DNA of 64,000 nucleotides from Mesorhizobium sp. GTDB taxonomy: Bacteria > Pseudomonadota > Alphaproteobacteria > Rhizobiales > Rhizobiaceae. A program made the translations under genes and the position numbers. Below, one piece after another: positions 1 to 64,000 of this stretch. The stretch is from contig SAQE01000002.1 of assembly GCA_004020545.1 (NCBI GenBank), forward strand, positions 124,001 to 188,000. The letters run 5' to 3'. Every line of letters starts with the position of its first letter. The first letter of the stretch is position 1. The notes below the pieces were generated by a model. It ran no database searches. It was not told the DNA's origin and saw only the letters and a program-made list of their open reading frames with translations.

Positions 1-423
1 TGGAATACGCGTATCGCAACCATCGAGCGCGACGGCATCGAGGCGATCGCCGATGGCGTGCTGAAAGTGTGGTTCACACCGGATTTCCACGCCAACCGCG
101 CCGCCGACCTCGCCGGCTGTCGCAACATGCTGATCAGGCAGGCGCTGCCCGGCTATATCGGCACCTGCACGGCGGTCCGCGACGCGGATTTCACCGACAG
201 CGCGCGCGGCATCGCGGTGCCGACACTCTGCATCGTCGGCGACCAGGACGGCTCGACGCCGCCCGATCTCGTCCGCGCGCTGGCCGACCTGATCCCCGGC
301 GCGCGCTTCGAAGTGATCCGCGGCGCCGGGCACATTCTCTGCATCGAGCAGCCCGACGCGCTTGTCGCCCTGATCCGCGACTTCGTCGCCTCGTTGCCTG
401 AGGGAAAGCAACTCCATGGATGA
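1..423 (+). CDS. pcaD: 3-oxoadipate enol-lactonase (PcaD), 5' truncated by window edge
   Basis: The reading frame is open from base 1, so only the C-terminal 140 residues are present. They show the end of an alpha/beta hydrolase: a beta-strand then the acid region (CIVGDQDGSTPP) and the catalytic histidine in GAGHILCIEQP. PcaD hydrolyses 3-oxoadipate enol-lactone to 3-oxoadipate in the protocatechuate branch of the beta-ketoadipate pathway, in the cytoplasm. The next gene, pcaC, starts 8 bases inside this one, and the order D-C-H-G-B is the known rhizobial and Agrobacterium operon. In those organisms a LysR regulator, PcaQ, lies upstream; that would be outside this window. The identification rests on both the fold and the operon. 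Confidence 0.93.
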   Translation, partial: WNTRIATIERDGIEAIADGVLKVWFTPDFHANRAADLAGCRNMLIRQALPGYIGTCTAVRDADFTDSARGIAVPTLCIVGDQDGSTPPDLVRALADLIPGARFEVIRGAGHILCIEQPDALVALIRDFVASLPEGKQLHG

Positions 424-817
424 TGCCTCCAAGAATGCCGCCAGGTACCGGACTGGGGTCGAGGTTCGCCGGTCCGTGCTCGGGAACCAGCATGTCGATC
501 GCGCCGAGGCTGCGGCAACCGATTTCGACCGGCCGTTCCAGCAGCTGATCACGGAGGCCGCCTGGGGAACGGTGTGGTCGCGCCCCGGCCTGTCGAAGCG
601 CGAGCGCTCGATCGTGACGCTGGCGCTGCTCGCAGCACTCGGCCATGACGAGGAACTGGCCATGCATGTGCGCGCCACCGCCAACACCGGGGCCTCGCGC
701 GACGACATCTGCGAGGCCTTCCTGCATGTCGCGATCTATGCCGGCGTGCCGGCGGCCAACCGCGCCTTCAAGATCGCCAAGGAGGTGTTCTCGCAAATGG
801 ACGATGCCCATGCCTGA
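416..817 (+). CDS. pcaC: 4-carboxymuconolactone decarboxylase
   Basis: This 133-residue protein has the usual size of stand-alone PcaC and carries the family core, [19 protein letters not shown] followed by the [14 protein letters not shown] helix. PcaC decarboxylates 4-carboxymuconolactone to 3-oxoadipate enol-lactone, the step just before PcaD. Its ATG lies inside the last codons of pcaD (8-base overlap) and its stop overlaps the start of pcaH, so the operon is translationally coupled. PcaC and PcaD are separate proteins here; some bacteria fuse them as PcaL. Confidence 0.95.
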
Positions 818-1562
818 GCCCGCCTCCAACCGGGCACCGGAAACCGGCGCCTTCTTCCAGCGCGACCGCCATTGGCATCCGCCGGCATTCACGCCGGGCT
901 ATAAAAGCTCGGTGCTGCGCTCGCCGCAAAAGGCGTTGATCGCCTTCGACAACACGCTGTCGGAACTCACCGGCCCGGTGTTCGGCCATGCCATGCTCGG
1001 CGAGCTCGACAACGACCTGATCCACAATTTCGCCAGGCCCGGCGAGAGTGCCATCGGCGAGCGCATCATTGTCTACGGACGCGTGCTCGACGAGCGGGGC
1101 AGGGGCGTGCCCGGCGTGCTGCTCGAATTCTGGCAGGCCAATGCCGGGGGCCGCTACCGCCACAAGAAGGACGGCTATCTTGCGCCGCTCGATCCGAATT
1201 TCGGCGGCTGCGGCCGCGCCATCACCGGCGAGGACGGCGGCTATGCCTTTCGCACCGTCAGGCCCGGACCCTATCCCTGGCCGAACGGGCCGAATGACTG
1301 GCGGCCGGCGCATATCCATTTTTCCGCGTTCGGCCACGGCTTCGCGCAGCGGCTGATCACGCAGATGTATTTCGAAGGCGACCCGCTGATCTGGCGCTGC
1401 CCGATCGTCGGCGGCATTTCCAACAAGCGAGCCGTGGAAGCGCTGATCGCCGCGCTCGACATGCAGTCGACGATCCCGATGGACGCGCTTGCCTACAAGT
1501 TCGACATCGTGCTGCGCGGGCGGCGCTCGACGCTGTTCGAGAACAGGCCGGAGGGCAATTGA
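810..1562 (+). CDS. pcaH: Protocatechuate 3,4-dioxygenase beta subunit
   Basis: PcaH carries the non-haem Fe(III) of the intradiol dioxygenase that opens protocatechuate to 3-carboxy-cis,cis-muconate. With the start used here (250 residues) the four iron ligands are visible: Tyr116 in GRYRH, Tyr155 in PYPW, and His168 and His170 in RPAHIHFS. The N-terminal stretch [18 protein letters not shown] is typical of the beta subunit. A second in-frame ATG lies two codons upstream at 804, so either start is possible; both overlap the end of pcaC. The stop overlaps the pcaG start (TGATG), which fits the equimolar alpha/beta enzyme. Confidence 0.96.
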
Positions 1563-2176
1563 TGGCACAGTCGCTCGACCGGCTGAAGGAAAGCCCTTCG
1601 CAGACCGCGGGACCCTATGTGCATATCGGGCTGACGCCGAATTTCTGCGGCATCGGCGGCGTCTACGACAGCGATCTTGGCTCCGCAATGGTCAACGGTG
1701 AGACCAAGGGCGAGCGCATCGAATTGCGCATCCGCGTGCTCGACGGCACCGGCACGCCGCTCAAGGACGCGCTGATCGAGATCTGGCAGGCTGACGCCGC
1801 CGGACTCTACAATTCGCCTGCCGAAATGCGCGGCGCGGCCGACCCGAATTTCCAGGGCTGGGGCCGCCAGCCGACCGACATGGAAACCGGCGTGTGCCTG
1901 TTCCAGACGATCAAGCCGGGCCGCGTGCCGTTCCGCGACGGCCGGCTGATGGCGCCGCATACCACGCTGTGGATTGTGGCGCGCGGCATCAATATCGGCC
2001 TGCATACCAGGCTCTATTTTTCCGACGAGGAGGAGGCCAATGCCGAGGACCCGATCCTGGCGCGCATCGAGCACCGCGTTCGGGTGCCGACGCTGATCGC
2101 CGAGCGCCAGGGCGACACCTACGTCTTCGACGTCCACCTGCAAGGCGAGAAGGAGACGGTCTTCTTCGACAGCTGA
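1562..2176 (+). CDS. pcaG: Protocatechuate 3,4-dioxygenase alpha subunit
   Basis: This 204-residue protein shares the intradiol dioxygenase fold with PcaH (IEIWQADAAGLY, DPNFQGWGR, and a TIKPGRVPF strand) but lacks the His-x-His iron pair: the matching place reads APHTTLWIVARG. That is normal for the alpha subunit, which shapes the active site and does not hold iron. The N-terminal SPSQTAGPYVHIGLTP is a family hallmark. The ATG overlaps the pcaH stop by one base. A TTG one codon upstream is also open but less likely. It works as the (alpha-beta)n complex with PcaH in the cytoplasm. Confidence 0.95.
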   Translation: MAQSLDRLKESPSQTAGPYVHIGLTPNFCGIGGVYDSDLGSAMVNGETKGERIELRIRVLDGTGTPLKDALIEIWQADAAGLYNSPAEMRGAADPNFQGWGRQPTDMETGVCLFQTIKPGRVPFRDGRLMAPHTTLWIVARGINIGLHTRLYFSDEEEANAEDPILARIEHRVRVPTLIAERQGDTYVFDVHLQGEKETVFFDS

Positions 2177-2187
2177 CCGTGGCCGAC

Positions 2188-4412
<2,225 letters not shown>

Positions 4413-4425
4413 TCGACTGGAGCGG

Positions 4426-5631
<1,206 letters not shown>

Positions 5632-6435
5632 CTATGCAGCTTTCCCTTTGGCGGTCCCTTGATGCGCCGCCTTGGTGCGGGCCTGCAGGTCACGCAATGT
5701 CTTCAGCTCGAGTTCCGTCGGCGCCGGCGTCTCGTCAAGGGCCTCGGCAAATCTTACGACCCAGCCACAGGTCGCCTGCACCTCTTCGCGGGTGACGCCG
5801 GGATGCAGCGACACGACAGTGAATTCCTTGGTCACGGGGTCCGGTTTCCAGATGGCGAGGTCGGTGATCAAAAGCGTCGGGCCGGCGGTGTCGATGCCGA
5901 GGCGCTGGCGATGATCGCCGCCGTCGCCATGGCCGAAGGAGGTGAAAAAATCGATCTTCTCGACCATGCCGCGTTTCGACTGCGCCATGGTGATGTAGAC
6001 CTGTCTCGACGAGGTGGCGATCTCCGGCGCGCCGCCGCCGCCGGGAAGGCGGGTCTTCGGGTGCGCGTAGTCGCCGATGACGGTGGTGTTGATGTTGCCG
6101 AACTTGTCGAGCTGGGCCGCACCCAGGAAGCCGATCGAGATGCGGCCACCCTGCAGCCAGTAGCGGAACATCTCCGGCACCGCGACCGTGGTCACTGCCG
6201 TCTCGCACAATTCGCCATCGCCGATCGACAGCGGCAGAACGTCGGGCGCTGTGCCGATGGTGCCGCTTTCATAAATCAGCGTAATGTCCGGCGCTTGCGT
6301 CAGCCGCGCGACGTTGCAGGCGGCCGATGGCGCGCCGATGCCGACGAAGCAGACATCGTCGTTTCTCAGCGCGCGGCTGGCGGCAATCGTCATCATCTCG
6401 TTAGGCGTGAAGCCCAGATTGTCGGCGTCGCTCAT
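5632..6435 (-). CDS. pcaJ: 3-oxoadipate CoA-transferase beta subunit
   Basis: This 267-residue protein is a family I CoA-transferase beta subunit. Glu56 in LIYESGTIG matches the ESG glutamate that carries CoA in glutaconate-type transferases. With PcaI it moves CoA from succinyl-CoA to 3-oxoadipate. The frame is open further upstream, but the start is set at the ATG overlapping the pcaI stop (ATGA). It is longer than the classical Pseudomonas PcaJ (about 215 residues) and looks like the GctB type. Function is taken mainly from its place between pcaI and pcaF. Confidence 0.9.
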   Translation of the reverse strand: MSDADNLGFTPNEMMTIAASRALRNDDVCFVGIGAPSAACNVARLTQAPDITLIYESGTIGTAPDVLPLSIGDGELCETAVTTVAVPEMFRYWLQGGRISIGFLGAAQLDKFGNINTTVIGDYAHPKTRLPGGGGAPEIATSSRQVYITMAQSKRGMVEKIDFFTSFGHGDGGDHRQRLGIDTAGPTLLITDLAIWKPDPVTKEFTVVSLHPGVTREEVQATCGWVVRFAEALDETPAPTELELKTLRDLQARTKAAHQGTAKGKAA

Positions 6436-7289
6436 GTGGCCTTCCTCAGATGCTCGACGCGGGCGGCGAAGTCGTCCGCGGTGCTCTCGATGACGTTCTT
6501 CCGCATCCAAGCCTGGAAGCGGTCGCGGTCGGCGGCGATTTCGTCCCATTCGAGATAGGCTGCGTTGTCGCGCTCATAGTAGCCATGCGTGTAGGAGGGG
6601 TGGGAGCCGCCGGGCACCACCGTGATCGCCGCGATCGTCCAGCTCGGCAGGACGGTGAGGTTGGGGTGGAGATCGTCGAAATTGTCGACCACTTCCTCGA
6701 CCGTGACCACCGCACGCTTTGCCGCCAGTACGGCTTCCTTCTGGATGCCGATGATGCCTTCGACCAGCACATTGCCTTTCTTGTCGGCCTTTTGGGCGTG
6801 GATGAAGGTGACGTCGGGTCGGATCGCTGGAACGGCGGCGAGCACCTCTCCGGTGAACGGACACGTGACCGATTTGATGTTTGGATTGACGGCGGCTAGA
6901 CCCGCGCCGCGATAGCCGCGAAACGCCGCGCAGGGCAGGCCAGCGGCACCCGCCTCATAGGCGTTGGCCATACCGGCGTGGCTGTGCTCCTCGACCTCGA
7001 TCGCGCGCGGAAAGCCGTTTTCGATGGCGTCGCGAACGCGCCTGAGCAGGCCGACGCCCGGATTGCCGAGATAGGAGAAGACGATCTTCCTCGCCATGCC
7101 CATGCCGATCATCTGGTCGTAGATCAGGTCGGGCGTCATGCGGATCAGCGTCAGATCGCGGAAGCCCTGGCGGATCGCCTCATGCGCCGCGGCGGTCGGG
7201 ATCAGATGGGTGAAGCCTTCGAAGGCGACTGAATCGCCGTCATACAAATTCTCCGCAACGGCCTCTTTCAGCGGCAGGAACTTGACCAT
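6432..7289 (-). CDS. pcaI: 3-oxoadipate CoA-transferase alpha subunit
   Basis: A 285-residue CoA-transferase alpha subunit, starting MVKFLPLKEAV and showing the family stretches GDSVAFEGFTHLIP and TFIHAQKADKKGNVLVEG. It partners PcaJ in activating 3-oxoadipate. The longest open frame adds 14 residues; the internal ATG at 7289 is chosen because the family begins there and the upstream part contains an operator-like palindrome. It is first in the pcaIJF operon and divergent from the IclR gene pcaR, the arrangement in which S. meliloti PcaR controls pcaIJF. Size and sequence resemble glutaconate CoA-transferase subunit A more than Pseudomonas PcaI. Confidence 0.9.
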   Translation of the reverse strand: MVKFLPLKEAVAENLYDGDSVAFEGFTHLIPTAAAHEAIRQGFRDLTLIRMTPDLIYDQMIGMGMARKIVFSYLGNPGVGLLRRVRDAIENGFPRAIEVEEHSHAGMANAYEAGAAGLPCAAFRGYRGAGLAAVNPNIKSVTCPFTGEVLAAVPAIRPDVTFIHAQKADKKGNVLVEGIIGIQKEAVLAAKRAVVTVEEVVDNFDDLHPNLTVLPSWTIAAITVVPGGSHPSYTHGYYERDNAAYLEWDEIAADRDRFQAWMRKNVIESTADDFAARVEHLRKAT

Positions 7290-7314
7290 TGTGGCGGCTC
7301 CGGAGATTGAAAAA

Positions 7315-7329
7315 GTTCGTATTGCGAAC
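7315..7329. promoter_or_regulatory. Candidate PcaR (IclR) operator between pcaI and pcaR
   Basis: GTTCGTATTGCGAAC is an inverted repeat with 5-base arms and a 5-base centre, 25 bases upstream of the pcaI start and 68 bases from the pcaR start. IclR proteins commonly bind such pseudo-palindromes in the divergent gap. A possible -10 for pcaI (TATAGA on the minus strand, 7336-7341) lies just upstream, so the site would sit at the start of transcription. The regulator assignment is inferred. Confidence 0.55.
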
Positions 7330-7397
7330 ATAAGTTCTATATGGGATATTTCTAGCTTGACGCTCCGTGCAGAGTCAACGCCAGCGTGGGACCGCCC

Positions 7398-8168
7398 ATG
7401 GAAGACGTGCCAGTATCACGCGATCATGTCGGCTCGCTGGAGCGCGGCCTGGCGGTGATGGAGATCCTCGCTCGCCATCCGCTTGGTATGACGCTGACAG
7501 AGATGGCCGAGGAGGCAGGCCTGACGCGCGCCGGCGCACGCCGTTTCCTGCTGACGTTGGTAGCCACTGGCTATGCGACGCAATCCGGCCGGCTGTTTTC
7601 GCTATCGCCGCGTCTCTTGACCGTCGCCCGGACGTGGCTCGGCGGGGCATCGCTGTGGACGTTCGCGATGCCGATCATGCGCGAGGTGGCCGGGCGGTTC
7701 GATGAAGCCTGTAATGCGGCGGTGCTGTCGGGCGAGGACGTCGTCTATGTCGCGCGCATCCCCGGCCGCCGGATATTGAGCGTCGCGCTCGACATCGGCA
7801 CGAGGCTGCCTGCCTACTGCACCTCGATGGGTCGCGTGCTGCTCTCCGGCCTGGCGGTGGAGGAGTTGAAGGCTTTTCTCGGGGAAGCGACGATCGAGCG
7901 GCGGACGCCGAAGACGATCACCAGCCGTGCTGCGCTGGGCAAGGCCATCGACAAGGCGAGGGCGGATGGCTTCGCCGTCGTCGACGAGGAACTGGAGCTC
8001 GGCCTGCGCTCGATCGCCGTGCCGGTCAACGACCGCGCCGGCCGTACCGTCGCCGCTATCAACGTCTCGACGCAGTCGGCGCGCTTCTCGGTCGAGGCAA
8101 TGGAACGCGAGATCCTGCCGGTGCTGCTGCAGGCCAGGCAGCGTGTAGAGGCGTTTTTCTTCGTTTGA
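7398..8168 (+). CDS. pcaR: IclR family regulator of the beta-ketoadipate pathway
   Basis: The protein (256 residues) has the N-terminal winged helix of IclR regulators (LERGLAVMEILARHP, then LTEMAEEAGLTRAGARRFL) and the C-terminal effector domain (YCTSMGRVLLSGL, ELGLRSIAVPVND). IclR proteins of this type (PcaR, PobR, PcaU) sense pathway aromatics or beta-ketoadipate. Its divergence from pcaIJF is the rhizobial PcaR arrangement. The frame also has a GTG four codons upstream (7386). That it is PcaR and not PobR is inferred from the neighbours. Confidence 0.85.
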   Translation: MEDVPVSRDHVGSLERGLAVMEILARHPLGMTLTEMAEEAGLTRAGARRFLLTLVATGYATQSGRLFSLSPRLLTVARTWLGGASLWTFAMPIMREVAGRFDEACNAAVLSGEDVVYVARIPGRRILSVALDIGTRLPAYCTSMGRVLLSGLAVEELKAFLGEATIERRTPKTITSRAALGKAIDKARADGFAVVDEELELGLRSIAVPVNDRAGRTVAAINVSTQSARFSVEAMEREILPVLLQARQRVEAFFFV

Positions 8169-8293
8169 CGGCGGCCAATCCGCTCGCTGGCACGTTTGAG
8201 CCTCCCTCAGCATGATATCTTCGTCCCACTGTGTGCCTGGTTGCAAAAGCCATGACGCTGATGCTGGAAGCAAACCGTTGAGAGGCCAGACCG

Positions 8294-9487
8294 GTGGAGC
8301 GGATACATCCGGCGATTTTTCTCTTTGCCGCCCGCGCCCTGCGGGATTTCGGCGACGGATTCGTGGCCGTACTGTTGCCCGTCTACCTGCTTGCCCTCGG
8401 ATTCTCCCCTCTGCAGGCCGGGGTTATCGCCACGGCATCGCTGCTTGGTTCCGCGCTGCTGACCATAGGTGTCGGGTTCCTCGGCGCCAGACACGATCAT
8501 CGTCAACTCCTGCTGGCCGGCGCTGGTTTGATGATTGCTACTGGCGTGGCCTTCGCCGTTGTCCATGACTACGCTTTGCTGTTGGTCGTCGCGCTCGCCG
8601 GCACGATCAATCCCTCGGCCGGCAGCGTCAGTGTGTTCGTGCCACTGGAGCACGCGGTGCTCACGCGCGAGGTCACAGAGCGTGAGCGCACTAGGATGTT
8701 CTCGCGCTACAGTCTCGTGGGCGCGTTCGCAGGCGCCGCAGGCGGACTCGCTGCGGGGATACCTGACCTTCTGGCGCCGGTTGGCCTCTGCCGGCTTGCC
8801 GGCGTCAAGGCCATGTTCGTCCTTTACGCGCTTCTCGGTCTGCTCGGTGGTTCGCTCTACGCGTGCATCCCGCGCCGCCCGGCACCGGCTACCGACGCAG
8901 CCGCAGCGCTCGGCCCCTCGCGCTACGTTGTCTTCAAGCTTGCGGCGCTGTTCAGTCTCGATGCCTTCGCGGGAGGCTTCGTCGTCCAGTCGCTGCTCGC
9001 CCTTTGGCTTTTCGAGCAATTCAACCTTTCGCTTTCGCAGGCAGGTGTTTTCTTCTTCTGGTCGGGCGTGCTGTCGGCGCTCTCGTTTCCTGTGGCCGCC
9101 CGACTGTCGCGGCGCATCGGCTTGATCAACACGATGGTATTCACGCACATTCCGTCCAGCATCGCCCTGATGTTGGCGGCGCTGGCGCCAACGCTCCCGT
9201 TGGCGCTTGTCCTCCTGTTGATCCGGGCCGCTCTGTCGCAGATGGATGTGCCGACCCGCTCGTCCTACGTAATGGCCGTTGTCACGGAGGCGGAGCGGGC
9301 CGCCGCCGCGAGCTTCACGTCGGTGCCGCGCAGTCTGGCCGCCTCGGCCAGCCCTGTGCTTGCGGGCGCTCTCTTCGCTGCTTCGTTCCGAGCATGGCCA
9401 CTGCTCATCTGCGGGGCGCTGAAGATCGTCTACGATTTGCTGCTGCTGATGCAGTTCCGAGGGCTGAAGCCGCCGGAAGAACGCTGA
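8294..9487 (+). CDS. MFS transporter, substrate unknown
   Basis: A 397-residue hydrophobic protein with about twelve membrane segments, typical of the major facilitator superfamily. The loop between segments 2 and 3 (GFLGARHDHRQLLLAGA) is a degenerate form of the MFS motif A. It starts with GTG (MERIHPAIFLFAARAL). The gaps on both sides (125 and 95 bases) suggest it is transcribed alone. Its place next to pcaR suggests, but does not show, a link to aromatic acid transport; a drug or sugar exporter is equally possible. Confidence 0.7.
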   Translation: MERIHPAIFLFAARALRDFGDGFVAVLLPVYLLALGFSPLQAGVIATASLLGSALLTIGVGFLGARHDHRQLLLAGAGLMIATGVAFAVVHDYALLLVVALAGTINPSAGSVSVFVPLEHAVLTREVTERERTRMFSRYSLVGAFAGAAGGLAAGIPDLLAPVGLCRLAGVKAMFVLYALLGLLGGSLYACIPRRPAPATDAAAALGPSRYVVFKLAALFSLDAFAGGFVVQSLLALWLFEQFNLSLSQAGVFFFWSGVLSALSFPVAARLSRRIGLINTMVFTHIPSSIALMLAALAPTLPLALVLLLIRAALSQMDVPTRSSYVMAVVTEAERAAAASFTSVPRSLAASASPVLAGALFAASFRAWPLLICGALKIVYDLLLLMQFRGLKPPEER

Positions 9488-9544
9488 TGAAGATTGCCGT
9501 CTCGCGGATTTTTCGCGATTGACGTCGCCCTTCAAATCCCATAT

Positions 9545-9575
9545 TGAACAGGATTATACAGGTTCACTGAACAGG
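9545..9575. promoter_or_regulatory. Candidate GntR operator upstream of the ADP-ribosylglycohydrolase cluster
   Basis: TGAACAGG occurs twice as a direct repeat (9545-9552 and 9568-9575), and between the copies lies GTTCA, giving the palindrome GTTCACTGAAC at 9562-9572 and a wider TGAAC/GTTCA pair at 9545 and 9562. The block ends 7 bases before the GntR start codon, which fits autoregulation and control of the whole downstream cluster. The pairing of this site with the adjacent regulator is inferred from position. Confidence 0.5.
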
Positions 9576-9582
9576 TATTGAT

Positions 9583-10308
9583 ATGGCCCGTCGCGCGACG
9601 CAGCTCACCCCCGGAACGGGCAAGCCCGAGCAGATCGCGACGGTTCTGGAGCACGAGATCCGCTCCGGCGTGCTCGGCTTCGGCGATCGCCTGCAGAGCG
9701 AGAGCGAGCTCGTCCAGCGCTTCTCAGTCAGCCGCAACACGGTTCGCAAAGGGCTGGAAGAGCTTTCCAGCCGCGGGCTCATCACCACCAAGGTCGGCAT
9801 AGGTTCCTTCGTTACTTTCGACGGCATGCCGGTCGATGACGCGATCGGCTGGTCGCGGGCGCTTGCCAATGCAGGCGCCAATGCCGAGACCCGGACGTTG
9901 AGGCTCGAGATCATCGAGGACGCCGAGCTCGCGGCAAGACTTGGTGTCGGGAACCCGTCCTTCATCGCCGTCGACCGTGTGCGCAGCAATGCCGATGACG
10001 GCCATGCCATTTCGATCGAGCGCAGCCGCTTGCCCTTGTCGCCGGAACTGGAAGACGTGCCGCTGCGCGGCCTTCGAGAAGGCTCGCTGCACCAGACGCT
10101 GCGCGGGGCAGGGCTGGTGCCCGACCATGGCGAGGAATGGGTCGACATCGAAATGCTGAGCGCCGCCGACGCAGCCATTCTCGATTGCGCTCCAGGCACG
10201 CCCTTCCTGCGCACGCGCCGTCTGACGCGTGCCGCCGACGGGCGCGCCGTCGAATTCGTCACCAGCCTGCTCAATCCGGCGCATTTCGCATTGCATCTGG
10301 AGTTCTGA
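9583..10308 (+). CDS. GntR family regulator with UTRA sensor domain
   Basis: Residues 12-75 form the winged helix of GntR proteins (LEHEIRSGVLGFGDRLQSE, then LVQRFSVSRNTVRKGLEEL and GLITTKVGIGSFV). The rest (about 85-241) is a UTRA ligand-binding domain of the HutC subfamily, with FIAVDRVRS and SIERSRLPLSPEL in the expected places. HutC-type regulators repress transport and catabolic genes until a small metabolite binds. The ADP-ribosylglycohydrolase gene follows after 2 bases and the same strand continues to 20616. The ligand is unknown; a sugar, cyclitol or amine derivative would fit the neighbours. Confidence 0.88.
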   Translation: MARRATQLTPGTGKPEQIATVLEHEIRSGVLGFGDRLQSESELVQRFSVSRNTVRKGLEELSSRGLITTKVGIGSFVTFDGMPVDDAIGWSRALANAGANAETRTLRLEIIEDAELAARLGVGNPSFIAVDRVRSNADDGHAISIERSRLPLSPELEDVPLRGLREGSLHQTLRGAGLVPDHGEEWVDIEMLSAADAAILDCAPGTPFLRTRRLTRAADGRAVEFVTSLLNPAHFALHLEF

Positions 10309-10310
10309 GC

Positions 10311-11348
10311 ATGGCGGACGCAGCCGGGATGATGGACCGGGCAATGGGTGCGCTGATCGGAGGAGCGCTTGGCGATGCGCTGGGCATGCCGACGCAGCTT
10401 TTATCCCCGACCCGCATCGCCGAGCTCTATGGGCATGTCGAGGATTTCGTCGCGCCGACTGCCGACCATCCGGTGTCGAAGGGGCTGCCGGCCGGCACTA
10501 TTACCGACGACACCGAACAGGCACTGCTGCTCGGGCGAATCCTGGTCAGCTCCGGCGAACGTTTCGACCACGCGCGCTGGGTCAACGCGCTGCTCGACTG
10601 GGAACGCGACGTGAAGGCGCGCGGCAGCTACGACTTGCTCGGACCATCGACAAAGCGCGCCATCGACGCGATCAATGAGGGCGTGCCGGCCGAAGAGGCG
10701 GGACGCAGCGGCGACACCAACGGCGCGGCGATGCGTATCGCGCCTGTCGGCATCATGATGCCGCTGGAGCCGCTCGACGCGCTGGTCGCCAAGGTGGCAG
10801 AGACCTGCCGGGCGACGCACAACACCTCGATCGCCATTGCCTCCGCCGCTGCCGTTGCGGCTGCTGTGAGCAGCGGCGTTGCCGGCAGCGACTGGCGCGC
10901 GGCTTCCGAGCGCGCCGTCGCGGCGGCGCGGTTGGGGGCGACGCTCGGCCATTGGGTCACCGGCGGCGATATTGCGGCCCGCATTGCCTGGGCGCAGGAC
11001 CTCGTGCGCGGCAAGTTGGAGCAGGATGCAATCAAGCTGATTGTCGACCTGATCGGCACGGGCGTCGCCAGTCAGGAATCGGTGCCGGCGGCATTCGCCG
11101 TACTGGAGGTTGCTGAAGGCGATGCGTGGCGGTCGGCCGTCATCAGCGCCAATCTCGGCGGCGACACCGACACGATCGGCGCCATTGCCGCCGGCATGGC
11201 CGGCGCCTGTGCCGGCCTATCGCGCCTGCCTCGGGAACGCATCGCAGAATTGAAGGGCATCGACGTCGCAGAGGTCCGCGCGCTGGTCAACGATCTGGTC
11301 GCGGCGCGGGTCGAGAGCGGCGGATCCGGGAAGGAGGCAGCCGCATGA
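10311..11348 (+). CDS. ADP-ribosylglycohydrolase family protein
   Basis: A 345-residue ARH/DraG-fold protein. The dinuclear-metal motifs are all present: GALIGGALGDALGMP near residue 10, TITDDTEQALLLGR near 63, SGDTNGAAMRIAPVG near 130 and GGDTDTIGAIAAG near 280. Characterised members cut N- or O-glycosidic bonds to ribose in ADP-ribosylated targets. It lies between a GntR regulator and a sugar kinase and just before an ABC importer, so a catabolic glycosidase role is more likely than removal of a protein modification. This is an inference. Its stop overlaps the kinase ATG by four bases (ATGA), so the two are coupled. Confidence 0.87.
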   Translation: MADAAGMMDRAMGALIGGALGDALGMPTQLLSPTRIAELYGHVEDFVAPTADHPVSKGLPAGTITDDTEQALLLGRILVSSGERFDHARWVNALLDWERDVKARGSYDLLGPSTKRAIDAINEGVPAEEAGRSGDTNGAAMRIAPVGIMMPLEPLDALVAKVAETCRATHNTSIAIASAAAVAAAVSSGVAGSDWRAASERAVAAARLGATLGHWVTGGDIAARIAWAQDLVRGKLEQDAIKLIVDLIGTGVASQESVPAAFAVLEVAEGDAWRSAVISANLGGDTDTIGAIAAGMAGACAGLSRLPRERIAELKGIDVAEVRALVNDLVAARVESGGSGKEAAA

Positions 11349-12319
11349 GCGGACGACTCGTCCACGTCGGCAGCGCGGTGGTGGACTATGTCTACCGCAT
11401 CGACGCCTTGCCGGCACCGGGCACCGAAAAGACCGCGACGAGCTATGCCCGGGTCGCCGGCGGCGGCTTCAACATGATGGTGGCGGCGAGCCGCACAGGA
11501 ATGAAGGTCGCGTTCGGCGGCCAGTTGGGAACAGGGCCGGACGGAGACTTCCTGCGCGCCGCTTTCGCCGCTGAAGGCATCGAGACGCTGACGCCGCCGT
11601 CACCGCTGATGGACAGCGGCAATTGCGTCGCCATGATCAGCGGCGACGCAGAGCGCACCTTCGTCTCCTGGCCGGGCGCCGAGAGCATGCTCACACCGGA
11701 CATGATGGCGCCCGTCCAAGCCCTGCCAGGGGATTGGGTTTTCACCTCGGGCTACACGTTGAGCTATCCCGGCAGCCGCGATGCGCTCACCAACTGGATC
11801 GAGGCGTTGCCAGCGGACGTTCCCTTCGTGTTCGATCCGACGCCGGTGATCGCGGAGATTCCCCGCCCGATCCTGGACAGGGTGCTTGCGCGCACGACCT
11901 GGCTGAGCTGCAACACGGACGAGGCCGCCGAAATCGCCGGCGCGGGCGATGCGCAGACTGTCGCGATCCGGTTGCTCGCCGAGCACTGCCCGAAGGCCGA
12001 TGGCGTCGTGATCCGCGCCGGCGCGCATGGCTGCCTGGTGCGGCTGGCCGACGGCGGAACGCGCGCCATCCCCGGCTTCGCGGTCCACGCCGTGGATACC
12101 AATGGCGCCGGCGATACGCATATCGGCGCCTTCGTCAGCGCATTGTCGCGTGACCTGTCGCCTTGCGAAGCGGCCCGCTACGCCAATGCGGCAGCGGCCC
12201 TTTCCGTCACCCGCCATGGCGGGTCTTCGGCACCGACGGACACAGAGATCCAGGAATTCCTGAGCCATCGCGATCAAGCAACGATCGCGCATGACTGGGA
12301 GGAAGCGACTGCAACTTAA
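11345..12319 (+). CDS. PfkB/ribokinase family sugar or nucleoside kinase
   Basis: The protein (324 residues) is a ribokinase-fold kinase. The N-terminal GSAVVDYVYRIDALPAPG and GGGFNMMVAASR give the sugar-binding region. DTNGAGD at residues 251-257 is the PfkB second signature, with Asp257 the expected catalytic base. It would phosphorylate a sugar or ribosyl product in the cytoplasm. It is coupled to the ARH gene, which suggests that it phosphorylates the sugar that enzyme releases. The exact substrate cannot be read from the sequence. Confidence 0.87.
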   Translation: MSGRLVHVGSAVVDYVYRIDALPAPGTEKTATSYARVAGGGFNMMVAASRTGMKVAFGGQLGTGPDGDFLRAAFAAEGIETLTPPSPLMDSGNCVAMISGDAERTFVSWPGAESMLTPDMMAPVQALPGDWVFTSGYTLSYPGSRDALTNWIEALPADVPFVFDPTPVIAEIPRPILDRVLARTTWLSCNTDEAAEIAGAGDAQTVAIRLLAEHCPKADGVVIRAGAHGCLVRLADGGTRAIPGFAVHAVDTNGAGDTHIGAFVSALSRDLSPCEAARYANAAAALSVTRHGGSSAPTDTEIQEFLSHRDQATIAHDWEEATAT

Positions 12320-12359
12320 CAAGCCCATCAACCGGGCCAACAATGAGAGGAAAGAAAAC

Positions 12360-13427
12360 ATGCGCATGCCCAGACTGACCGCTTTTCTGGCGGCGACCGC
12401 CGTCTTCGTTTCAGCACTCACACTCTCCTCCGCCCAGGCCGCCGAAGAAGTGCATGTGCTCAACTGGAAGGGCTACGGCGCCGACGAGCCGTGGGCTGTC
12501 GCCAACTTCGAGAAGGCGACCGGCTTCAAGGTGGTCAACGACTTCTTCAATTCCGAACAGGAGATGCTGACGAAGCTCAGGACCAATCCGGGCCTCTATG
12601 ACGTCGTCATGATCAACGCCGCCTTCAACGATCAGGCGATGGCCGGCAAGCTGATCCAGCCGATAGACACGTCGAAGCTGTCCAACTATGCCGATATCGC
12701 CAAGGACAAGGCCGGCTCGCCGATGCTCAACCATGACGGCAAGGTCTATGGCGTGCCGTGGGTCTGGGGCCTGACCGCTTTGGCAATCAACGAAAAGTCC
12801 TTCGACAAGCCGCCGACGAGCATCGCCGAGATGTGGGACCCGGCGCATAAGGGCCGCGTCATCATCCGCGACGACGCCGTCGAAGCCGTGCAGTTCGGTG
12901 CCATCGCTTCCGGCCAGAACATCAACGACATCAAGGACATGGATGCGGTCAAGACGAAGCTCACCTCGCTGATGCCGCAGATCAAGACCTTCTGGAGCTC
13001 GGAGAACGACTGGAACCAGATGGTCGCCTCCAACCAGATCGACATCGGCACCTATTGGAGCGGTTCGGCCGACCGCGCCAAGACGCATTTCAAGCTGCCG
13101 GTCTCGCTGGTCATTCCGCAGGAAGGCGCCGTCGCCTGGCTCGACGCTTTTTCAATTCCCGCCGGCTCCAAGAACGTCGCCGGCGCCGAGGCCTTCATCA
13201 ACTACATGATCGACCCGAAATTCTATGTCGAATGGGTCACCAAGGTCGGCGCGCCGGTCTCGGCCAACACCAAGGCGGTCGAGGCTCTGCCCGAGGATGC
13301 CTTCAACCGCAAGGTCATGGGCAGCCCGGAGGTCGCCAAGCGCATCCAGTTCCAGGCGCCGGTCACCGACGAGCAGCGCGAAAAATACCTGGCGCTCTGG
13401 CAGGAGCTGAAGGTCAACGTCAAGTAG
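12360..13427 (+). CDS. ABC transporter substrate-binding protein, polyamine type (PotD-like)
   Basis: A 355-residue periplasmic binding protein. Residues 1-27 are a signal peptide ending in SSAQA. The mature start EEVHVLNWKGYGADEPW and the later WVWGLTALAINEKSF are typical of the PotD/PotF family, which binds spermidine, putrescine and other cationic or amino compounds. A ribosome site (GAGAGGAAAG) precedes the ATG; the longer frame upstream lacks one. With the next three genes it forms a complete importer in the same operon as the kinase and ARH. Known members bind many ligands besides polyamines, so the ligand is open. Confidence 0.9.
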   Translation: MRMPRLTAFLAATAVFVSALTLSSAQAAEEVHVLNWKGYGADEPWAVANFEKATGFKVVNDFFNSEQEMLTKLRTNPGLYDVVMINAAFNDQAMAGKLIQPIDTSKLSNYADIAKDKAGSPMLNHDGKVYGVPWVWGLTALAINEKSFDKPPTSIAEMWDPAHKGRVIIRDDAVEAVQFGAIASGQNINDIKDMDAVKTKLTSLMPQIKTFWSSENDWNQMVASNQIDIGTYWSGSADRAKTHFKLPVSLVIPQEGAVAWLDAFSIPAGSKNVAGAEAFINYMIDPKFYVEWVTKVGAPVSANTKAVEALPEDAFNRKVMGSPEVAKRIQFQAPVTDEQREKYLALWQELKVNVK

Positions 13428-13455
13428 TTGGCGTCTTTCGGGGAGGAGAGGCATC

Positions 13456-14325
13456 ATGGTTGACCAGCTCGCGACCGGTTCGCGCCGCGGACTGAGGCCT
13501 GCCCTGCCGCTTCTCCTTCCTGCCTATCTCTGGCTGACGGTGGCGATCTTCCTGCCGCTGTCGGCCATGATGTTCTTCTCTTTCATGACCGACCTGCCGC
13601 TGGCCGGGAAGGAATGGGCGTTCACGCTCGGCAACTACGCCGCCTTCTTCTCGCAAAGCCTCTACTCGACATTGCTGTTTGCCTCCTTGCGGCTCGGGCT
13701 CGAGGTGACGCTGTGGTGTGTCGTCATCGGTTATCCGGCCGCCTATGTGTTGGCCAAGGTGCTGAAGGGGCGCAGCCGCGAGGCGATCTTCCTGCTCGTC
13801 ATCCTGCCGTTCTGGTCGAACGGGCTGGTGCGCATCTTCTCCTGGGCGATGGTGCTGCGCGAAGGCGGCATCCTCGACACGGCGCTCAACGCCGTGCTGC
13901 CGTTCAAGATCAACATCGATCTTATGTATTCCTATCCGGCCGTCATCATCGGCCTGGTGCATTCCTATGTGCCCTACATGGTGCTGACCTGCTACCTGAC
14001 GCTGCAGGCTATCGACGACTCGCTGATCGAGGCCGGGCGCTCGCTCGGCGCCTCGCGACTGCAAGTGCTCAAGCGGGTGATCATTCCGCTGTCGATGCCA
14101 GGCCTGATTGCGGGAGCGGCGCTGATCTTCGTGCCGGTCGTCGGCTCCTTCATGGAGCCGCGCATCCTCGGCGGACGCACCGGCACCTTCTACGGGACAA
14201 TCATCGAGGACCAGTTCGTCGCCGTCTTCAACTGGCCGCTGGGCGCTGCGCTTTCCTTCATCCTGCTCGCGGTGGTGCTGATCATCCTGGCACTGGCGGC
14301 GCCAGTCCTGAGGAGAGCCAGCTGA
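13456..14325 (+). CDS. ABC transporter permease, PotB-like
   Basis: A 289-residue inner-membrane protein with about six membrane segments and the EAA loop near residues 190-215 (DDSLIEAGRSLGASRLQVLK), which docks on the ATPase. Its N-terminal part (PLLLPAYLWLTVAIFLPL) matches the first permease of spermidine/putrescine-type systems. It follows the binding protein after 28 bases with a good Shine-Dalgarno (GGGGAGGAG), and the next permease overlaps it (TGATG). Confidence 0.9.
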   Translation: MVDQLATGSRRGLRPALPLLLPAYLWLTVAIFLPLSAMMFFSFMTDLPLAGKEWAFTLGNYAAFFSQSLYSTLLFASLRLGLEVTLWCVVIGYPAAYVLAKVLKGRSREAIFLLVILPFWSNGLVRIFSWAMVLREGGILDTALNAVLPFKINIDLMYSYPAVIIGLVHSYVPYMVLTCYLTLQAIDDSLIEAGRSLGASRLQVLKRVIIPLSMPGLIAGAALIFVPVVGSFMEPRILGGRTGTFYGTIIEDQFVAVFNWPLGAALSFILLAVVLIILALAAPVLRRAS

Positions 14326-15113
14326 TGGCAATGACGCGCATCCTCGAATGGCTCGGCCGCTTCTACATCTTGATGCTGCTCGCCTTCCTCTATCTGCCGA
14401 TCATCATCATGGCGCTGATGTCGTTCAACACCTCGCCCTTCTACCAGCTGCCGTTCGAGTGGACGACGGACTGGTACGCCTCGCTCTGGCAAAACGACCA
14501 ATTGATCGCGGCGACCTGGAACAGCATCGAGATCGCCGTCATCACGACCATCATCTCGACGGTGCTGGGCTCGATGGCCTCGCTGGCGCTCTACCGCTAC
14601 GAGTTCCGCGGCAAGAAATTCCTGCAGGCGTTGCTCTTCCCGCCGATCGCCATTCCGTGGCTGATCACCGGCACGGCGATGCTGATCTTCTTCTTCGGCA
14701 TCGGTATCGGACGTGGGCTCCTCGCCATCCTGCTCGGCCATGTCGCGCTGGCGCTGCCCTACGTGATCGTCGTCGTGTCCGCGCGTCTGCAGACCTTCGC
14801 GCCGGAGTTGGAGGAGGCGGCGCGCTCGCTCGGCGCCAACCAGTGGCAGGTAACCCAGCGCGTAACCTTGCCGTGGATCATGCCGGGCGTCATCGCCGGC
14901 GGGCTGTTTGCTTTCGCGGTGTCGTTCGACCAGTTCGTGGTCTCCTACTTCCTGTCGACGCCCGGCCAGACGACGCTGCCGGTCGAAATCTACGCCGCGA
15001 TCCGCAAGGGTTTCACGCCCGAGATCAATGCGGTGTCGACGATCATCATCGTCGTGTCGATGGCGCTGATGCTGCTCACGGCGCGCTTCTTCAAATTCGG
15101 CGGAGAGAAATAA
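14325..15113 (+). CDS. ABC transporter permease, PotC-like
   Basis: The second inner-membrane subunit (262 residues). It has six predicted segments, the early PIIIMALMSFN segment typical of PotC, and the EAA loop ELEEAARSLGANQWQVTQRV near residue 160. Its ATG overlaps the previous stop and its stop overlaps the ATPase start (TAATG), so the three genes are tightly coupled. The substrate is that of the binding protein at 12360 and is not known. Confidence 0.9.
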   Translation: MAMTRILEWLGRFYILMLLAFLYLPIIIMALMSFNTSPFYQLPFEWTTDWYASLWQNDQLIAATWNSIEIAVITTIISTVLGSMASLALYRYEFRGKKFLQALLFPPIAIPWLITGTAMLIFFFGIGIGRGLLAILLGHVALALPYVIVVVSARLQTFAPELEEAARSLGANQWQVTQRVTLPWIMPGVIAGGLFAFAVSFDQFVVSYFLSTPGQTTLPVEIYAAIRKGFTPEINAVSTIIIVVSMALMLLTARFFKFGGEK

Positions 15114-16180
15114 TGGCAGGCGTCCAGGTAGCAAACGTCTCCCGCAGTTTTGGCGCGCATAGGGCGCTGGATAACGTTTCGATCGATTTTGCGGACGGCG
15201 GCTTCTATGCGTTGCTCGGGCCTTCAGGCAGCGGCAAGACCACGCTGTTGCGCCAGATCGCCGGCTTCGACTTTCCGGACGCCGGGCGCATTGCCATCGG
15301 CGGCGAGGGCGTCGAGCGTGTGCCGGTCGAGAAGCGGCGCATCGGCATGGTGTTCCAGAACTATGCGCTGTTCCCCAATATGAGCGTCGCCGACAATATC
15401 GCTTTCGGACTGTCGGTGCGCGGCGAGCCGAAGGCGACGATCGCCACGGAAGTGCAGCGCGCGCTCGACCTCGTGCAGCTCGGCAAGCTCGGCGCCCGCC
15501 GGCCGCACCAGCTTTCCGGCGGCCAGCGCCAGCGCGTGGCGCTGGCGCGGGCCATCGTCACCAAGCCGCGCGTGCTGCTGCTCGACGAGCCGCTCGGCGC
15601 GCTCGACAAGGCGCTGCGCGTCGACATGCAAATTGAGCTCAAGCGCATCCAGCGCGAGATCGGCATCACCACCATCTTCGTCACCCACGACCAGGAAGAG
15701 GCGCTGACGATGAGCGACCGCATCGGCATCCTGCGCGACGGCAGGCTGGTGCAGGAAGGACCGCCGGAGGAGATCTACGATAGGCCGCAAAGCGAGTTCG
15801 CCGCGACCTTCCTAGGCGACGCCAACATCTTTCGCGGCCATGTGACTGGCAATGGCATCCGGCTGCCCGACGGCACGACGATTGCCGCCGCCTCCGGGTC
15901 TTCGCTGACGGCCGGTGCCAAGGCGAACTGCGCCGTGAGGCCGGAGCGCATCCAGATTTCGACCGGCACGGCAAGACCCGACTCAGGCAACGCCAACACG
16001 CTCAAGGGGCAGGTGTCCAAACGTATCTTCGCCGGCAACAACAGCACCTATTTCGTCGAGTGTGATTGGCAGACGCTGAAGGTGATCGTGCAGAACACCG
16101 GCGCCGAGCGCCTTGCCGAGGGCGAACCCGTGATGCTCAGTTGGTCGCCGGAGAGCACGGTGCTGATCGCAGCGAGCTGA
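15113..16180 (+). CDS. ABC transporter ATP-binding protein, PotA-like
   Basis: The energising subunit (355 residues) with Walker A GPSGSGKTT at 36-44, Q-loop VFQNYALFPNMSV, signature LSGGQRQRVALARA, Walker B VLLLDEPLGALD and switch His in TIFVTHDQEEAL. Residues from about 240 on form the TOBE domain usual in PotA/MalK-type ATPases, with FLGDANIFRG at its start. It completes the importer begun at 12360. Confidence 0.93.
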   Translation: MAGVQVANVSRSFGAHRALDNVSIDFADGGFYALLGPSGSGKTTLLRQIAGFDFPDAGRIAIGGEGVERVPVEKRRIGMVFQNYALFPNMSVADNIAFGLSVRGEPKATIATEVQRALDLVQLGKLGARRPHQLSGGQRQRVALARAIVTKPRVLLLDEPLGALDKALRVDMQIELKRIQREIGITTIFVTHDQEEALTMSDRIGILRDGRLVQEGPPEEIYDRPQSEFAATFLGDANIFRGHVTGNGIRLPDGTTIAAASGSSLTAGAKANCAVRPERIQISTGTARPDSGNANTLKGQVSKRIFAGNNSTYFVECDWQTLKVIVQNTGAERLAEGEPVMLSWSPESTVLIAAS

Positions 16181-16266
16181 CGATTGGTGCTGATGGGAAA
16201 TGATGGCGCCGGCCTTGGCTGACCGGTAGACCATGGCGTTATATCCAGGTCTCGACGGAGGAATGG

Positions 16267-17355
16267 ATGGCGAGCATGGGCTTCGAGCCGGACGTGAAGG
16301 TCCGGGTCAAGGACTACAGGATCGGCTGCGTCGGCGCCGGCATGATCATGGCCGAATGCCATCTCGCCGCCTATCGCGAAGCCGGCTTTCCGGTGGTGGC
16401 GATCGCTTCACGCACAAAGGCGAATGCCGAGAAGGTCGCCGCCCGCTGGGGCATCGAGACCGTTCATGATACGCCGGAGCAATTGATCGAGGACGATCGC
16501 GTCGAGATCGTCGACCTTGCATTCCCGCCTGATCAGCAACCGGCGCTGATCCGCCACGCCCTGAAACAGCCGCACGTCAAGGCGATCCTGGCGCAGAAGC
16601 CGCTGGCGCTCTCGATCGCGGAAGCGGTGAAGCTGCGCGACGACGCGGCCGCCGCCGGCAAGATCCTCTCGGTCAACCAGAATATGCGCTACGACCAGTC
16701 GATGCGTGTGCTGAAGCAGATCATCGACGGCGGCGCGCTGGGCGAGATCGTCTTCGCAGAGATCGACATGCATGCGATCCCGCACTGGCAGACTTTTCTC
16801 GCCGACTACGATCGGCTGACGCTCGCCAATATGAGCGTGCACCACCTCGATGCGCTGCGCTTCCTGTTCGGCGATCCGGATGAGATCACCACGCTGACGC
16901 GTAAGGACCCACGCACCAAGTTCCAGCATTCCGACGGCATCACGGTGTCGACGCTCCGCTTTCCCTCCGGCGTATTTGCCGTCTCGCTGGAGGATGTCTG
17001 GTCCGGCCCGCGCCAGGAAGGATACGAGGACGACCAGCACATCGCCTGGCGCGTCGACGGCACCAAGGGCGTCGCCAAGGGCACGATCGGTTGGCCGAAG
17101 GGTGTTGCCTCGACACTAACCTATGCCTCGACCGAGACGACAGGCGGGGTATGGGTCACGCCAAGCTGGGACACGATGTGGTTCCCGCATGCCTTCATCG
17201 GCGTGATGGAACAGCTCCAATACGCGCTGAAGACCGGCACGCCGCCGGCGCTGTCAGTCGCCGATAACGTCAAGACGATGGCGCTGGTCGAGGCCGGCTA
17301 CCGGTCGATGGCCGAAGGCCGCACCGTCAAGCTGTCCGAAATCCGCATCGACTGA
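16267..17355 (+). CDS. Gfo/Idh/MocA family oxidoreductase
   Basis: A 362-residue dehydrogenase with a Rossmann motif GCVGAGMIMAECH near residues 20-32 and the family substrate domain after about 130. The usual EKP motif reads QKPLALS near 119; the catalytic lysine is kept and the glutamate is replaced. The family includes inositol dehydrogenase and MocA of rhizopine catabolism. The next three genes match MocC, MocD and MocE types, so a MocA-like oxidation of a cyclitol or sugar derivative is likely. It sits 86 bases after the importer on the same strand. The longer GTG or ATG alternatives near the start are not resolved. Confidence 0.83.
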   Translation: MASMGFEPDVKVRVKDYRIGCVGAGMIMAECHLAAYREAGFPVVAIASRTKANAEKVAARWGIETVHDTPEQLIEDDRVEIVDLAFPPDQQPALIRHALKQPHVKAILAQKPLALSIAEAVKLRDDAAAAGKILSVNQNMRYDQSMRVLKQIIDGGALGEIVFAEIDMHAIPHWQTFLADYDRLTLANMSVHHLDALRFLFGDPDEITTLTRKDPRTKFQHSDGITVSTLRFPSGVFAVSLEDVWSGPRQEGYEDDQHIAWRVDGTKGVAKGTIGWPKGVASTLTYASTETTGGVWVTPSWDTMWFPHAFIGVMEQLQYALKTGTPPALSVADNVKTMALVEAGYRSMAEGRTVKLSEIRID

Positions 17356-17406
17356 GGCAGCCGAAAGACACGACGACAGAATCGCTTACCGGGAGGACTT
17401 CACCTC

Positions 17407-18321
17407 ATGATGCAGGCAGGTATCTTCACAGGCTATTTCCCCTATGAGCTTGAAGAGGTCGCCAGGCGCATCCGCGCGCTGGGTTTCAACACGGTGCAGC
17501 TCGACCTGCATTTCAAGGATATCGACCTCGCGGCCAGTCAGATCACCAGGGACAAGGCAAGGAAGGTGCGCGACACGTTCCGCGACCACAATCTGCCGGT
17601 CTGCTGCGTGTCCGGCTACACCAACATCATCCATCCGGACAAAGCCGAGCGCGAAAGACGGCTCGCCTATCTGAAGGAAATCATCCGCAACGCGCGTGAA
17701 TTCGGCAGCGCTTACGTGATCTCGGAGACCGGCACCTACAACACCGAGTCCGACTGGGTGCATCACCCGAAGAACAAGACCGAGGAAGGGTTCGAGGAGT
17801 GCCGCAAGGTGATCTCCGATCTTGCCCAGACAGCCTATGACCATGGCGCGGTGTTTTTGCTCGAAACCTATGTCAACAATGTCGTCGGTTCGGTCGAGGA
17901 GACGGTCAGAATGTTCGCGCAGGTCGACCATCCCGGCCTCGGGCTATTGATGGACCCGACCAACTACTTCGAGGCGCACAATATCGACCGCATGGACCAG
18001 GTGCTGAACCAGGTGTTCGACACGCTGACCGACAAGATCAAAATCGCGCATGCCAAGGACGTGAAGCGCTCGGGCAGCGACAAGACCGAGAAGCATGCCG
18101 ACATCGGTGACGCGGACGCACATGAGGGGCTGACGTTCCGGGGCGTTGGCGAGATCGAATTGCCGGCGCCGGGCCTCGGTGCCCTCAACTATGATCTCTA
18201 TCTCAAGCGGCTCAGCGAAAAGCACCCGAACATCCCGGTCATCATCGAGCATCTCTCAGAGGACGACGTGCCGCGCGCCAAAAAATTCCTCGACGGGAAA
18301 TTCCGCGCCAACGGACTTTGA
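17407..18321 (+). CDS. Sugar phosphate isomerase/epimerase, MocC/IolE-like TIM barrel
   Basis: A 304-residue xylose-isomerase-like TIM barrel. The likely metal ligands are in ETGTYNTESDW (near 116), LLETYVNNV (near 159), LLMDPTNYF (near 182), AHAKDVK (near 217) and IIEHLSEDD (near 280). The family includes inosose dehydratase IolE and the rhizopine protein MocC. Together with the MocA-like dehydrogenase before it, this suggests isomerisation or dehydration of an oxidised ring compound. It starts with ATGATG after a GGGAGG ribosome site. The exact reaction is unknown. Confidence 0.82.
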   Translation: MMQAGIFTGYFPYELEEVARRIRALGFNTVQLDLHFKDIDLAASQITRDKARKVRDTFRDHNLPVCCVSGYTNIIHPDKAERERRLAYLKEIIRNAREFGSAYVISETGTYNTESDWVHHPKNKTEEGFEECRKVISDLAQTAYDHGAVFLLETYVNNVVGSVEETVRMFAQVDHPGLGLLMDPTNYFEAHNIDRMDQVLNQVFDTLTDKIKIAHAKDVKRSGSDKTEKHADIGDADAHEGLTFRGVGEIELPAPGLGALNYDLYLKRLSEKHPNIPVIIEHLSEDDVPRAKKFLDGKFRANGL

Positions 18322-18338
18322 CGTCCGGGGAGGTGATG

Positions 18339-19436
18339 ATGACCAGGACCGCCAGCGCGAAGCGTGACTACAGCCTTGTCGGCGAAAGCACTCGGCTCGC
18401 GATCGAGACCGGGCTTGCCTCGGCTGAGTGGTACCACACGGACGTGCCGCGCAAGGTGATGAAGGAGCTGATGCAGCGCTCGGACGGGCCGGCGATCCGC
18501 GACACCATCATCTGGATTGCCGCGATCCTGGGTTCGGCTGGCGGCATCGTCTGGTTCTGGGGCACGTGGTGGGTCGTGCCGTTCCTGTTCGTCTATGGCG
18601 TGCTCTATGGCTCGTCGAGCGACGCGCGCTGGCACGAATGCGGCCACGGCACCGCCTTCCGCACGCGCTGGATGAACGACGCCGTCTATCACATCGCCTC
18701 GTTCATGCTGATGCGCAATCCGGTGCAGTGGCGCTGGAGCCATGCCCGCCATCACACCGACACCATCATCGTCGGCCGCGACGCCGAGATCGCCGTGATG
18801 CGCCCGCCGGACCTCTTGAAGGCGGCGCTGGCCTTCACCGGCATCCTCGACTTCCGCTATTCGCTGCCGACGCTCGTGCGCCAGGCCTTCGGCAAATTGT
18901 CGGATGACGAGAAGAGCTACATTCCGGAGATGGAGCAGCATAAGGCGGTGGTTGCGGCGCGCTGGCATATGGTCGTGTATGCCGCGACGATCGCTGCCGC
19001 GATCGCGCTTAGGTCATGGATACCGCTGGTGCTGATCGGCCTGCCACGGCTCTACGGCACCTGGCACATGGTGATGACCGGCCTGCTGCAGCATATCGGG
19101 CTGGCCGACAACGTCACCGACCACCGGCTCAACTCGCGCACCGTCTATATGAACCCGGTCAGCCGGTTCATCTACTGGAACATGAACTACCATGTCGAGC
19201 ATCACATGTTCCCGATGGTGCCCTATCACGCGCTGCCGAAGCTCCACGAACTGATCAAGCACGATTTGCCGGAACCGAACCCGTCGATGTGGCACGCCTA
19301 TCGCGAGGTCTGGCCGGTGCTGCTCAGGCAACTCAAATATGAGGACTACTACCTCAAGCGCGAATTGCCGCCGACGGCCAGGCCCTATCGCGGCGAGTTC
19401 CACGAGGTCGATATGACGGTGGCCGCCGCCAAATAG
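18339..19436 (+). CDS. mocD: MocD-like membrane di-iron oxygenase (fatty acid desaturase family)
   Basis: The protein (365 residues) has the three histidine boxes of membrane di-iron enzymes: HECGH at 99-103, HARHH at 135-139 and HVEHH at 285-289, and membrane segments around 57-92 and 225-255. Rhizobial MocD belongs to this family and acts with MocE in turning O-methyl-scyllo-inosamine into scyllo-inosamine. The Rieske gene directly after fits that pairing. The start is chosen at 18339 because GGGGAGG ends five bases before it; an ATG three bases earlier and a TTG at 18318 are also open. It may oxidise a substrate other than a rhizopine. Confidence 0.82.
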   Translation: MTRTASAKRDYSLVGESTRLAIETGLASAEWYHTDVPRKVMKELMQRSDGPAIRDTIIWIAAILGSAGGIVWFWGTWWVVPFLFVYGVLYGSSSDARWHECGHGTAFRTRWMNDAVYHIASFMLMRNPVQWRWSHARHHTDTIIVGRDAEIAVMRPPDLLKAALAFTGILDFRYSLPTLVRQAFGKLSDDEKSYIPEMEQHKAVVAARWHMVVYAATIAAAIALRSWIPLVLIGLPRLYGTWHMVMTGLLQHIGLADNVTDHRLNSRTVYMNPVSRFIYWNMNYHVEHHMFPMVPYHALPKLHELIKHDLPEPNPSMWHAYREVWPVLLRQLKYEDYYLKRELPPTARPYRGEFHEVDMTVAAAK

Positions 19437-19464
19437 GCGGCGCGTTGCAGCCCGGAGAAGGACG

Positions 19465-19779
19465 ATGGCGGAGTGGGTTGAAGCATGCGCGGTGGACGAC
19501 GTGGATGAGGAGGACGTGATCCGCTTCGATCATGCCGGCCGCACCTTCGCGATCTACCGCTCGCCGGACGACGAGTTCTTCGCCACCGACGGCTTCTGCA
19601 CGCATGAGAAGGCGCATCTTGCCGACGGGCTGGTGATGGACGACATCATCGAATGTCCCAAGCACAATGGCCGCTTCAACTACAAGACCGGCCAGGCCAA
19701 GGGTGCGCCCGTCTGCGTCAACCTCAAGACCTATCCGGTGAAGGTCGAGGCCGGCAAGGTGATGATCGATATCGGCTGA
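19465..19779 (+). CDS. mocE: MocE-like Rieske-type [2Fe-2S] ferredoxin
   Basis: This 104-residue protein is a stand-alone Rieske ferredoxin. The cluster ligands are Cys45 and His47 in CTHEKAHLADG and Cys64 and His67 in CPKHNGRF. It would pass electrons to the MocD-like oxygenase encoded 28 bases upstream. In rhizopine catabolism a third protein, MocF, is the ferredoxin reductase; no such gene is seen in this window, so the reductase must come from elsewhere. A GGAGAAGG ribosome site precedes the ATG. Confidence 0.9.
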   Translation: MAEWVEACAVDDVDEEDVIRFDHAGRTFAIYRSPDDEFFATDGFCTHEKAHLADGLVMDDIIECPKHNGRFNYKTGQAKGAPVCVNLKTYPVKVEAGKVMIDIG

Positions 19780-19812
19780 TAGCCGCCAGACAGACAAAAC
19801 GGGGATATACCG

Positions 19813-20616
19813 ATGAGCCGAAAGAGACCGACCGTTGCCGATCTGCGCGCCATGAAGGGCAAGCGGCAATTGACCATGCTGCGCGTGCTGACGCTCGACG
19901 AGGCCGAAGCCGCCGAGCGCGCCGGCATCGACATCGTCTCGGTGCCGCCCGAACTGGTGCTCAATCCACAGTACCGCGACGCCGCCCCCAGCCTCTTTAC
20001 GATGCCGGGCGACAATTTCTACGAGATCGGCACGGCGGACGATTTCCTGCGCTGGGCTTTCCGCCTCTACAAGGCAGGCGCCGACGCGGTCTATTGCAGC
20101 GCCGGCTACGCCACGATCAAGCGCATGGCCGACGACGCGATCCCCGTCATCGGCCATGTCGGCCTCATTCCTTCCCGCGCGACCTGGACCGGCGGCTTCA
20201 AGGCCGTCGGCAAGACCGCCGATACCGCCATGCAGGTGTTCGAGGCGGTGAAGCAACTGGAAGCAGCCGGCGCGATCGGCGCAGAGATCGAGGTGGTGCC
20301 GGTGGAGGTGGCGAAGGCGATCTCCGAGCGCACCTCGCTGATCATGCTGTCGATGGGAGCAGGCACAGGCTGCGATGCCCAATACCTATTCGCCGAGGAC
20401 ATTCTCGGCACCAATCGCGGTCACATGCCGCGTCACTCGAAGGTCTACCGCAACTTCGCCGCCGAATACGATCGGCTGCAGCAGGAACGCGTCGCGGCGT
20501 TTTCCGAATATGTAGCCGACGTCAACAGCGGCGCCTATCCGGAAGACAGGCATATCGTGCACATGGATCCCGGCGAGCTTACCCTCTTCATGAAGAAGGT
20601 GGACGGAAAGGCTTGA
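19813..20616 (+). CDS. PanB-like protein (ketopantoate hydroxymethyltransferase family) with lost metal site
   Basis: A 267-residue TIM barrel in the PanB/PEP-mutase superfamily. Clear PanB marks are HVGLIPS near residue 117, the EVVPVEVAKAISE stretch that aligns with the PanB catalytic-base region, and SMGAGTGCDAQYLFAEDILG. The PanB metal-binding places are changed: the GDSLGM loop reads SVPPELV, the ADLPF aspartate reads TMPGD and the lysine/glutamate strand reads VYCSAG. It is therefore unlikely to make ketopantoate. It is the last gene of the moc-like cluster, 33 bases after mocE. An aldolase or lyase role on a cluster product is possible but not shown. Confidence 0.72.
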   Translation: MSRKRPTVADLRAMKGKRQLTMLRVLTLDEAEAAERAGIDIVSVPPELVLNPQYRDAAPSLFTMPGDNFYEIGTADDFLRWAFRLYKAGADAVYCSAGYATIKRMADDAIPVIGHVGLIPSRATWTGGFKAVGKTADTAMQVFEAVKQLEAAGAIGAEIEVVPVEVAKAISERTSLIMLSMGAGTGCDAQYLFAEDILGTNRGHMPRHSKVYRNFAAEYDRLQQERVAAFSEYVADVNSGAYPEDRHIVHMDPGELTLFMKKVDGKA

Positions 20617-20641
20617 GCGGGCGGCGTTTGGCCTGCTGTCG

Positions 20642-22123
20642 CTAGGCTTGCCAACTCCCATCGGCGAGCGCGGCATGGAGCGCGTCGGCGTTGGGGCCGA
20701 GCGGCCGGTCTTCCTTGAGCGTCGGCACATGCGTGCGCACAGCCGCGTGGATCACGCCGGTGGCCGGCGCCAGCGTCAGCCCTTCGCGCAGGTCGACCGC
20801 CTGCGCCGCCGCCATCAGTTCGAGGGCGATCAGGCGCCGCCACAGCACGATCATCTCGGCGCATTTGGCGACGGCAAGCGGCGTCTGGGTGGCGTGGTCC
20901 TCCACGCCCTCGGATACGGGCAGGAAGTCGAGCATCACCGGATTGGCCTTGTGGCGGATCGCGGCGAGGATCGCCGTCACTGTTTTCTGCAGCGGCACGA
21001 AGCCGGCGGAGGCCCCGCCGACCGGCGACAGATATTTCGGCAGGCCGTGGCGGGTCGAGCCGGTGAGCTGGATGAAGCGGGCAGCGGATGCCGCCGCGCA
21101 TTGGGCGATCGCGAGGCCGAGCGTCTCGAATGCCAGCGCCAGCGATGCGGTGTGGAAATTGCCGGTCGACAAAACCTGCGCGTCATCAACGAGCACCAAG
21201 GGGTTGTCGGCAGCGGCGTTGAGCTCGATCTCGACCGCGAGCCGCGCATGGTCGATAGCCTGGACCAGCGCGCCATGGATCGAGGGCATGCAGCGGATCG
21301 ACAGCGGATCCTGAATGGTGGTCGGCGCGGGTGCGTCGTCGCGGGCGAGCAGGTCGCGCAGCGCCTTTGCCGCGACCTGCTGGCAGGCGCCTGGCCGTGC
21401 CTGGTGCAGACGAGGATCGAGGATGGTGCGGTTGGCGCCCAGCGCCTCCATGGTCAGCGCGCCGGCCTGCTGCTGCTGTTCGAGCGCCGACAAAGCGTCG
21501 ACGAGAGCCAGAGCGCCGGCGCCAGTGGAGACCGCGGAAGCGTTGATCAGCGAGAGGCCGTCCTTCGGCGCCAGCCTGACCGGAGCAAGACGCGCCATCA
21601 TCAGCGCCTTGGCCGAAGGCATACGCCGGCTTTGGTAGTCGGCATCGCCTTCGCCGATCAGCGTATGGGCAATCGCCGTCATCATCACCAGGTCGCCGGC
21701 GCCGATCGAGCCGAGCGAGGGCATCACCGGATGGACGCCGGCGTTGAGCAGGTCGACGAGCGCGGTGAAGACATGCGGCGAGATACCGGAGCCACCCGCA
21801 GAAAGCATGGCGATGCGGGCGAACATCGCTGCGCGGACGAGCTGTGCAGGCAAGGCATCGCCCACCGCTGCGGCGCGCCCGTCAAGAAGTCGGCGCTGGA
21901 AGGCGCCGGCATCGCCTTCGACTGTCGTGCCGAGATTGGCGCCCAGGCCGGTGTTCAGCCCGTAGATCTGCTGGCCGCCGGCGGCGCCCTCATCGAGCAC
22001 TTTGCGCGCCTTGCCCAGTCTTTCGATGACCGCAGGCGTGACCTCGACTTTTCCTGTATTGCGCGCGACGGCGGCCACATCCTCGATGCTGACGCCGGCG
22101 CCGGTGAGAACGAGCGGGGTCAT
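20642..22123 (-). CDS. Aromatic amino acid/histidine ammonia-lyase family protein lacking the MIO serine
   Basis: A 493-residue member of the histidase/phenylalanine ammonia-lyase family. The conserved YGLNTGLG is at 54-61 and the RIQDPLSIRC-type stretch TIQDPLSIRCMPSIHGA near residue 275. The catalytic MIO group normally forms from Ala-Ser-Gly within GSxGASGDL. Here residues 138-145 read GSIGAGDL, one residue shorter and without the serine, so the normal cofactor cannot form. It may be a lyase of another type, an aminomutase-like protein or a non-catalytic homologue. Its ATG overlaps the stop of the cyclodeaminase-like gene, so the two are co-transcribed. Confidence 0.82.
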   Translation of the reverse strand: MTPLVLTGAGVSIEDVAAVARNTGKVEVTPAVIERLGKARKVLDEGAAGGQQIYGLNTGLGANLGTTVEGDAGAFQRRLLDGRAAAVGDALPAQLVRAAMFARIAMLSAGGSGISPHVFTALVDLLNAGVHPVMPSLGSIGAGDLVMMTAIAHTLIGEGDADYQSRRMPSAKALMMARLAPVRLAPKDGLSLINASAVSTGAGALALVDALSALEQQQQAGALTMEALGANRTILDPRLHQARPGACQQVAAKALRDLLARDDAPAPTTIQDPLSIRCMPSIHGALVQAIDHARLAVEIELNAAADNPLVLVDDAQVLSTGNFHTASLALAFETLGLAIAQCAAASAARFIQLTGSTRHGLPKYLSPVGGASAGFVPLQKTVTAILAAIRHKANPVMLDFLPVSEGVEDHATQTPLAVAKCAEMIVLWRRLIALELMAAAQAVDLREGLTLAPATGVIHAAVRTHVPTLKEDRPLGPNADALHAALADGSWQA

Positions 22124-23121
22124 GCGAAGCGCAGCCTCTGGCCGATGCCTTGTTCCGCGGCCTTGGACAGCATCGCCTTGCCGAGCGCGATATCGGAAAG
22201 CGAGAGGCCGCGATGCCAGAACAGGATCGTCTCGCCGTCGCTTTGCCGGCCCGCTTTGAGGCCGGCCGCGATCTGGCCGAGCTCGGCATGCAGCGTCGCC
22301 TCGCTCAGCCGCCCCGTCTCGACATGAGCGCGCAGCGAGCCGAACTTGCCGCTCTTGCACTGGCCCCAGTCGTCGACGACGATCTTTTGCATGATCTCGG
22401 TGAGCGAAAGCTCCACGGCACTCATGGTGCCGTAGGGCACGACCAGCGCGCCCCGCTTGATCCATTCGGTCTTGAGCAATGGCTGCGGTTCCGGCAGCCG
22501 CGAGGCCTCGACGACGATGTCCGCGCCTTCGACGCAGCTTTTCCAGTCGGCCACGGCCATAACCGGCTTGCCGAGGTCGGCGGCGAGCTTCGAGGCGAAA
22601 GCGTCTCGGCTTTCCGGCCGGCGCGAATGGACGCGGATCTCGTCGAAGTCGAAGAGGTGATCGAGCAGGCGCACATTCCAGTAGGCGGTGCCGCGCGCGC
22701 CGATATGGCCGAGCACCTTTGATGACTTCTTCGCCAGGTGCCTGGCGCCGATGGCGGTGACCGCGCCGGTGCGCATGTCTGTGATGACGGTGGCGTCGAG
22801 GATGGCGCGCGGCGTGCCGGTGCGCGGGTCGAAGAGGTTGAGGATGCCGAATTCGGACGGCAGGCCATGCAGGTAGTTGTCGACATAGTCGCCGACGATC
22901 TTCACGCCGGCCGCATCGAGCGGCGCCACATAGCCGCGCAGCACGTTGAAGTGGCCGTGGAAGGACGGATCCGGCTCGAGATGGACGCGCGGCTCGATAA
23001 CGGTCTGGCCGTTGCCCTGGCCGACGAGCCCGGCTTCGACGGCGCCGATGATCTCGGCATCGCTCATGGCAAGGGCTTCAATGTCGAGAGCGTTGAGATA
23101 GTCGATATAGATGGGCTTCAT
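22120..23121 (-). CDS. Ornithine cyclodeaminase/mu-crystallin family protein
   Basis: A 333-residue NAD(P)-dependent protein. The family marks are a substrate region around residues 40-80 (VIEPRVHLEPD, GVKIVGDYVDN), TGTPRAILDATVITDMRTGA near 100, and a Rossmann motif near 137 (VLGHIGARGTAY). Family members catalyse ornithine cyclisation, ketimine reduction or amino acid dehydrogenation. It is the first gene of a two-gene unit with the ammonia-lyase-like protein, so both probably act on one amino acid-like compound. It diverges from the MFS transporter at 23212 across a 90-base gap. The substrate is unknown. Confidence 0.83.
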   Translation of the reverse strand: MKPIYIDYLNALDIEALAMSDAEIIGAVEAGLVGQGNGQTVIEPRVHLEPDPSFHGHFNVLRGYVAPLDAAGVKIVGDYVDNYLHGLPSEFGILNLFDPRTGTPRAILDATVITDMRTGAVTAIGARHLAKKSSKVLGHIGARGTAYWNVRLLDHLFDFDEIRVHSRRPESRDAFASKLAADLGKPVMAVADWKSCVEGADIVVEASRLPEPQPLLKTEWIKRGALVVPYGTMSAVELSLTEIMQKIVVDDWGQCKSGKFGSLRAHVETGRLSEATLHAELGQIAAGLKAGRQSDGETILFWHRGLSLSDIALGKAMLSKAAEQGIGQRLRFA

Positions 23122-23211
23122 GCATTTCCCTCGGCCGGCCCGCGCTCATCCATAACAGGCGGCGAGGCGACACGAAAGTTTGTTGGATAAACTCTGGACT
23201 GGTTCAGCCTT

Positions 23212-24678
23212 ATGCTGTTCAACCAGCGCGTCATGACCAGCATTCCCGACAACGAGGCATTGTCCCAGCCCGTGCCGACGGCGGCGCGCCAGGCACGGCG
23301 CGTGGCGCTGATCGTCGCCGTCGCCTTCTTCATGCAGTTGCTCGATTCGACGATCATCTCGACGTCGCTGCCGCAGATGGGCCAGTCCTTCGGCGTGCCG
23401 GCGGTGGCGATGAGCATCGGCATCACCGCCTATATGCTGACCATGGCGGTGTTCGTGCCGCTGTCGGCCTGGCTCGCCGACCGTTTTGGCGCGCGCAACA
23501 TCTTCCTCATGGCGATCGCCCTGTTCACGCTCTCTTCGATCGCCTGCGGCTTCTCGCAGAGCCTGACCGAATTTGTCGCCGCCCGCATCGTGCAGGGCCT
23601 GGGCAGCGCGCTGATGACGCCGGTCGGCCGCATCCTGGTGCTGCGCAATGCCGCCAAGTCGGAACTGCTCAACGCCACGGCGCTGATCACCTGGCCGGCT
23701 TTGTTCGCGCCGGTGGTCGGGCCGGTGCTCGGCGGCTTCATCACCACCTATCTCTCGTGGCACTGGAACTTCTTCATCAACGTCCCGCTAGGACTGGCCG
23801 GACTGCTGCTGGTCGCGCGCTTCGTGCCGGGCGACCGCGATACCGAGGCCAGGCCGCTCGACTGGCCGGGCTTTTTCCTCACTTCGCTCGGTCTGGCAGT
23901 GATGCTCTATGGGCTGGAGCGGCTTGCGCATCCCGAGAGCGGCATGCTGCCGACCGTGGCGCTGATTGCCGCCGGCATCGCGATCGGCTGGCTGGCGGTG
24001 CGCCAACTCCTGCGGGCGCCGCATGCGCTGCTCGATCTCTCCGCCTTCAAGGTGCTGACTTTCGCCGTCTCGACGCTGTCGGCGGGCACGATCTTCCGCG
24101 TCGCGATCAATGCAACGCCGTTCCTTTTGCCGCTGCTCTTCCAGGTGGGTTTCGGGATGCGGCCGGTCGATGCGGGCTTGCTGATCCTCGCCTATTTCCT
24201 CGGCAATCTCGGCATGAAGGCGGTGACCACGCCGACGCTCAGGCGCTTCGGCTTCCGCCGCGTGCTGATCGTCAACGGACTGATCGCCTCGCTGGCGATC
24301 ATGGCCTGCGGGGCGATCTCGCCGCAGACGCCGCTGGCGCTGGTGGTGGCGCTGATGCTGATCGCAGGGCTTTCGCGCTCGATGCAGTTCACCGCGCTGA
24401 ATACACTCGCCTTCGCGGATATCGGCGGGGCGCAGCGAAGCTCGGCCGCGACGCTTTCCAGCATGCTGCAGCAAGTATCGATGCTGTTCGGCGTGGCCGT
24501 GGCGGCGGCGCTCCTCAACCTGTCGCAAATTACCAGAGGCGAAGCGACGCCCGACCTCGCAGACTTCAGAGTGGCTTTCCTCGCGATCGGCCTGATCGGA
24601 CTCGTGGCATCGTTGCGTTTCATGGTCTTGCCGCCATCCGCCGGAGCGGAGGTCTCAGGCCACTCCGCGGACAATTGA
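23212..24678 (+). CDS. MFS transporter, DHA2/EmrB-type 14-segment exporter
   Basis: A 488-residue major facilitator protein. Motif C-like and DHA2 features include FFMQLLDSTIISTSLPQM in segment 1, LADRFGARNIFL as motif A, and WHWNFFINVPLGLAGLLL, a hallmark of the EmrB/QacA group. Such proteins export drugs or metabolites by proton antiport. The start at 23212 is uncertain, as an ATG seven codons downstream is also possible. It is divergent from the cyclodeaminase/ammonia-lyase pair, so it may export a related compound. Confidence 0.85.
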   Translation: MLFNQRVMTSIPDNEALSQPVPTAARQARRVALIVAVAFFMQLLDSTIISTSLPQMGQSFGVPAVAMSIGITAYMLTMAVFVPLSAWLADRFGARNIFLMAIALFTLSSIACGFSQSLTEFVAARIVQGLGSALMTPVGRILVLRNAAKSELLNATALITWPALFAPVVGPVLGGFITTYLSWHWNFFINVPLGLAGLLLVARFVPGDRDTEARPLDWPGFFLTSLGLAVMLYGLERLAHPESGMLPTVALIAAGIAIGWLAVRQLLRAPHALLDLSAFKVLTFAVSTLSAGTIFRVAINATPFLLPLLFQVGFGMRPVDAGLLILAYFLGNLGMKAVTTPTLRRFGFRRVLIVNGLIASLAIMACGAISPQTPLALVVALMLIAGLSRSMQFTALNTLAFADIGGAQRSSAATLSSMLQQVSMLFGVAVAAALLNLSQITRGEATPDLADFRVAFLAIGLIGLVASLRFMVLPPSAGAEVSGHSADN

Positions 24679-24958
24679 CATCGCCCTTGCCGCCTTTTGC
24701 AGGCGTAAATTCCGCTGGCCTCGCGAGCCTCGAACGCACCCTTTCGCGAGCCGTACGATCGGTGCAAGGAATTGCCAAAAGCCTAGAAGTTTCCGCCTAT
24801 TGCGCCAGTTTCGGCAATCGATGCGTCCACTCGGCAAATAGTCGGAGAGGCGCGGTTCTTGAACGCGGATTCATTTGACGAGCCGCTGTTGAGCCGATTA
24901 GCTTTCGTCCGGGATGGCGGCCCGACAGGGCCTTTCCATCGGGGCGAAAGACATAGCG
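24679..24958. other. Intergenic region before the permease at 24959
   Basis: About 280 bases separate the MFS gene from the next ABC system. No convincing protein, hairpin or operator was seen. Promoter sequences for the ABC operon are expected here. The open frame of the first permease extends back to an ATG at 24914, so the last 45 bases may be coding. Confidence 0.5.
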
Positions 24959-25945
24959 ATGAACGCGATCGGCTGGCCGAACTGGAGGCGCCTTAATCAG
25001 GAAGGCATCGTCTTTGCAATCGCCATCCTGCTGTTCGCCGCGGCCACCGTCGGCCTGCCCGGTTTCCTGACCGCCGACAACCTTGTCGCCATCGTCCGCT
25101 CGGTGTCGGTGCTTGGCATACTGGCGCTCGGCATGGCCGTCGTCATCATCGGCCGCGGCATCGACCTGTCGGCCGTAGCGATCATGGCGATGTCGGTCGC
25201 CTGGTATCTGCAACTGCTCAACACCGACACCTCGGACGGGCTGGCCTTTGCCTATGTGCTTGCCGGCGTGCTCGCCATCGGCCTGCTCAACGGCTTTCTC
25301 GTCGCCTATGCCGATGTGCCGGCGATCTTCGTGACGCTGGCGACCGGGTCCTTCGTGTTCGGCTATGTCCGTTCGCAATTGATCACGCAGGATGCCGTTC
25401 CGGTGCCCCAGGGCCATTGGGTGGAACTGCTCGGCGGCTTGCGCTTCCTCGACATTCCGGTCGAGGTCTTTGTCTTCGCCGGACTGGCGTTCCTGGTCTT
25501 CCTGTTCCTGCGCTACACCAAATGGGGACGCTTCATCTATTTCGCCGGCGACAACCCGGTTGCCGCGCGCAACATCGGCATTCCGGTGCGGCCGATGCTG
25601 GTGCTGCGCTATGTGCTGTCGGCGGCGATGGCGTTGATCGCCGGCCTGCTCACGGCGGCCAGCCTGCATTCGATCAACACGCGCGTCGTCAATTCGACGC
25701 TGCTCTACGACATCGTGCTGGTGGCGGTGATCGGCGGCATCGGGCTTTCGGGCGGACGGGGAGGGGTGCGCAACGTGCTGGTGGGGGCGGCGCTGATCGG
25801 CATCCTGCTCAATGCGATGACCATCATCGACATTCCGCTGCTCTATCAGAACCTGATCAAGGCGGCGATCCTGCTCGGCGCCATCATCGTCGACGGCATC
25901 ATCAATCCGCGCGACGAGCAGACCGCGCAGCAAGGCGACATTTAG
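24959..25945 (+). CDS. ABC transporter permease, ribose/RbsC type
   Basis: A 328-residue hydrophobic protein of the BPD_transp_2 family. The hallmarks are GMAVVIIGRGIDLSAVAIMAM near residue 58 and VIGGIGLSGGRGGVRNVLVGA near 260. It makes half of an inner-membrane channel for a sugar-type substrate. The start at 24959 is preferred by comparison with family members; an ATG at 24914 adds 15 residues. The gene precedes its binding protein, which is unusual, since binding-protein genes usually come first. The second permease of the system is the fusion protein at 27104. Confidence 0.88.
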   Translation: MNAIGWPNWRRLNQEGIVFAIAILLFAAATVGLPGFLTADNLVAIVRSVSVLGILALGMAVVIIGRGIDLSAVAIMAMSVAWYLQLLNTDTSDGLAFAYVLAGVLAIGLLNGFLVAYADVPAIFVTLATGSFVFGYVRSQLITQDAVPVPQGHWVELLGGLRFLDIPVEVFVFAGLAFLVFLFLRYTKWGRFIYFAGDNPVAARNIGIPVRPMLVLRYVLSAAMALIAGLLTAASLHSINTRVVNSTLLYDIVLVAVIGGIGLSGGRGGVRNVLVGAALIGILLNAMTIIDIPLLYQNLIKAAILLGAIIVDGIINPRDEQTAQQGDI

Positions 25946-26002
25946 GGGTACCCGGCCGATCGTGCCGACCGGCCGGCAACAATCGAAACCAGAGGATGTG
26001 AC

Positions 26003-27028
26003 ATGAAACTGATCAGGACATTGATGGCGGCGGCCACGGCGCTAGCCGTTTCGGCCTTCGTTGCTCCCACCTTCGCCGCGGACGATCCAGGCCCGGCCGC
26101 CTATGCCAAGTCACTTAACGGCAAGCGCGTCATGCTGGTGCCGCTGGCGATGGGTTTCGACCTGGCGCAGGGCTGGGCACACTATCTCAAGAAGGAAGTC
26201 GAGGCTTGGGGCGGCACCTTCGAGACTCGCGACCCGAACTGGGTCGTCGATGCCGGCGCGCAGGCCATCACCGACGCCATCGCCTCGGACACGCGGCCGG
26301 ATGTGCTGATCATCCACGCGCCGGACCTCAACTCCTATTCCAAGCTGATGAAGAAGGCGCAGGCCGCCGGCACCTATGTGCTGCTCGTCGATAATCCGGC
26401 GAACTTCCCCGCCGACGCCTTCGTCGGCAGCGACTGGGACAAGCTCGGCCAGCTCGAGGCGGAAGCGGCGGTCAAGGGCTGCGGCGAGAATTCCTCGAAG
26501 AAGATCGGGTTGGTGCAGGGCGACCAGGCGAATTCCTCCAGCCTCTACCAATATGCCGGCATCATGAAGGTGCTGGAGAAGCACCCCGACTTCCAGGTCG
26601 TCGCCAAGCCCGATTCCAACTGGGACGCGACCACCTCGCGCAACGTGACGACGACGATGCTGCAGCAGCATCCCGACATCTGCTCGATCATCGATTTCTG
26701 GGACGGCGACGCCACCGGCGCGTCAGCGGCGATCCGCGACGCCAAGCTCGAGGGCAAGGTGTTCCTGGTCACCACTGGCGGCGGCGAAAAGACCGCCGAC
26801 TGCGACAAGCTCGTTGACGGCACCTATGGCGCCGTCGTGATGACCGATCTCGCCCGCCAGTCGGGCGACATGAACGCCATCATCAAGTTCCTGCTGCAGA
26901 GCGGCCAGCCGGCCGGCACCTCGCACACCTACATCTACACGCTGGAGAAGGCGACGACCAAGGCCGACCTCAAGCCCGACAGTTGCTGGGACCTTAAGGC
27001 GTTGCAGGCCGAAGCGGCGGCAAAGTAA
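26003..27028 (+). CDS. ABC transporter sugar-type substrate-binding protein
   Basis: A 341-residue periplasmic protein with a 25-residue signal peptide ending in APTFA. It belongs to the RbsB/peripla_BP_4 family: LVPLAMGFDLAQGWAHYLKKE is the first strand-helix pair, DVLIIHAPDLNSYSKLM the second, then YVLLVDNP and a hinge at SKKIGLVQGDQANSS. It would deliver substrate to the permeases at 24959 and 27104. Directly after the stop is a perfect hairpin with a T-rich tail. The ligand is not identifiable; the neighbouring lactonase-like domains suggest a sugar acid, lactone or sugar. Confidence 0.87.
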   Translation: MKLIRTLMAAATALAVSAFVAPTFAADDPGPAAYAKSLNGKRVMLVPLAMGFDLAQGWAHYLKKEVEAWGGTFETRDPNWVVDAGAQAITDAIASDTRPDVLIIHAPDLNSYSKLMKKAQAAGTYVLLVDNPANFPADAFVGSDWDKLGQLEAEAAVKGCGENSSKKIGLVQGDQANSSSLYQYAGIMKVLEKHPDFQVVAKPDSNWDATTSRNVTTTMLQQHPDICSIIDFWDGDATGASAAIRDAKLEGKVFLVTTGGGEKTADCDKLVDGTYGAVVMTDLARQSGDMNAIIKFLLQSGQPAGTSHTYIYTLEKATTKADLKPDSCWDLKALQAEAAAK

Positions 27029-27050
27029 GGCCGCTGACAAAAGCATCCGC

Positions 27051-27085
27051 GAGGTGGCCGGACGTTCCGGCCACCTCTTTCTCTT
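27051..27085 (+). terminator. Hairpin after binding-protein gene, likely partial terminator
   Basis: A perfect 12-base stem (27051-27062 with 27066-27077) closes a CGT loop and is followed by TTTCTCTT. It lies between the binding-protein gene and the fused permease. It probably ends part of transcription and protects the upstream message, leaving less transcript for the membrane subunits. Confidence 0.78.
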
Positions 27086-27103
27086 GATTGGCAGCAGCAG
27101 CCG

Positions 27104-29227
27104 ATGAATTTTCGCGAACGCCTCCAGGCCTGGCGCTACAATTTCGTGCCCGACCATCTGGTCGGCGAGATCCTGACCAAGCGCTGGACCGACAACGCCA
27201 TTCCGTTCCTGGCGCTGGTGGCGACGCTTGGCGTGTTCGGCTCGATCATCCCAGGCTTCTTCAAGCTCACCTCGCTGCAGGAATCGACCCGCCAGCTCGG
27301 CGAGTTTTCGCTGGTCGTCATCGGCATGACCGTGGTGATGCTGGGCGGCGGCATCGACCTTTCGGTGGGCTCGATCTTCGCCTTGTCCTGTTTCGCGGCC
27401 GTCTATGTCTTCTTCATCCTCGAACAGTCGGTCTGGCTGGCACTGGTCGCGGCGCTTTGCACCGGGCTCGTCTTTGGCGCCATCAACGGTTATCTTGTCG
27501 GGTATCTCAGGCTGCGCGCCTTTCTCACCACGCTGGTCACCTTCATCTTCGGGCGGGCGCTGTTCGACATTCTGGTCAGCACCTACGCCGCCGATGTGCA
27601 GCTTTCCCAGGCCTCCTCCGATGTGCTCGACTTCATCGGTGACGGCACATTCTGGGGGCTCTCGGTCTCGGTGTGGCTGGCGATCATCCTTGCCATCGTC
27701 ACCCACATAGCGCTGACACGCTCCCGGCCCGGATGGCACGTGCTGGCGGTGGGCGGCTCACGCCGCTCGGCGCATAATGCCGGCATCCGCGTGCGCCGCA
27801 CCGTGTTCATGACCTATGTCTTTTCGGGCTTCTGCTGCTCGATCGGTGGCTTCCTGATTGCCTGCCGGCTGAGCGGCGCGGGGCCTGGCACCGGCCTCAA
27901 CCTGGAGATCATGGCGCTGACGGCGGCGGTGGTCGGCGGCGTCAGCCTCGGCGGCGGCCGCGGCTCGGTGGTCAAGGGACTGATGGGCGCCATCATCGTG
28001 CTCACCATGACCAACGGCCTGATCCGGCTGGGCTACGGCACCGGCACCAACCAGATGGTGCTTGGCATCCTGCTGGCGGTCGCCGTCACCATCGACATCC
28101 GCTGGCTCAAGAACCGCCACAAGGTGCTAAACGAGGTCTATGTCGCGCCGGTCTACCTCAGGATGGGCGAGACGCAATCGGCGGCGCCCGGCTCCAGCAC
28201 GCCCTACGAACTCGACAATCGCCTGTCTGAGGCCGACCATATCGGGCTCGGCGAGCTGGAAGGACCGGAAGACGTCATCCTCGACCGCGACGATCATCTC
28301 TACTGCGGCACGCGCCATGGCGAGATCGTCCGCTTCTTCGCGCCGGACTACAAGCGCTCCGAGGTTTTTGCCCATATCGGCGGCTTCCCGCTTGGGCTGG
28401 CCTTCGACAAAGAAGGCAACCTCATCAGCTGCGTCGGCGCCATGGGGCTCTACTCGGTCTCACCTGAGCGCGAGGTCAAGCGGCTGTCGGCCGAGACTGC
28501 CCGCTCCTGGACCTCGGTCGTCGACGATGCGCGGCTGCGCGATCCCAACGACTGCGATATCGCGCCCGACGGCCGCATCTATTTCACGGACTCCACAAAG
28601 CGCTACGATGCGCATGACTGGGCGCTGGACTCGATCGAAAACCGCGCCACGGGACGCCTGCTGGTCTACGATCCGAAGGACAGCTCGACCAAGACGCTGC
28701 TCGACGGCTACCGCTACACCAATGGTGTGTGCATGGCGCATGACGGCAAGTCGCTGTTCTTCGCCGAAAGCTGGGCCTGCCGCGTGCATCGCTACTGGCT
28801 GGAGGGGCCGAAGGCCGGCACCGCCGAATGCGTCATCCGCGACATGCCTGGCTACCCCGACAACATCAACCGCGCCTCCGACGGCAACTACTGGATGGCG
28901 TGGCTCGGCATGCGCACGCCGAGCTTCGACCTGTCGCTGCGCCACCCCGACATGCGCAAGCGCATGACGCGCCGCCTGCCGCAGGACGAATGGCTGTTTC
29001 CCAACATCAACACCGGCGGGGTAGTGAAATTCGACGAGAAGGGCGGCATCGTCGAGACGCTTGGCGATCTCTCGGGCGCCGCCCATCCGATGGTCACCTC
29101 GATGCGCGAGCACAAAGGCTATCTCTTCGTCGGCGGCATCCTCAACAACCGCGTCGGCCGCTACAGGATTTCCGGTGCGGACCCGAACTGGACCAGCCCT
29201 GTCTCCTATTGGGGGGCGGTGCCATGA
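27104..29227 (+). CDS. ABC permease fused to SMP-30/gluconolactonase-like beta-propeller
   Basis: This 707-residue protein joins two domains in one frame. Residues 1 to about 345 are an RbsC-type permease (GMTVVMLGGGIDLSVGSIFAL near 77 and VVGGVSLGGGRGSVVKGLMG near 270). Residues about 375-700 are a six-bladed propeller of the SMP-30/strictosidine-synthase type, with GPEDVILDRDDHLYCGTRHG, DPNDCDIAPDGRIYFTDS, YTNGVCMAHDGKSLFFAES and YPDNINRASDGNYWMAWLG. RbsC permeases end in the cytoplasm, so the propeller probably acts on the substrate as it enters, for example by opening a lactone. There is no stop or frame break between the parts. The next gene overlaps it by four bases. Confidence 0.88.
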   Translation: MNFRERLQAWRYNFVPDHLVGEILTKRWTDNAIPFLALVATLGVFGSIIPGFFKLTSLQESTRQLGEFSLVVIGMTVVMLGGGIDLSVGSIFALSCFAAVYVFFILEQSVWLALVAALCTGLVFGAINGYLVGYLRLRAFLTTLVTFIFGRALFDILVSTYAADVQLSQASSDVLDFIGDGTFWGLSVSVWLAIILAIVTHIALTRSRPGWHVLAVGGSRRSAHNAGIRVRRTVFMTYVFSGFCCSIGGFLIACRLSGAGPGTGLNLEIMALTAAVVGGVSLGGGRGSVVKGLMGAIIVLTMTNGLIRLGYGTGTNQMVLGILLAVAVTIDIRWLKNRHKVLNEVYVAPVYLRMGETQSAAPGSSTPYELDNRLSEADHIGLGELEGPEDVILDRDDHLYCGTRHGEIVRFFAPDYKRSEVFAHIGGFPLGLAFDKEGNLISCVGAMGLYSVSPEREVKRLSAETARSWTSVVDDARLRDPNDCDIAPDGRIYFTDSTKRYDAHDWALDSIENRATGRLLVYDPKDSSTKTLLDGYRYTNGVCMAHDGKSLFFAESWACRVHRYWLEGPKAGTAECVIRDMPGYPDNINRASDGNYWMAWLGMRTPSFDLSLRHPDMRKRMTRRLPQDEWLFPNINTGGVVKFDEKGGIVETLGDLSGAAHPMVTSMREHKGYLFVGGILNNRVGRYRISGADPNWTSPVSYWGAVP

Positions 29228-30279
29228 TCCTCGATCTGCTGCTCGATATCTTCCGCGGCAAGGCGCTCACGATCCCGCCGCTTGACGGAGCCTTCCGGCC
29301 CAACACGAAGCTCGATGACGAGCCAGTGCTCGCCACGCTTTCGGAGCCCGACAATCTGCTCGTCGACGGCCAAAGGCTGCTCGCCTCGAGCGGCAATGCG
29401 ATCTATTCGATAACCTTGGCGGCCGAACCTGCTGTGGTCGAGCACTTTCAATCGCCAGTGACCGCGCTCGCGCTTTCACCATCGGGCGAGCTCACAGTCG
29501 GGCTTGAAAGCGGCGAGCTGCTGCTCGCGGACCGGGAGGTTTCGCTTCCGGCCGATCTGCGCTGCATCACGGCACTTGCTTACGCAGACGACGGCACGCT
29601 GTGGTTGGCCAACGGCTCGGACGAACATGCGCCGTCGCAGTGGGCCACCGATCTGATGAAGAAGGGCGCGTCCGGCTCGCTGTGGAAGCGCGACGCCAAT
29701 GGCTCGGCCTTTCGCAAGGTTGCCGGCGACATCGCCTTTCCGTACGGGCTCCATCCGATCGACGGCGACGTGCTGGTCAGCGAGAGCTGGCGTCACCAGC
29801 TCGTCCGCTTCGATGGTTCGACCGGTAACCGGTCGACGGTTCTGGCGCATCTTCCCGGCTACCCGTCGCGGCTGTCACCCGCGGCCGACGGCGGCGCATG
29901 GCTGGCGCTGTTTGCACCGCGCAACCGGCTGATCGAATTCGTGCTGCAGGAAAAGCGTTACCGGGAAGACATGATCGGCCAAGTGCCGCCAGCCTACTGG
30001 ATCGCGCCGGCGCTTGCTTCCAACCGTAGTTTCCTCGAACCGCTGCAATGCGGCGGCATCCGCACCATGGGTATCCACAAGCCATGGTCACCCAGCCGCT
30101 CGTATGGGCTGGTGGCGAAGCTGGACAAGAACATGCAGCCGCTGTTCAGCCTGCACAGCCGCGCCAACGGCACGCGGCATGGCGTCTGCAGCGTGGCCGA
30201 AAAGGGCGGCCGCCTGTTCGTCGCCTCGAAGGGCGGTGATTGCGTGCTCGCGCTCGACGCGATCGCGGGAGGTTTCTGA
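29224..30279 (+). CDS. SMP-30/strictosidine-synthase-like beta-propeller protein
   Basis: A 351-residue protein without a signal peptide. Repeated strand patterns such as EPDNLLVDGQRLLASSGN, LAYADDGTLWLANGS, FPYGLHPIDGDVLVSESWRHQ and YPSRLSPAADGGAWLALF match the propeller half of the preceding fusion protein, to which it is probably a diverged paralogue. Its ATG overlaps the fusion gene stop (ATGA) and its stop overlaps the ATPase ATG. A lactonase or hydrolase role on the imported compound is inferred; metal ligands could not be assigned with confidence. Confidence 0.72.
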   Translation: MILDLLLDIFRGKALTIPPLDGAFRPNTKLDDEPVLATLSEPDNLLVDGQRLLASSGNAIYSITLAAEPAVVEHFQSPVTALALSPSGELTVGLESGELLLADREVSLPADLRCITALAYADDGTLWLANGSDEHAPSQWATDLMKKGASGSLWKRDANGSAFRKVAGDIAFPYGLHPIDGDVLVSESWRHQLVRFDGSTGNRSTVLAHLPGYPSRLSPAADGGAWLALFAPRNRLIEFVLQEKRYREDMIGQVPPAYWIAPALASNRSFLEPLQCGGIRTMGIHKPWSPSRSYGLVAKLDKNMQPLFSLHSRANGTRHGVCSVAEKGGRLFVASKGGDCVLALDAIAGGF

Positions 30280-31775
30280 TGGACCCGATCGTGCGGCTGG
30301 AGAATGTCACCAAGACCTATCGCGGCGTGCCGGCGGTGAAGAACGTCAGCTTCGATCTGAGGAAAGGCGAGATCCACGCGCTGCTTGGCGAGAACGGCGC
30401 CGGCAAGTCGACGCTGACCAAGATCGTCGCCGGCGTCGTCGACGCGACCTCGGGCAAGATGTTCCACAAGGGCGTCGAGACCGCCTATGCCTCGCCGCAT
30501 GCGGCGCTGGAAGCCGGCATCGCCATGGTGTTCCAGGAGACCAGCCTGGTGCCGTCGATGACGGTGGCGCAGAACCTCTATCTCGGCACCGAAAAATTCC
30601 TCAACCGGCTGCGCGGCACCTACATTTCGGCGCAGCAGTTCCTGCAGTCCTTGAACTTCCCCGTCGATCCGAACGCCATGGTGGCCACACTTGGCGCCGC
30701 CAAGCGGCAGATGGTCGAGATCGCGCGCGCCGTCCACCACAATGCCGAGATCATCATTTTCGACGAACCGACCGCGACGCTGACGCCGGAGGAGAAGCGC
30801 CATTTCTTCGCGCTGATCCGTCGGCTGAAGGCTAGGGGCGTCTCCATCGTCTTCATCAGCCACGCACTGGAAGAGGCGCTGATGATCGCCGACCGCATCA
30901 CCATTCTGCGCGACGGCGAACTGGTGATCACCGACGACGCTTCCGCCTTCGACCGCGACAGGATCGTCGCCGCCATGGTCGGGCGCTCGCTGTCGGGGCA
31001 GATCTACCGCCAGCGCGACGAGGCGAAGCTGCGCAAGGCAGGTCGGAAGGTGCTCTCGGTGCAGGACATCTCGATGAGCAACATCGTGCGCAACAATTCC
31101 TTCTCGATCTTCGAGGGCCAGATCACCGGCGTGTTCGGGCTGATCGGCTCCGGCCGCACCGAAACCTTCAAGATCGTGTCGGGCATCTATAAGCGCGACT
31201 TCCTGCGCGGCGGCGCGATCGAGCTCGACGACAAGCCGGTGCGCTATCTCGTTCCTGCCGAAGCGGTTGCCGACGGCATCGTCTATGTCACCGAGGACCG
31301 CAAGAGCGAAGGCATCTTCGAGACGATGGGCATCGCCGAGAACCTGTTCGGCGGGCTGTTGGCTGCTGGGCGCGAAAAGGCCTGGGTGATCAACCAGCAG
31401 GAGATGCGGCAGCTTTCGGCCGAATGGACGAAGACGCTCAATATCAAGGCGATCAACGACAACGCGCGCGTCGTCGAGCTTTCCGGCGGCAACCAGCAGA
31501 AGGTGGTCATCGGCAAGGGGCTGGTGCAGCGGCCGCGCATCGTCATCCTGGACGAGCCGACGCGCGGCGTCGATGTCGGCGCCATCGCCGAGATCCACCA
31601 GATCATCAACCGGCTGGCCGACGAAGGTCTCGCCGTGGTCGTCATCTCGTCCTACCTGCCGGAGATCATGAACCTGTCGGATCGCATCCTGGTGTGCCGC
31701 CAGGGCCGCATCGTGGAAGAGTTCTCGCCGGCGGAGGCGACGGAGGAGAAGATTATGTATGCCGCGGTGCATTAG
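30279..31775 (+). CDS. ABC transporter ATP-binding protein, ribose type, two ATPase domains
   Basis: A 498-residue RbsA/MglA-type subunit. The first domain has Walker A GENGAGKST near residue 38, Walker B IIFDEPTA near 157 and switch region VFISHALEEAL. The second has the normally degenerate Walker A (GLIGSGRTE), signature LSGGNQQKVVIGKGL near 403 and Walker B IVILDEPTRGVDVG. It energises the importer formed by the genes from 24959 on. The start overlaps the propeller gene stop by one base (TGATG). Confidence 0.92.
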   Translation: MDPIVRLENVTKTYRGVPAVKNVSFDLRKGEIHALLGENGAGKSTLTKIVAGVVDATSGKMFHKGVETAYASPHAALEAGIAMVFQETSLVPSMTVAQNLYLGTEKFLNRLRGTYISAQQFLQSLNFPVDPNAMVATLGAAKRQMVEIARAVHHNAEIIIFDEPTATLTPEEKRHFFALIRRLKARGVSIVFISHALEEALMIADRITILRDGELVITDDASAFDRDRIVAAMVGRSLSGQIYRQRDEAKLRKAGRKVLSVQDISMSNIVRNNSFSIFEGQITGVFGLIGSGRTETFKIVSGIYKRDFLRGGAIELDDKPVRYLVPAEAVADGIVYVTEDRKSEGIFETMGIAENLFGGLLAAGREKAWVINQQEMRQLSAEWTKTLNIKAINDNARVVELSGGNQQKVVIGKGLVQRPRIVILDEPTRGVDVGAIAEIHQIINRLADEGLAVVVISSYLPEIMNLSDRILVCRQGRIVEEFSPAEATEEKIMYAAVH

Positions 31776-31977
31776 GGTGTTGGCTGGTGGGCACTTCAAC
31801 AATTGGCCGAATCGTCCGTCCCTTCGCCCTAGAATGACGATGCTGAGGTGCTTCGGCCAACCTCGCGGCAGTGTGTTGTTTCGAGCTAAAAACTGAATCG
31901 GACAAACGGGTTAGCCGTTTCTGCGCAACGCTTGATTCAACGACCTCGACCAACGATTCAAACGAAAGGACCACGCC

Positions 31978-32385
31978 ATGGCCACCACAAGACTCCTGAG
32001 CGATGCCGAGGTGGAGAAGATCCCGGCGGTGAAGGCCGTGTTCGATGACATCCGCGCGACGCGAAAATCCGACTTCGTCAACAATTTCTGGCGCGGGCTC
32101 GCCAACGATCCGCCGGCGCTGAAGCGGGTGTGGGAACAGCTCAAGGCGGTGATGGTGGCCGACAGCGCCATCGATCCGCTCACCAAGGAGATGATCTATA
32201 TCGCGGTCTCGGTCGCCAATGGCTGTTCCTATTGCATCCACTCGCACACGGCCGCGGCGCGGGCCAAGGGCATGACCGAGGCGCAGCACAGCGAATTGGT
32301 CTCGATTATCGGGCTCGCCGGGCAGACCAACCATCTGGTCACGGCGATGCAGATTCCCGTCGATCCCGAGTTCGAGGTGAGGTAG
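31978..32385 (+). CDS. Carboxymuconolactone decarboxylase/AhpD family protein
   Basis: A 135-residue AhpD-like protein. The redox motif CSYCIHSH near residue 79 holds the Cys-x2-Cys and histidine typical of the peroxidase-associated group, unlike the PcaC protein at 416, which lacks it. Such proteins act as alkylhydroperoxidases or in detoxification. A GAAAGGA ribosome site precedes the ATG. A 202-base gap with no clear feature separates it from the ABC operon, so its own promoter is likely. Confidence 0.85.
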   Translation: MATTRLLSDAEVEKIPAVKAVFDDIRATRKSDFVNNFWRGLANDPPALKRVWEQLKAVMVADSAIDPLTKEMIYIAVSVANGCSYCIHSHTAAARAKGMTEAQHSELVSIIGLAGQTNHLVTAMQIPVDPEFEVR

Positions 32386-32416
32386 GGAGCGACGGCTTTT
32401 CCGGGCCGCGATCTTC

Positions 32417-32947
32417 ATGGACAAGGCGACCACATTTCCAATTCCGCTCTCGGGATACGAGATCGAAGGGCTGACCGGAATTGACGCTCCTCGCCTGGTG
32501 GCGCTCTATCGGGCCTGCTCGGACTATATCGTGCTGGAGCGCGGCCAGCCGCCCGATGCCGCCAGCGTGGATGAGGAATTCGAGAACTTTCCACCGAACC
32601 GGACGGAAGCCGACAAGTTCGTATTCGGGCTAAAGACAGCCGACGGTGAATTTGTCGGGTTGCTGGCCTGTGACCGCGACTATCCGCGCGCAGGGTGCTG
32701 GTGGATATCTCTGCTCATGATTGACAAAGCCTGCCGCGGAAGAGGCCTGGCACGAGCGCTTTGCGACGGTTTCTTCATCTGGCTGAAGTCTCAGCATGTC
32801 CAACGAGTAGAGCTCGGCGTCCTGGTTGAAAACAAGCAAGCGCTTCGCTTTTGGCAGGTGCGAGGCTTCGAGCCAATACGGATCGCGGGGCCAGTCAGCA
32901 TCGGTGCCAAACAGCACATGATTCAAGTCTTCGGCCGCTCACTGTGA
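32417..32947 (+). CDS. GNAT family N-acetyltransferase
   Basis: A 176-residue GNAT protein. The acetyl-CoA motif A is CRGRGLARALCDGFF near residue 103 (R-x-x-G-x-A type), after the WWISLLMIDKA strand, and motif B covers VELGVLVENKQALRFWQVRGF. The acceptor, whether small molecule or protein, is not known. It follows the AhpD-like gene after 31 bases and may be co-transcribed. Confidence 0.85.
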   Translation: MDKATTFPIPLSGYEIEGLTGIDAPRLVALYRACSDYIVLERGQPPDAASVDEEFENFPPNRTEADKFVFGLKTADGEFVGLLACDRDYPRAGCWWISLLMIDKACRGRGLARALCDGFFIWLKSQHVQRVELGVLVENKQALRFWQVRGFEPIRIAGPVSIGAKQHMIQVFGRSL

Positions 32948-32985
32948 GCGGCCACTCACTCCAAGGAGAAGTTGCAGGTGTTGCA

Positions 32986-33873
32986 CTACACCGGCCGATA
33001 GACCTTCTCCGCCGTGTTCCAGAAGATATCCGCCTCGGCCTTCGGGCCATGCCTCGCCACCGCCGCGCGGTGCGTCTTGATCAGCTCGGCATGGCTGGTC
33101 CATAGCTTCTCGATCGGGAAGTTCGAGCCGAACATCAGACGATCGCTGCCGAGGATTTCGATGGCGTCGTCGACGATGTAAGCGACGAGCTCCGGATCGT
33201 TGCGGTGCACGAAGGTGCCGAGCCCCGACAGCTTGGCGTAGAAGTTGGGCGCCGGCGCGAGCGTGCGCAGACCGGCCATCCAGGCTTCGGTTGTCGCCGG
33301 CTCCATACCGGTCAGCATGCCGGCATGGGTGAGGATGAAGCTGGTCTCCAGATTTTCTCCGACGAGCGCCAGCCCATCTTTCATCTGAGCCGGGAAGAGC
33401 TGCAGGTCGAAGGAGAGGCCGTAATCCTTCAGCCGCGTCACATTGGCGCGCACCTTGGGATCGATCACCTGATCGGCCGAGGCGGCGAAGCGGAAGGCGG
33501 GCGTCTCGTGCCAGTGGAGCTGCATGCGCACGCCTCGCAGTAGTGGATACCTTTTTAATCGGTCGATCTGTGGGCGGACATCGTCGACCGTCATGTCGGC
33601 ATAGCCGACGATGGCATGGGGCCATCCGGTTTCCTCCGCGGTCTTCTGCAGGAACGCGACCTCTTTCTCGAAATCCTCCTTGGCCCAGTTGGTCTGGACA
33701 TAGACAGCTTTCTCGACGCCGGAGCCTTTCTGGTCGTCGAGGAATTCCGTGATCGGATAGTCGCGGCGGATCGGCTCGTAAGGGCCGAAGATGCGCGGCA
33801 CCATCGGCCCGACCAGCCAGGGCTGATCCTGCTGGCGCCAGATGTGGAAATGCGCGTCGATCGCTTTCTGCAT
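32986..33873 (-). CDS. Amidohydrolase family protein (2-pyrone-4,6-dicarboxylate hydrolase-like)
   Basis: A 295-residue TIM-barrel hydrolase of the amidohydrolase_2 (COG3618) type. Metal motif DAHFHIW is near residue 7, with VYVQTNWAKEDFEKEVAFL, LRGVRMQLHW, FILTHAGM and MFGSNFPIEKL at the expected places. Family members open lactones or amide rings. It is the last gene of the molybdenum hydroxylase operon, and its ATG overlaps the coxE stop (TGATG). A GTG one codon upstream is an alternative. It could open a ring produced by the oxidised substrate. Confidence 0.83.
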   Translation of the reverse strand: MQKAIDAHFHIWRQQDQPWLVGPMVPRIFGPYEPIRRDYPITEFLDDQKGSGVEKAVYVQTNWAKEDFEKEVAFLQKTAEETGWPHAIVGYADMTVDDVRPQIDRLKRYPLLRGVRMQLHWHETPAFRFAASADQVIDPKVRANVTRLKDYGLSFDLQLFPAQMKDGLALVGENLETSFILTHAGMLTGMEPATTEAWMAGLRTLAPAPNFYAKLSGLGTFVHRNDPELVAYIVDDAIEILGSDRLMFGSNFPIEKLWTSHAELIKTHRAAVARHGPKAEADIFWNTAEKVYRPV

Positions 33874-35006
33874 CACGATACCCTTTTCCAGATGGCCTCA
33901 GCCGCCGGAGCGGGGCGGGCGAGCGAGAGGATGAAGTCGGCCAGGCTCTTCACCGATGAGCCGTCGACAAGGTCGTCGAGCAGCGGCAGGAGGGCGCGAA
34001 GCGCCGCGGTTGCCGGACGGAAGCGCGGGTCGCTGGCGAGTGGCGTCGCCAGCGAGAGCCGGAAGGCGCGGGCGCTGAAGCGGCGCATCGCGGTTTCGAG
34101 GTCGGAATGATCGCCGCGTTCCAATGCGTCGGACAGGATCACGATGCAGGCGCCGCGCGCAAAGGCGGAGAAGCGCGGCACCGAAAGAAAGGCGAGCAAT
34201 GTCGGTCCCATGCGGGTGCCGCCATCCCAGTCGTCGACGAGCGCTGCGGCGCGGGCCAGTGCCTGCTCGTGGTCGCGGATGCGCAGCGCCGGCGTGATGC
34301 GGGTCAGCCGCGTGCCGAAGGTGAAGACCTCCGCGCGGCCCGCGCCTTGCACCGCCGCATGCGCCAGGTTGAGATAATCGGCGGTGTGCAGCTTCATCGA
34401 GCCGGAGACGTCGATGAGCAGAAGCAGTTTCCGCGGCACGATCTGGCGGCGGCGCAGCAGCGGCGCGGGGATGTCGCCATCGGCGCTGACGATTTCGCTC
34501 AGCGAGCGCCTGAGGTCGAGCGTGCCACGTGAGCGGGTGCGCATGGTGCGGAAGGAACGGCGGACGGGCAGGGCGGTGGAGAGCTTGCGACGGAACGAGC
34601 CAAAGCCATCGGGATCGCGCTGGAAATCGCGGCTGCTCAACTGCTCGAGCGCCGACGACAGTTCGCCGCCTTTCTCCTGGCGCATGGCCTGGTTTTCTTC
34701 TTGACGCGTACCGTGGTCATCCTTGATGCGGGTCTCGTCGTCCTTCTCGCCGACGATCGGAGGCTTGGCGTCGCCATAGAAATAGGCGCGGAAATGCACC
34801 TCGAATTCGCCGCGGCGGTCAGGCGGGGGCGCGAGCGTCGCAAGCGCCGCCTCGCGAATGTCGTTCATCGAGCGCGGCCCGAGCAGGGCTACCGCCTGCA
34901 TGAAGCTGGTCACCTGTTCCGGCGCGATGGCGAAGGCGTGACGGCGCAGCAACCGGGCGAAGCCGAAGAACGACGCTGCGGCACTGGGCAAACTTTCGCC
35001 ACGCAT
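33873..35006 (-). CDS. coxE: CoxE-like VWA domain protein
   Basis: A 377-residue protein whose C-terminal half is a von Willebrand A domain: the MIDAS motif DVSGSM is near residue 210, and GGTRMGPTL and ILSDALERGDHSD follow. The middle (SRDFQRDPDGFGSFRRKLS to RQIVPRKLLLLI) is typical of CoxE. Together with the MoxR-type ATPase CoxD it helps assemble or activate the molybdenum site of CoxL-type enzymes. Two ATGs are adjacent; 35006 is used because AAGGA lies five bases upstream. A palindromic repeat begins ten bases upstream. Confidence 0.86.
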   Translation of the reverse strand: MRGESLPSAAASFFGFARLLRRHAFAIAPEQVTSFMQAVALLGPRSMNDIREAALATLAPPPDRRGEFEVHFRAYFYGDAKPPIVGEKDDETRIKDDHGTRQEENQAMRQEKGGELSSALEQLSSRDFQRDPDGFGSFRRKLSTALPVRRSFRTMRTRSRGTLDLRRSLSEIVSADGDIPAPLLRRRQIVPRKLLLLIDVSGSMKLHTADYLNLAHAAVQGAGRAEVFTFGTRLTRITPALRIRDHEQALARAAALVDDWDGGTRMGPTLLAFLSVPRFSAFARGACIVILSDALERGDHSDLETAMRRFSARAFRLSLATPLASDPRFRPATAALRALLPLLDDLVDGSSVKSLADFILSLARPAPAAEAIWKRVS

Positions 35007-35018
35007 CATTCCTTCGCG

Positions 35019-35172
35019 CCCCCCTCTGTTCTGCCGGACATCTCCCCCTCTAGGGGGGAGATTGGCAGCGTTGACGCTTCGCTCGCTCCTGCAACGTTGG
35101 AGATTGGCGAAAGCCGGAATGACAGCCGATCTCCCCCCTTGAGGGGGAGATGTCCGGCAGGACAGAGGGGGG
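35019..35172. repeat. Inverted repeat with 44-base arms between coxE and coxD
   Basis: The left arm (35019-35062) and right arm (35129-35172) are reverse complements with two mismatches. Each arm also holds a smaller palindrome of the form ATCTCCCCC/GGGGGAGAT. The whole can fold as a large hairpin. It is an intergenic palindromic element, of a kind common in rhizobia, and it lies inside an operon. Confidence 0.85.
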
Positions 35173-35241
35173 TGCTGTCCCGCCAGCGCTGCGAGATAGG
35201 CGAGCGATAGCTATCTGCCTTCGGCTCGGTGAAACTACACA

Positions 35242-36123
35242 TCACCCCATCGCCTCCTCGACGATTTGGCCAAGCTCCGGCGCGATCGAAGACAAATCCT
35301 CCTCGTCCTTGATCAGCACGCCGATGGCGCGGCGGAAGGCTTCCGGCCATGGGCTGCCGCCTTTTTCGAGGATGGTCGCGGCATTCGCCCATTCGACGGC
35401 CTCGGCGATGCCCGGCGGCTTGGCCAGAGGGCGGGCGCGTATTTGCTGCACGGCCTTCGCCACCGCGCGCGCCGTCGCCTCGGCAACATCGCCCGCGCGC
35501 AGCATGATGATCTCGGCCTCGCGCGTGGCGTCGGGATAGCCGATCCAGTGATAGACGCAGCGCCGGCGCAGCGCCTCGGCAAGCTCGCGGGTGCGGTTGG
35601 AGGTCAGGATGACGATCGGCTGTGTTGCGGCGCGGATGGTGCCTCGCTCCGGGATGCTGATCTGGAAGTCAGAGAGGAATTCCAGAAGTAGCGCCTCGAA
35701 TTCATGGTCGGAGCGGTCGATCTCGTCGACCAACAGCACGCGCTGGTCCGGCGCGCGCAGCACCTGCAGCAGCGGCCGCGCGATCAGGAAGCGGTCGTCA
35801 TAGATATCGATTTCGTGCTCGCCGGCGTGGCGGATGGCGAGCAACTGGCGCTGGTAGTTCCACTCATAGAGCGCGTGCCCGGCATCGATGCCTTCATAGC
35901 ATTGCAGACGCACCAGCTCGCGGCCGAGCAGTTCCGCAACCGCTTTCGCGGCCTCGGTCTTGCCGACGCCCGGCGCGCCTTCGAGCAGCAGCGGCTTGCC
36001 CAACCGGATCGCCAGGAAGATCGCGGTCGCCAGGCTGTCGTCGGCCAGATAGCGTGAAGCGGCGAGGCGCGTGACCACGGCCTCCGGCGAAGCCGCGACC
36101 TCTATTGCGTCGGCGCGGGTCAT
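35242..36123 (-). CDS. coxD: MoxR-family AAA ATPase, CoxD-like
   Basis: A 293-residue AAA+ ATPase. Walker A is GAPGVGKTE near residue 49, Walker B is VLLVDEIDRS near 130, sensor-1 is ILTSNRTREL near 172 and the arginine-rich region RRRCVYHWI follows. This is the MoxR/CoxD group that helps insert sulfur and copper or finish the molybdenum centre of CO dehydrogenase-like enzymes. It lies 7 bases after the C-terminal large subunit gene and pairs with the CoxE-like VWA protein. Confidence 0.88.
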   Translation of the reverse strand: MTRADAIEVAASPEAVVTRLAASRYLADDSLATAIFLAIRLGKPLLLEGAPGVGKTEAAKAVAELLGRELVRLQCYEGIDAGHALYEWNYQRQLLAIRHAGEHEIDIYDDRFLIARPLLQVLRAPDQRVLLVDEIDRSDHEFEALLLEFLSDFQISIPERGTIRAATQPIVILTSNRTRELAEALRRRCVYHWIGYPDATREAEIIMLRAGDVAEATARAVAKAVQQIRARPLAKPPGIAEAVEWANAATILEKGGSPWPEAFRRAIGVLIKDEEDLSSIAPELGQIVEEAMG

Positions 36124-36130
36124 CTTCCGC

Positions 36131-37135
36131 TCAGCCCGCGGCCCGCGCCTTCAGTGCGCGCAGGACGCGTTCCGGCGTGATCGGCAAAGTGTCGATGCGC
36201 ACGCCGACCGCGTCGAAGACGGCATTGGCGACGGCCGGGATCTGCGGGTTGGCGCACATCTCGCCCGGCCCCTTGGCGCCGAACGGGCCGTCGGCGGAGG
36301 GCCGCTCCAAAACGATGATCTCGGTCTCGGCGAGATCACCGGGCCCCGGCATCAGATATTGGTTGAAGTCGGTGCCGCCATGGTCGCGGCTTGGGTAATA
36401 GGGCTCGGTCGTCTCGTAGAGCGCGTGGCTGATGCCCATCCAGGAGCCGCCGACAAGCTGCTGCTCGACCATCCTGGGGTTCAGCGCGCGGCCGATCTCG
36501 AAGACGTTTTTCACGTTGAGCACCGTCACTTCGCCGGTCTCGTCGTCGACCTCGACCTCGACCACCGTGCAGGCATGGGCGTAGCAGGTCGAGGGCTTCA
36601 TCGCGCCGGTCTCCTTTTCCGGATAGGAGCGCGGGATCAAGAACATGCCGCGCCCGGAGATCGAGCGGCCGCGCTTGAAATGCGCCGACAGCGCGACGTC
36701 GAAGATCGAGATCGACTTCTGCGGCGCGCCTTTCACCAGTATGTTGCCCTGGCCATCGGTCTCCAGGTCGGAGGCATTCACCTCCAGCTCCTCGGCCGCC
36801 ACTTCCAGCATCACCTGTCGGGCTTCCTTGGCCGCCTGGATGACGGCATTGCCGGCGCGGTGCGTGCCGCGCGAGGCGAAGGTGCCCATGCAATGCGGGC
36901 CGGTGTCGGTGTCGGCGGTGTCGATGACAACGCGGTCGGTCGGCACGCCGATGGTCTCGGCGCAGATCTGCGCCATGATCTGCTTCATGCCCTGGCCGAG
37001 ATCGACGCTGGAGAGCGTCACCATGAAATTGCCGGTCGGCGTCGAATGGACCAGCGCCTGGGTCGGGTCGCCGCCGAGGTTCATACCCGTCGGATAATTG
37101 ATCGCGGCGACGCCGCGTCCACGCCGGATCGCCAT
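36131..37135 (-). CDS. Molybdenum hydroxylase large subunit, C-terminal part (NdhM-like)
   Basis: A 334-residue C-terminal half of a xanthine-dehydrogenase-type Moco subunit. It holds SSVDLGQGMKQIMAQICAE near residue 42, a molybdopterin-binding element, and GPFGAKGPGEMCANP near 287, whose glutamate is the expected catalytic base. The N-terminal half is the separate preceding gene, one base upstream and in another frame. Natural splitting is known in nicotinate dehydrogenase of Eubacterium barkeri (NdhL and NdhM). Both parts look intact, so I read this as two subunits and not a recent frameshift, though the latter is possible. Confidence 0.85.
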   Translation of the reverse strand: MAIRRGRGVAAINYPTGMNLGGDPTQALVHSTPTGNFMVTLSSVDLGQGMKQIMAQICAETIGVPTDRVVIDTADTDTGPHCMGTFASRGTHRAGNAVIQAAKEARQVMLEVAAEELEVNASDLETDGQGNILVKGAPQKSISIFDVALSAHFKRGRSISGRGMFLIPRSYPEKETGAMKPSTCYAHACTVVEVEVDDETGEVTVLNVKNVFEIGRALNPRMVEQQLVGGSWMGISHALYETTEPYYPSRDHGGTDFNQYLMPGPGDLAETEIIVLERPSADGPFGAKGPGEMCANPQIPAVANAVFDAVGVRIDTLPITPERVLRALKARAAG

Positions 37136-37136
37136 C

Positions 37137-38504
37137 TCAGGCTCCCTTCCTGTAGGAGGACATCGCCATGTATTTTTCCGCCACCGGCCAGTTGGCGGCG
37201 CGCGAGGCTTCCTGCATGCACTCTATCAGGGCGGCGCCCTCGGTCGGCTGGCGATGCGCCTTCATGTCGCCGTCGCGATAGGCGTTGATGAAGCGGAATT
37301 CGAGCGGATCCATGCCGATCAGCCGCGCCAGCTTGTCCATCTGCACCTCCAGCGCGAAATCGCCGATGGTAACGCCGAAGCCGCGCATGGCCGACGAAGG
37401 GGTGCGGTTGGTGTAGACGCAGTAAGTGTCGATCCAGACATTCGGGATCGTGTAGGGCCCGGGATAGTGCGCCGCACCCTTCTGTGCGCCATAGGGCGAA
37501 TGGCGCGAATAGGCGCCGGCATCGGTATAGCCGGTCACCTTGCGCGCGACGATGCGGCCGTCCTTCATGATGCCGTCCTTGATGACGACCTTCTCGGCCG
37601 CGCGCGGCGAGGAGATCTGCATCTCTTCCTCGCGGCTGTAGATAAAACAGACCGGGCGTCCTGTTAGCTTGGCGGCGAGGATGGTGATCGGCTCGACGAT
37701 GACGTCGACCTTGCCGCCGAAGCCGCCGCCGACCGTTCCACCGACGAAGTGCAGCTTGCTGCCCGGCATCTGCAGGATGATCGAGGTGTTGTCGAGGGTG
37801 AAGAACATCGCCTGCGTGTTGGTGTAGCAGGTGAAACGGTCATTGCCTTCAGGCGCCACCACGCAGCCGGTCGTCTCGGTCGGCGCGTGCTCGATCGGCG
37901 AGGACTGGTAGGTCTGTTCGAGGATGTGGTCGGCCTGGGCAAAGCCCGCCTCGACGTCGCCGAAGCGCACCTTGCGGCACTCGCCGCTGTCATAGAGGTA
38001 ATAGTTCTGGCCGTGATATTCGTTGACGATCGGCGCGCCAGGCTTCAGCGCTTCCTCCATGTCGAAGACGGCCGGCAGCACCTCATAATCGACCTTGACC
38101 TTGGCGGCGGCTTCCTGCGCCGCGCGCTCGGTCTCGGCCAGCACCGCCACCACGGCCTCGCCTTTCCAGCGCACCTTGCCGTCGGCAAGCACGGTTTCGT
38201 CCTCGGGGCCGATCTGGATCAGGATCAGGATGGTATAGACGTTGTGCGGCACGTCCTTGGCGGTCAGCACCCTCACCACGCCCGGATGCTTTTCCGCTTC
38301 CGACGTGTCGATCGAGCGGATGCGCGCATGGTGATGCGGGCTGCGCACCATCTTCAGATGCAGCATGCCCGGAAAATTGCGGTCGGCAAAATAGGCGGTT
38401 TTGCCGGTGACATGTCCCGGGGAATCGAGCCGCGGCCGCGGCTGGCCGATCTCGTGCAGGCCGTCCTCGCGGACATCGGCGAAATAGTCCTTGCGCAGTT
38501 CCAT
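37137..38504 (-). CDS. Molybdenum hydroxylase large subunit, N-terminal part (NdhL-like)
   Basis: A 455-residue N-terminal half of the Moco subunit. It shows GHVTGKTAYFADRNFPGMLH near 31, GGTVGGGFGGKVD near 254 and the active-site loop SSAMRGFG near 377. In CO dehydrogenase the loop is AYRCSFR; here it is not, so this is not a true CO dehydrogenase. The protein ends after KYMAMSSYRKGA, where the family normally continues to the second half, which is the next gene. The substrate is probably an aldehyde, aromatic ring or N-heterocycle. Confidence 0.85.
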   Translation of the reverse strand: MELRKDYFADVREDGLHEIGQPRPRLDSPGHVTGKTAYFADRNFPGMLHLKMVRSPHHHARIRSIDTSEAEKHPGVVRVLTAKDVPHNVYTILILIQIGPEDETVLADGKVRWKGEAVVAVLAETERAAQEAAAKVKVDYEVLPAVFDMEEALKPGAPIVNEYHGQNYYLYDSGECRKVRFGDVEAGFAQADHILEQTYQSSPIEHAPTETTGCVVAPEGNDRFTCYTNTQAMFFTLDNTSIILQMPGSKLHFVGGTVGGGFGGKVDVIVEPITILAAKLTGRPVCFIYSREEEMQISSPRAAEKVVIKDGIMKDGRIVARKVTGYTDAGAYSRHSPYGAQKGAAHYPGPYTIPNVWIDTYCVYTNRTPSSAMRGFGVTIGDFALEVQMDKLARLIGMDPLEFRFINAYRDGDMKAHRQPTEGAALIECMQEASRAANWPVAEKYMAMSSYRKGA

Positions 38505-38513
38505 GGCTGTTCC

Positions 38514-38996
38514 TCAGGCGGCGTTCTGCGAATTGGCGCGCGCGGCGGTGAGCACCGCCTGGATGATCGGCTCGTAGCCGGTGCAGCGGCAGATGTTGCC
38601 GGACAGCGCCTCGACCACGTCCTCGCGGCTGGGATTGGGCGTGCGGTCGAGCAGCACTTTGGCGGCCATGATCATGCCCGGCGTGCAGAAGCCGCATTGG
38701 GTGGCGAAGGCATCGAGGAAGGCGCGCTGCAGCGGGTGCAGGACACCAGCTTCGGCGAGACCGGCGGTGGTCCTGATGTCGGCGCCGTTGCAAGTCTCGG
38801 CCAGCGTCAGACAGGAGAGCCGCAACTCGCCGTCGATGATGACGGAGCAGGCGCCGCAAGTGCCCTGGTGGCAACCGCCTTTCGGCGAGGTGTCACCGAT
38901 CTTGTCGCGCAGCGCATGGAGCAGCGTCGTGCCGCTTTCGATGAATTCGGCTTTTTCCGAGCCGTTGAGCGTGAACTGAACCGGGACCTTTGCCAT
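38514..38996 (-). CDS. Molybdenum hydroxylase small [2Fe-2S] subunit
   Basis: A 160-residue iron-sulfur subunit. The plant-type cluster ligands are in GGCHQGTCGACSV and LSC near 43-65, and the C-terminal helical cluster ligands are in CGFCTPG near 102 and CRCTGY near 138. It passes electrons from the Moco centre to the FAD subunit. The start is set at the ATG of MAKVPVQFTLNGSEK; longer frames upstream lack family similarity. It lies 9 bases before the large subunit gene. Confidence 0.93.
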   Translation of the reverse strand: MAKVPVQFTLNGSEKAEFIESGTTLLHALRDKIGDTSPKGGCHQGTCGACSVIIDGELRLSCLTLAETCNGADIRTTAGLAEAGVLHPLQRAFLDAFATQCGFCTPGMIMAAKVLLDRTPNPSREDVVEALSGNICRCTGYEPIIQAVLTAARANSQNAA

Positions 38997-39054
38997 TCTT
39001 CCTCCCTGCGCGCCTGCCCGAATGACCGGACAGACGCGCGTCCCCCACGAATGT

Positions 39055-39849
39055 TTAACCCAACAGCAGGCGCCCGAGATGGACCGGCAGCACCTCGGCT
39101 CGATACCAGGTGCTGGCGATCGGGTCGGTGATCGGCGAGATGCCCTCGCCAGCCGCGGCAAGCGCCGGCGCGATCTCCTGGGGTGTGAGCTTGCAGCCAA
39201 GCAACGCTCTTTCCGCTGCTTTGGCCCGCATCGGCCGATCGGCCATGCAGCCAAGCGCTATGCGCGCGGAGGTCACCGTGCCGTCGGCGGTGCGCTGCAA
39301 GAGCGCCGCGATGCTCAGCACGGAGATGCCTTTCGGTTTGACGCGCGAGACTTTGAGGAAGTGGAAGCTATCCGCCTTGGGCAGGGAGAACTCGACCGCG
39401 GTGATGATGGCGCGGCTGCTGTCGCGGCCGGTAAGGAAGTCCTCGATCGGCGTCTCGCCGGTCTCGGCAGTGACGGTTGCATCGAGCGCCAGCAGCGCCA
39501 CCGCGAAATCGCCGTAAGGGGCCGGGGCGAACAGATTGCCGCCGACGGTCGCCATGTTGCGGATCGCCGGGCCGCCGACGGCGCGCGCGGCCGGCGCAAC
39601 GGCGGCAAGATCGGGATGGCGGGCGATCGCGGCCATGGTGACCGAAGCGCCGAGCTGGACCTTATCGCCGGAAACGGTGATCGCCGACAGGGAAGGCTCG
39701 GTGACGCGCACGAGGCTTGATACCGAAACGTCGCCCTCATTGGCGCCGCGAACCACCAGCGTGCCGCCGCCGAGATAGCGCGTGCCGGACGCTTGCAGCG
39801 CCGCATTGGCGTCTTTCACGGTCGAGAAGGTCTGCAGCGCAAGCGACAT
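39055..39849 (-). CDS. Molybdenum hydroxylase FAD-binding (medium) subunit
   Basis: A 264-residue CoxM-type subunit. FAD-binding elements include RYLGGGTLVVRG near 24 and AIRNMATVGGNLFAPAPYGD near 96, and the C-terminal CO-dehydrogenase flavoprotein domain follows from about 160. It accepts electrons from the iron-sulfur subunit and passes them on. The gene order (G-like, M, S, L-N, L-C, D, E) is characteristic of cox-type molybdenum hydroxylase operons. Confidence 0.92.
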   Translation of the reverse strand: MSLALQTFSTVKDANAALQASGTRYLGGGTLVVRGANEGDVSVSSLVRVTEPSLSAITVSGDKVQLGASVTMAAIARHPDLAAVAPAARAVGGPAIRNMATVGGNLFAPAPYGDFAVALLALDATVTAETGETPIEDFLTGRDSSRAIITAVEFSLPKADSFHFLKVSRVKPKGISVLSIAALLQRTADGTVTSARIALGCMADRPMRAKAAERALLGCKLTPQEIAPALAAAGEGISPITDPIASTWYRAEVLPVHLGRLLLG

Positions 39850-39861
39850 GGCGCGCTCCCG

Positions 39862-40305
39862 TCAGTTCTGGCCGGCGAAGTGGCTCTTGAGGGCATTGAA
39901 GCCACCCTGGAAGACATTGGCGCCCATGCCTTCGGCCAGCTTGTCGGCTTCCTCGGGGGCTGCGTCGAAGCTCGCGCTCCATTCGGCATAGGTGCGGTCG
40001 CCGTCGGTGACGCGGCGCAATTGCAGCGTCGCCTTGTGGTTGGTGATCGGCTGCGGTGTTTCGAGAATCGAGTAGCTGACCAGGAAATTCTCGTCGGAAA
40101 AATCGAGCAGTTTTTCGCGCAGCCGCGCGCCGCTGACCAATTGGAAGTTGCGCACGCACCCGATGGTGGTGGCGTCCTTGCCATCCTCGATATGGCTTTC
40201 CACCATGCGCGGGTGCCAACTCGGCAGGCCGTTGAAATCGCGGACGCGCGCCCAGACCTGTTCGACCGGCGCGTCGATGACGCTGGAGATGGTGACTTTC
40301 GCCAT
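39862..40305 (-). CDS. CoxG-like SRPBCC family protein
   Basis: A 147-residue START/SRPBCC-fold protein: VTISSVIDAPVEQVWARVRDFNGLPSWHP is the N-terminal strand and helix of the fold, and the long C-terminal helix contains EGMGANVFQGGFNALK. CoxG proteins are thought to help membrane attachment of the enzyme; other SRPBCC members bind or transform small hydrophobic ligands. It is first in the operon, 12 bases before the FAD subunit gene, and follows the AraC regulator gene. A long frame upstream was rejected; the ATG at 40305 gives the family length. Confidence 0.82.
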   Translation of the reverse strand: MAKVTISSVIDAPVEQVWARVRDFNGLPSWHPRMVESHIEDGKDATTIGCVRNFQLVSGARLREKLLDFSDENFLVSYSILETPQPITNHKATLQLRRVTDGDRTYAEWSASFDAAPEEADKLAEGMGANVFQGGFNALKSHFAGQN

Positions 40306-40409
40306 AAGCTCGTTCCCTTGCGAAGATGGGAAGAAGACTAGGGCGGCCGACGAACCGGCGCTTATCAACGCGTCTTGCGCGCCTATCAATCAGTCTGAAA
40401 AACGTCCTC

Positions 40410-41237
40410 TCAGGACATTGCGCGGGCCGCTTCGCGGTAGAGCGTCGGCGGCACGCCGACATGATCGCGGAAGAAGCGCGAGAAATTGCCCTGGGTGGTG
40501 AAGCCGAGATTGCAAGCGACAGAGATCAGTGGCTCTTGCGACCATTGCAGCTGGCGCACGGCTTCCTCCATGCGCAGCGTGTTCCAGTAGACGTTCGGCG
40601 TCAGATTGGTCTGTTCCTTGAACAATGCGAAGAAATGCGGCCGGGACAGGCCGACGCTGCGCGCCACGTCGTCGAAGGAGATGCGCTCGCAGACATTGGC
40701 CTTCATCAGCTGGATCGCCTTGCGGACGCGGAAGTCCAGCATCGTGTTGATGCGAACGCGCACCGCCTGCGGCGCCGAGGCGTCCGCCGCGTCAAGCACG
40801 CTGTCGATGAAGCGTTCGATCTCGTAATTAGCGACGTCGTCGATGCTCTCATTGTCGGTCAGATGATCGAGCAGGTTGGCCGCCGCCTGGTGCAGCCATG
40901 GCTCCAGCACGATAGCCGCCTGCGCAAACAGCGGCGCGGACATCGGCAGGTCGCGGCGACGGCGCGCCCAATCGGGATCGATGTAGAAGGCGAGGAACAG
41001 GCCGGGCTTGCCGTCGCGGGAAAGCGCGTGGCTGTGCGGCTGGAAGGAGTTGATGCCGGCGGCGGTGGCAGGCCCGAGCCGCACCGTCTCGCGGCCGATC
41101 GTCATTTCCCCGGCCGTGCCTTCCAGCCAGATGATGAGATGCGCCTCGCCATGGGCATGGGTGACGAAGTCGTTGGCGACATTCAGGACAGAGACATGTC
41201 CGAACCGGCCCCAGTAGAGCCTGATCGCGTCCGTCAT
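40410..41237 (-). CDS. AraC family transcriptional regulator
   Basis: A 275-residue regulator with a cupin-like N-terminal sensor (THAHGEAHLIIWLEG near residue 26) and a C-terminal AraC domain with two helix-turn-helix units: ISFDDVARSVGLSRPHFFALF near 188 and ISVACNLGFTTQGNFSRFF near 237. It lies immediately upstream of the molybdenum hydroxylase operon on the same strand, 104 bases away, and is its likely activator. The ligand is probably the oxidised substrate or its product. Confidence 0.88.
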   Translation of the reverse strand: MTDAIRLYWGRFGHVSVLNVANDFVTHAHGEAHLIIWLEGTAGEMTIGRETVRLGPATAAGINSFQPHSHALSRDGKPGLFLAFYIDPDWARRRRDLPMSAPLFAQAAIVLEPWLHQAAANLLDHLTDNESIDDVANYEIERFIDSVLDAADASAPQAVRVRINTMLDFRVRKAIQLMKANVCERISFDDVARSVGLSRPHFFALFKEQTNLTPNVYWNTLRMEEAVRQLQWSQEPLISVACNLGFTTQGNFSRFFRDHVGVPPTLYREAARAMS

Positions 41238-41416
41238 GGGTCTATTTCCTCCCGCAGGCGACTGGCCTCCCTTCGCCCACCCAGAGATTGTGCGGCCGAC
41301 TTTTGGCCTGCGTCAAGGCATGGCGGAACGACGGGCGTCTTGCATCGTCCGTCGGGGCGGATTTTCAGACTGAACGATAGGAGCGTTCCCTTCTCCCCCT
41401 GGGGAGGAGGGGAAAG

Positions 41417-42415
41417 CTAGTCGCTGCGCCGGAAGTTGCGGATTCGGTCGAACAGCACGGCCAGGATGATCGCGCCGCCGATGAAAGTGCCTTGCCAGAA
41501 GGCATTGATGCCGAGCAGGCCGAGGCTGTTGCGGATTACTTCGATCAGCGCTGCGCCGACGATCGCGCCCAGGGCCGTCCCGACGCCGCCGGCGAGGTTG
41601 GCGCCGCCGATGACGGTGGCTGCGATCACCTGGAGCTCCATGCCGGTGCCGATATTGGTGGTGACGGCGCCGAGCCAGCCGGTCTCGATGATGCCGGCCA
41701 AACCCGCCGACAAAGCCGAGATCATGTAGACCGCGACCTTGATCTGGCGCACCGGAACACCGGTCAGCGTCGCCGCATGCTCATTGCCGCCGATGGCGAA
41801 GATGTGCCGGCCGAACTTGGTCCAGCGCAGGATGAAACCGGTGATCAGAGCCAGGATGATCATGTAGAGCACCGGGTTGGCGATGCCGAACAGCCAGGCG
41901 CCACCGCCCAGCGCCAGAAGCTTGTCGTGGTCCGGCCCGAACTGGAAGACGACGGTGTTGTTGGAGGCGACCATGGCGAGGCTGCGGGCGACCGAGAGCA
42001 TGCCGAGCGTCACCACGAAAGGCGGGAAGTCGAGATAGGCGATAAGCATGCCGTTGAAGGCGCCGATGGCGAGCGCGGTGACGATCGTGGCCAGGATGCC
42101 GACCTCGATCGAGTAGCCGGCATGCATGGTGACGGCCAGCACCATCGAGCACAGGCACAGCACCGAGCCGACCGAAAGGTCGATGCCGCCGGTGATGATG
42201 ACGAAGGTCATGCCGAGCGCGACGATGGCGACGAAGGTGATATTGCGGGTGATGTTGTAGAGATTCTTCTGCGTGGCGAAGGCGTCGGTGGCAACGGACA
42301 GGAACAGACAGGCAAGGATGACCGCGATCACCACCCAGAAGGTCTGGCTGGACAGCATGCGCGACAGGAAGCTGTGCTGCTTCTGCGCGATCGTCTGGTC
42401 AAGGGTAACTGCCAT
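41417..42415 (-). CDS. ABC transporter permease, ribose/fructose type (RbsC/FrcC-like)
   Basis: A 332-residue inner-membrane protein of the BPD_transp_2 family, with GMTFVIITGGIDLSVGSVLC near residue 69 and VIGGANLAGGVGTALGAIVG near 272. About eight to ten membrane segments are predicted. It follows its ATPase gene (61 bases apart) and is read leftward, away from the binding-protein gene at 43681. As a single permease with a single-domain ATPase it resembles the FrcBCA fructose system, but the substrate is not established. Confidence 0.88.
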   Translation of the reverse strand: MAVTLDQTIAQKQHSFLSRMLSSQTFWVVIAVILACLFLSVATDAFATQKNLYNITRNITFVAIVALGMTFVIITGGIDLSVGSVLCLCSMVLAVTMHAGYSIEVGILATIVTALAIGAFNGMLIAYLDFPPFVVTLGMLSVARSLAMVASNNTVVFQFGPDHDKLLALGGGAWLFGIANPVLYMIILALITGFILRWTKFGRHIFAIGGNEHAATLTGVPVRQIKVAVYMISALSAGLAGIIETGWLGAVTTNIGTGMELQVIAATVIGGANLAGGVGTALGAIVGAALIEVIRNSLGLLGINAFWQGTFIGGAIILAVLFDRIRNFRRSD

Positions 42416-42476
42416 TATCGACCTTTCCTGCCGATGATGAGCCGCGTCCGCGCGGCGAGTTCCGGGGTTGCGATGC

Positions 42477-43238
42477 TCATGCGACCTGTTCGATGGCGCC
42501 GGTGATCAGCCCGGTGACTTCCTCGGGCGAGCTCGAGGCGATTTTCTTGTCGGCGACCTTCCTGCCGCGCCGCATGACGATGACGCGGTCGGCAACGTCG
42601 AAGACGTCGGGCATGCGGTGGCTGATCAGCACGACAGCGATGCCCTGGTCGCGCAAATGACGGATCAGGTTCAGCACTTCGGCGACCTGCCTGACCGAGA
42701 TCGCCGCCGTCGGCTCGTCCATCAGCACGATCTTGGCCTGCGAAAGCATGGTGCGGGCGATCGCAACCGCCTGGCGCTGGCCGCCCGACATCTGCTTGAC
42801 GAGGTCGCGCGGGCGCGTCTCGGACTTCAGCTCGGCGAAGAGCTGGCCGGCGCGCTTGTACATCGCGGCATAATCGAGAATGCGGAGCGGGCCGATGCCG
42901 CGGCGCAGCTCGCGGCCGAGATAGACATTGGCGGCTGCCGTCAGATTGTTGCAGAGCGCCAGGTCCTGGTGGACGATCTCGATGCCGTGCTGGCGGGCCT
43001 CCGCCGGCTTGTGCAGGATCAGCTCCTTGCCATCCAGATGCATCGTGCCATGGCTGGGGCGGAAGTTCCCGGCGATCATCTTGACCAGCGTCGATTTGCC
43101 GGCGCCGTTGTCGCCCATCAGGCCGACGACCTGTCCGGCTTCCAGCGTGAACGAAACGTCGTTCACCGCCTGGATGGCGCCGAAATGCTTCGAGATGTTG
43201 GCGAGTTCGAGAACCGACACCAGCCTTAAGCCTCCCAT
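42477..43238 (-). CDS. ABC transporter ATP-binding protein, single domain (FrcA-like)
   Basis: A one-domain ATPase of about 253 residues. Walker A is GDNGAGKST, signature MSGGQRQAVAIARTM, Walker B KIVLMDEPTAA and switch His in VVLISHRMPDVF. The open frame runs back to 43478 but the N-terminal 80 residues there look non-coding. The ATG at 43238 is used; a GTG at 43220, giving MSVLELAN, is also possible. It works with the permease at 41417 and the binding protein at 43681. Confidence 0.88.
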   Translation of the reverse strand: MGGLRLVSVLELANISKHFGAIQAVNDVSFTLEAGQVVGLMGDNGAGKSTLVKMIAGNFRPSHGTMHLDGKELILHKPAEARQHGIEIVHQDLALCNNLTAAANVYLGRELRRGIGPLRILDYAAMYKRAGQLFAELKSETRPRDLVKQMSGGQRQAVAIARTMLSQAKIVLMDEPTAAISVRQVAEVLNLIRHLRDQGIAVVLISHRMPDVFDVADRVIVMRRGRKVADKKIASSSPEEVTGLITGAIEQVA

Positions 43239-43680
43239 TTTTCGCCCTGCGACTGCTTCACCGTCGATGCCGGCGCCCGCATGGGCCTCGCACCTCCAAC
43301 TCCTCCCGAGCGGGGGTGCAATCGATGCATTTAGGCTAAAGCTCACATGGGCGTCAATCAATTGTCGAACGATTAATTTCGGAACTCGTCGAAAAATCGG
43401 TTTTGTAGGACAAATAGGAATTGACGTTGGCCGCGAGCCGTTATTAGCTAGCGTCGGAGGAAGAATTTGCCCTCGCAAATCGCTGTTCAGTGGACGCGGT
43501 CGGCAGGGATTCGGTCAGGATCCGGCAACGCCAGCGCTCATTCGAGCTGGAACGGATCGGCAAATGCTTATCGGCCCGGCTTAAGACACGAACATTCGAG
43601 GCGACTGCCGTGTTCGTTGCATCCGGGCCGATCGGTGTGGCGGGCACGTCGTGTCCGTCTGTTTTCAAGGGAGGAACGAT
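43239..43680. other. Divergent control region between ABC ATPase and binding-protein genes
   Basis: These 442 bases contain no convincing gene. They hold two FadR-type operator matches (see 43362-43414), a possible promoter for the binding-protein gene (TTGACG at 43421-43426 with TTAGCT 17 bases on), and a leader of over 200 bases before the ATG at 43681. No riboswitch was recognised in the leader. Confidence 0.6.
43362..43414. promoter_or_regulatory. Two FadR-type GntR operator sites
   Basis: TTGTCGAACGA at 43362-43372 and TTGTAGGACAA at 43403-43413 both fit the FadR-subfamily consensus TNGT-N3-ACNA, 41 bases (about four helical turns) apart. The second extends to TTTGTAGGACAAA and ends seven bases before a TTGACG box. 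The likely binders are the FCD-GntR proteins encoded at 44821 and 47729. This link is inferred from consensus and position. Confidence 0.62.
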
Positions 43681-44670
43681 ATGAGGAAATCACTTTTGCT
43701 CGCCGCCGTCGCCGCCATGGCGTTGGGCGCCGGGCCGGCTTTGGCCAAGAAACAGCTCGTCATCGTCGTGAAGGGTCTCGACAACCCGTTCTTCGAAGCC
43801 ATCCACCAGGGCTGCGAGAAGTGGAACAAGGAAAATGCCAGCTCGGAATATGAATGCTTCTACACCGGCCCGGCATCGACCTCGGACGAGGCTGGCGAAG
43901 CCCAGATCGTGCAGGACATGCTGAGCAAGCCGGACACGGTGGCGATGGCGATCTCGCCGTCCAACGCGCCGCTGATCGCCCAGACGATCAAGAGCGCCAA
44001 TCCATCGATCCCGATCATGACCGTCGACGCCGACCTTGCCAAGGAAGATGCAGCGCTTCGCAAGACCTATCTCGGCACCGACAACTATCTGATGGGCAAG
44101 AAGATCGGCGAATACATCAAGAAGGCCAAGCCGAACGGCGGCACGGTCTGCACCATCGAAGGCAATCCGGCTGCCGACAACATCCTGCGCCGCGCGCAGG
44201 GCATGCGCGATGCGCTGTCGGGCAAGGAAGGCCTGTCGGCGCTTGCCGGCGAAGGCGGCTGGACCGAGGTGGCCGGCTGCCCGGTGTTCACCAATGACGA
44301 CGGTGCAAAGGGCGTGCAGGCGATGACGGACATCCTCGCCGCCAATCCGAAGCTCGACGCCTTCGGCATCATGGGCGGCTGGCCGCTCTTCGGCGCCCCG
44401 CAGCCCTATCGCGACCTGTTCAAGCCGATGGCCGACAAGATCGCCAAGAACGAGTTCGTCATCGGCGCGGCCGACACGATCGGCGACGAGGTGGCGATCG
44501 CCAGGGAAGGCCTGGTGACCGCGCTGGTCGGCCAGCGGCCGTTCGAAATGGGCTACAAGGCGCCTTCGGTGATGCTCGACCTCATCGGCGGCAAGAAGGT
44601 CGACGATCCGGTCTTCACCGGCCTCGACGAATGCACCAAGGACACGGTCGACACCTGCATCCAGAAGTAG
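43681..44670 (+). CDS. ABC transporter sugar-type substrate-binding protein
   Basis: A 329-residue periplasmic protein with a 22-residue signal peptide ending in GPALA and a RbsB-family fold: QLVIVVKGLDNPFFEAIHQG opens the mature protein, VAMAISPSNAPLIAQTIKS the next strand-helix pair, and PIMTVDADLA follows. Several cysteines (in SEYECFYTG, TVCTIEG, AGCPVF, LDECTKD and DTCIQK) suggest disulfides. A GGGAGGA ribosome site precedes the ATG; a longer frame from 43651 is rejected. The gene faces away from its permease and ATPase genes and is followed by a hairpin. Confidence 0.88.
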   Translation: MRKSLLLAAVAAMALGAGPALAKKQLVIVVKGLDNPFFEAIHQGCEKWNKENASSEYECFYTGPASTSDEAGEAQIVQDMLSKPDTVAMAISPSNAPLIAQTIKSANPSIPIMTVDADLAKEDAALRKTYLGTDNYLMGKKIGEYIKKAKPNGGTVCTIEGNPAADNILRRAQGMRDALSGKEGLSALAGEGGWTEVAGCPVFTNDDGAKGVQAMTDILAANPKLDAFGIMGGWPLFGAPQPYRDLFKPMADKIAKNEFVIGAADTIGDEVAIAREGLVTALVGQRPFEMGYKAPSVMLDLIGGKKVDDPVFTGLDECTKDTVDTCIQK

Positions 44671-44681
44671 GCTTCGATCCC

Positions 44682-44706
44682 GGGGCGCCCTACGAGGGGG
44701 CGCCCC
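44682..44706 (+). terminator. GC-rich hairpin after the binding-protein gene
   Basis: A 9-base stem (44682-44690 with 44698-44706) closes a seven-base loop just 12 bases after the stop. The tail is only weakly T-rich (TTCGCCTTT), so it may end or pause transcription. It separates the binding-protein gene from the GntR gene. Confidence 0.55.
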
Positions 44707-44820
44707 TTCGCCTTTCGCCCAGATCATGGACGCGGCCTTGCCGGGGGCGCGAGGCCAAGGCTTTTCTGCGTCCAAGATTTCCTTGTTCGGCAGAGTTTTG
44801 CGGGCGTCGTTAGGCTCGCC

Positions 44821-45609
44821 ATGGGAGGCACCGGAACGCGGATGCCACAGGAGAGATCGAGGAAGCGCGCTGCCGCCACAACCCAGCTGTCCGTCCTACG
44901 CCCGCCCGAGGCGACGCGGATCGCCGGTCTCAGCGTGCATGCCTCGCTGGCCGGCGAGATTGGCCTCAGGATCGTGCGCGGCGACTATCCACCCGGCACC
45001 ATCCTGCCCAATGAAGCCAAATGGTCGCAAACCTTCAACGTCAGCCGCTCGGCGGTGCGCGAAGCCATCAAGATGCTGATGGCCAAGAGCCTTCTGGCGT
45101 CGCGGCCGAAGATCGGCAGCTGGGTCGAACCACGAGAGCGCTGGAACCTGCTCGACCGGGACGTGCTCGCCTGGTACGCGACCTCGCCCGACCGCGAGGT
45201 GTTCCTGAGGACGGTGCAGGAGTTCCGCCACATCATCGAACCCGAAGCGGCCGCCTTTGCGGCGGTGCGGCGCTCCGACGAGCAGATGGTCGAGATCAGC
45301 CAGGCTTGCCGCGAGATGGGGGAGGCGATGCATATCCAGGAGCGCACGCGCGCCGATACGCGGTTTCACCTTGCCATACTGCGCGCCTCCGGCAATGAGC
45401 TGCTGGTGCCGCTCGGCGTGCTGATCGAGTCGGCGCTCGACCATCTCTTCGTCTTCGTCACGCGCGAGCACAGCGACCAGCGGCGGGCCCAGTCCCTGCA
45501 CGAGGCGATCGAGCGGAACATCCGCCTGCAGCGCCCGGCCGCCGCCAGGAGCGCGGTGCACAAGCTGCTCGCCAACACCGACGAGGTGATCGAGCTGTCG
45601 CGGCGCTGA
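44821..45609 (+). CDS. GntR family regulator, FCD subfamily (first copy)
   Basis: A 262-residue FadR-type regulator. The winged helix lies around residues 45-105 (GDYPPGTILPNEAKWSQ, VSRSAVREAIKMLMAKSLL) and the all-helical FCD domain follows, with metal-site histidines in FRHIIEPEAAAF and FHLAILRASGNELL. Such proteins repress sugar-acid catabolic genes. It is almost the same as the protein at 47729 (about 28 differences in 220 residues by eye) except in the N-terminal 38 residues. It is the likely binder of the TNGT-N3-ACNA sites nearby. An in-frame ATG at 44842 is an alternative start. Confidence 0.88.
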   Translation: MGGTGTRMPQERSRKRAAATTQLSVLRPPEATRIAGLSVHASLAGEIGLRIVRGDYPPGTILPNEAKWSQTFNVSRSAVREAIKMLMAKSLLASRPKIGSWVEPRERWNLLDRDVLAWYATSPDREVFLRTVQEFRHIIEPEAAAFAAVRRSDEQMVEISQACREMGEAMHIQERTRADTRFHLAILRASGNELLVPLGVLIESALDHLFVFVTREHSDQRRAQSLHEAIERNIRLQRPAAARSAVHKLLANTDEVIELSRR

Positions 45610-45635
45610 TAGGGAGTGCTCGCGCCGGTGACTTG

Positions 45636-46574
45636 TCAGATCTTCTGCTTCACGCCGTCCTTCGACGGCATCAGGTCGACGCCGTTGAGCTTGCCGACAT
45701 GCGTGGCCAGCATCGGCACATATTGGTCGGCCGGCCCGGCGGCGAAGGCGGTCGCGAACGAGTTCTTGGTAGCGTTGCCCAGCGGATTGGCAATGCCGGC
45801 AGCACCCGCCATCGATTCCAGATAGGTCAGATCCTTGAAGGCATTGGCGATGGAGAATTTGTGTGCGTCGCGGTCGCCCTCCAGCGTCCAGCGCATGAAG
45901 GTCTGGTAGAAGCCGCAATCCATGCGGCCGTTGCGGATCACGCTGTCGAAGCGCGGCGGCGAGATGCCGACCTTCTGCGCCAAGGCAAGCGCTTCGGAGT
46001 AGATCGCGGCATAGCCGAGCGAGATGAAATTGTTGAGCAGCTTCATGCGGTGGCCGTCGCCGGTATCGCCGATATGGACGATGCGGCCGGCCCAGGTCTC
46101 GATCACCGGCTTCAGCCGGGCGAAAACCGCGTCCGGCGCGCCGACCATGGCGTCGAGCGTGCCTTCCCAGGCCTCCTTCGGCGTGCGGCTCAGCGGCGCA
46201 TCGACATAGTCGACGCCGAGCGCGTTGAGCTCGGCGGCTAAAGCCACGGTCGACGTCGGATCGGATGTCGAGCAATCGACGACCACAGAACCCTTTTTTA
46301 ACCCTTCCTTCAGTCCGCCGGGGCCGCGGATGATCGCCTCCACCTCGCGCGAGCCGGTGACGCAGATGAAGACGATGTCGGAGGCGGCCGCCACCTCGCG
46401 CGACGTGGCAACCTCCTTCGCACCGCGGCCGAGCAGGTCTTCCGCCGGCTTGCGGTTCTTGCGGCCCAGGAAAGTGAGCGGATAGCCTTTGTCGACGATG
46501 TTCTTGGCGATGCCGTGCCCCATCAGGCCGAGGCCGATGAAACCGATGTTTTCGCGGGCAGCGGTGGTGGTCAT
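45636..46574 (-). CDS. 3-hydroxyisobutyrate dehydrogenase family oxidoreductase
   Basis: A 312-residue beta-hydroxyacid dehydrogenase. The cofactor motif GFIGLGLMGHGIAKNI is at residues 11-26, DAPLSRTPKEAWEGTL covers the substrate-binding sheet near 123, and the catalytic lysine is in MKLLNNFISLGYA near 177. The family includes tartronate semialdehyde reductase, 3-hydroxyisobutyrate dehydrogenase and L-threonate dehydrogenase. It is divergent from the SDR gene across an operator palindrome, so both probably act in one sugar-acid pathway under the GntR pair. A longer frame upstream is rejected for lack of similarity. Confidence 0.85.
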   Translation of the reverse strand: MTTTAARENIGFIGLGLMGHGIAKNIVDKGYPLTFLGRKNRKPAEDLLGRGAKEVATSREVAAASDIVFICVTGSREVEAIIRGPGGLKEGLKKGSVVVDCSTSDPTSTVALAAELNALGVDYVDAPLSRTPKEAWEGTLDAMVGAPDAVFARLKPVIETWAGRIVHIGDTGDGHRMKLLNNFISLGYAAIYSEALALAQKVGISPPRFDSVIRNGRMDCGFYQTFMRWTLEGDRDAHKFSIANAFKDLTYLESMAGAAGIANPLGNATKNSFATAFAAGPADQYVPMLATHVGKLNGVDLMPSKDGVKQKI

Positions 46575-46685
46575 GTCGTTTCGTCCCTGTTTTTCCTGAT
46601 GGTCGGCGCCGGCGCGATCGGTCGGCGAGCGATTGCTGGAGAAGGGTTTCGCGGATCGCAGTTGGCAGGCGATCGCGGAATACCA

Positions 46686-46700
46686 TATTGTCTGACAATA
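46686..46700. promoter_or_regulatory. FadR-type operator between dehydrogenase and SDR genes
   Basis: TATTGTCTGACAATA is a perfect palindrome with 7-base arms around one base. Its core fits TNGT-N3-ACNA, like the sites at 43362-43414. It lies between two divergent genes, 32 bases before the SDR ATG and 112 bases from the dehydrogenase start. Confidence 0.7.
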
Positions 46701-46731
46701 CACATAATTCTCATGCAATGTGGAGAGCAAA

Positions 46732-47628
46732 ATGACGAAGCGGATCATGTTCACCGGCGGCAGCGGCAAGGCCGGCCGCCATGTCGTCCAGTATCTGGTC
46801 GAGCATGGCTGCCAGGTGCTCAACATCGATACCAGGCCGCTCGACAACCCGAAGGTGCGCACTTTAATCACCGACATCACCGACAGCGGGCAGGTGTTCA
46901 ACGCGCTGTCGAGCTATGCGGGGCTGCACGAGTTCGATCCGTCGCTGCGGGCGCAACCGGTCGATGCCGTGGTGCATTTCGCCGCCATCCCGCGCATCAT
47001 GATCACGCCTGACAACGAGGTGTTCCGCATCAACGCGATGGGCACCTACAATGTCATCGAAGCGGCGGTGAAGCTCGGCATTCGCAAGGCGATCATCGCG
47101 TCCAGCGAGACGACCTACGGCCTTGTCTTCGCCAACGAGCCGCGCAACCCGACGCATTTCCCGCTCGACGAGGACTACGACGTCGATCCGATGGACAGCT
47201 ATGCGCTGTCGAAGATCGTCAACGAGAAGACCGCGCGCGCCTTTGCGCTGCGCAGCGGCTTCGACATCTATGCGCTGCGCATCGGCAACGTCATCGAGCC
47301 GCATGAATATGCGCTGTTCCCGAAGTGGTTCGCCGATCCCGGCTTCCGCAAGCGCATCGCCTGGAGCTACATCGACGCCCGCGATCTTGGGCAGATCACG
47401 CTTCGCGCCATCGAGAAGGATGGGCTGGGCTATCAGGTTTTCAACGCGGCCAATGACGACACCTCGTCCGACCTGCCGACGGCCGAGCTCCTGAAGCGCT
47501 TCTATCCCGGCGTGCCGGTGAAAGCCGAGCTCGGGGAATTCGAGACGCTGCTGTCGAACCGCAAGGCGCGCGAGGTGCTAGGCTTCCGGCCCGAACACAG
47601 TTGGCGCAAATACGTCAAGACCGCGTGA
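46732..47628 (+). CDS. NAD-dependent epimerase/dehydratase (extended SDR)
   Basis: A 298-residue extended short-chain dehydrogenase. The nucleotide motif is TGGSGKAGRH near residue 7, VHFAAIPRI is near 82, the catalytic serine is in ASSETTYG near 125 and the Tyr-x3-Lys is YALSK near 162. Members act as epimerases, dehydratases or uronate dehydrogenases. The start is the ATG preceded by GGAGAG; a GTG four codons earlier is also open. The divergent dehydrogenase and flanking GntR genes place it in a sugar or sugar-acid route. Confidence 0.87.
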   Translation: MTKRIMFTGGSGKAGRHVVQYLVEHGCQVLNIDTRPLDNPKVRTLITDITDSGQVFNALSSYAGLHEFDPSLRAQPVDAVVHFAAIPRIMITPDNEVFRINAMGTYNVIEAAVKLGIRKAIIASSETTYGLVFANEPRNPTHFPLDEDYDVDPMDSYALSKIVNEKTARAFALRSGFDIYALRIGNVIEPHEYALFPKWFADPGFRKRIAWSYIDARDLGQITLRAIEKDGLGYQVFNAANDDTSSDLPTAELLKRFYPGVPVKAELGEFETLLSNRKAREVLGFRPEHSWRKYVKTA

Positions 47629-47728
47629 GGCGAGACAAATGCTGGTTGAGCTGTGCACATCCATACGCGCTGCGGCAAAGCCAGCTTGCCGCGCTTGACA
47701 GCTTCTGAAAACCGGACTTTCTGGACAT

Positions 47729-48538
47729 ATGCGAGACGCAAAGCCGAACAACGAAAAGAAGCCCAAGAAAGCGGCATCCGCCGAGCGTCCGGCGGGAATC
47801 CGGCGGCCCAACTCGCCACGCATCCCTGGCGCCAGTGTGCACACGTCGCTGGCCAGTGAAATCGGGCTTCGGATCGTGCGCGGCGACTATCCACCTGGCA
47901 CCATCCTGCCCAACGAAGCGAAATGGTCGGAAACCTTCGACGTCAGCCGCTCGGCGGTGCGCGAGGCGATCAAGATGCTGATGGCCAAGAGCCTTCTGGC
48001 GTCGCGACCCAAGATCGGCAGCTGGGTCGAGCCGAAAGAGCGCTGGAACCTCCTCGACCGCGACGTGCTCGCCTGGTACGCGACTTCGCCGGATCGCGAC
48101 GTGTTCCTGCGAACGGTGCAGGAGTTCCGCCACATCATCGAGCCGGAGGCGACGGCTTTCGCGGCGATGCGACGCACCGACGAACAGATGGCCGAGATCA
48201 GCCAGGCCTGCCGCGAGATGGGCGAGGCGACCAACCTGCAGGAGCGCACCCGCGCCGACACGCGCTTCCACCTCGCTATCCTCCGGGCCTCGGGCAACGA
48301 CCTCTTGGTGCCGCTCGGCGTCCTGATCGAATCCGCTTTCGACCACCTCTTCGCCTATACGACACGCGAACTGGACGACCTGCAGTACGCCCAGAAACTG
48401 CACGAAGCGATCGAGAGGAACATCCGGCTGCAAAGGCCGGATGCCGCGCGCAATGCCGTGCGCAAGCTGCTTGCCAATACCGACGACGTCATCCGCTCGC
48501 GCCAAGGCCGGTATTCAGGTGAGGCCGGCCTGACCTGA
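47729..48538 (+). CDS. GntR family regulator, FCD subfamily (second copy)
   Basis: A 269-residue FadR-type regulator nearly identical to the protein at 44821 from the DNA-binding domain onward. The DNA-recognition helices (VSRSAVREAIKMLMAKSLL) are unchanged, so both should bind the same operators. Most differences are in the last third, in AYTTRELDDLQYAQKL versus FVFVTREHSDQRRAQSL, near the ligand pocket. The N-terminal 39 residues are lysine-rich and unrelated. A local duplication of regulator genes, with possible change of effector, is likely. Confidence 0.88.
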   Translation: MRDAKPNNEKKPKKAASAERPAGIRRPNSPRIPGASVHTSLASEIGLRIVRGDYPPGTILPNEAKWSETFDVSRSAVREAIKMLMAKSLLASRPKIGSWVEPKERWNLLDRDVLAWYATSPDRDVFLRTVQEFRHIIEPEATAFAAMRRTDEQMAEISQACREMGEATNLQERTRADTRFHLAILRASGNDLLVPLGVLIESAFDHLFAYTTRELDDLQYAQKLHEAIERNIRLQRPDAARNAVRKLLANTDDVIRSRQGRYSGEAGLT

Positions 48539-48551
48539 ATCTGAGCAGGCC

Positions 48552-48839
48552 TCAGTCCTGTCTTTTGCGCCCGAAGGCGACGCGCAATTCGTCCTTCGCC
48601 TTTTCCAGCACCCGCTTTCGCTCCTCCGGCAGGTTCCTGCCGGCGCGGTTGATGTAGAAATTCAGCATCGACATCGCGGACCGGAACGGCTCCGCCTTGC
48701 GGCGGTGGCTGTGCTCGGCCGAGCGCTTGAGCGAGGCGGCGATCTTCTTGGCATCGTCGGATTCAAAGACGTGCTCTTCGAGATCCAGCGCATTGCTGTG
48801 CTCGGTCACCTCGGCCGACCATTTCTTTTTGGCGGTCAT
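48552..48839 (-). CDS. DUF3175 domain protein
   Basis: A 95-residue basic protein beginning MTAKKKWSAEVTEHSNALDLEE, which matches the small DUF3175 family. No function is known for the family. Residues such as KKIAASLKRSAEHSHRRKAEPF and the end KDELRVAFGRKRQD give a strongly charged, helical protein. It is read toward the GntR gene with a 13-base gap. A frame extending to 49271 was rejected; the ATG at 48839 matches the family start. Confidence 0.75.
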   Translation of the reverse strand: MTAKKKWSAEVTEHSNALDLEEHVFESDDAKKIAASLKRSAEHSHRRKAEPFRSAMSMLNFYINRAGRNLPEERKRVLEKAKDELRVAFGRKRQD

Positions 48840-49003
48840 TGGCGAACTCCTTTCGCGCTTTAGGTGCTGAACTCCGGGCGGCAGGTCAGGTTCCAATCGC
48901 TGGAGCCACGGATTTGTCCCTCGTGGCGCTGCTCGGCGGCGGAAATGCGCCGATAGTGGGCTGAAAGCCCGCCCGATCTCGAAGAATCGCGGACAGGAAC
49001 GCC

Positions 49004-50236
49004 TTGACGACAATCCCCGGAAACACTGCAAACAGTGCCGGCATCGACAGCGTCTATGCATGGATGCGGCTTGGCATTTCCTTGCTGCTGGCGACGATCG
49101 GCGGCGTCGGCATGTGGGCGGTGGTCGTGGTTCTGCCCGCCGTGCAGGCCGAGTTCGGCGTCGATCGCGCGGCGGCATCCATGCCTTACACCGCGACCAT
49201 GGTGGGCTTTGCCGCCGGCAATGTGCTGGTCGGGCGCGCCATCGACCGCATGGGTTATTGGATCCCGGCACTCGCCTCGGCGATTGCGCTCGGTGCGGGC
49301 TTTCTGCTTGCTTCGCTCACCAATTCGATCCTTGGCTTCACCCTTGCCCAAGGGCTGCTGATCGGCGTCGGCACCTCGGCGATCTTCGGGCCGCTGATCG
49401 CCGATATTTCGCATTGGTTCAACCGCCGCCGCGGGGTCGCCGTGACGGCTGCCGCGTCCGGCAGCTATCTGGCCGGTGCAGTCTGGCCGATGGCGATTCC
49501 CCATGTCATGCAGGGCGAAGGCTGGCGTTTCACATATGCAGCGATCGGTGTGTTCTGCCTTGCGACCATGGTGCCGCTGGTGCTGATGCTGCAGCGAGGC
49601 GCGCCGCGCGAGGCTGCTCAAGGCTCGCCGGGCAGCCGGCGGGTTCAGCCGATCTCGCTGTCGCCGGCGGCGCTGCAGACGCTGCTGGTTGTCGCCGGCT
49701 TCGGCTGCTGCATGGCGATGTCGATGCCGCAGGTGCATATCGTCGCCTATTGCATGGATCTCGGCTATGGCGTCGCGCGCGGTGCCGACATGCTGTCGAT
49801 CATGCTGGCGGCGGGCGTCGTCAGCCGGATCGGGTCGGGTTTCCTCGCCGATCGCATCGGCGCGGTGAAGACGCTGCTCGTCGGTTCGGTGCTGCAATGC
49901 GTGTCGCTGTTCTTCTATATCCCCTTTGACGGGCTGGTCTCGCTCTATGTCGTCTCACTCGTCTTCGGCCTTTCGCAAGGCGGCATCGTGCCCTGTTATG
50001 CGATCATCGTTCGCGACTACATGCCGGCCAAGGAAGCCGGCCAGCGGGTCGGCATCGTCCTGATGGCTACCATCTTCGGCATGGCGGTCGGCGGCTGGAT
50101 GTCGGGCTGGATCTACGATCTCACCGGCTCCTATGCCGCGGCGTTCCTCAACGGCATCGCCTGGAACCTGGTGAATCTCGCCGCCATTGTGCTGCTTATG
50201 TGGAGGGCAAGGCGAGGCGTGGAAGCGCTGGCCTGA
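49004..50236 (+). CDS. MFS transporter, oxalate/formate-antiporter-like
   Basis: A 410-residue major facilitator protein with about twelve segments. Motif A-like loops appear as VGRAIDRMGYWIPAL near residue 75 and LADRIGAVKTLLVGS near 283, and the HWFNRRRGVAVTAAASGSYL loop near 137 is typical of the monocarboxylate/OxlT branch. The frame opens with TTG at 49004 after AGGA; the next ATG is at 49064. A carboxylic acid is the likely cargo. It is divergent from the DUF3175 gene across 164 bases. Confidence 0.8.
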   Translation: MTTIPGNTANSAGIDSVYAWMRLGISLLLATIGGVGMWAVVVVLPAVQAEFGVDRAAASMPYTATMVGFAAGNVLVGRAIDRMGYWIPALASAIALGAGFLLASLTNSILGFTLAQGLLIGVGTSAIFGPLIADISHWFNRRRGVAVTAAASGSYLAGAVWPMAIPHVMQGEGWRFTYAAIGVFCLATMVPLVLMLQRGAPREAAQGSPGSRRVQPISLSPAALQTLLVVAGFGCCMAMSMPQVHIVAYCMDLGYGVARGADMLSIMLAAGVVSRIGSGFLADRIGAVKTLLVGSVLQCVSLFFYIPFDGLVSLYVVSLVFGLSQGGIVPCYAIIVRDYMPAKEAGQRVGIVLMATIFGMAVGGWMSGWIYDLTGSYAAAFLNGIAWNLVNLAAIVLLMWRARRGVEALA

Positions 50237-50477
50237 TGTCCGCCGGCAACCTGGCCACTGCAAGGTTGTCTACCGGCGCAAAGGGAGGGCCAGGTGGGGC
50301 GGTCGCACTCGTCCGTGCGATTTCGCATGACGTTGCGCCCGAATACTGGATGCAGCGGGCTATTTACTTGGACAGGCTTTGGGCGGAATATTGCGAAGTG
50401 GGAGGAAGCACTCGGAGAATCCCCTGAATAAATGCGCTCGAACGGCTTCCGCCCGTTGAATGCAAGGGAGGATAATC

Positions 50478-51560
50478 ATGAGACGTACTTTCCCGCTCGC
50501 GGCATCCGCCGCGGCGTTTTTGCTCGGCGTGCCCTCCGCCTTCGCGCAGTCCGGCGGCGTCGAGAAAGCAGTGGGCGGCTACAGCTTCGAGGAAGCCGCA
50601 AAGGAAGCCCCCACCACCAAGGATTTCCATTCGGCCGATGGCCATCTCACCTTCGCCATCGTGACACATACGGCCGGCAACGGCTTCTTCGATCCGGTCT
50701 ATGTCGGTGCGACCGCCGCCGGTAATCTGATCGGCGCCAAGATACTGCTGCTCGGCTCGGAATCTCCGACCGACGACCCGGCCCGCGAGATCGAAATCCT
50801 GAACCAAATCGTGCAGGATCCCACGATCGACGGGCTGATCATGACAACGCCCCAGGTCGGCGCCTATAACGACATCGTCAAGGCCGCCGAGGCCAAGGGC
50901 ATACCAGTAGCAACGACCAATTCCTTCGACGGCACGATCCTCGACCGCAGCGGCATCAGCCACACCGGCCAGGACGCCTCCGCCGCGGCGATCGCCGGCG
51001 AGGCACTCGTCAAGTGCCTCGCGGACAAGGGTATCGAGAAGGGCTCGATCGTTCTGCCGTCATCGACTGCGATGGGCAACATCGAGGTGAACAATCGCGT
51101 CACTTCGGCGTTCAACGCGATCGTCAAAGGCCTGAAGGACGCCGGCAAGCTCGAGGCCTTCAAGGTCGACGCAGGTCCCGAGAACACAGGCATCGACACC
51201 AATCCGAACGATCCGGTAAACGGCATCGTGACGCTGTTCGAATCGCGCGGTGACGTTGTCGGCGCCTTCGCCGGCAACAACGTGTTCACGCCTGCGCTGG
51301 CCAAGGCCGTCGCCCAGACCGGAAAGGCCGGCAAGATCTGCGCCTATGGCTTCGACCTCGGTCCGGCGCAGCAGGATGCGTTGAAGAGCGGCGACCTGAC
51401 CGGCGCGCTCGGGCAGCAGCCCTTCCTGCAGGGCTTCTATCCGGTCATGCAACTCTATCTGCAGATCGATCGAGGCATCGCGGCCGCCAATCTCGACACG
51501 CGCGCCCAACTCGTGACGCAGGAGACCGTTGGAAAGGTCGGCAAGCGTTTCGAGAACTGA
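50478..51560 (+). CDS. ABC transporter sugar-type substrate-binding protein
   Basis: A 360-residue periplasmic protein with a 23-residue signal peptide ending in PSAFA. It shows the RbsB fold (LTFAIVTHTAGNGFFDPVYVG, DGLIMTTPQVGAYNDIVKAA, IPVATTNSFDG). The ATG at 50478 follows GGGAGG. A perfect 10-base hairpin follows the stop, ahead of the fused permease gene. The ligand is not identifiable. Confidence 0.88.
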   Translation: MRRTFPLAASAAAFLLGVPSAFAQSGGVEKAVGGYSFEEAAKEAPTTKDFHSADGHLTFAIVTHTAGNGFFDPVYVGATAAGNLIGAKILLLGSESPTDDPAREIEILNQIVQDPTIDGLIMTTPQVGAYNDIVKAAEAKGIPVATTNSFDGTILDRSGISHTGQDASAAAIAGEALVKCLADKGIEKGSIVLPSSTAMGNIEVNNRVTSAFNAIVKGLKDAGKLEAFKVDAGPENTGIDTNPNDPVNGIVTLFESRGDVVGAFAGNNVFTPALAKAVAQTGKAGKICAYGFDLGPAQQDALKSGDLTGALGQQPFLQGFYPVMQLYLQIDRGIAAANLDTRAQLVTQETVGKVGKRFEN

Positions 51561-51584
51561 ATGTCAAAGCGACACTGAACCCCG

Positions 51585-51618
51585 GCGCGGGAGGGGCTGG
51601 TATCCTCCCGCGCATTTT
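51585..51618 (+). terminator. Hairpin between binding-protein and fused permease genes
   Basis: A 10-base perfect stem (51585-51594 with 51604-51613) closes a nine-base loop and is followed by ATTTT. It is probably a partial terminator that favours binding-protein production. Confidence 0.72.
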
Positions 51619-51643
51619 GGCCTTCGGAACCCTTTTATCAAAA

Positions 51644-53893
51644 ATGCCCGCTGAAGCTCTCGCTCGTCGCCTTCCCCCCCAGCTCGTCGGCGGCTGGGAA
51701 ATGGGATTGCTTGCCCTGCTGGCGCTGATCTATCTCGGCGGCGCTGCCGTCAATCCGACGTTCTTCGGCTCGCCGGAGGCGTTCCATGCACTGCTTCGCG
51801 ATACCTCGCGGGTCGCCATCATCGCCGTCGGAATGACCTTCGTCATCATCAACAAGGACCTCGACCTGTCGGTCGGCTCCATCTACGGCCTTGTGGCCGT
51901 CGTTTTTGCCAGGCTGTTCGCGCCAAGCTTCGCCGATCTCGACATCGTCACGTCGGTGACGGTCTGCGTCCTTCTTGGCATGGTGATCGGCCTCGTCAAC
52001 GGTGTGCTCGTTACCATCCTAAAAGTGCCGGCGTTCATCGCCACCTTGACCACGCTTTTGATCGGCCGCGGCTTCGTCCTTGCCCTGACGCGCGGTCAGG
52101 CGATCTACTATCCAGGCAAAGCGAAGGAGGCCCCGCTCTTCTTCCATCTCGGCGAGACGAACGTCTTCGGCTTCAACAACCAGATCGCGATCTTCGCGGT
52201 CGTTGCCGTGATCGGCGCCTACGTGCTCGCCAACACTCGCTGGGGCTACGAGACCTTCGCGACGGGCGGCAACGAGCAGGCAGCTGTCTATGCCGGCATA
52301 CCGACGAACTGGGTGCGCATCCGTGCCTATCTGCTCTCGTCGCTCTGCGCCACCGTTGCCGGCCTCCTGTCGGCCGCTCAGGACAAGGGCGTGACCCCGC
52401 TTTACGGCGTCAGCGGCGAACTGACCGTCATCGCAGCAGTGATCATCGGCGGCGCTTCCATTCTCGGCGGTCGCGGCCGCGTCGCCGGGTCCTGCCTCGG
52501 CGCCACGCTGGTCGTTCTGCTCGACAAGGTGCTGCGCGAGGGTTTGCCGATCACGCGCACCATCAAGATCGGCGAGGAGGAGATGACGGTCAACGCCGTC
52601 TACTCCCTGCCGGTGGGCGCGGTGCCGGTCTTCCTCGGGCTGCTGCTCGTCATCGCCGTGCTGATTGAACCTTACCTGATCCGCCGCCAGGTCGCGGCGC
52701 GCCTCTGGGCATGGCTGCGCGGCAGGCCGCCGCCGCCGGCCTTCGAGATCGGCGGCGTCGCGCTCGAGGGCGTGGTGACCAAGGGCGCGATGGCGACCGA
52801 CATCGCACTGTCGGCGACCGGGTTCGGCAAGTTCCTCGCCCGGCGCGATGCCCTCGCCGTCATCCTGACCGTGGTGCTGTGGCTCACGGGTCTTTTCCTC
52901 AGGCCGGATTACTGGTGGAACCTGTCCAACACTTTCGCGATCCTGCTCAACTATACCGAGCTGGCGCTGATTACGGTCGGGCTTACCTACGTCATCGCGG
53001 CCGGCGATATCGACCTCTCCGTCGGAGCCGTCCTGGCGCTCGCCGGCAGCGCGGCGGCCTATTTCCTGAAGGTCCTGGGCGCCGACCCCGTCACCGCCGT
53101 TGCGATGGGCCTGCTTGCGGGAATGCTCGCCGGGCTCGTCAACGCCGTCGTCGCCGTCGGCTTGAAGCTCCCGGCCTTCATCGCAACGCTTGGCATGTTC
53201 TACATCGCCCGCGGCCTCGCGGCGTGGTTCGTCGCCGGCCAGCAGCTTACCGGCTGGCCGGAGGGCTACAATTTGCTCGGCCGCAAGGTGAACGACATCC
53301 TGCTTCACTTCAACATCGTGCTTCCGGATGGCATCCTCAAAACGCTGGCCGAGGTTGTCAGCGTGCAGACGGTATGGATGATCTTCGTCGCCCTGATTGC
53401 CGGCATTGTGCTCGCCTATACGCCGTTCGGGCAAAAGGTCTATGCAACCGGCGGCAACATCCGCGCCGCCGCCTATGCCGGCATCAACACCAACCGGGTG
53501 CGCTTCATCTCGCTCATGCTGGCGGCGTTCTGCGCGACGATGGCCGGGATCATCAACGTCGCCTATTTCCGAAGCTTCAACCCCGTTGCAGGCCAGTTCC
53601 GCGAACTCGACGCCATCGCCTCGGTGATCATCGGCGGCGGGTCGATCTTCGGCGGCTACGGCACCATGCTGGGTTCTCTGGCCGGTGCAGCCGTGATCAC
53701 CCTCGTTCGATCGCTCCTGCAGCTCAATGTCCAGGGCTTCAGCATGCCGCAGCATTGGATCAACGTCTTCATTGGTGTCATCCTCATTGCAGCGGTGCTG
53801 ATCGACATCTGGGTGCGCCAGGCCAACCTCTTCGGTCGCCTGCGAGCCCGCCTCGCGCGACGCGCACGAACCCAGGAAACCATCCATGCCTGA
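51644..53893 (+). CDS. Fused double ABC permease, ribose type
   Basis: A 749-residue protein in which two full RbsC-type permeases follow one another. The first (about residues 15-350) has GMTFVIINKDLDLSVGSIYG near 63 and VIIGGASILGGRGRVAG near 270. The second (about 405-740) has GLTYVIAAGDIDLSVGAVLAL near 450 and VIIGGGSIFGGYGTMLG near 665. A linker rich in Pro and Arg joins them. Ribose permeases normally form dimers of separate chains, so one gene here makes a complete two-domain channel. The start is the ATG at 51644; a TTG at 51617 is also open. The end overlaps the ATPase gene by 8 bases. Confidence 0.9.
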   Translation: MPAEALARRLPPQLVGGWEMGLLALLALIYLGGAAVNPTFFGSPEAFHALLRDTSRVAIIAVGMTFVIINKDLDLSVGSIYGLVAVVFARLFAPSFADLDIVTSVTVCVLLGMVIGLVNGVLVTILKVPAFIATLTTLLIGRGFVLALTRGQAIYYPGKAKEAPLFFHLGETNVFGFNNQIAIFAVVAVIGAYVLANTRWGYETFATGGNEQAAVYAGIPTNWVRIRAYLLSSLCATVAGLLSAAQDKGVTPLYGVSGELTVIAAVIIGGASILGGRGRVAGSCLGATLVVLLDKVLREGLPITRTIKIGEEEMTVNAVYSLPVGAVPVFLGLLLVIAVLIEPYLIRRQVAARLWAWLRGRPPPPAFEIGGVALEGVVTKGAMATDIALSATGFGKFLARRDALAVILTVVLWLTGLFLRPDYWWNLSNTFAILLNYTELALITVGLTYVIAAGDIDLSVGAVLALAGSAAAYFLKVLGADPVTAVAMGLLAGMLAGLVNAVVAVGLKLPAFIATLGMFYIARGLAAWFVAGQQLTGWPEGYNLLGRKVNDILLHFNIVLPDGILKTLAEVVSVQTVWMIFVALIAGIVLAYTPFGQKVYATGGNIRAAAYAGINTNRVRFISLMLAAFCATMAGIINVAYFRSFNPVAGQFRELDAIASVIIGGGSIFGGYGTMLGSLAGAAVITLVRSLLQLNVQGFSMPQHWINVFIGVILIAAVLIDIWVRQANLFGRLRARLARRARTQETIHA

Positions 53894-54668
53894 CGCCGCG
53901 TTGCCTCAACCGATCGTGGAAATGCGAGGCATCGAAAAAGCCTTCGGCGCCGTTCAGGCGCTTCGGAAAGTCGATCTGGTGCTCTATCCCGGAGAAATCC
54001 TTGGGTTGGTCGGCGACAACTCGGCCGGCAAGTCGACGCTCATGAAGATTCTGACCGGCGCTTATCAGCGCGACGCCGGTGAAATCCTCGTTGCCGGCCA
54101 ACCGGTGCACTTCAAGAGCCCGCATGAGAGCCGCGATGCCGGCATCGAGATGATCTACCAGGATTTCGCTCTTTGCGGAAACATGGATGTCGGCCAGAAC
54201 ATCTTTCTCGGCCGTTGGCCACGCAAAGGCCCTTTTGTCAATCGCCGCAAGATGTACGCGGAAGCCGACAGCGTGCTGAAGCGACTCAAGGTCGACGTGA
54301 ACTCCGTTTTCCAGAAGGTCGAGAGCCTGTCGGGCGGCCGCCAGCAATCCGTGGCGATTGCCCGCGCGATTTCGTTCGAGCCACGCGTCGTGATCCTCGA
54401 CGAACCGACCGCCAATCTCTCGGTGATGGCGACCGAGCGGCTCCTCGAGACTATGCTGGAATTGAAAAGGCAAGGCGTTGCCCAGATCATCATCTCGCAT
54501 CGGCTGGTCGACATTTTCGCCGTAGGCGACCGTGTCATGGTGCTCAAGCGGGGCGAGAATGTCGGCGACCGTCACGTCAGGAACACCGACGAGCACGAGG
54601 TCCTGGAGATCATAGTCTCCGGCACGCGGGAGCAGGCGCTTACGGCCGATCAGGCGACGGCGGTCTGA
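53886..54668 (+). CDS. ABC transporter ATP-binding protein, single domain
   Basis: A 260-residue ATPase. Walker A is GDNSAGKST near residue 43, Q-loop MIYQDFALCGNMDVG, signature LSGGRQQSVAIARA near 145, Walker B RVVILDEPTAN and switch His in IIISHRLVDIF. Its one domain contrasts with the two-domain ATPases at 30279 and 57409, and it would work as a homodimer with the fused permease at 51644. It overlaps the permease gene by 8 bases. Confidence 0.92.
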   Translation: MPDAALPQPIVEMRGIEKAFGAVQALRKVDLVLYPGEILGLVGDNSAGKSTLMKILTGAYQRDAGEILVAGQPVHFKSPHESRDAGIEMIYQDFALCGNMDVGQNIFLGRWPRKGPFVNRRKMYAEADSVLKRLKVDVNSVFQKVESLSGGRQQSVAIARAISFEPRVVILDEPTANLSVMATERLLETMLELKRQGVAQIIISHRLVDIFAVGDRVMVLKRGENVGDRHVRNTDEHEVLEIIVSGTREQALTADQATAV

Positions 54669-54883
54669 CCGATCAGGGACCGTTTTTTGGGTGAGGCTGT
54701 TAAACTACCCTTCATGCTGGCGGCGGGCGTGGTCAGGGCTGAACCAGCACTCGTCGGCTTGACAATGGCTATGGCCTGCGCGACCCAAACCGGGATGGGA
54801 CGGGCTGCGAACATGATTGCTGTGGCTGGGATTCGCGTGGTCGGCGCGCCGCTGTGTTCCTGTCGCGCAAGAAGGGCAGGGCC

Positions 54884-55912
54884 GTGACCAGGCCGCGCTC
54901 GCGGCGTGGCGGCGGCCGCCCGACGATTGCCGATGTCGCGCGCAAGGCCGGTGTCGGCGCCATTACCGTGTCCCGCGCCTTGCGCGAGCCGGGGCGGGTT
55001 TCAGAAGATCTGCGCCGGCAGATACAGGCCGCCGTTGACGAGCTCGGCTATGTGCCGGATCCCAATGCGCGCGCATTGGCCTCGGCGCGCACGGAGGTCT
55101 TCGGCGTGCTGGTGCCCTCGCTCACCAACAACGTCTTCGCCGAAGTGGTGCGCGGCATCTACGACAGCCTGTCGGACAGCCCGTTCCGCATCCAGATGGG
55201 CAACACACACTACTCAGGCCTGGAGGAAGAGCGCCTGTTGCAGGTGTTTGCCCTGCAGCGTCCGGCAGCGCTGATCGTAGCCGGGATCGACCAGACGCCG
55301 CTGTCGCGAAAGCTGCTGGAGACAGCCGGCTGCCCGGTGGTGCAAGTGATGGAAACCGGGCCGGATCCGGTAGACATGCTGGTCGGCTTTTCGCATTTCG
55401 ATGGCGGCCGGACGGCCACCGAGCACCTGATCGAGGTTGGCTACCGGCGGATCGCCTTCATCGGCGCGCGCATGGATCCGCGTTCGCAGCGCCGCCTTGC
55501 CGGTTATCGTGCGGCGATGGAGGCGGCAGGCCTGTTCGACCTCCGTCTGGTCACGACCACGCCGCTGCTTTCCAGCGTGACGCTCGGACGTGAGCTTCTG
55601 CGCGATGCGCTGGCCAAGATGCCGGCGCTTGACGGCGTCTTCTGCAACAATGACGATATTGCGCTCGGCGTTCTGTTCGAATGCCACCGCGCCGCGATCG
55701 CGGTGCCGAAGACAATCGGCATCGTCGGCTTCAACGACCTCGACATGATGCAGGCGGCCTTCCCGTCGGTCACCAGCGTTCGCACGCATCGCTACGAAAT
55801 CGGCCGCCGGGCGGTGGCGATGGCGCTTGCCGCGATCGCGGGCCAGAGGCCGCAGCAGCGGGTTGTCGACCTCGGTTTCGAGCTCATACACCGCGAGAGC
55901 ACCGCGCGTTGA
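54884..55912 (+). CDS. LacI family transcriptional regulator
   Basis: A 342-residue regulator with a LacI helix-turn-helix at residues 13-35 (PTIADVARKAGVGAITVSRAL) and a sugar-binding-type effector domain (VFGVLVPSLTNNVFAEVVRG, AALIVAGIDQ, GIVGFNDLDMMQAAFP, SVRTHRYEIGRRAV). The GTG at 54884 is preferred since AGGGCAGGG precedes it; a GTG at 54854 is also open. It lies just before the ABC importer and gluconokinase genes, with a perfect operator palindrome 43 bases after its stop. Similar LacI proteins (GntR of E. coli type) control gluconate uptake. Confidence 0.9.
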   Translation: MTRPRSRRGGGRPTIADVARKAGVGAITVSRALREPGRVSEDLRRQIQAAVDELGYVPDPNARALASARTEVFGVLVPSLTNNVFAEVVRGIYDSLSDSPFRIQMGNTHYSGLEEERLLQVFALQRPAALIVAGIDQTPLSRKLLETAGCPVVQVMETGPDPVDMLVGFSHFDGGRTATEHLIEVGYRRIAFIGARMDPRSQRRLAGYRAAMEAAGLFDLRLVTTTPLLSSVTLGRELLRDALAKMPALDGVFCNNDDIALGVLFECHRAAIAVPKTIGIVGFNDLDMMQAAFPSVTSVRTHRYEIGRRAVAMALAAIAGQRPQQRVVDLGFELIHRESTAR

Positions 55913-55954
55913 AACACGCAGATGCGACTGTGCGAATGCCGGTTTACACCTTTT

Positions 55955-55972
55955 TATGGTAGCGCTACCATA
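55955..55972. promoter_or_regulatory. Perfect LacI-type operator palindrome
   Basis: TATGGTAGCGCTACCATA is an 18-base perfect palindrome with the central CG typical of LacI/GalR operators. It lies between the LacI gene and the ABC operon that starts at 56207. It is the likely binding site of the LacI protein at 54884. Confidence 0.82.
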
Positions 55973-56009
55973 TTTTCCGTCGAGTGGATCCGAGTGGTGC
56001 GACAAGGCT

Positions 56010-56056
56010 GTTTATTATACATAAGCGACAGCTCATGCTTGTTTATTATGTATAAT
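56010..56056. promoter_or_regulatory. AT-rich repeated element, candidate promoter of the ABC operon
   Basis: GTTTATTAT occurs twice (56010-56018 and 56041-56049), each followed by a partial palindrome (ATTATACATAAG and ATTATGTATAAT). The second includes a TATAAT box at 56051-56056. The strong A/T content stands out in a GC-rich window. A start of transcription near 56062, downstream of the LacI palindrome, is plausible, but no good -35 box was found. Confidence 0.45.
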
Positions 56057-56206
56057 ATGATAGTTTTGTAAGCTGCCTGGAGCGGCGAGAGGGGGAGGAA
56101 AGAGGGACGGCGCGGGTCGCCTCGCAGGCATCAGGCTGGCAGGAGGGTGCTGGCCGACGGTGCCGGAACTTCATCAACAAGCAGAACTGCAACTGGGAGG
56201 AATACG

Positions 56207-57331
56207 ATGATCAAGTCATTCGTTGGCGGCGTCATTGCCGCCACTGCATTCGTCATGCTGAGTTCTTCGGCGATCGCCGGTCCGGAAATCGTCAAAGGGC
56301 CGGCGGCTGAGCCCGACTGTTTCGCGCCCTGGGCGGCCGACACACAGTTCTTCAAATATCCGAAGAAAGATGGTCCGTACCGAATCGCGCTCGCCAACGG
56401 CTATATCGCCAACACCTGGCGCATCCAGATGATCCAGACCGCCAAGGCCTACGCCGCGCAGCCGGACGTCGCCAAGAAGCTGAAGGAATTCAAGGTGGTG
56501 TCGACCGGCGAGGATGTGCCGGCGCAGATTTCGGCGATCAACAACTTCATCGATTCCGGCTTTGACGCCATCGTCGTCAACGCCCAGAACCCGACTGCGT
56601 TCGGGCCGGTGATCAAGCGCGCCAAGGAAGCCGGCGTCATTCTCGTCGCCTTCGACAACATCCTCGACACCAAGGACGCCATCAACGTCAATGTCGACCA
56701 GAAGGGCCTCGGCGAGTTGTGGGGCAAGTGGCTGGTCTCGCACGTGCCGAATGGCGGCAAGGTGCTTGAGGTGCGCGGCGTTGCCGGTACCTCCGTCGAC
56801 ACCGACCGGCACAACGGCATCCATGAGGTTCTCGATGCCTCGGGCAAGAAATGGGACGTCACCGAGGTCGTAGGCAAGTGGGATGACGGCGTGGCGCAGA
56901 AGGCCACGGCCGACGCGATCGCCACCAGCGGACCGTTCGACGGAATCACCGGGCAGGGCGGCGACACCGGCATCGTGCAGGCGATGATCGACGCCAAGCA
57001 TCCGTTCGTGCCGTTCGGCGGCGAGACGGAAAACGGCTTCCGCAAATTCTGCGCGGCGCATGCGGCGGACGGGCTGAAATGCTCTTCGGCCGGCACCGGC
57101 CCGGCCCAGGTTGCGGTTGCCATCAAGACGGCGATCGCAGCGCTCGAAGGCAATGTCGTGCCGCAGTCGGTCAAGCTGCCTTTGGCCATCGTCGAGGATC
57201 CGAACTTCAAGGCGGGCCAGGATTTCTTCCCCGACCAGTCCGACAATTTCTTCGTCGGCAACTCCTTCCCGACCTGCGGCATCAATTTCACCGCGCAGGA
57301 AATCATGGGCCAGACCAAGGAAAACAAGTAG
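56207..57331 (+). CDS. ABC transporter sugar-type substrate-binding protein
   Basis: A 374-residue periplasmic protein with a 24-residue signal peptide ending in SSSAIA. It belongs to the RbsB-type family: YRIALANGYIANTWRIQMIQT opens the lobe, FDAIVVNAQNPTAFGPVIKRA and VILVAFDNI follow. A GGGAGG ribosome site lies seven bases before the ATG; the longer frame from 56147 lacks one. A strong hairpin follows. The gluconokinase at the end of the operon suggests a gluconate- or aldonate-like ligand. Confidence 0.88.
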   Translation: MIKSFVGGVIAATAFVMLSSSAIAGPEIVKGPAAEPDCFAPWAADTQFFKYPKKDGPYRIALANGYIANTWRIQMIQTAKAYAAQPDVAKKLKEFKVVSTGEDVPAQISAINNFIDSGFDAIVVNAQNPTAFGPVIKRAKEAGVILVAFDNILDTKDAINVNVDQKGLGELWGKWLVSHVPNGGKVLEVRGVAGTSVDTDRHNGIHEVLDASGKKWDVTEVVGKWDDGVAQKATADAIATSGPFDGITGQGGDTGIVQAMIDAKHPFVPFGGETENGFRKFCAAHAADGLKCSSAGTGPAQVAVAIKTAIAALEGNVVPQSVKLPLAIVEDPNFKAGQDFFPDQSDNFFVGNSFPTCGINFTAQEIMGQTKENK

Positions 57332-57341
57332 CCTGATCCAA

Positions 57342-57370
57342 CCGGCGCCGCGGGAGAGCCGCGGCGCCGG
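57342..57370 (+). terminator. Stable hairpin between binding-protein and ATPase genes
   Basis: A perfect 12-base GC stem (57342-57353 with 57359-57370) closes a five-base loop. No T run follows, so it may act as a message stabiliser or attenuator and not as a full terminator. Confidence 0.6.
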
Positions 57371-57408
57371 CCGCTTGATGCCAATCGCGAACTGGCCTGG
57401 GAGGGCTG

Positions 57409-58965
57409 ATGGACGGCGCGGCACCGCTCTTCCACATGGAAGGCATATCCAAGCGCTATGGCGGCGTTCGGGCCTTGGAAAAGGCCGACTTGTCGGTGAC
57501 GGCTGGCAGCATCCACGCCATCCTCGGCGAGAATGGCGCCGGCAAGTCGACCTTGATCAAGGTCATGGCCGGCGTCGTCGCGCCGGACGAAGGCCGCATG
57601 ACGCTGGATGGGCGCGAGGTGACCTTCGCCTCACCGGCCGCCGCGAACCAGGCCGGCATCGTCTGCATCTTCCAGGAACTGTCGCTCATCCCGGAACTCA
57701 GCGTCGCCGACAACATCGTCATTTCCGACCCGCCCAAGCGCTTCGGCATGATCGACCGCAAGGCGCAGCGGCGCATCGCGGAACAGGCGCTTGCCCGGGC
57801 GGGCGCTTCAGACATCCATCCGCTGGCGCTGGTCAAGGATCTGCCGCTGTCGCGTCGGCAGATGGTCGAGATCGCCAAGGCGCTGGCCAGGAAGCCGCGC
57901 ATCCTGATCCTCGACGAAGCGACCTCGGCGCTGACGGCGGCGGATGTCGCCAAGATATTCGGCGTGCTGAAGCGACTGCGCGAGGAAGGGCTGGCGCTGC
58001 TCTATATCTCACATCGCATGAACGAGATCGCCGAGCTGGCCGACCAGTGCACGGTGTTCCGCAACGGCCGCAATGTCGCCAGCTACGCGGCAGGGTCGAA
58101 GAGCGACAACGAAGTCGTCGAACTGATGATCGGCCGCGAATACAGCCACATCTTCCCGCCGAAGCCGGTCCGTCACCAACCCGGCGCGGTTCCGGTTCTG
58201 GAGGCGCGCGGCCTCTCATGGAGCGGTCGGCTGGACAATATCTCGCTGTCGATCGGAGCCGGCGAGGTCGTCGGGCTCGGCGGTCTCGACGGCCAGGGCC
58301 AGCGCGAATTGCTGCTTGCATTCTTCGGCGTGCTGCGCGGCCTTTCCGGGCAGATCCTTGTCGACGGCAAGCCGGTTTCGATCGCAAGCCCAGCAGCCGC
58401 GAGCGATGACCGCGTGGGCATGGCGCTGATCCCGGAAGACCGCAAGACGGAAGGGCTGATGCTGCCGATGACGGTGCGCGAAAACCTCTCCTTCGCGGCG
58501 CTCGACAGGCTGTCGAAGGCCGGCGTCATCGATCGCGGCGCCGAGCAGCGGCTGATCGACGACATGGTAGGGCTGCTGGCGATCAAGACCGCGGGCCTCG
58601 ACATTCCGGTCGGCGCGCTTTCCGGCGGCAACCAGCAGAAAGTGGTGATCGCCAAATGGCTGATGCGGCAGCCGCGCATCATCCTGCTCAACGATCCGAC
58701 GCGCGGCATCGATGTCGGCACCAAGCAGGAACTCTACCAACTGATGCGCAAGCTCGCGGATGCAGGCGCCGCGATCCTGTTCTATTCGACCGACTATGAC
58801 GAGCTGATCGGCTGCTGCGACCGCGTGCTGGTGCTTTATGACGGCGCGGTCAAGCGTGAGCTGGTCGGCGCCGAAATCACCGAACACGCGCTGATCGCCA
58901 GCGCGCTGAACATCCACGGCGAAAGTGCCAGGAGCGAGAGCGTGGTGAAAGGGGGCGCGGCGTGA
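57409..58965 (+). CDS. ABC transporter ATP-binding protein, ribose type, two ATPase domains
   Basis: A 518-residue RbsA-type ATPase. The first domain has Walker A GENGAGKST near 41, signature region LPLSRRQMVEIAKAL near 144 and Walker B ILILDEATSAL. The second has signature LSGGNQQKVVIAKWL near 404 and ILLNDPTRGIDVG in place of the usual Walker B glutamate (NDP for DEP). Its stop overlaps the next permease start (GTGA). It powers the importer with the permeases at 58962 and 59939. Confidence 0.92.
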   Translation: MDGAAPLFHMEGISKRYGGVRALEKADLSVTAGSIHAILGENGAGKSTLIKVMAGVVAPDEGRMTLDGREVTFASPAAANQAGIVCIFQELSLIPELSVADNIVISDPPKRFGMIDRKAQRRIAEQALARAGASDIHPLALVKDLPLSRRQMVEIAKALARKPRILILDEATSALTAADVAKIFGVLKRLREEGLALLYISHRMNEIAELADQCTVFRNGRNVASYAAGSKSDNEVVELMIGREYSHIFPPKPVRHQPGAVPVLEARGLSWSGRLDNISLSIGAGEVVGLGGLDGQGQRELLLAFFGVLRGLSGQILVDGKPVSIASPAAASDDRVGMALIPEDRKTEGLMLPMTVRENLSFAALDRLSKAGVIDRGAEQRLIDDMVGLLAIKTAGLDIPVGALSGGNQQKVVIAKWLMRQPRIILLNDPTRGIDVGTKQELYQLMRKLADAGAAILFYSTDYDELIGCCDRVLVLYDGAVKRELVGAEITEHALIASALNIHGESARSESVVKGGAA

Positions 58966-59942
58966 AGGACTGGCGCTACTGGCTGGCCGAGCAGCGCGGA
59001 ACATTGCTCGCTTTCGCCATCTTCATCGTCATGTTCGCGATCTACAGCGCGAACCATCCGGCGGGGTTCACCGCCAATGTCGTGCAGACGGCGGCGAACA
59101 AGGGCGTGCTGCTGGCCTTCGTTGCGATGGCGCAGACGCTCGTCGTGATCACCGCCGGCATCGACCTGTCGGTCGGCATGATCTTCACACTGACCAACTG
59201 CATGGCTTCCTGGCTGGTGATCGGCACCGGGCTCGAAACCGCCTTCGGTGTGGCTGCCGTGCTTGGCACCGGGCTCATCTGCGGGGCGGTCAACGGTGCC
59301 ATCGTGATCTATGGCCGCCTGCAGCCGATCGTCGCCACCATCGCTACGGGTGCTGTCTATTTCGGCCTTGCGCTGTTGCTGCGGCCGGTGCCCGGCGGTT
59401 CGGTCAATGAAGACCTCGCCGATTTCCTCACCGGGCGCTTCTTCGGTGTCGTGCCGGCGAGCCTGGTGGCGCTGTTCGTCGCGGTGCTCATAGTCTGGGT
59501 GCCGTTCAGCCGTTCCGAACTCGGCCGCGCCGCCTATGCGGCGGGCTCCTCGGAGACGGCGGCTTATATGTCGGGCGTGCCGATCCGCCGCGGCAAGTTC
59601 CTTGCCTATACACTGGCCGGCCTGCTTGCCGCGATCGGCGGCCTGTTCCTCACCTTCTTCACCTATACGGGGGAGGCGGCCTATGCGAGCGGCAACGCCT
59701 ACACATTGTTCTCGATCGCCGCCGTCGTGCTCGGCGGCGTGTCGCTGTTCGGCGGCAAGGGCAGCGCCATCGGCGCGATCTTCGGCGCGCTTGCCTTCCG
59801 CACCATCGGCGACCTGCTGTTCGTCTTCGACTTCGATCCGCTCTGGCAGCCTTTGTTCCAGGGCGTTATCCTGTTGATCGCGGTCAGCCTCGGCGCCTTC
59901 GCGCTGTTCAGGGTGCGCAACCGGCTGGAGTGGTTCCTGTGA
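58962..59942 (+). CDS. ABC transporter permease, ribose type (first of pair)
   Basis: A 326-residue inner-membrane protein of the RbsC group, with TLVVITAGIDLSVGMIFTLTN near residue 60 and VVLGGVSLFGGKGSAIGAIFG near 254. The GTG start overlaps the ATPase stop by four bases. It forms a heterodimeric channel with the next permease. Confidence 0.9.
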   Translation: MKDWRYWLAEQRGTLLAFAIFIVMFAIYSANHPAGFTANVVQTAANKGVLLAFVAMAQTLVVITAGIDLSVGMIFTLTNCMASWLVIGTGLETAFGVAAVLGTGLICGAVNGAIVIYGRLQPIVATIATGAVYFGLALLLRPVPGGSVNEDLADFLTGRFFGVVPASLVALFVAVLIVWVPFSRSELGRAAYAAGSSETAAYMSGVPIRRGKFLAYTLAGLLAAIGGLFLTFFTYTGEAAYASGNAYTLFSIAAVVLGGVSLFGGKGSAIGAIFGALAFRTIGDLLFVFDFDPLWQPLFQGVILLIAVSLGAFALFRVRNRLEWFL

Positions 59943-60925
59943 GCGAAACGACGCTTGGCGGCATCGCTGGCCGTATGCCGAAATTCCTCCGCCGCGCCGA
60001 CCCCGCGGTGGCCACCGCCTTTGCCTGCATCGTGATCCTGCTCTTGGTGGGCAGCCTCTATTCGCGCAGCTTCCTGTCGCCGGAATATCTCCTGCAGCAG
60101 CTCAAGGTCGCCTCATTCCTCGGCGTGATCGCGACGGGCATGATGCTGGTGATCCTGCTCGGCCAGATCGACCTGTCCGTGCCATGGGCCGTGGCGACTG
60201 GCGCGATGATGGCCTGTGCTGCCGCGGCCTACGGCCCGGTCGGCGTCACGCTCGCCATTCCCTTCGGCATCTTGTGCGGGGTCGCGATCGGCATCGTCAA
60301 CGGCATCGGCGTCGCTTACCTGCGCATTCCCTCGATGATCATCACTCTAGCCACCAATGCCGTCGCGCAGGGGCTGATGGTGGTCTATACGGGCGGGTTC
60401 TCGCCGCAGGATTCGGCGACGGCGGCGATGCGTTACCTTGCGACCGGTTTTGCCATACCGGGGGTGCCGAACGCCGTGATCATCTGGGCGCTGATAGGGG
60501 CCGCAATGGTTTTCGTGCTGACACGCACCAGCTTCGGCCGCGCCGTCTACGGTATCGGCAACCGCGAGCGCGCCGCCTATCTCTCCGGTATCGACACGCG
60601 CCGTGTGGTGATGATTGCCTTTGCCGTGTCCGGCGGGCTCTCGGCCTTTGGCGGCGTCCTGCTCGCCGGCTATGCATCGAAGGCCGCGCAGTCGATGGGC
60701 GACGCCTATCTCCTGCCGTCGATCGCCGCGGTGGTGCTGGGCGGCACCTCGATCCTCGGCGGACGCGGCTCCTATCTCGGAACCGTTGCGGGTGTGATCC
60801 TTATCACGCTGCTGCAATCGATCCTGTCGGTCATGCAGATGCCGGAGGCGGGCCGGCAGATCATCTACGGCGTCGTGATCGTCACCATGCTTCTGCTTTA
60901 TGGCCGCGCGCCGGCAAGCCGCTGA
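59939..60925 (+). CDS. ABC transporter permease, ribose type (second of pair)
   Basis: A 328-residue inner-membrane protein of the RbsC group, with MMLVILLGQIDLSVPWAVATG near residue 68 and VVLGGTSILGGRGSYLGTVAG near 270. The GTG at 59939 overlaps the previous stop (GTGA); a GTG three codons earlier is also open. The gluconokinase gene follows. Confidence 0.9.
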   Translation: MSETTLGGIAGRMPKFLRRADPAVATAFACIVILLLVGSLYSRSFLSPEYLLQQLKVASFLGVIATGMMLVILLGQIDLSVPWAVATGAMMACAAAAYGPVGVTLAIPFGILCGVAIGIVNGIGVAYLRIPSMIITLATNAVAQGLMVVYTGGFSPQDSATAAMRYLATGFAIPGVPNAVIIWALIGAAMVFVLTRTSFGRAVYGIGNRERAAYLSGIDTRRVVMIAFAVSGGLSAFGGVLLAGYASKAAQSMGDAYLLPSIAAVVLGGTSILGGRGSYLGTVAGVILITLLQSILSVMQMPEAGRQIIYGVVIVTMLLLYGRAPASR

Positions 60926-60939
60926 TCGTGGATGAAAGA

Positions 60940-61443
60940 ATGAACGACATCCGGTCAGCGCCGGCCATCGTTGTGATGGGGGTAGCCGGTTGCGGCAAGA
61001 CGGTCGTCGGCGAAGCGCTGGCCAAATCGCTGAGCGCGGTCTTCATCGAGGGCGATCGGTTGCACCCGCCGGAAAACGTGGCGCGCATGGCGCGCGGCGA
61101 ACCGCTGACGGATGCGTTGCGCGAGGGCTGGCTCGATGCGATCGGCGAACGCATAGCGGCTTCCGTCGCCGACGGACAGAAGGCGGTGGCGGCCTGCTCG
61201 GCGCTGAAGCGCAGCTACCGCGACAGGCTGCGCGGCTTTTGCCCCGGCATTGTCTTCCTCTACCTGAAGATCGATCGCGAGACCGCCTGGCGACGGGTTG
61301 CGGCCCGCAAGGGTCATTTCATGCCGGCCAGCCTTGTCGACAGCCAGTTCGCAACCCTGGAAGAGCCGGGCAGGGACGAGCAGGCGGTAACCGTGGACGC
61401 GACGCGGACTGTCGCTGGGATCGTAAGGCAAGCACTCGGCTAA
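60940..61443 (+). CDS. gntK: Gluconokinase
   Basis: A 167-residue kinase of the GntK type. The P-loop is MGVAGCGKTVVG near residue 13, EGDRLHPPENVARMARGEPL (about 37-56) is the gluconate-kinase signature, and RDRLRG and LEEP follow. GntK phosphorylates D-gluconate to 6-phosphogluconate in the cytoplasm. As the last gene of an ABC sugar operon it points to gluconate or a compound that becomes gluconate as the imported substrate. The ATG is used; a GTG at 60928 adds four residues. Its stop overlaps the convergent acyltransferase stop. Confidence 0.92.
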   Translation: MNDIRSAPAIVVMGVAGCGKTVVGEALAKSLSAVFIEGDRLHPPENVARMARGEPLTDALREGWLDAIGERIAASVADGQKAVAACSALKRSYRDRLRGFCPGIVFLYLKIDRETAWRRVAARKGHFMPASLVDSQFATLEEPGRDEQAVTVDATRTVAGIVRQALG

Positions 61444-62588
61444 CCGACATCGCTACCGATCGCGGGTTGATCCTGCCGCCCGGTGAGACGGTGGGCGCCC
61501 GACCAGGCCATCATCTGTTCCGGATGCAATTTGACCGCTTCCAGCAGACGGTCGCGCTTGAGCAGGATATAGGCCGCCTGCAGGACGAGGTTCTTTGCCA
61601 CCACGTCCTTTGCCGGCAGGGTTGCCGGCTGGCTGGCGACGGGCTTCAGTTCGGGGCTGACGATCGCCCGGTATTCGCGAAAGGGCACAGTCTCCAAGGT
61701 CGACATGGCAAACAGCGCAGCACCGGCGCGCGCCGCGAAATTGGCCGGCGCCGAAGCGAGGTGGGTCCAGCCATGCTCGCCCATGGCAGCTTCGGTGAAG
61801 GTGGAGCCCGCGTGGACGGTGTTGGTCATCAGCACGACGCCGTTCTCCTTCAGCGTCTTCTGGATACGCGCCGTGACCTGGTAGGCGTCGGCGCGCTCGA
61901 AGACGATGCGGCTCTTCAGGAAGCGGTTCTCGACCTTGACCAGCGGCCTGTTGATCACATGCAGGCCGAACTTGGTTTCCGAGAAGCCGTGGAAGTTGAC
62001 GCTGACCTGGTGCGCTTCGATGCCGGCTTCGAAGAGGGCGCGCTTGCCCATGACGGTCTGGGCGATGAACTGATCGCACCAGACAATGGCGCCGCGGCCG
62101 CGTCGCAGGGCCTCGCGCAAGCCGTCGACGCCTTCCAGCCGGATTGCCGGCGACCAGCGGCGCGGAACCAGATGGGCGGCCAGCATCAGGCGGCGGCGAT
62201 GCGCGGCGGCAAGGTGACCCCTGAAAAGGCTTTGCGTGTCGGCGCCATCGCCAAGCACCGCTTTGATCGCGACGTCGTAGCGCGCGAATTCCTTGCGAAA
62301 ATGGCGCTTGCGCCGAAGCGTCGAGACCCAGTCGCAGATCGGCGCCCACGAGGTGACAGGCAGGACCGCCGCCACGCCGAGATAGAGGCAGGACAGCAGG
62401 CTTTCGCGCAGATCCTTGTTGGAGAAGCGGCGCAGTTTACCGGGACGGACGAGCTTGCGGCTGAAGAAGCGGACGGTCTCGCCACGCTCCGGCACCAGCA
62501 CGTCGGCGATGATCTCGGTATGATAGACGCTGGCGGATGACGGCTGCCGTTTGGCCCTGCGGGAATTGCCAAGCCAAGGCAGCCTCAT
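61440..62588 (-). CDS. LpxL/HtrB-like acyltransferase with degenerate active-site motif
   Basis: A 382-residue protein with the layout of lipid A late acyltransferases: a hydrophobic N-terminal segment (LLSCLYLGVAAVLPVTSWAP), an LRxGRGAIVW strand, then VHAGSTFTEAAMGEHGW and PANFAARAGAALFAM matching the family GxPA...TGAP region. The family HX4D/E motif reads CDQFIAQ, so the histidine is absent. It may have changed activity or be inactive. Its TAG overlaps the gluconokinase TAA by four bases with convergent reading. The call is based on layout and is moderate. Confidence 0.6.
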   Translation of the reverse strand: MRLPWLGNSRRAKRQPSSASVYHTEIIADVLVPERGETVRFFSRKLVRPGKLRRFSNKDLRESLLSCLYLGVAAVLPVTSWAPICDWVSTLRRKRHFRKEFARYDVAIKAVLGDGADTQSLFRGHLAAAHRRRLMLAAHLVPRRWSPAIRLEGVDGLREALRRGRGAIVWCDQFIAQTVMGKRALFEAGIEAHQVSVNFHGFSETKFGLHVINRPLVKVENRFLKSRIVFERADAYQVTARIQKTLKENGVVLMTNTVHAGSTFTEAAMGEHGWTHLASAPANFAARAGAALFAMSTLETVPFREYRAIVSPELKPVASQPATLPAKDVVAKNLVLQAAYILLKRDRLLEAVKLHPEQMMAWSGAHRLTGRQDQPAIGSDVG

Positions 62589-62690
62589 GCTTCAGAGCCC
62601 CGTTCAATCCTTCAGCCGCTTTACTGCCTCCAAGGCAGGCAAGCAACCAGCGGCAGGGAGCGTTAGGCAAGCGGCTGCCCTGTTTGCGCG

Positions 62691-62838
62691 ATTCCGGACG
62701 GAAAACCGCCGCACACTTTCCTGGAATTGCTTCTAGAGCGGTTCAGCTTTTCACAGAATCGCTGACCCGCTCTAAGTATTTGTTTTTACGCAATTCCGAA
62801 CGGAAAACCGCTACACACTTTTCCTGAAATTGCTCTAA
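62691..62838. repeat. Rhizobial-type palindromic intergenic repeat with paired flanks
   Basis: Two similar 45-base blocks (62691-62735 and 62793-62837; core CGGAAAACCGC, then CACACTTT and CCTG) flank an inverted repeat with 13-base arms (62735-62747 and 62761-62773, one mismatch). The right block runs into the stop codon of the Rrf2 gene. The composition and symmetry suggest a non-coding mobile or dispersed element. Confidence 0.75.
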
Positions 62839-63284
62839 ATCTGCGACGTCAGCTCGGCCGGGAAATCGTCGTTGTCGGCGTCGCGCATGGCGGCGAGGCT
62901 GCGATTGTCGAGCACCTCGGCGATCGCCTGGCGCACTTCCAGCATCATATGGCGGACCTGGCATGTCGCCTCGTCGCAATCCTCGCAGCGCTGGTATTGC
63001 GTGCGGCTGGCGCAGGGGATCGGCGCCAGCGGCCCGTCCAGCACGCGCACGACATGGCCGATCTTGATCTCCGAAGCGGGCCTGGCGAGGCGATAGCCGC
63101 CTTCCTTGCCCTTGCGGCTCTGCACGAAGCCGGCGTTGCGCAGTTCGCCCAGGATGGCATCCAGGAACTTCTTCGGGATGTTGTTGGCGACCGCTATGTC
63201 GTTGACGAATGCAAGCTGGCCAACCGGCAGGCTGGCAAGATGCACGAGGGCCTTGAGGCCGTATTTGCCTTTTTTGGTCAGCAT
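62835..63284 (-). CDS. Rrf2 family transcriptional regulator
   Basis: A 149-residue winged-helix protein of the Rrf2 group (MLTKKGKYGLKALVHLASLP at the N-terminus, then ANNIPKKFLDAILGELRNAGFVQSRKG as recognition helix and wing). Four cysteines, in PCASRTQYQRCEDCDEATC near residues 91-109, could hold an iron-sulfur cluster. Family members include IscR, NsrR, RirA and CymR. The adjacent sulfate-binding gene suggests control of sulfur or cysteine metabolism, but this is an inference. Confidence 0.87.
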   Translation of the reverse strand: MLTKKGKYGLKALVHLASLPVGQLAFVNDIAVANNIPKKFLDAILGELRNAGFVQSRKGKEGGYRLARPASEIKIGHVVRVLDGPLAPIPCASRTQYQRCEDCDEATCQVRHMMLEVRQAIAEVLDNRSLAAMRDADNDDFPAELTSQI

Positions 63285-63488
63285 GCCCGATTCAGTTCAT
63301 CAAACCCCAATCGCCTGCATCTGGCGGTTGTTTGTGTGCAAATCATGACAGTTTGGCCACTGAATGCTGTTTGGCCCAACAATTTGCGAGCACAGATTTA
63401 GGCACAAACGCGTTGATTCTTCGTAACGTTTTTCACAGAGGACTCGGGATTCGGCCGGCGATTCAATCCCGCCCGCCGGCCACAAAGA

Positions 63489-63508
63489 AAGCCGGCAAAG
63501 GCCGGCTT
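63489..63508 (-). terminator. Rho-independent terminator of the sulfate-binding gene
   Basis: An 8-base stem (63489-63496 with 63501-63508) closes a 4-base loop. Read on the minus strand the stem is followed by TCTTTGT. It lies 22 bases beyond the stop of the gene at 63531, on the same strand. Confidence 0.78.
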
Positions 63509-63530
63509 CCTGCGCTCTATGATTGAGGAG

Positions 63531-64000
63531 CTAGTGGCCGGCGTAGGCCTGGTCGAGCAGGCCGCCGGCCGCGAAATGCTCTTTCTGCACCTTGTCCCAG
63601 CCGCCGAAGACCTCGTCCACCGTCAACAGGCGCACGTCGGGAAAATCGGCCTTGTATTTGGCGGCGACCGAGGCGTCGCGAGCCCGCAGGCCGTTGCGGG
63701 CAGCGATGTCCTGGCCCTCCGGCGAATAGAGGAAGTCGAGATAGGTCTTGGCGAGATCGCGGCTGCCGTGCTCGTCGGCGACTTTGTCGACGATCGCCAC
63801 CGGGAATTCGGCCAGCAGGCTGACCGAGGGCGTGACCTGCTCGAACTTGTCGTCGCCATATTCCTTGCGGATGCCGCGTGTTTCCGACTCGAAGGTGATC
63901 AGCACGTCGCCTATCTCGCGCTGGACGAAGGTGGTGGTGGCGGCGCGGCCACCGGTGTCGAAGATCGGCACGTTGTTGAACAGCTTGGTGATGAACTCCT
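63531..64000 (-). CDS. Sulfate ABC transporter substrate-binding protein, 5' end beyond window
   Basis: The frame is open to the edge at 64000, so only the C-terminal part (about 156 residues) is present. Features of the CysP/Sbp family are VPIFDTGGRAATTTFVQREIGDVLITFESE, QVTPSVSLLAEFPVAIVDKV and LDFLYSPEGQDIAARNGLR. It binds sulfate or thiosulfate in the periplasm for the CysTWA importer, whose other genes would lie further along or elsewhere. A GTG at 63971 is only an internal codon. Next to it is the Rrf2 gene, read in the same direction. Confidence 0.88.
   Translation of the reverse strand, partial: EFITKLFNNVPIFDTGGRAATTTFVQREIGDVLITFESETRGIRKEYGDDKFEQVTPSVSLLAEFPVAIVDKVADEHGSRDLAKTYLDFLYSPEGQDIAARNGLRARDASVAAKYKADFPDVRLLTVDEVFGGWDKVQKEHFAAGGLLDQAYAGH

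Follow-up and report, generated by a model that had tools for sequence, protein, structure and literature searches.

A twelve-gene run in Mesorhizobium sp. that probably represents two adjoining catabolic operons under separate control

The window, that is, the whole stretch of 64,000 nucleotides analysed here (Mesorhizobium sp., contig SAQE01000002.1, positions 124,001 to 188,000), carries a run of genes at positions 9583..20616. The coordinates and gene families given for this run in a preliminary description hold, except for the MocC label of the TIM-barrel protein, and twelve genes instead of eleven are counted. All twelve lie on the + strand, as had been described, but the gaps are not uniformly short: the intergenic distances range from -4 to 40 bp within 9583-16180 (hereafter unit 1) and from 17 to 51 bp within 16267-20616 (unit 2), while the joint between the PotA and Gfo/Idh genes measures 86 bp. 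Unit 1 begins with a YegW/GgaR-like GntR-UTRA regulator (9583..10308; Pfam GntR and UTRA), a YegU-like ADP-ribosylglycohydrolase (ARH) family protein (10311..11348; PF03747, 1.4e-61) and a YegV-like, ribokinase-like PfkB family kinase (11345..12319; PF00294), which scores under the NCBIfam ribokinase cut-off. These three are homologous to YegW (27%, E 7e-14), YegU (34% over 311 aa, E 4e-55) and YegV (31% over 306 aa, E 4e-35) of Escherichia coli, whose genes are also clustered (yegTUV-yegW, or ggaR); there, however, the transporter is the MFS protein YegT, which no transporter of the run matches, and yegW lies on the opposite strand. According to the available part of PMC10819704, yegTUV is one transcript and the function of YegTUV is not clear. 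The remaining genes of unit 1 encode a PotD-like periplasmic binding protein (SBP; 12360..13427; Pfam, NCBIfam and residue comparison), a PotB-like permease (13456..14325; Pfam, NCBIfam), a PotC-like permease (14325..15113; reading frame and homologues in relatives) and a PotA-like ATPase (15113..16180; Pfam and NCBIfam, scored inside a longer frame, with the start set at 15113). This set resembles the spermidine/putrescine importer PotABCD in its composition and may share most amine contacts of its SBP; it differs from it in that the SBP, PotB and PotA score under the NCBIfam Pot equivalog cut-offs (PotA is over that of the broader TIGR01187 subfamily) and in three SBP residues. At the positions that we take to be the amine contacts of PotD, in the numbering that we assume, the window SBP keeps W34, Y37, D168, E171, W229, W255 and D257, whereas Y85 and Y293 are replaced by Ala and T35 by Lys. 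Among nine SBPs compared, W34, Y37, D168, W229, W255 and D257 are kept in all nine and E171 in seven; Y293 is Ala in nine, and Y85 is Ala in seven and I or V in two.

Unit 2 encodes a Gfo/Idh (MocA-type) dehydrogenase (16267..17355; PF01408), a xylose-isomerase-like TIM barrel (AP_endonuc_2; 17407..18321; PF01261, 2e-29), a fatty-acid-desaturase-type, MocD-like membrane di-iron oxygenase (18339..19436; PF00487), a MocE-family Rieske ferredoxin (19465..19779; TIGR02377, 189.6 bits with a cut-off of 136.15) and a PanB-like protein (19813..20616). Across the run, the motifs that we presume to be those of working enzymes are present: TITDD and GGDTDT, both acidic, in ARH, GAGD in PfkB, three His boxes in the oxygenase and CxH...CxxH in the Rieske protein. 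The TIM-barrel family assignment stands, and the MocC label is weak: nothing scored above an NCBIfam cut-off, and the best PDB sequence match had E 0.011. No significant similarity was found to the TIM barrel in the Msi119 position of pRL11; the AlphaFold model (mean pLDDT 60.8) is too weak to use. For the PanB-like protein, the PanB models score below cut-off and, in our presumed numbering, only one of five PanB active-site residues compared is present; D45, D84, K112 and E114 are replaced, and E181 is kept, in 9/9 family members compared.

Comparison with relatives covered 87 stretches with the unit 2 core, 27 of the window's type (type A) and 60 of another (type B), which include one identical pair. 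Of 382 loci ranked by similarity to a TIM alignment with the window's protein at its head, the best 80 were named (L); type A is over-represented among them as a result, and their flanks end at 10 kb. A genus scan (G) covered 61 genomes, with the window's own as G000; its type labels were set by distance to the box described below, and G327 was later moved out of the type A group. Some stretches come from the same genome (e.g., L106 and G349; L159 and L026), and the trees were built by a rapid method, with good support for few of their branches. Median dN/dS values of 0.066-0.174 by gene (10 to 13 loci per gene, from a selected set of 13 among the 27 type A loci) indicate purifying selection on the genes of the run, which is therefore not a chance arrangement. 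A chance juxtaposition in one assembly is rejected because the same order recurs in many species, and decay of the core is rejected on its dN/dS (0.066-0.131 in type A, 0.057-0.121 in type B, for which 13 of the 60 loci were selected) and open frames. On the 3' side, a HutH-like aromatic amino acid lyase family gene (20642..22123, - strand) and an ornithine cyclodeaminase/mu-crystallin family gene (22120..23121, - strand) flank type A loci and many type B loci alike. Single loci show decay of their own: Gfo is split in L108, the PanB-like protein is shortened to 163 aa in L094 and to 204 aa in L108 and is not called in L090 and L098, and MocE is missing in several loci; Rieske absence was checked by tblastn, since the ORF caller misses some small genes.

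Each unit has an occurrence of its own. Unit 1 is found without adjoining unit 2 on plasmids and in other genera: complete on pB1-1-8 and pTH2a, lacking GntR on P. albus p1, and without unit 2 on the stretch in L056 and L060 (with GntR), L058 and L059 (no GntR recognised), L227 and L229. Two of six ARH loci fetched outside the genus (L057, L061) have no recognised Pot genes. Directly 5' of gntR lies a candidate unit 1 operator, the imperfect palindrome GAACAGGATTATACAGGTTC (9546..9565, + strand), followed by a second GAACAGG half-site. It shows 0-3 substitutions across 10 aligned type A upstream regions, 3-4 mismatches before gntR on pTH2a and pB1-1-8 and 6 in L056, and is unrecognisable before gntR in L060. 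In the 7-Mb genome its 18-base form has one site at up to 2 mismatches and two more at 3, the reversed control giving 1.

At other loci, unit 2 lies 3' of a LacI-type gene and has sugar importers of its own, either CUT2 or CUT1 and CUT2 together. For instance, in Labrys (L155, L165, L166) it is accompanied by LacI, CUT2 and DUF4432 genes, and unit 1 is absent from the stretch. In the Gfo and TIM trees the 27 type A rows form one clade against the other 60 (SH-aLRT 98 and 99); types A and B are mixed on supported branches in the oxygenase, PanB and HAL trees, and no supported branch forces such mixing in the PotA, PotC and Rieske trees. Orthologues of the importer proteins bSBP1 and cSBP were not found in the window's genome (best matches 30% and 50%). 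Judging from the trees and the Labrys gene order, type A apparently lost its own LacI, CUT1, CUT2 and DUF4432 genes in a single loss, yet the core remains under purifying selection.

At the joint a box, CTGATGGGAAATGATGG (16190..16206, + strand), with two TGATGG motifs 10 bp apart, lies 77 bp 5' of the Gfo start, and positions 16190-16222 align with the gap between LacI and bSBP1 in type B loci (blastn E down to 3e-5). At up to 2 mismatches the box precedes Gfo in 27/27 type A loci, at 20-153 bp and with one hit per stretch, and its 15-base form stands beside LacI in 55/60 type B loci; in the other five the stretch includes no LacI. The sequence to the left of the box in type B is not conserved in type A, so half of the operator may be missing there. 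On the 3' side, CTTGGC-N19-TTATAT (16214..16244, + strand) is promoter-like by what we take to be the rhizobial consensus; its spacing is long, it is kept in 9 aligned type A gaps and it is recognisable in type B LacI-bSBP1 gaps. A scan of the joint gap with the E. coli sigma-70 consensus found no promoter. No terminator-like site was found in the 86-bp joint either, and across so short a gap transcription of unit 1 could run on into unit 2.

In the 61 genomes, 103 box sites at up to 1 mismatch were counted, against 1 in the reversed control. The box lies upstream of 49/53 TIM genes (17 at 1.2-1.5 kb and 32 at 7.1-7.4 kb) and, in 37 of the 53 genomes with a paralogous LacI, within 200 bp of that gene; in the other 16 no box at up to 1 mismatch stands beside it, and 17/103 sites are elsewhere or unplaced. 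In the window's genome there are two sites at this threshold, the joint and the paralogous LacI, and nine more at 2 mismatches. The paralogous operon comprises LacI, a CUT2 importer and MocD-E-F-PanB, LacI being divergent from MocD-E-F. The recognition-helix stretch VS[VAP]ATVDRVLNNR is common to the paralogous LacI and two full-length type B/C LacI proteins, yet overall the two LacI groups are only about 28-35% identical. By its sequence, the unit 2 box is shared with a paralogous LacI operon elsewhere in the genome.

The regulator of that operon resembles FixV, known as a switch that controls symbiotic nitrogen fixation, and is probably a homologue by position and sequence. Homologues of FixV (Msi360) are described as divergent from mocDEF in the accessible part of PMC3538637, an arrangement that the LacI of the paralogous operon shows in the window's genome, and the letters VSVATVDRVLN of FixV-like proteins recur in the recognition helix of the paralogous LacI. 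The presence of the same box in a nifA2 promoter was considered and rejected. Three fixV-nifA-like stretches (L209, L210, L223; activator Pfam-confirmed in L209 only) differ in having no 15-base box at up to 3 mismatches, with only TGATA/TATCA half-sites visible, so no direct link between the box and nifA2 is supported.

Taken together, these observations favour, with a probability of roughly 70%, two adjoining catabolic operons under separate control over a single one. Against this stand the possible read-through across the joint, the negative sigma-70 scan and the long promoter spacing, the bases beside the box that type A does not keep, the 16 genomes with no box next to the paralogous LacI, the low identity between the LacI groups, the unforced mixing in the PotA, PotC and Rieske trees, and the 17 box sites elsewhere or unplaced. 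The preliminary description was right in seeing two catabolic sets head to tail, one for MocADE-like oxidation and one with ARH, kinase and PotDBCA; its proposal of one complete pathway is not supported, since each gene set occurs without the other beside it, the box at the joint is of the LacI-operon type in all 27 type A loci, and ARH is no commoner nearby where the importers were lost. ARH lies within 30 kb of the core in 14/17 places with importer loss and in 25/32 of the others (Fisher p = 1.0; 13/16 once G327 is removed from the loss group). That description had also named separation of the genes in related genomes as evidence against itself, and in most of the relatives examined the twelve genes indeed do not occur as one block. 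By box distance the type A order occurs at 16/53 TIM places of the 61 genomes, 10 of these 16 being seen directly.

The strongest competitor of the two-operon reading is a single twelve-gene pathway, in which, after unit 2 lost its importers and LacI, the GntR-controlled PotDBCA/ARH/PfkB set became its feeder: ARH would split an imported amine glycoside, the sugar would be phosphorylated, and a methylated amino-cyclitol aglycone would be oxidised by unit 2. Such a pathway would fit the common strand and short gaps, Pot as the sole importer beside a core under purifying selection in most type A stretches, ARH within 10 kb at 13/16 type A places of the genus scan, the distinct type A Gfo-TIM clade, and an SBP whose kept amine-binding positions and two Tyr to Ala changes suit a larger cationic ligand. 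We nonetheless consider it unlikely. L100, of type A, has no unit 1 nearby and no recognised importer, with Gfo, TIM and oxygenase intact and upstream genes that match the thiolase/CoA-transferase/IclR flank of the window by position and length. L106 (G349; other ABC-like genes are present) and G320 are also type A without unit 1 nearby, as is L108 (G008), whose Gfo is split. Moreover, ARH proximity is equal in types A and B, the joint still has the LacI-type box, and two plasmid stretches carry the whole of unit 1 but no unit 2.

Under the two-operon reading, unit 1 would be a GntR-controlled operon for uptake and opening of glycosides, a YegUVW-like trio plus an ABC importer. The PotDBCA-like importer would take up a cationic ligand with an amine group, an N- or O-glycosidic bond would be cleaved by the ARH-family hydrolase, and the PfkB kinase would trap the freed sugar as a phosphate. 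A still less probable idea is that unit 1 acts on compounds of the ADP-ribose or ADP-glucose type instead of small amine glycosides. The ARH family with its intact acidic motifs and the reported response of the E. coli yegTUV regulator to ADP-glucose (available part of PMC10819704) lend it some weight; the PotD-type SBP, its amine cage being mostly kept, speaks against it.

Unit 2 would be transcribed from its own promoter region at the joint and is most likely regulated in trans by the paralogous locus, which may also supply it with substrate and ferredoxin reductase. The oxygenase, together with MocE, would act on a cyclitol or sugar that is methylated or carries some other substituent; the product would be oxidised and isomerised or cleaved by the Gfo/Idh and TIM-barrel enzymes. 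The mocDEF genes have a role in demethylation; for unit 2 O-demethylation is our best guess, with an O-methyl cyclitol as substrate. Rhizopine (3-O-methyl-scyllo-inosamine) catabolism proper is very improbable: the MocE model above cut-off and the paralogous operon type, mocDEF with a FixV-like LacI (PMC3538637 and PMC11387232, in their accessible parts), agree with it, but the run has a PotD-like SBP and a GntR-UTRA regulator, not MocR, and the rhizopine SBP model (NF052284) matched none of the 7/37 candidates scored in the window's genome at E <= 1e-60. This model was rejected as a guide to moc loci: in the order-level sample, neither an oxygenase nor MocE was matched on the stretches of its over-cut-off loci (10/10). 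The run shares with mocABC/mocDEF of Sinorhizobium and Rhizobium a MocE above cut-off and, by family only, the Gfo/Idh, TIM-barrel and MocD-like proteins, whereas it lacks MocB, MocF and MocR and has a PanB-like protein and the LacI-operon box. The ferredoxin reductase MocF is absent from all 87 core stretches as well and present in the paralogous locus (L031:12282-13499); moc itself has four transcription units, according to the available part of PMC10107442.

A wider possibility, tentative and on balance doubtful, is a genus-wide two-operon regulon in Mesorhizobium (TGATRG-N4-TGATRG), in which a FixV-family LacI would control a pair of MocD/MocE/PanB-like oxygenase systems working in parallel on a methylated cyclitol such as pinitol or ononitol. 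The nodule metabolite by which FixV switches on nifA2 would then be a substrate or an intermediate of these oxygenases, and the window core an importer-less copy dependent on supply in trans. The accessible part of PMC3538637 leaves open which metabolite FixV senses, and the word FixV was not found in the portions available of the later literature searched. Similarly, the available texts on ARH/PfkB/ABC sets, pinitol demethylase, mocD-type oxygenases, Mesorhizobium Rieske/LacI inositol systems and PotD residues contained nothing on the present system. The tempting reading of this run as one pathway is corrected here, and two separate targets emerge. One is the YegUV-like hydrolase/kinase pair, for which the importer suggests a cationic glycoside; the other is the Moc-like oxygenase set, which shares a promoter box with an operon regulated by a FixV homologue, and the substrate of these oxygenases would be a natural candidate for the FixV signal.

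The run at 9583-20616 comprises twelve genes on the forward strand, one more than the eleven of the preliminary description, whose gene families otherwise stand; the MocC-type label of the TIM barrel has the AP_endonuc_2 fold as its sole basis. The first seven genes (GntR-UTRA, ADP-ribosylglycohydrolase (ARH), PfkB, binding protein (SBP), PotB, PotC and PotA; unit 1, 9583-16180) are separated by gaps of -4 to 40 bp, and the last five (Gfo/Idh, TIM barrel, FA-desaturase-type oxygenase, MocE ferredoxin and PanB-like protein; unit 2 or core, 16267-20616) by 17 to 51 bp, whereas the PotA-Gfo joint measures 86 bp. The earlier proposal of one complete pathway for the whole run finds no support. The run is better read as two separately controlled units, mainly because a LacI-type box (two TGATGG-type repeats, 16190-16206) stands at the joint and recurs at LacI and TIM loci. 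Its parts are ordinary; the arrangement is unusual, and is now dissected. A regulon clue also turns an open question into a testable one.

The joint (16181-16266) is conserved from 16190 on across nine aligned gaps of type A, that is, cores like the one in the window, and 16190-16222 matches the intergenic region between LacI and the neighboring SBP gene (bSBP1) in type B, the cores with sugar importers of their own. Nearly identical stretches of 15-17 bases occur in the LacI-Gfo gap of Labrys and in the LacI-oxygenase gap of a paralogous operon. At two mismatches or fewer, the 17-base box was found in all 27 type A loci, 20 to 153 bp 5′ of the called Gfo start, with no second site on any of these stretches, while a 15-base form adjoins LacI in 55 of 60 type B loci, the remaining five stretches being without LacI. 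In 61 genomes of the genus, the 15-base core at one mismatch or fewer gave 103 sites against one for the reversed control. It lies upstream of 49 of 53 TIM places, at 1.2-1.5 or 7.1-7.4 kb, and within 200 bp of the paralogue LacI in 37 of the 53 genomes having that gene; 17 of the 103 sites are elsewhere or unassigned. At this threshold the genus scan found no upstream box at the TIM places of genomes G007, G335, G334 and G014; locus L087, taken as the same contig as G007, has a version with two mismatches, and in G014 the box is on a different contig, beside LacI and bSBP1 (L232). The window's genome has two sites only at one mismatch or fewer, the joint and the paralogue, and nine further at two mismatches. 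Counting against two units, neither a terminator-like nor a sigma-70-like site was found in 16050-16350, so read-through from unit 1 into unit 2 is possible.

Unit 1 also occurs apart from unit 2. It is present without the oxidation core on stretches L056 and L060, on L058 and L059 (also without a recognised GntR), on plasmids of Mesorhizobium sp. B1-1-8, Rhizobium sp. TH2 and Paracoccus albus (the last without GntR), and on Mesorhizobium stretches L227 and L229, the latter 54 kb from a type B core. No Pot genes were found on the stretches of two ARH loci outside the genus (L057, L061). Of 297 genomes drawn evenly across the order, 13 had an ARH match and 46 an oxygenase match at E ≤ 1e-50. 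At locus L228 (G331), close to an intact unit 1, the core is decayed: the box, a PanB-like gene and a Gfo-like fragment are present, but neither TIM nor oxygenase was called.

The ARH, PfkB and GntR proteins are homologous to E. coli YegU (34%, E 4e-55), YegV (31%, E 4e-35) and YegW (27%, E 7e-14), respectively. The function of the YegTUV products is described as not clear in the available part of one source (PMC10819704). The transporter is of the MFS type in the E. coli yeg set but PotDBCA-like in unit 1. In PotD numbering, W34, Y37, D168, E171, W229, W255 and D257 are conserved in the window's SBP, while Y85 and Y293 are Ala, a pattern that recurs in most of nine SBPs compared (E171 is altered in two). 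This suggests an amine-bearing ligand, bigger than a polyamine. A palindrome-like box lies 5′ of gntR. Ten type A loci conserve it, two plasmids have it with 3-4 mismatches, and the window's genome has one site at two mismatches or fewer.

Unit 2 shows several architectures. In Labrys (L155, L165, L166), a divergent LacI is followed by Gfo-TIM-CUT2 importer-DUF4432-oxygenase-PanB-like, and unit 1 is absent from these stretches. L067 has this order plus MocE, and L071, which begins within CUT1, has CUT1, CUT2 and DUF4432; no ARH is among the matches listed for their genomes (G110 and G268, respectively). Many Mesorhizobium loci (type B) also carry a CUT1 importer with two UgpC-like ATPases 5′ of Gfo, and type A lacks LacI, CUT1, CUT2 and DUF4432 altogether. 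Of the 87 loci classified, 60 carry one or more of these importers and 27 carry none (PotA is on the stretch in 22 of the 27); type A is over-represented because the sample was selected by likeness to the window. The genus scan found 53 TIM places in 51 of the 61 genomes; the distance of the box makes 32 of them type B-like and 16 type A (10 seen directly), after G327 (LacI-Gfo-TIM-CUT2) was removed from type A on inspection. The spacer from PotA to Gfo or LacI is a hot spot (L012, L015, L019, L064 and relatives) whose contents differ by species: AcnX large and small subunits, an NMT1-type ABC set with a FAD-binding protein, or LacI with CUT1.

A single branch separates the 27 type A rows from the others in both the Gfo (SH-aLRT 98) and TIM (SH-aLRT 99) trees, so type A Gfo-TIM has a single origin. 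The A/B label changes needed (in brackets, those forced by well-supported branches only) were 9 (1) for PotA, 11 (1) for PotC, 10 (3) for the oxygenase, 12 (3) for PanB-like, 16 (1) for Rieske and 15 (8) for HAL, a HutH-like flank gene; from the forced changes, the genes for the oxygenase, PanB-like protein and HAL, at the least, were either exchanged across the types or independently inherited. From the Labrys-type order we infer that type A lost its importers, rather than that the others gained them.

Among 13 chosen type A loci, median dN/dS was 0.115 for Gfo, 0.067 for TIM, 0.131 for the oxygenase, 0.071 for MocE (10 loci) and 0.066 for PanB-like (11 loci), close to type B values; judged by selection, such low values indicate a core that is still working. 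How it is fed has a live rival explanation, namely that the Pot importer of unit 1 supplies it, as Pot is the sole cis importer in most type A stretches. No ferredoxin reductase was found on any of the 87 core stretches, which fits a supply from the paralogue, and every one of the 17 genomes whose box lies 1.2-1.5 kb 5′ of TIM has the paralogue LacI. Of the 84 loci where an oxygenase was called, 13 are without MocE, among them type A, type B and Labrys cores; in two of the 13 the stretch stops short of PanB. No MocE gene lies between oxygenase and PanB-like in L087, L100, L102, L107, L108, L110, L115, L126, L155, L165 and L166; of these, L110 has a 31-aa remnant and L108 a short PanB-like frame.

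By analogy with MocD and MocE, and from its LacI and CUT2 partners, unit 2 has a cyclitol or sugar as putative substrate, with O-demethylation or hydroxylation as the putative reaction. Ketopantoate synthesis by the PanB-like protein is unlikely, since D45, D84, K112 and E114 of PanB are lost in all nine proteins compared (E181 is kept).

Elsewhere in the window, the 5′ flank (4426-8168) has a thiolase and two CoA-transferase genes (reverse strand) and an IclR regulator (forward strand), a beta-ketoadipate-like set. A 707-aa ORF (27104-29227, forward strand), among CUT2-type importer genes (24959-31775), encodes a fusion of an ABC permease domain (BPD_transp_2) with a strictosidine-synthase/SMP-30-like domain.

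In the paralogous operon (contig C144, L031), LacI shares a strand with a CUT2 importer and a Gfo/Idh-like gene; the opposite strand carries oxygenase-MocE-ferredoxin reductase-PanB-like. The oxygenases of this operon and the window are 71% identical. R. johnstonii pRL11 carries the same LacI|oxygenase-MocE-reductase-PanB order, and S. meliloti SM_b20817-20820 are named LacI, mocD, mocE and mocF (PMC11387232). According to the available part of another source, FixV of M. loti activates nifA2, has its next closest homologues adjoining mocDEF, and may take an inositol derivative as its inducer (PMC3538637). The LacI recognition helix VS[VAP]ATVDRVLN is shared by the paralogue, two full-length type B/C proteins and most of the FixV-like proteins read. 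The window's genome also has a LacI homologue (59%) followed by a TIM-barrel gene (L206), an order resembling fixV-msi119. At L209, L210 and L223, a LacI (60%) precedes a sigma-54 activator-like frame of 571-580 aa (Pfam for L209 only) in a fixV-nifA2 layout, with a TGATA-N6-TATCA element directly 3′ of the called LacI frame. In the stretches examined, no nifA-like gene had the box nearby, so the link to nifA2 is by regulator family only.
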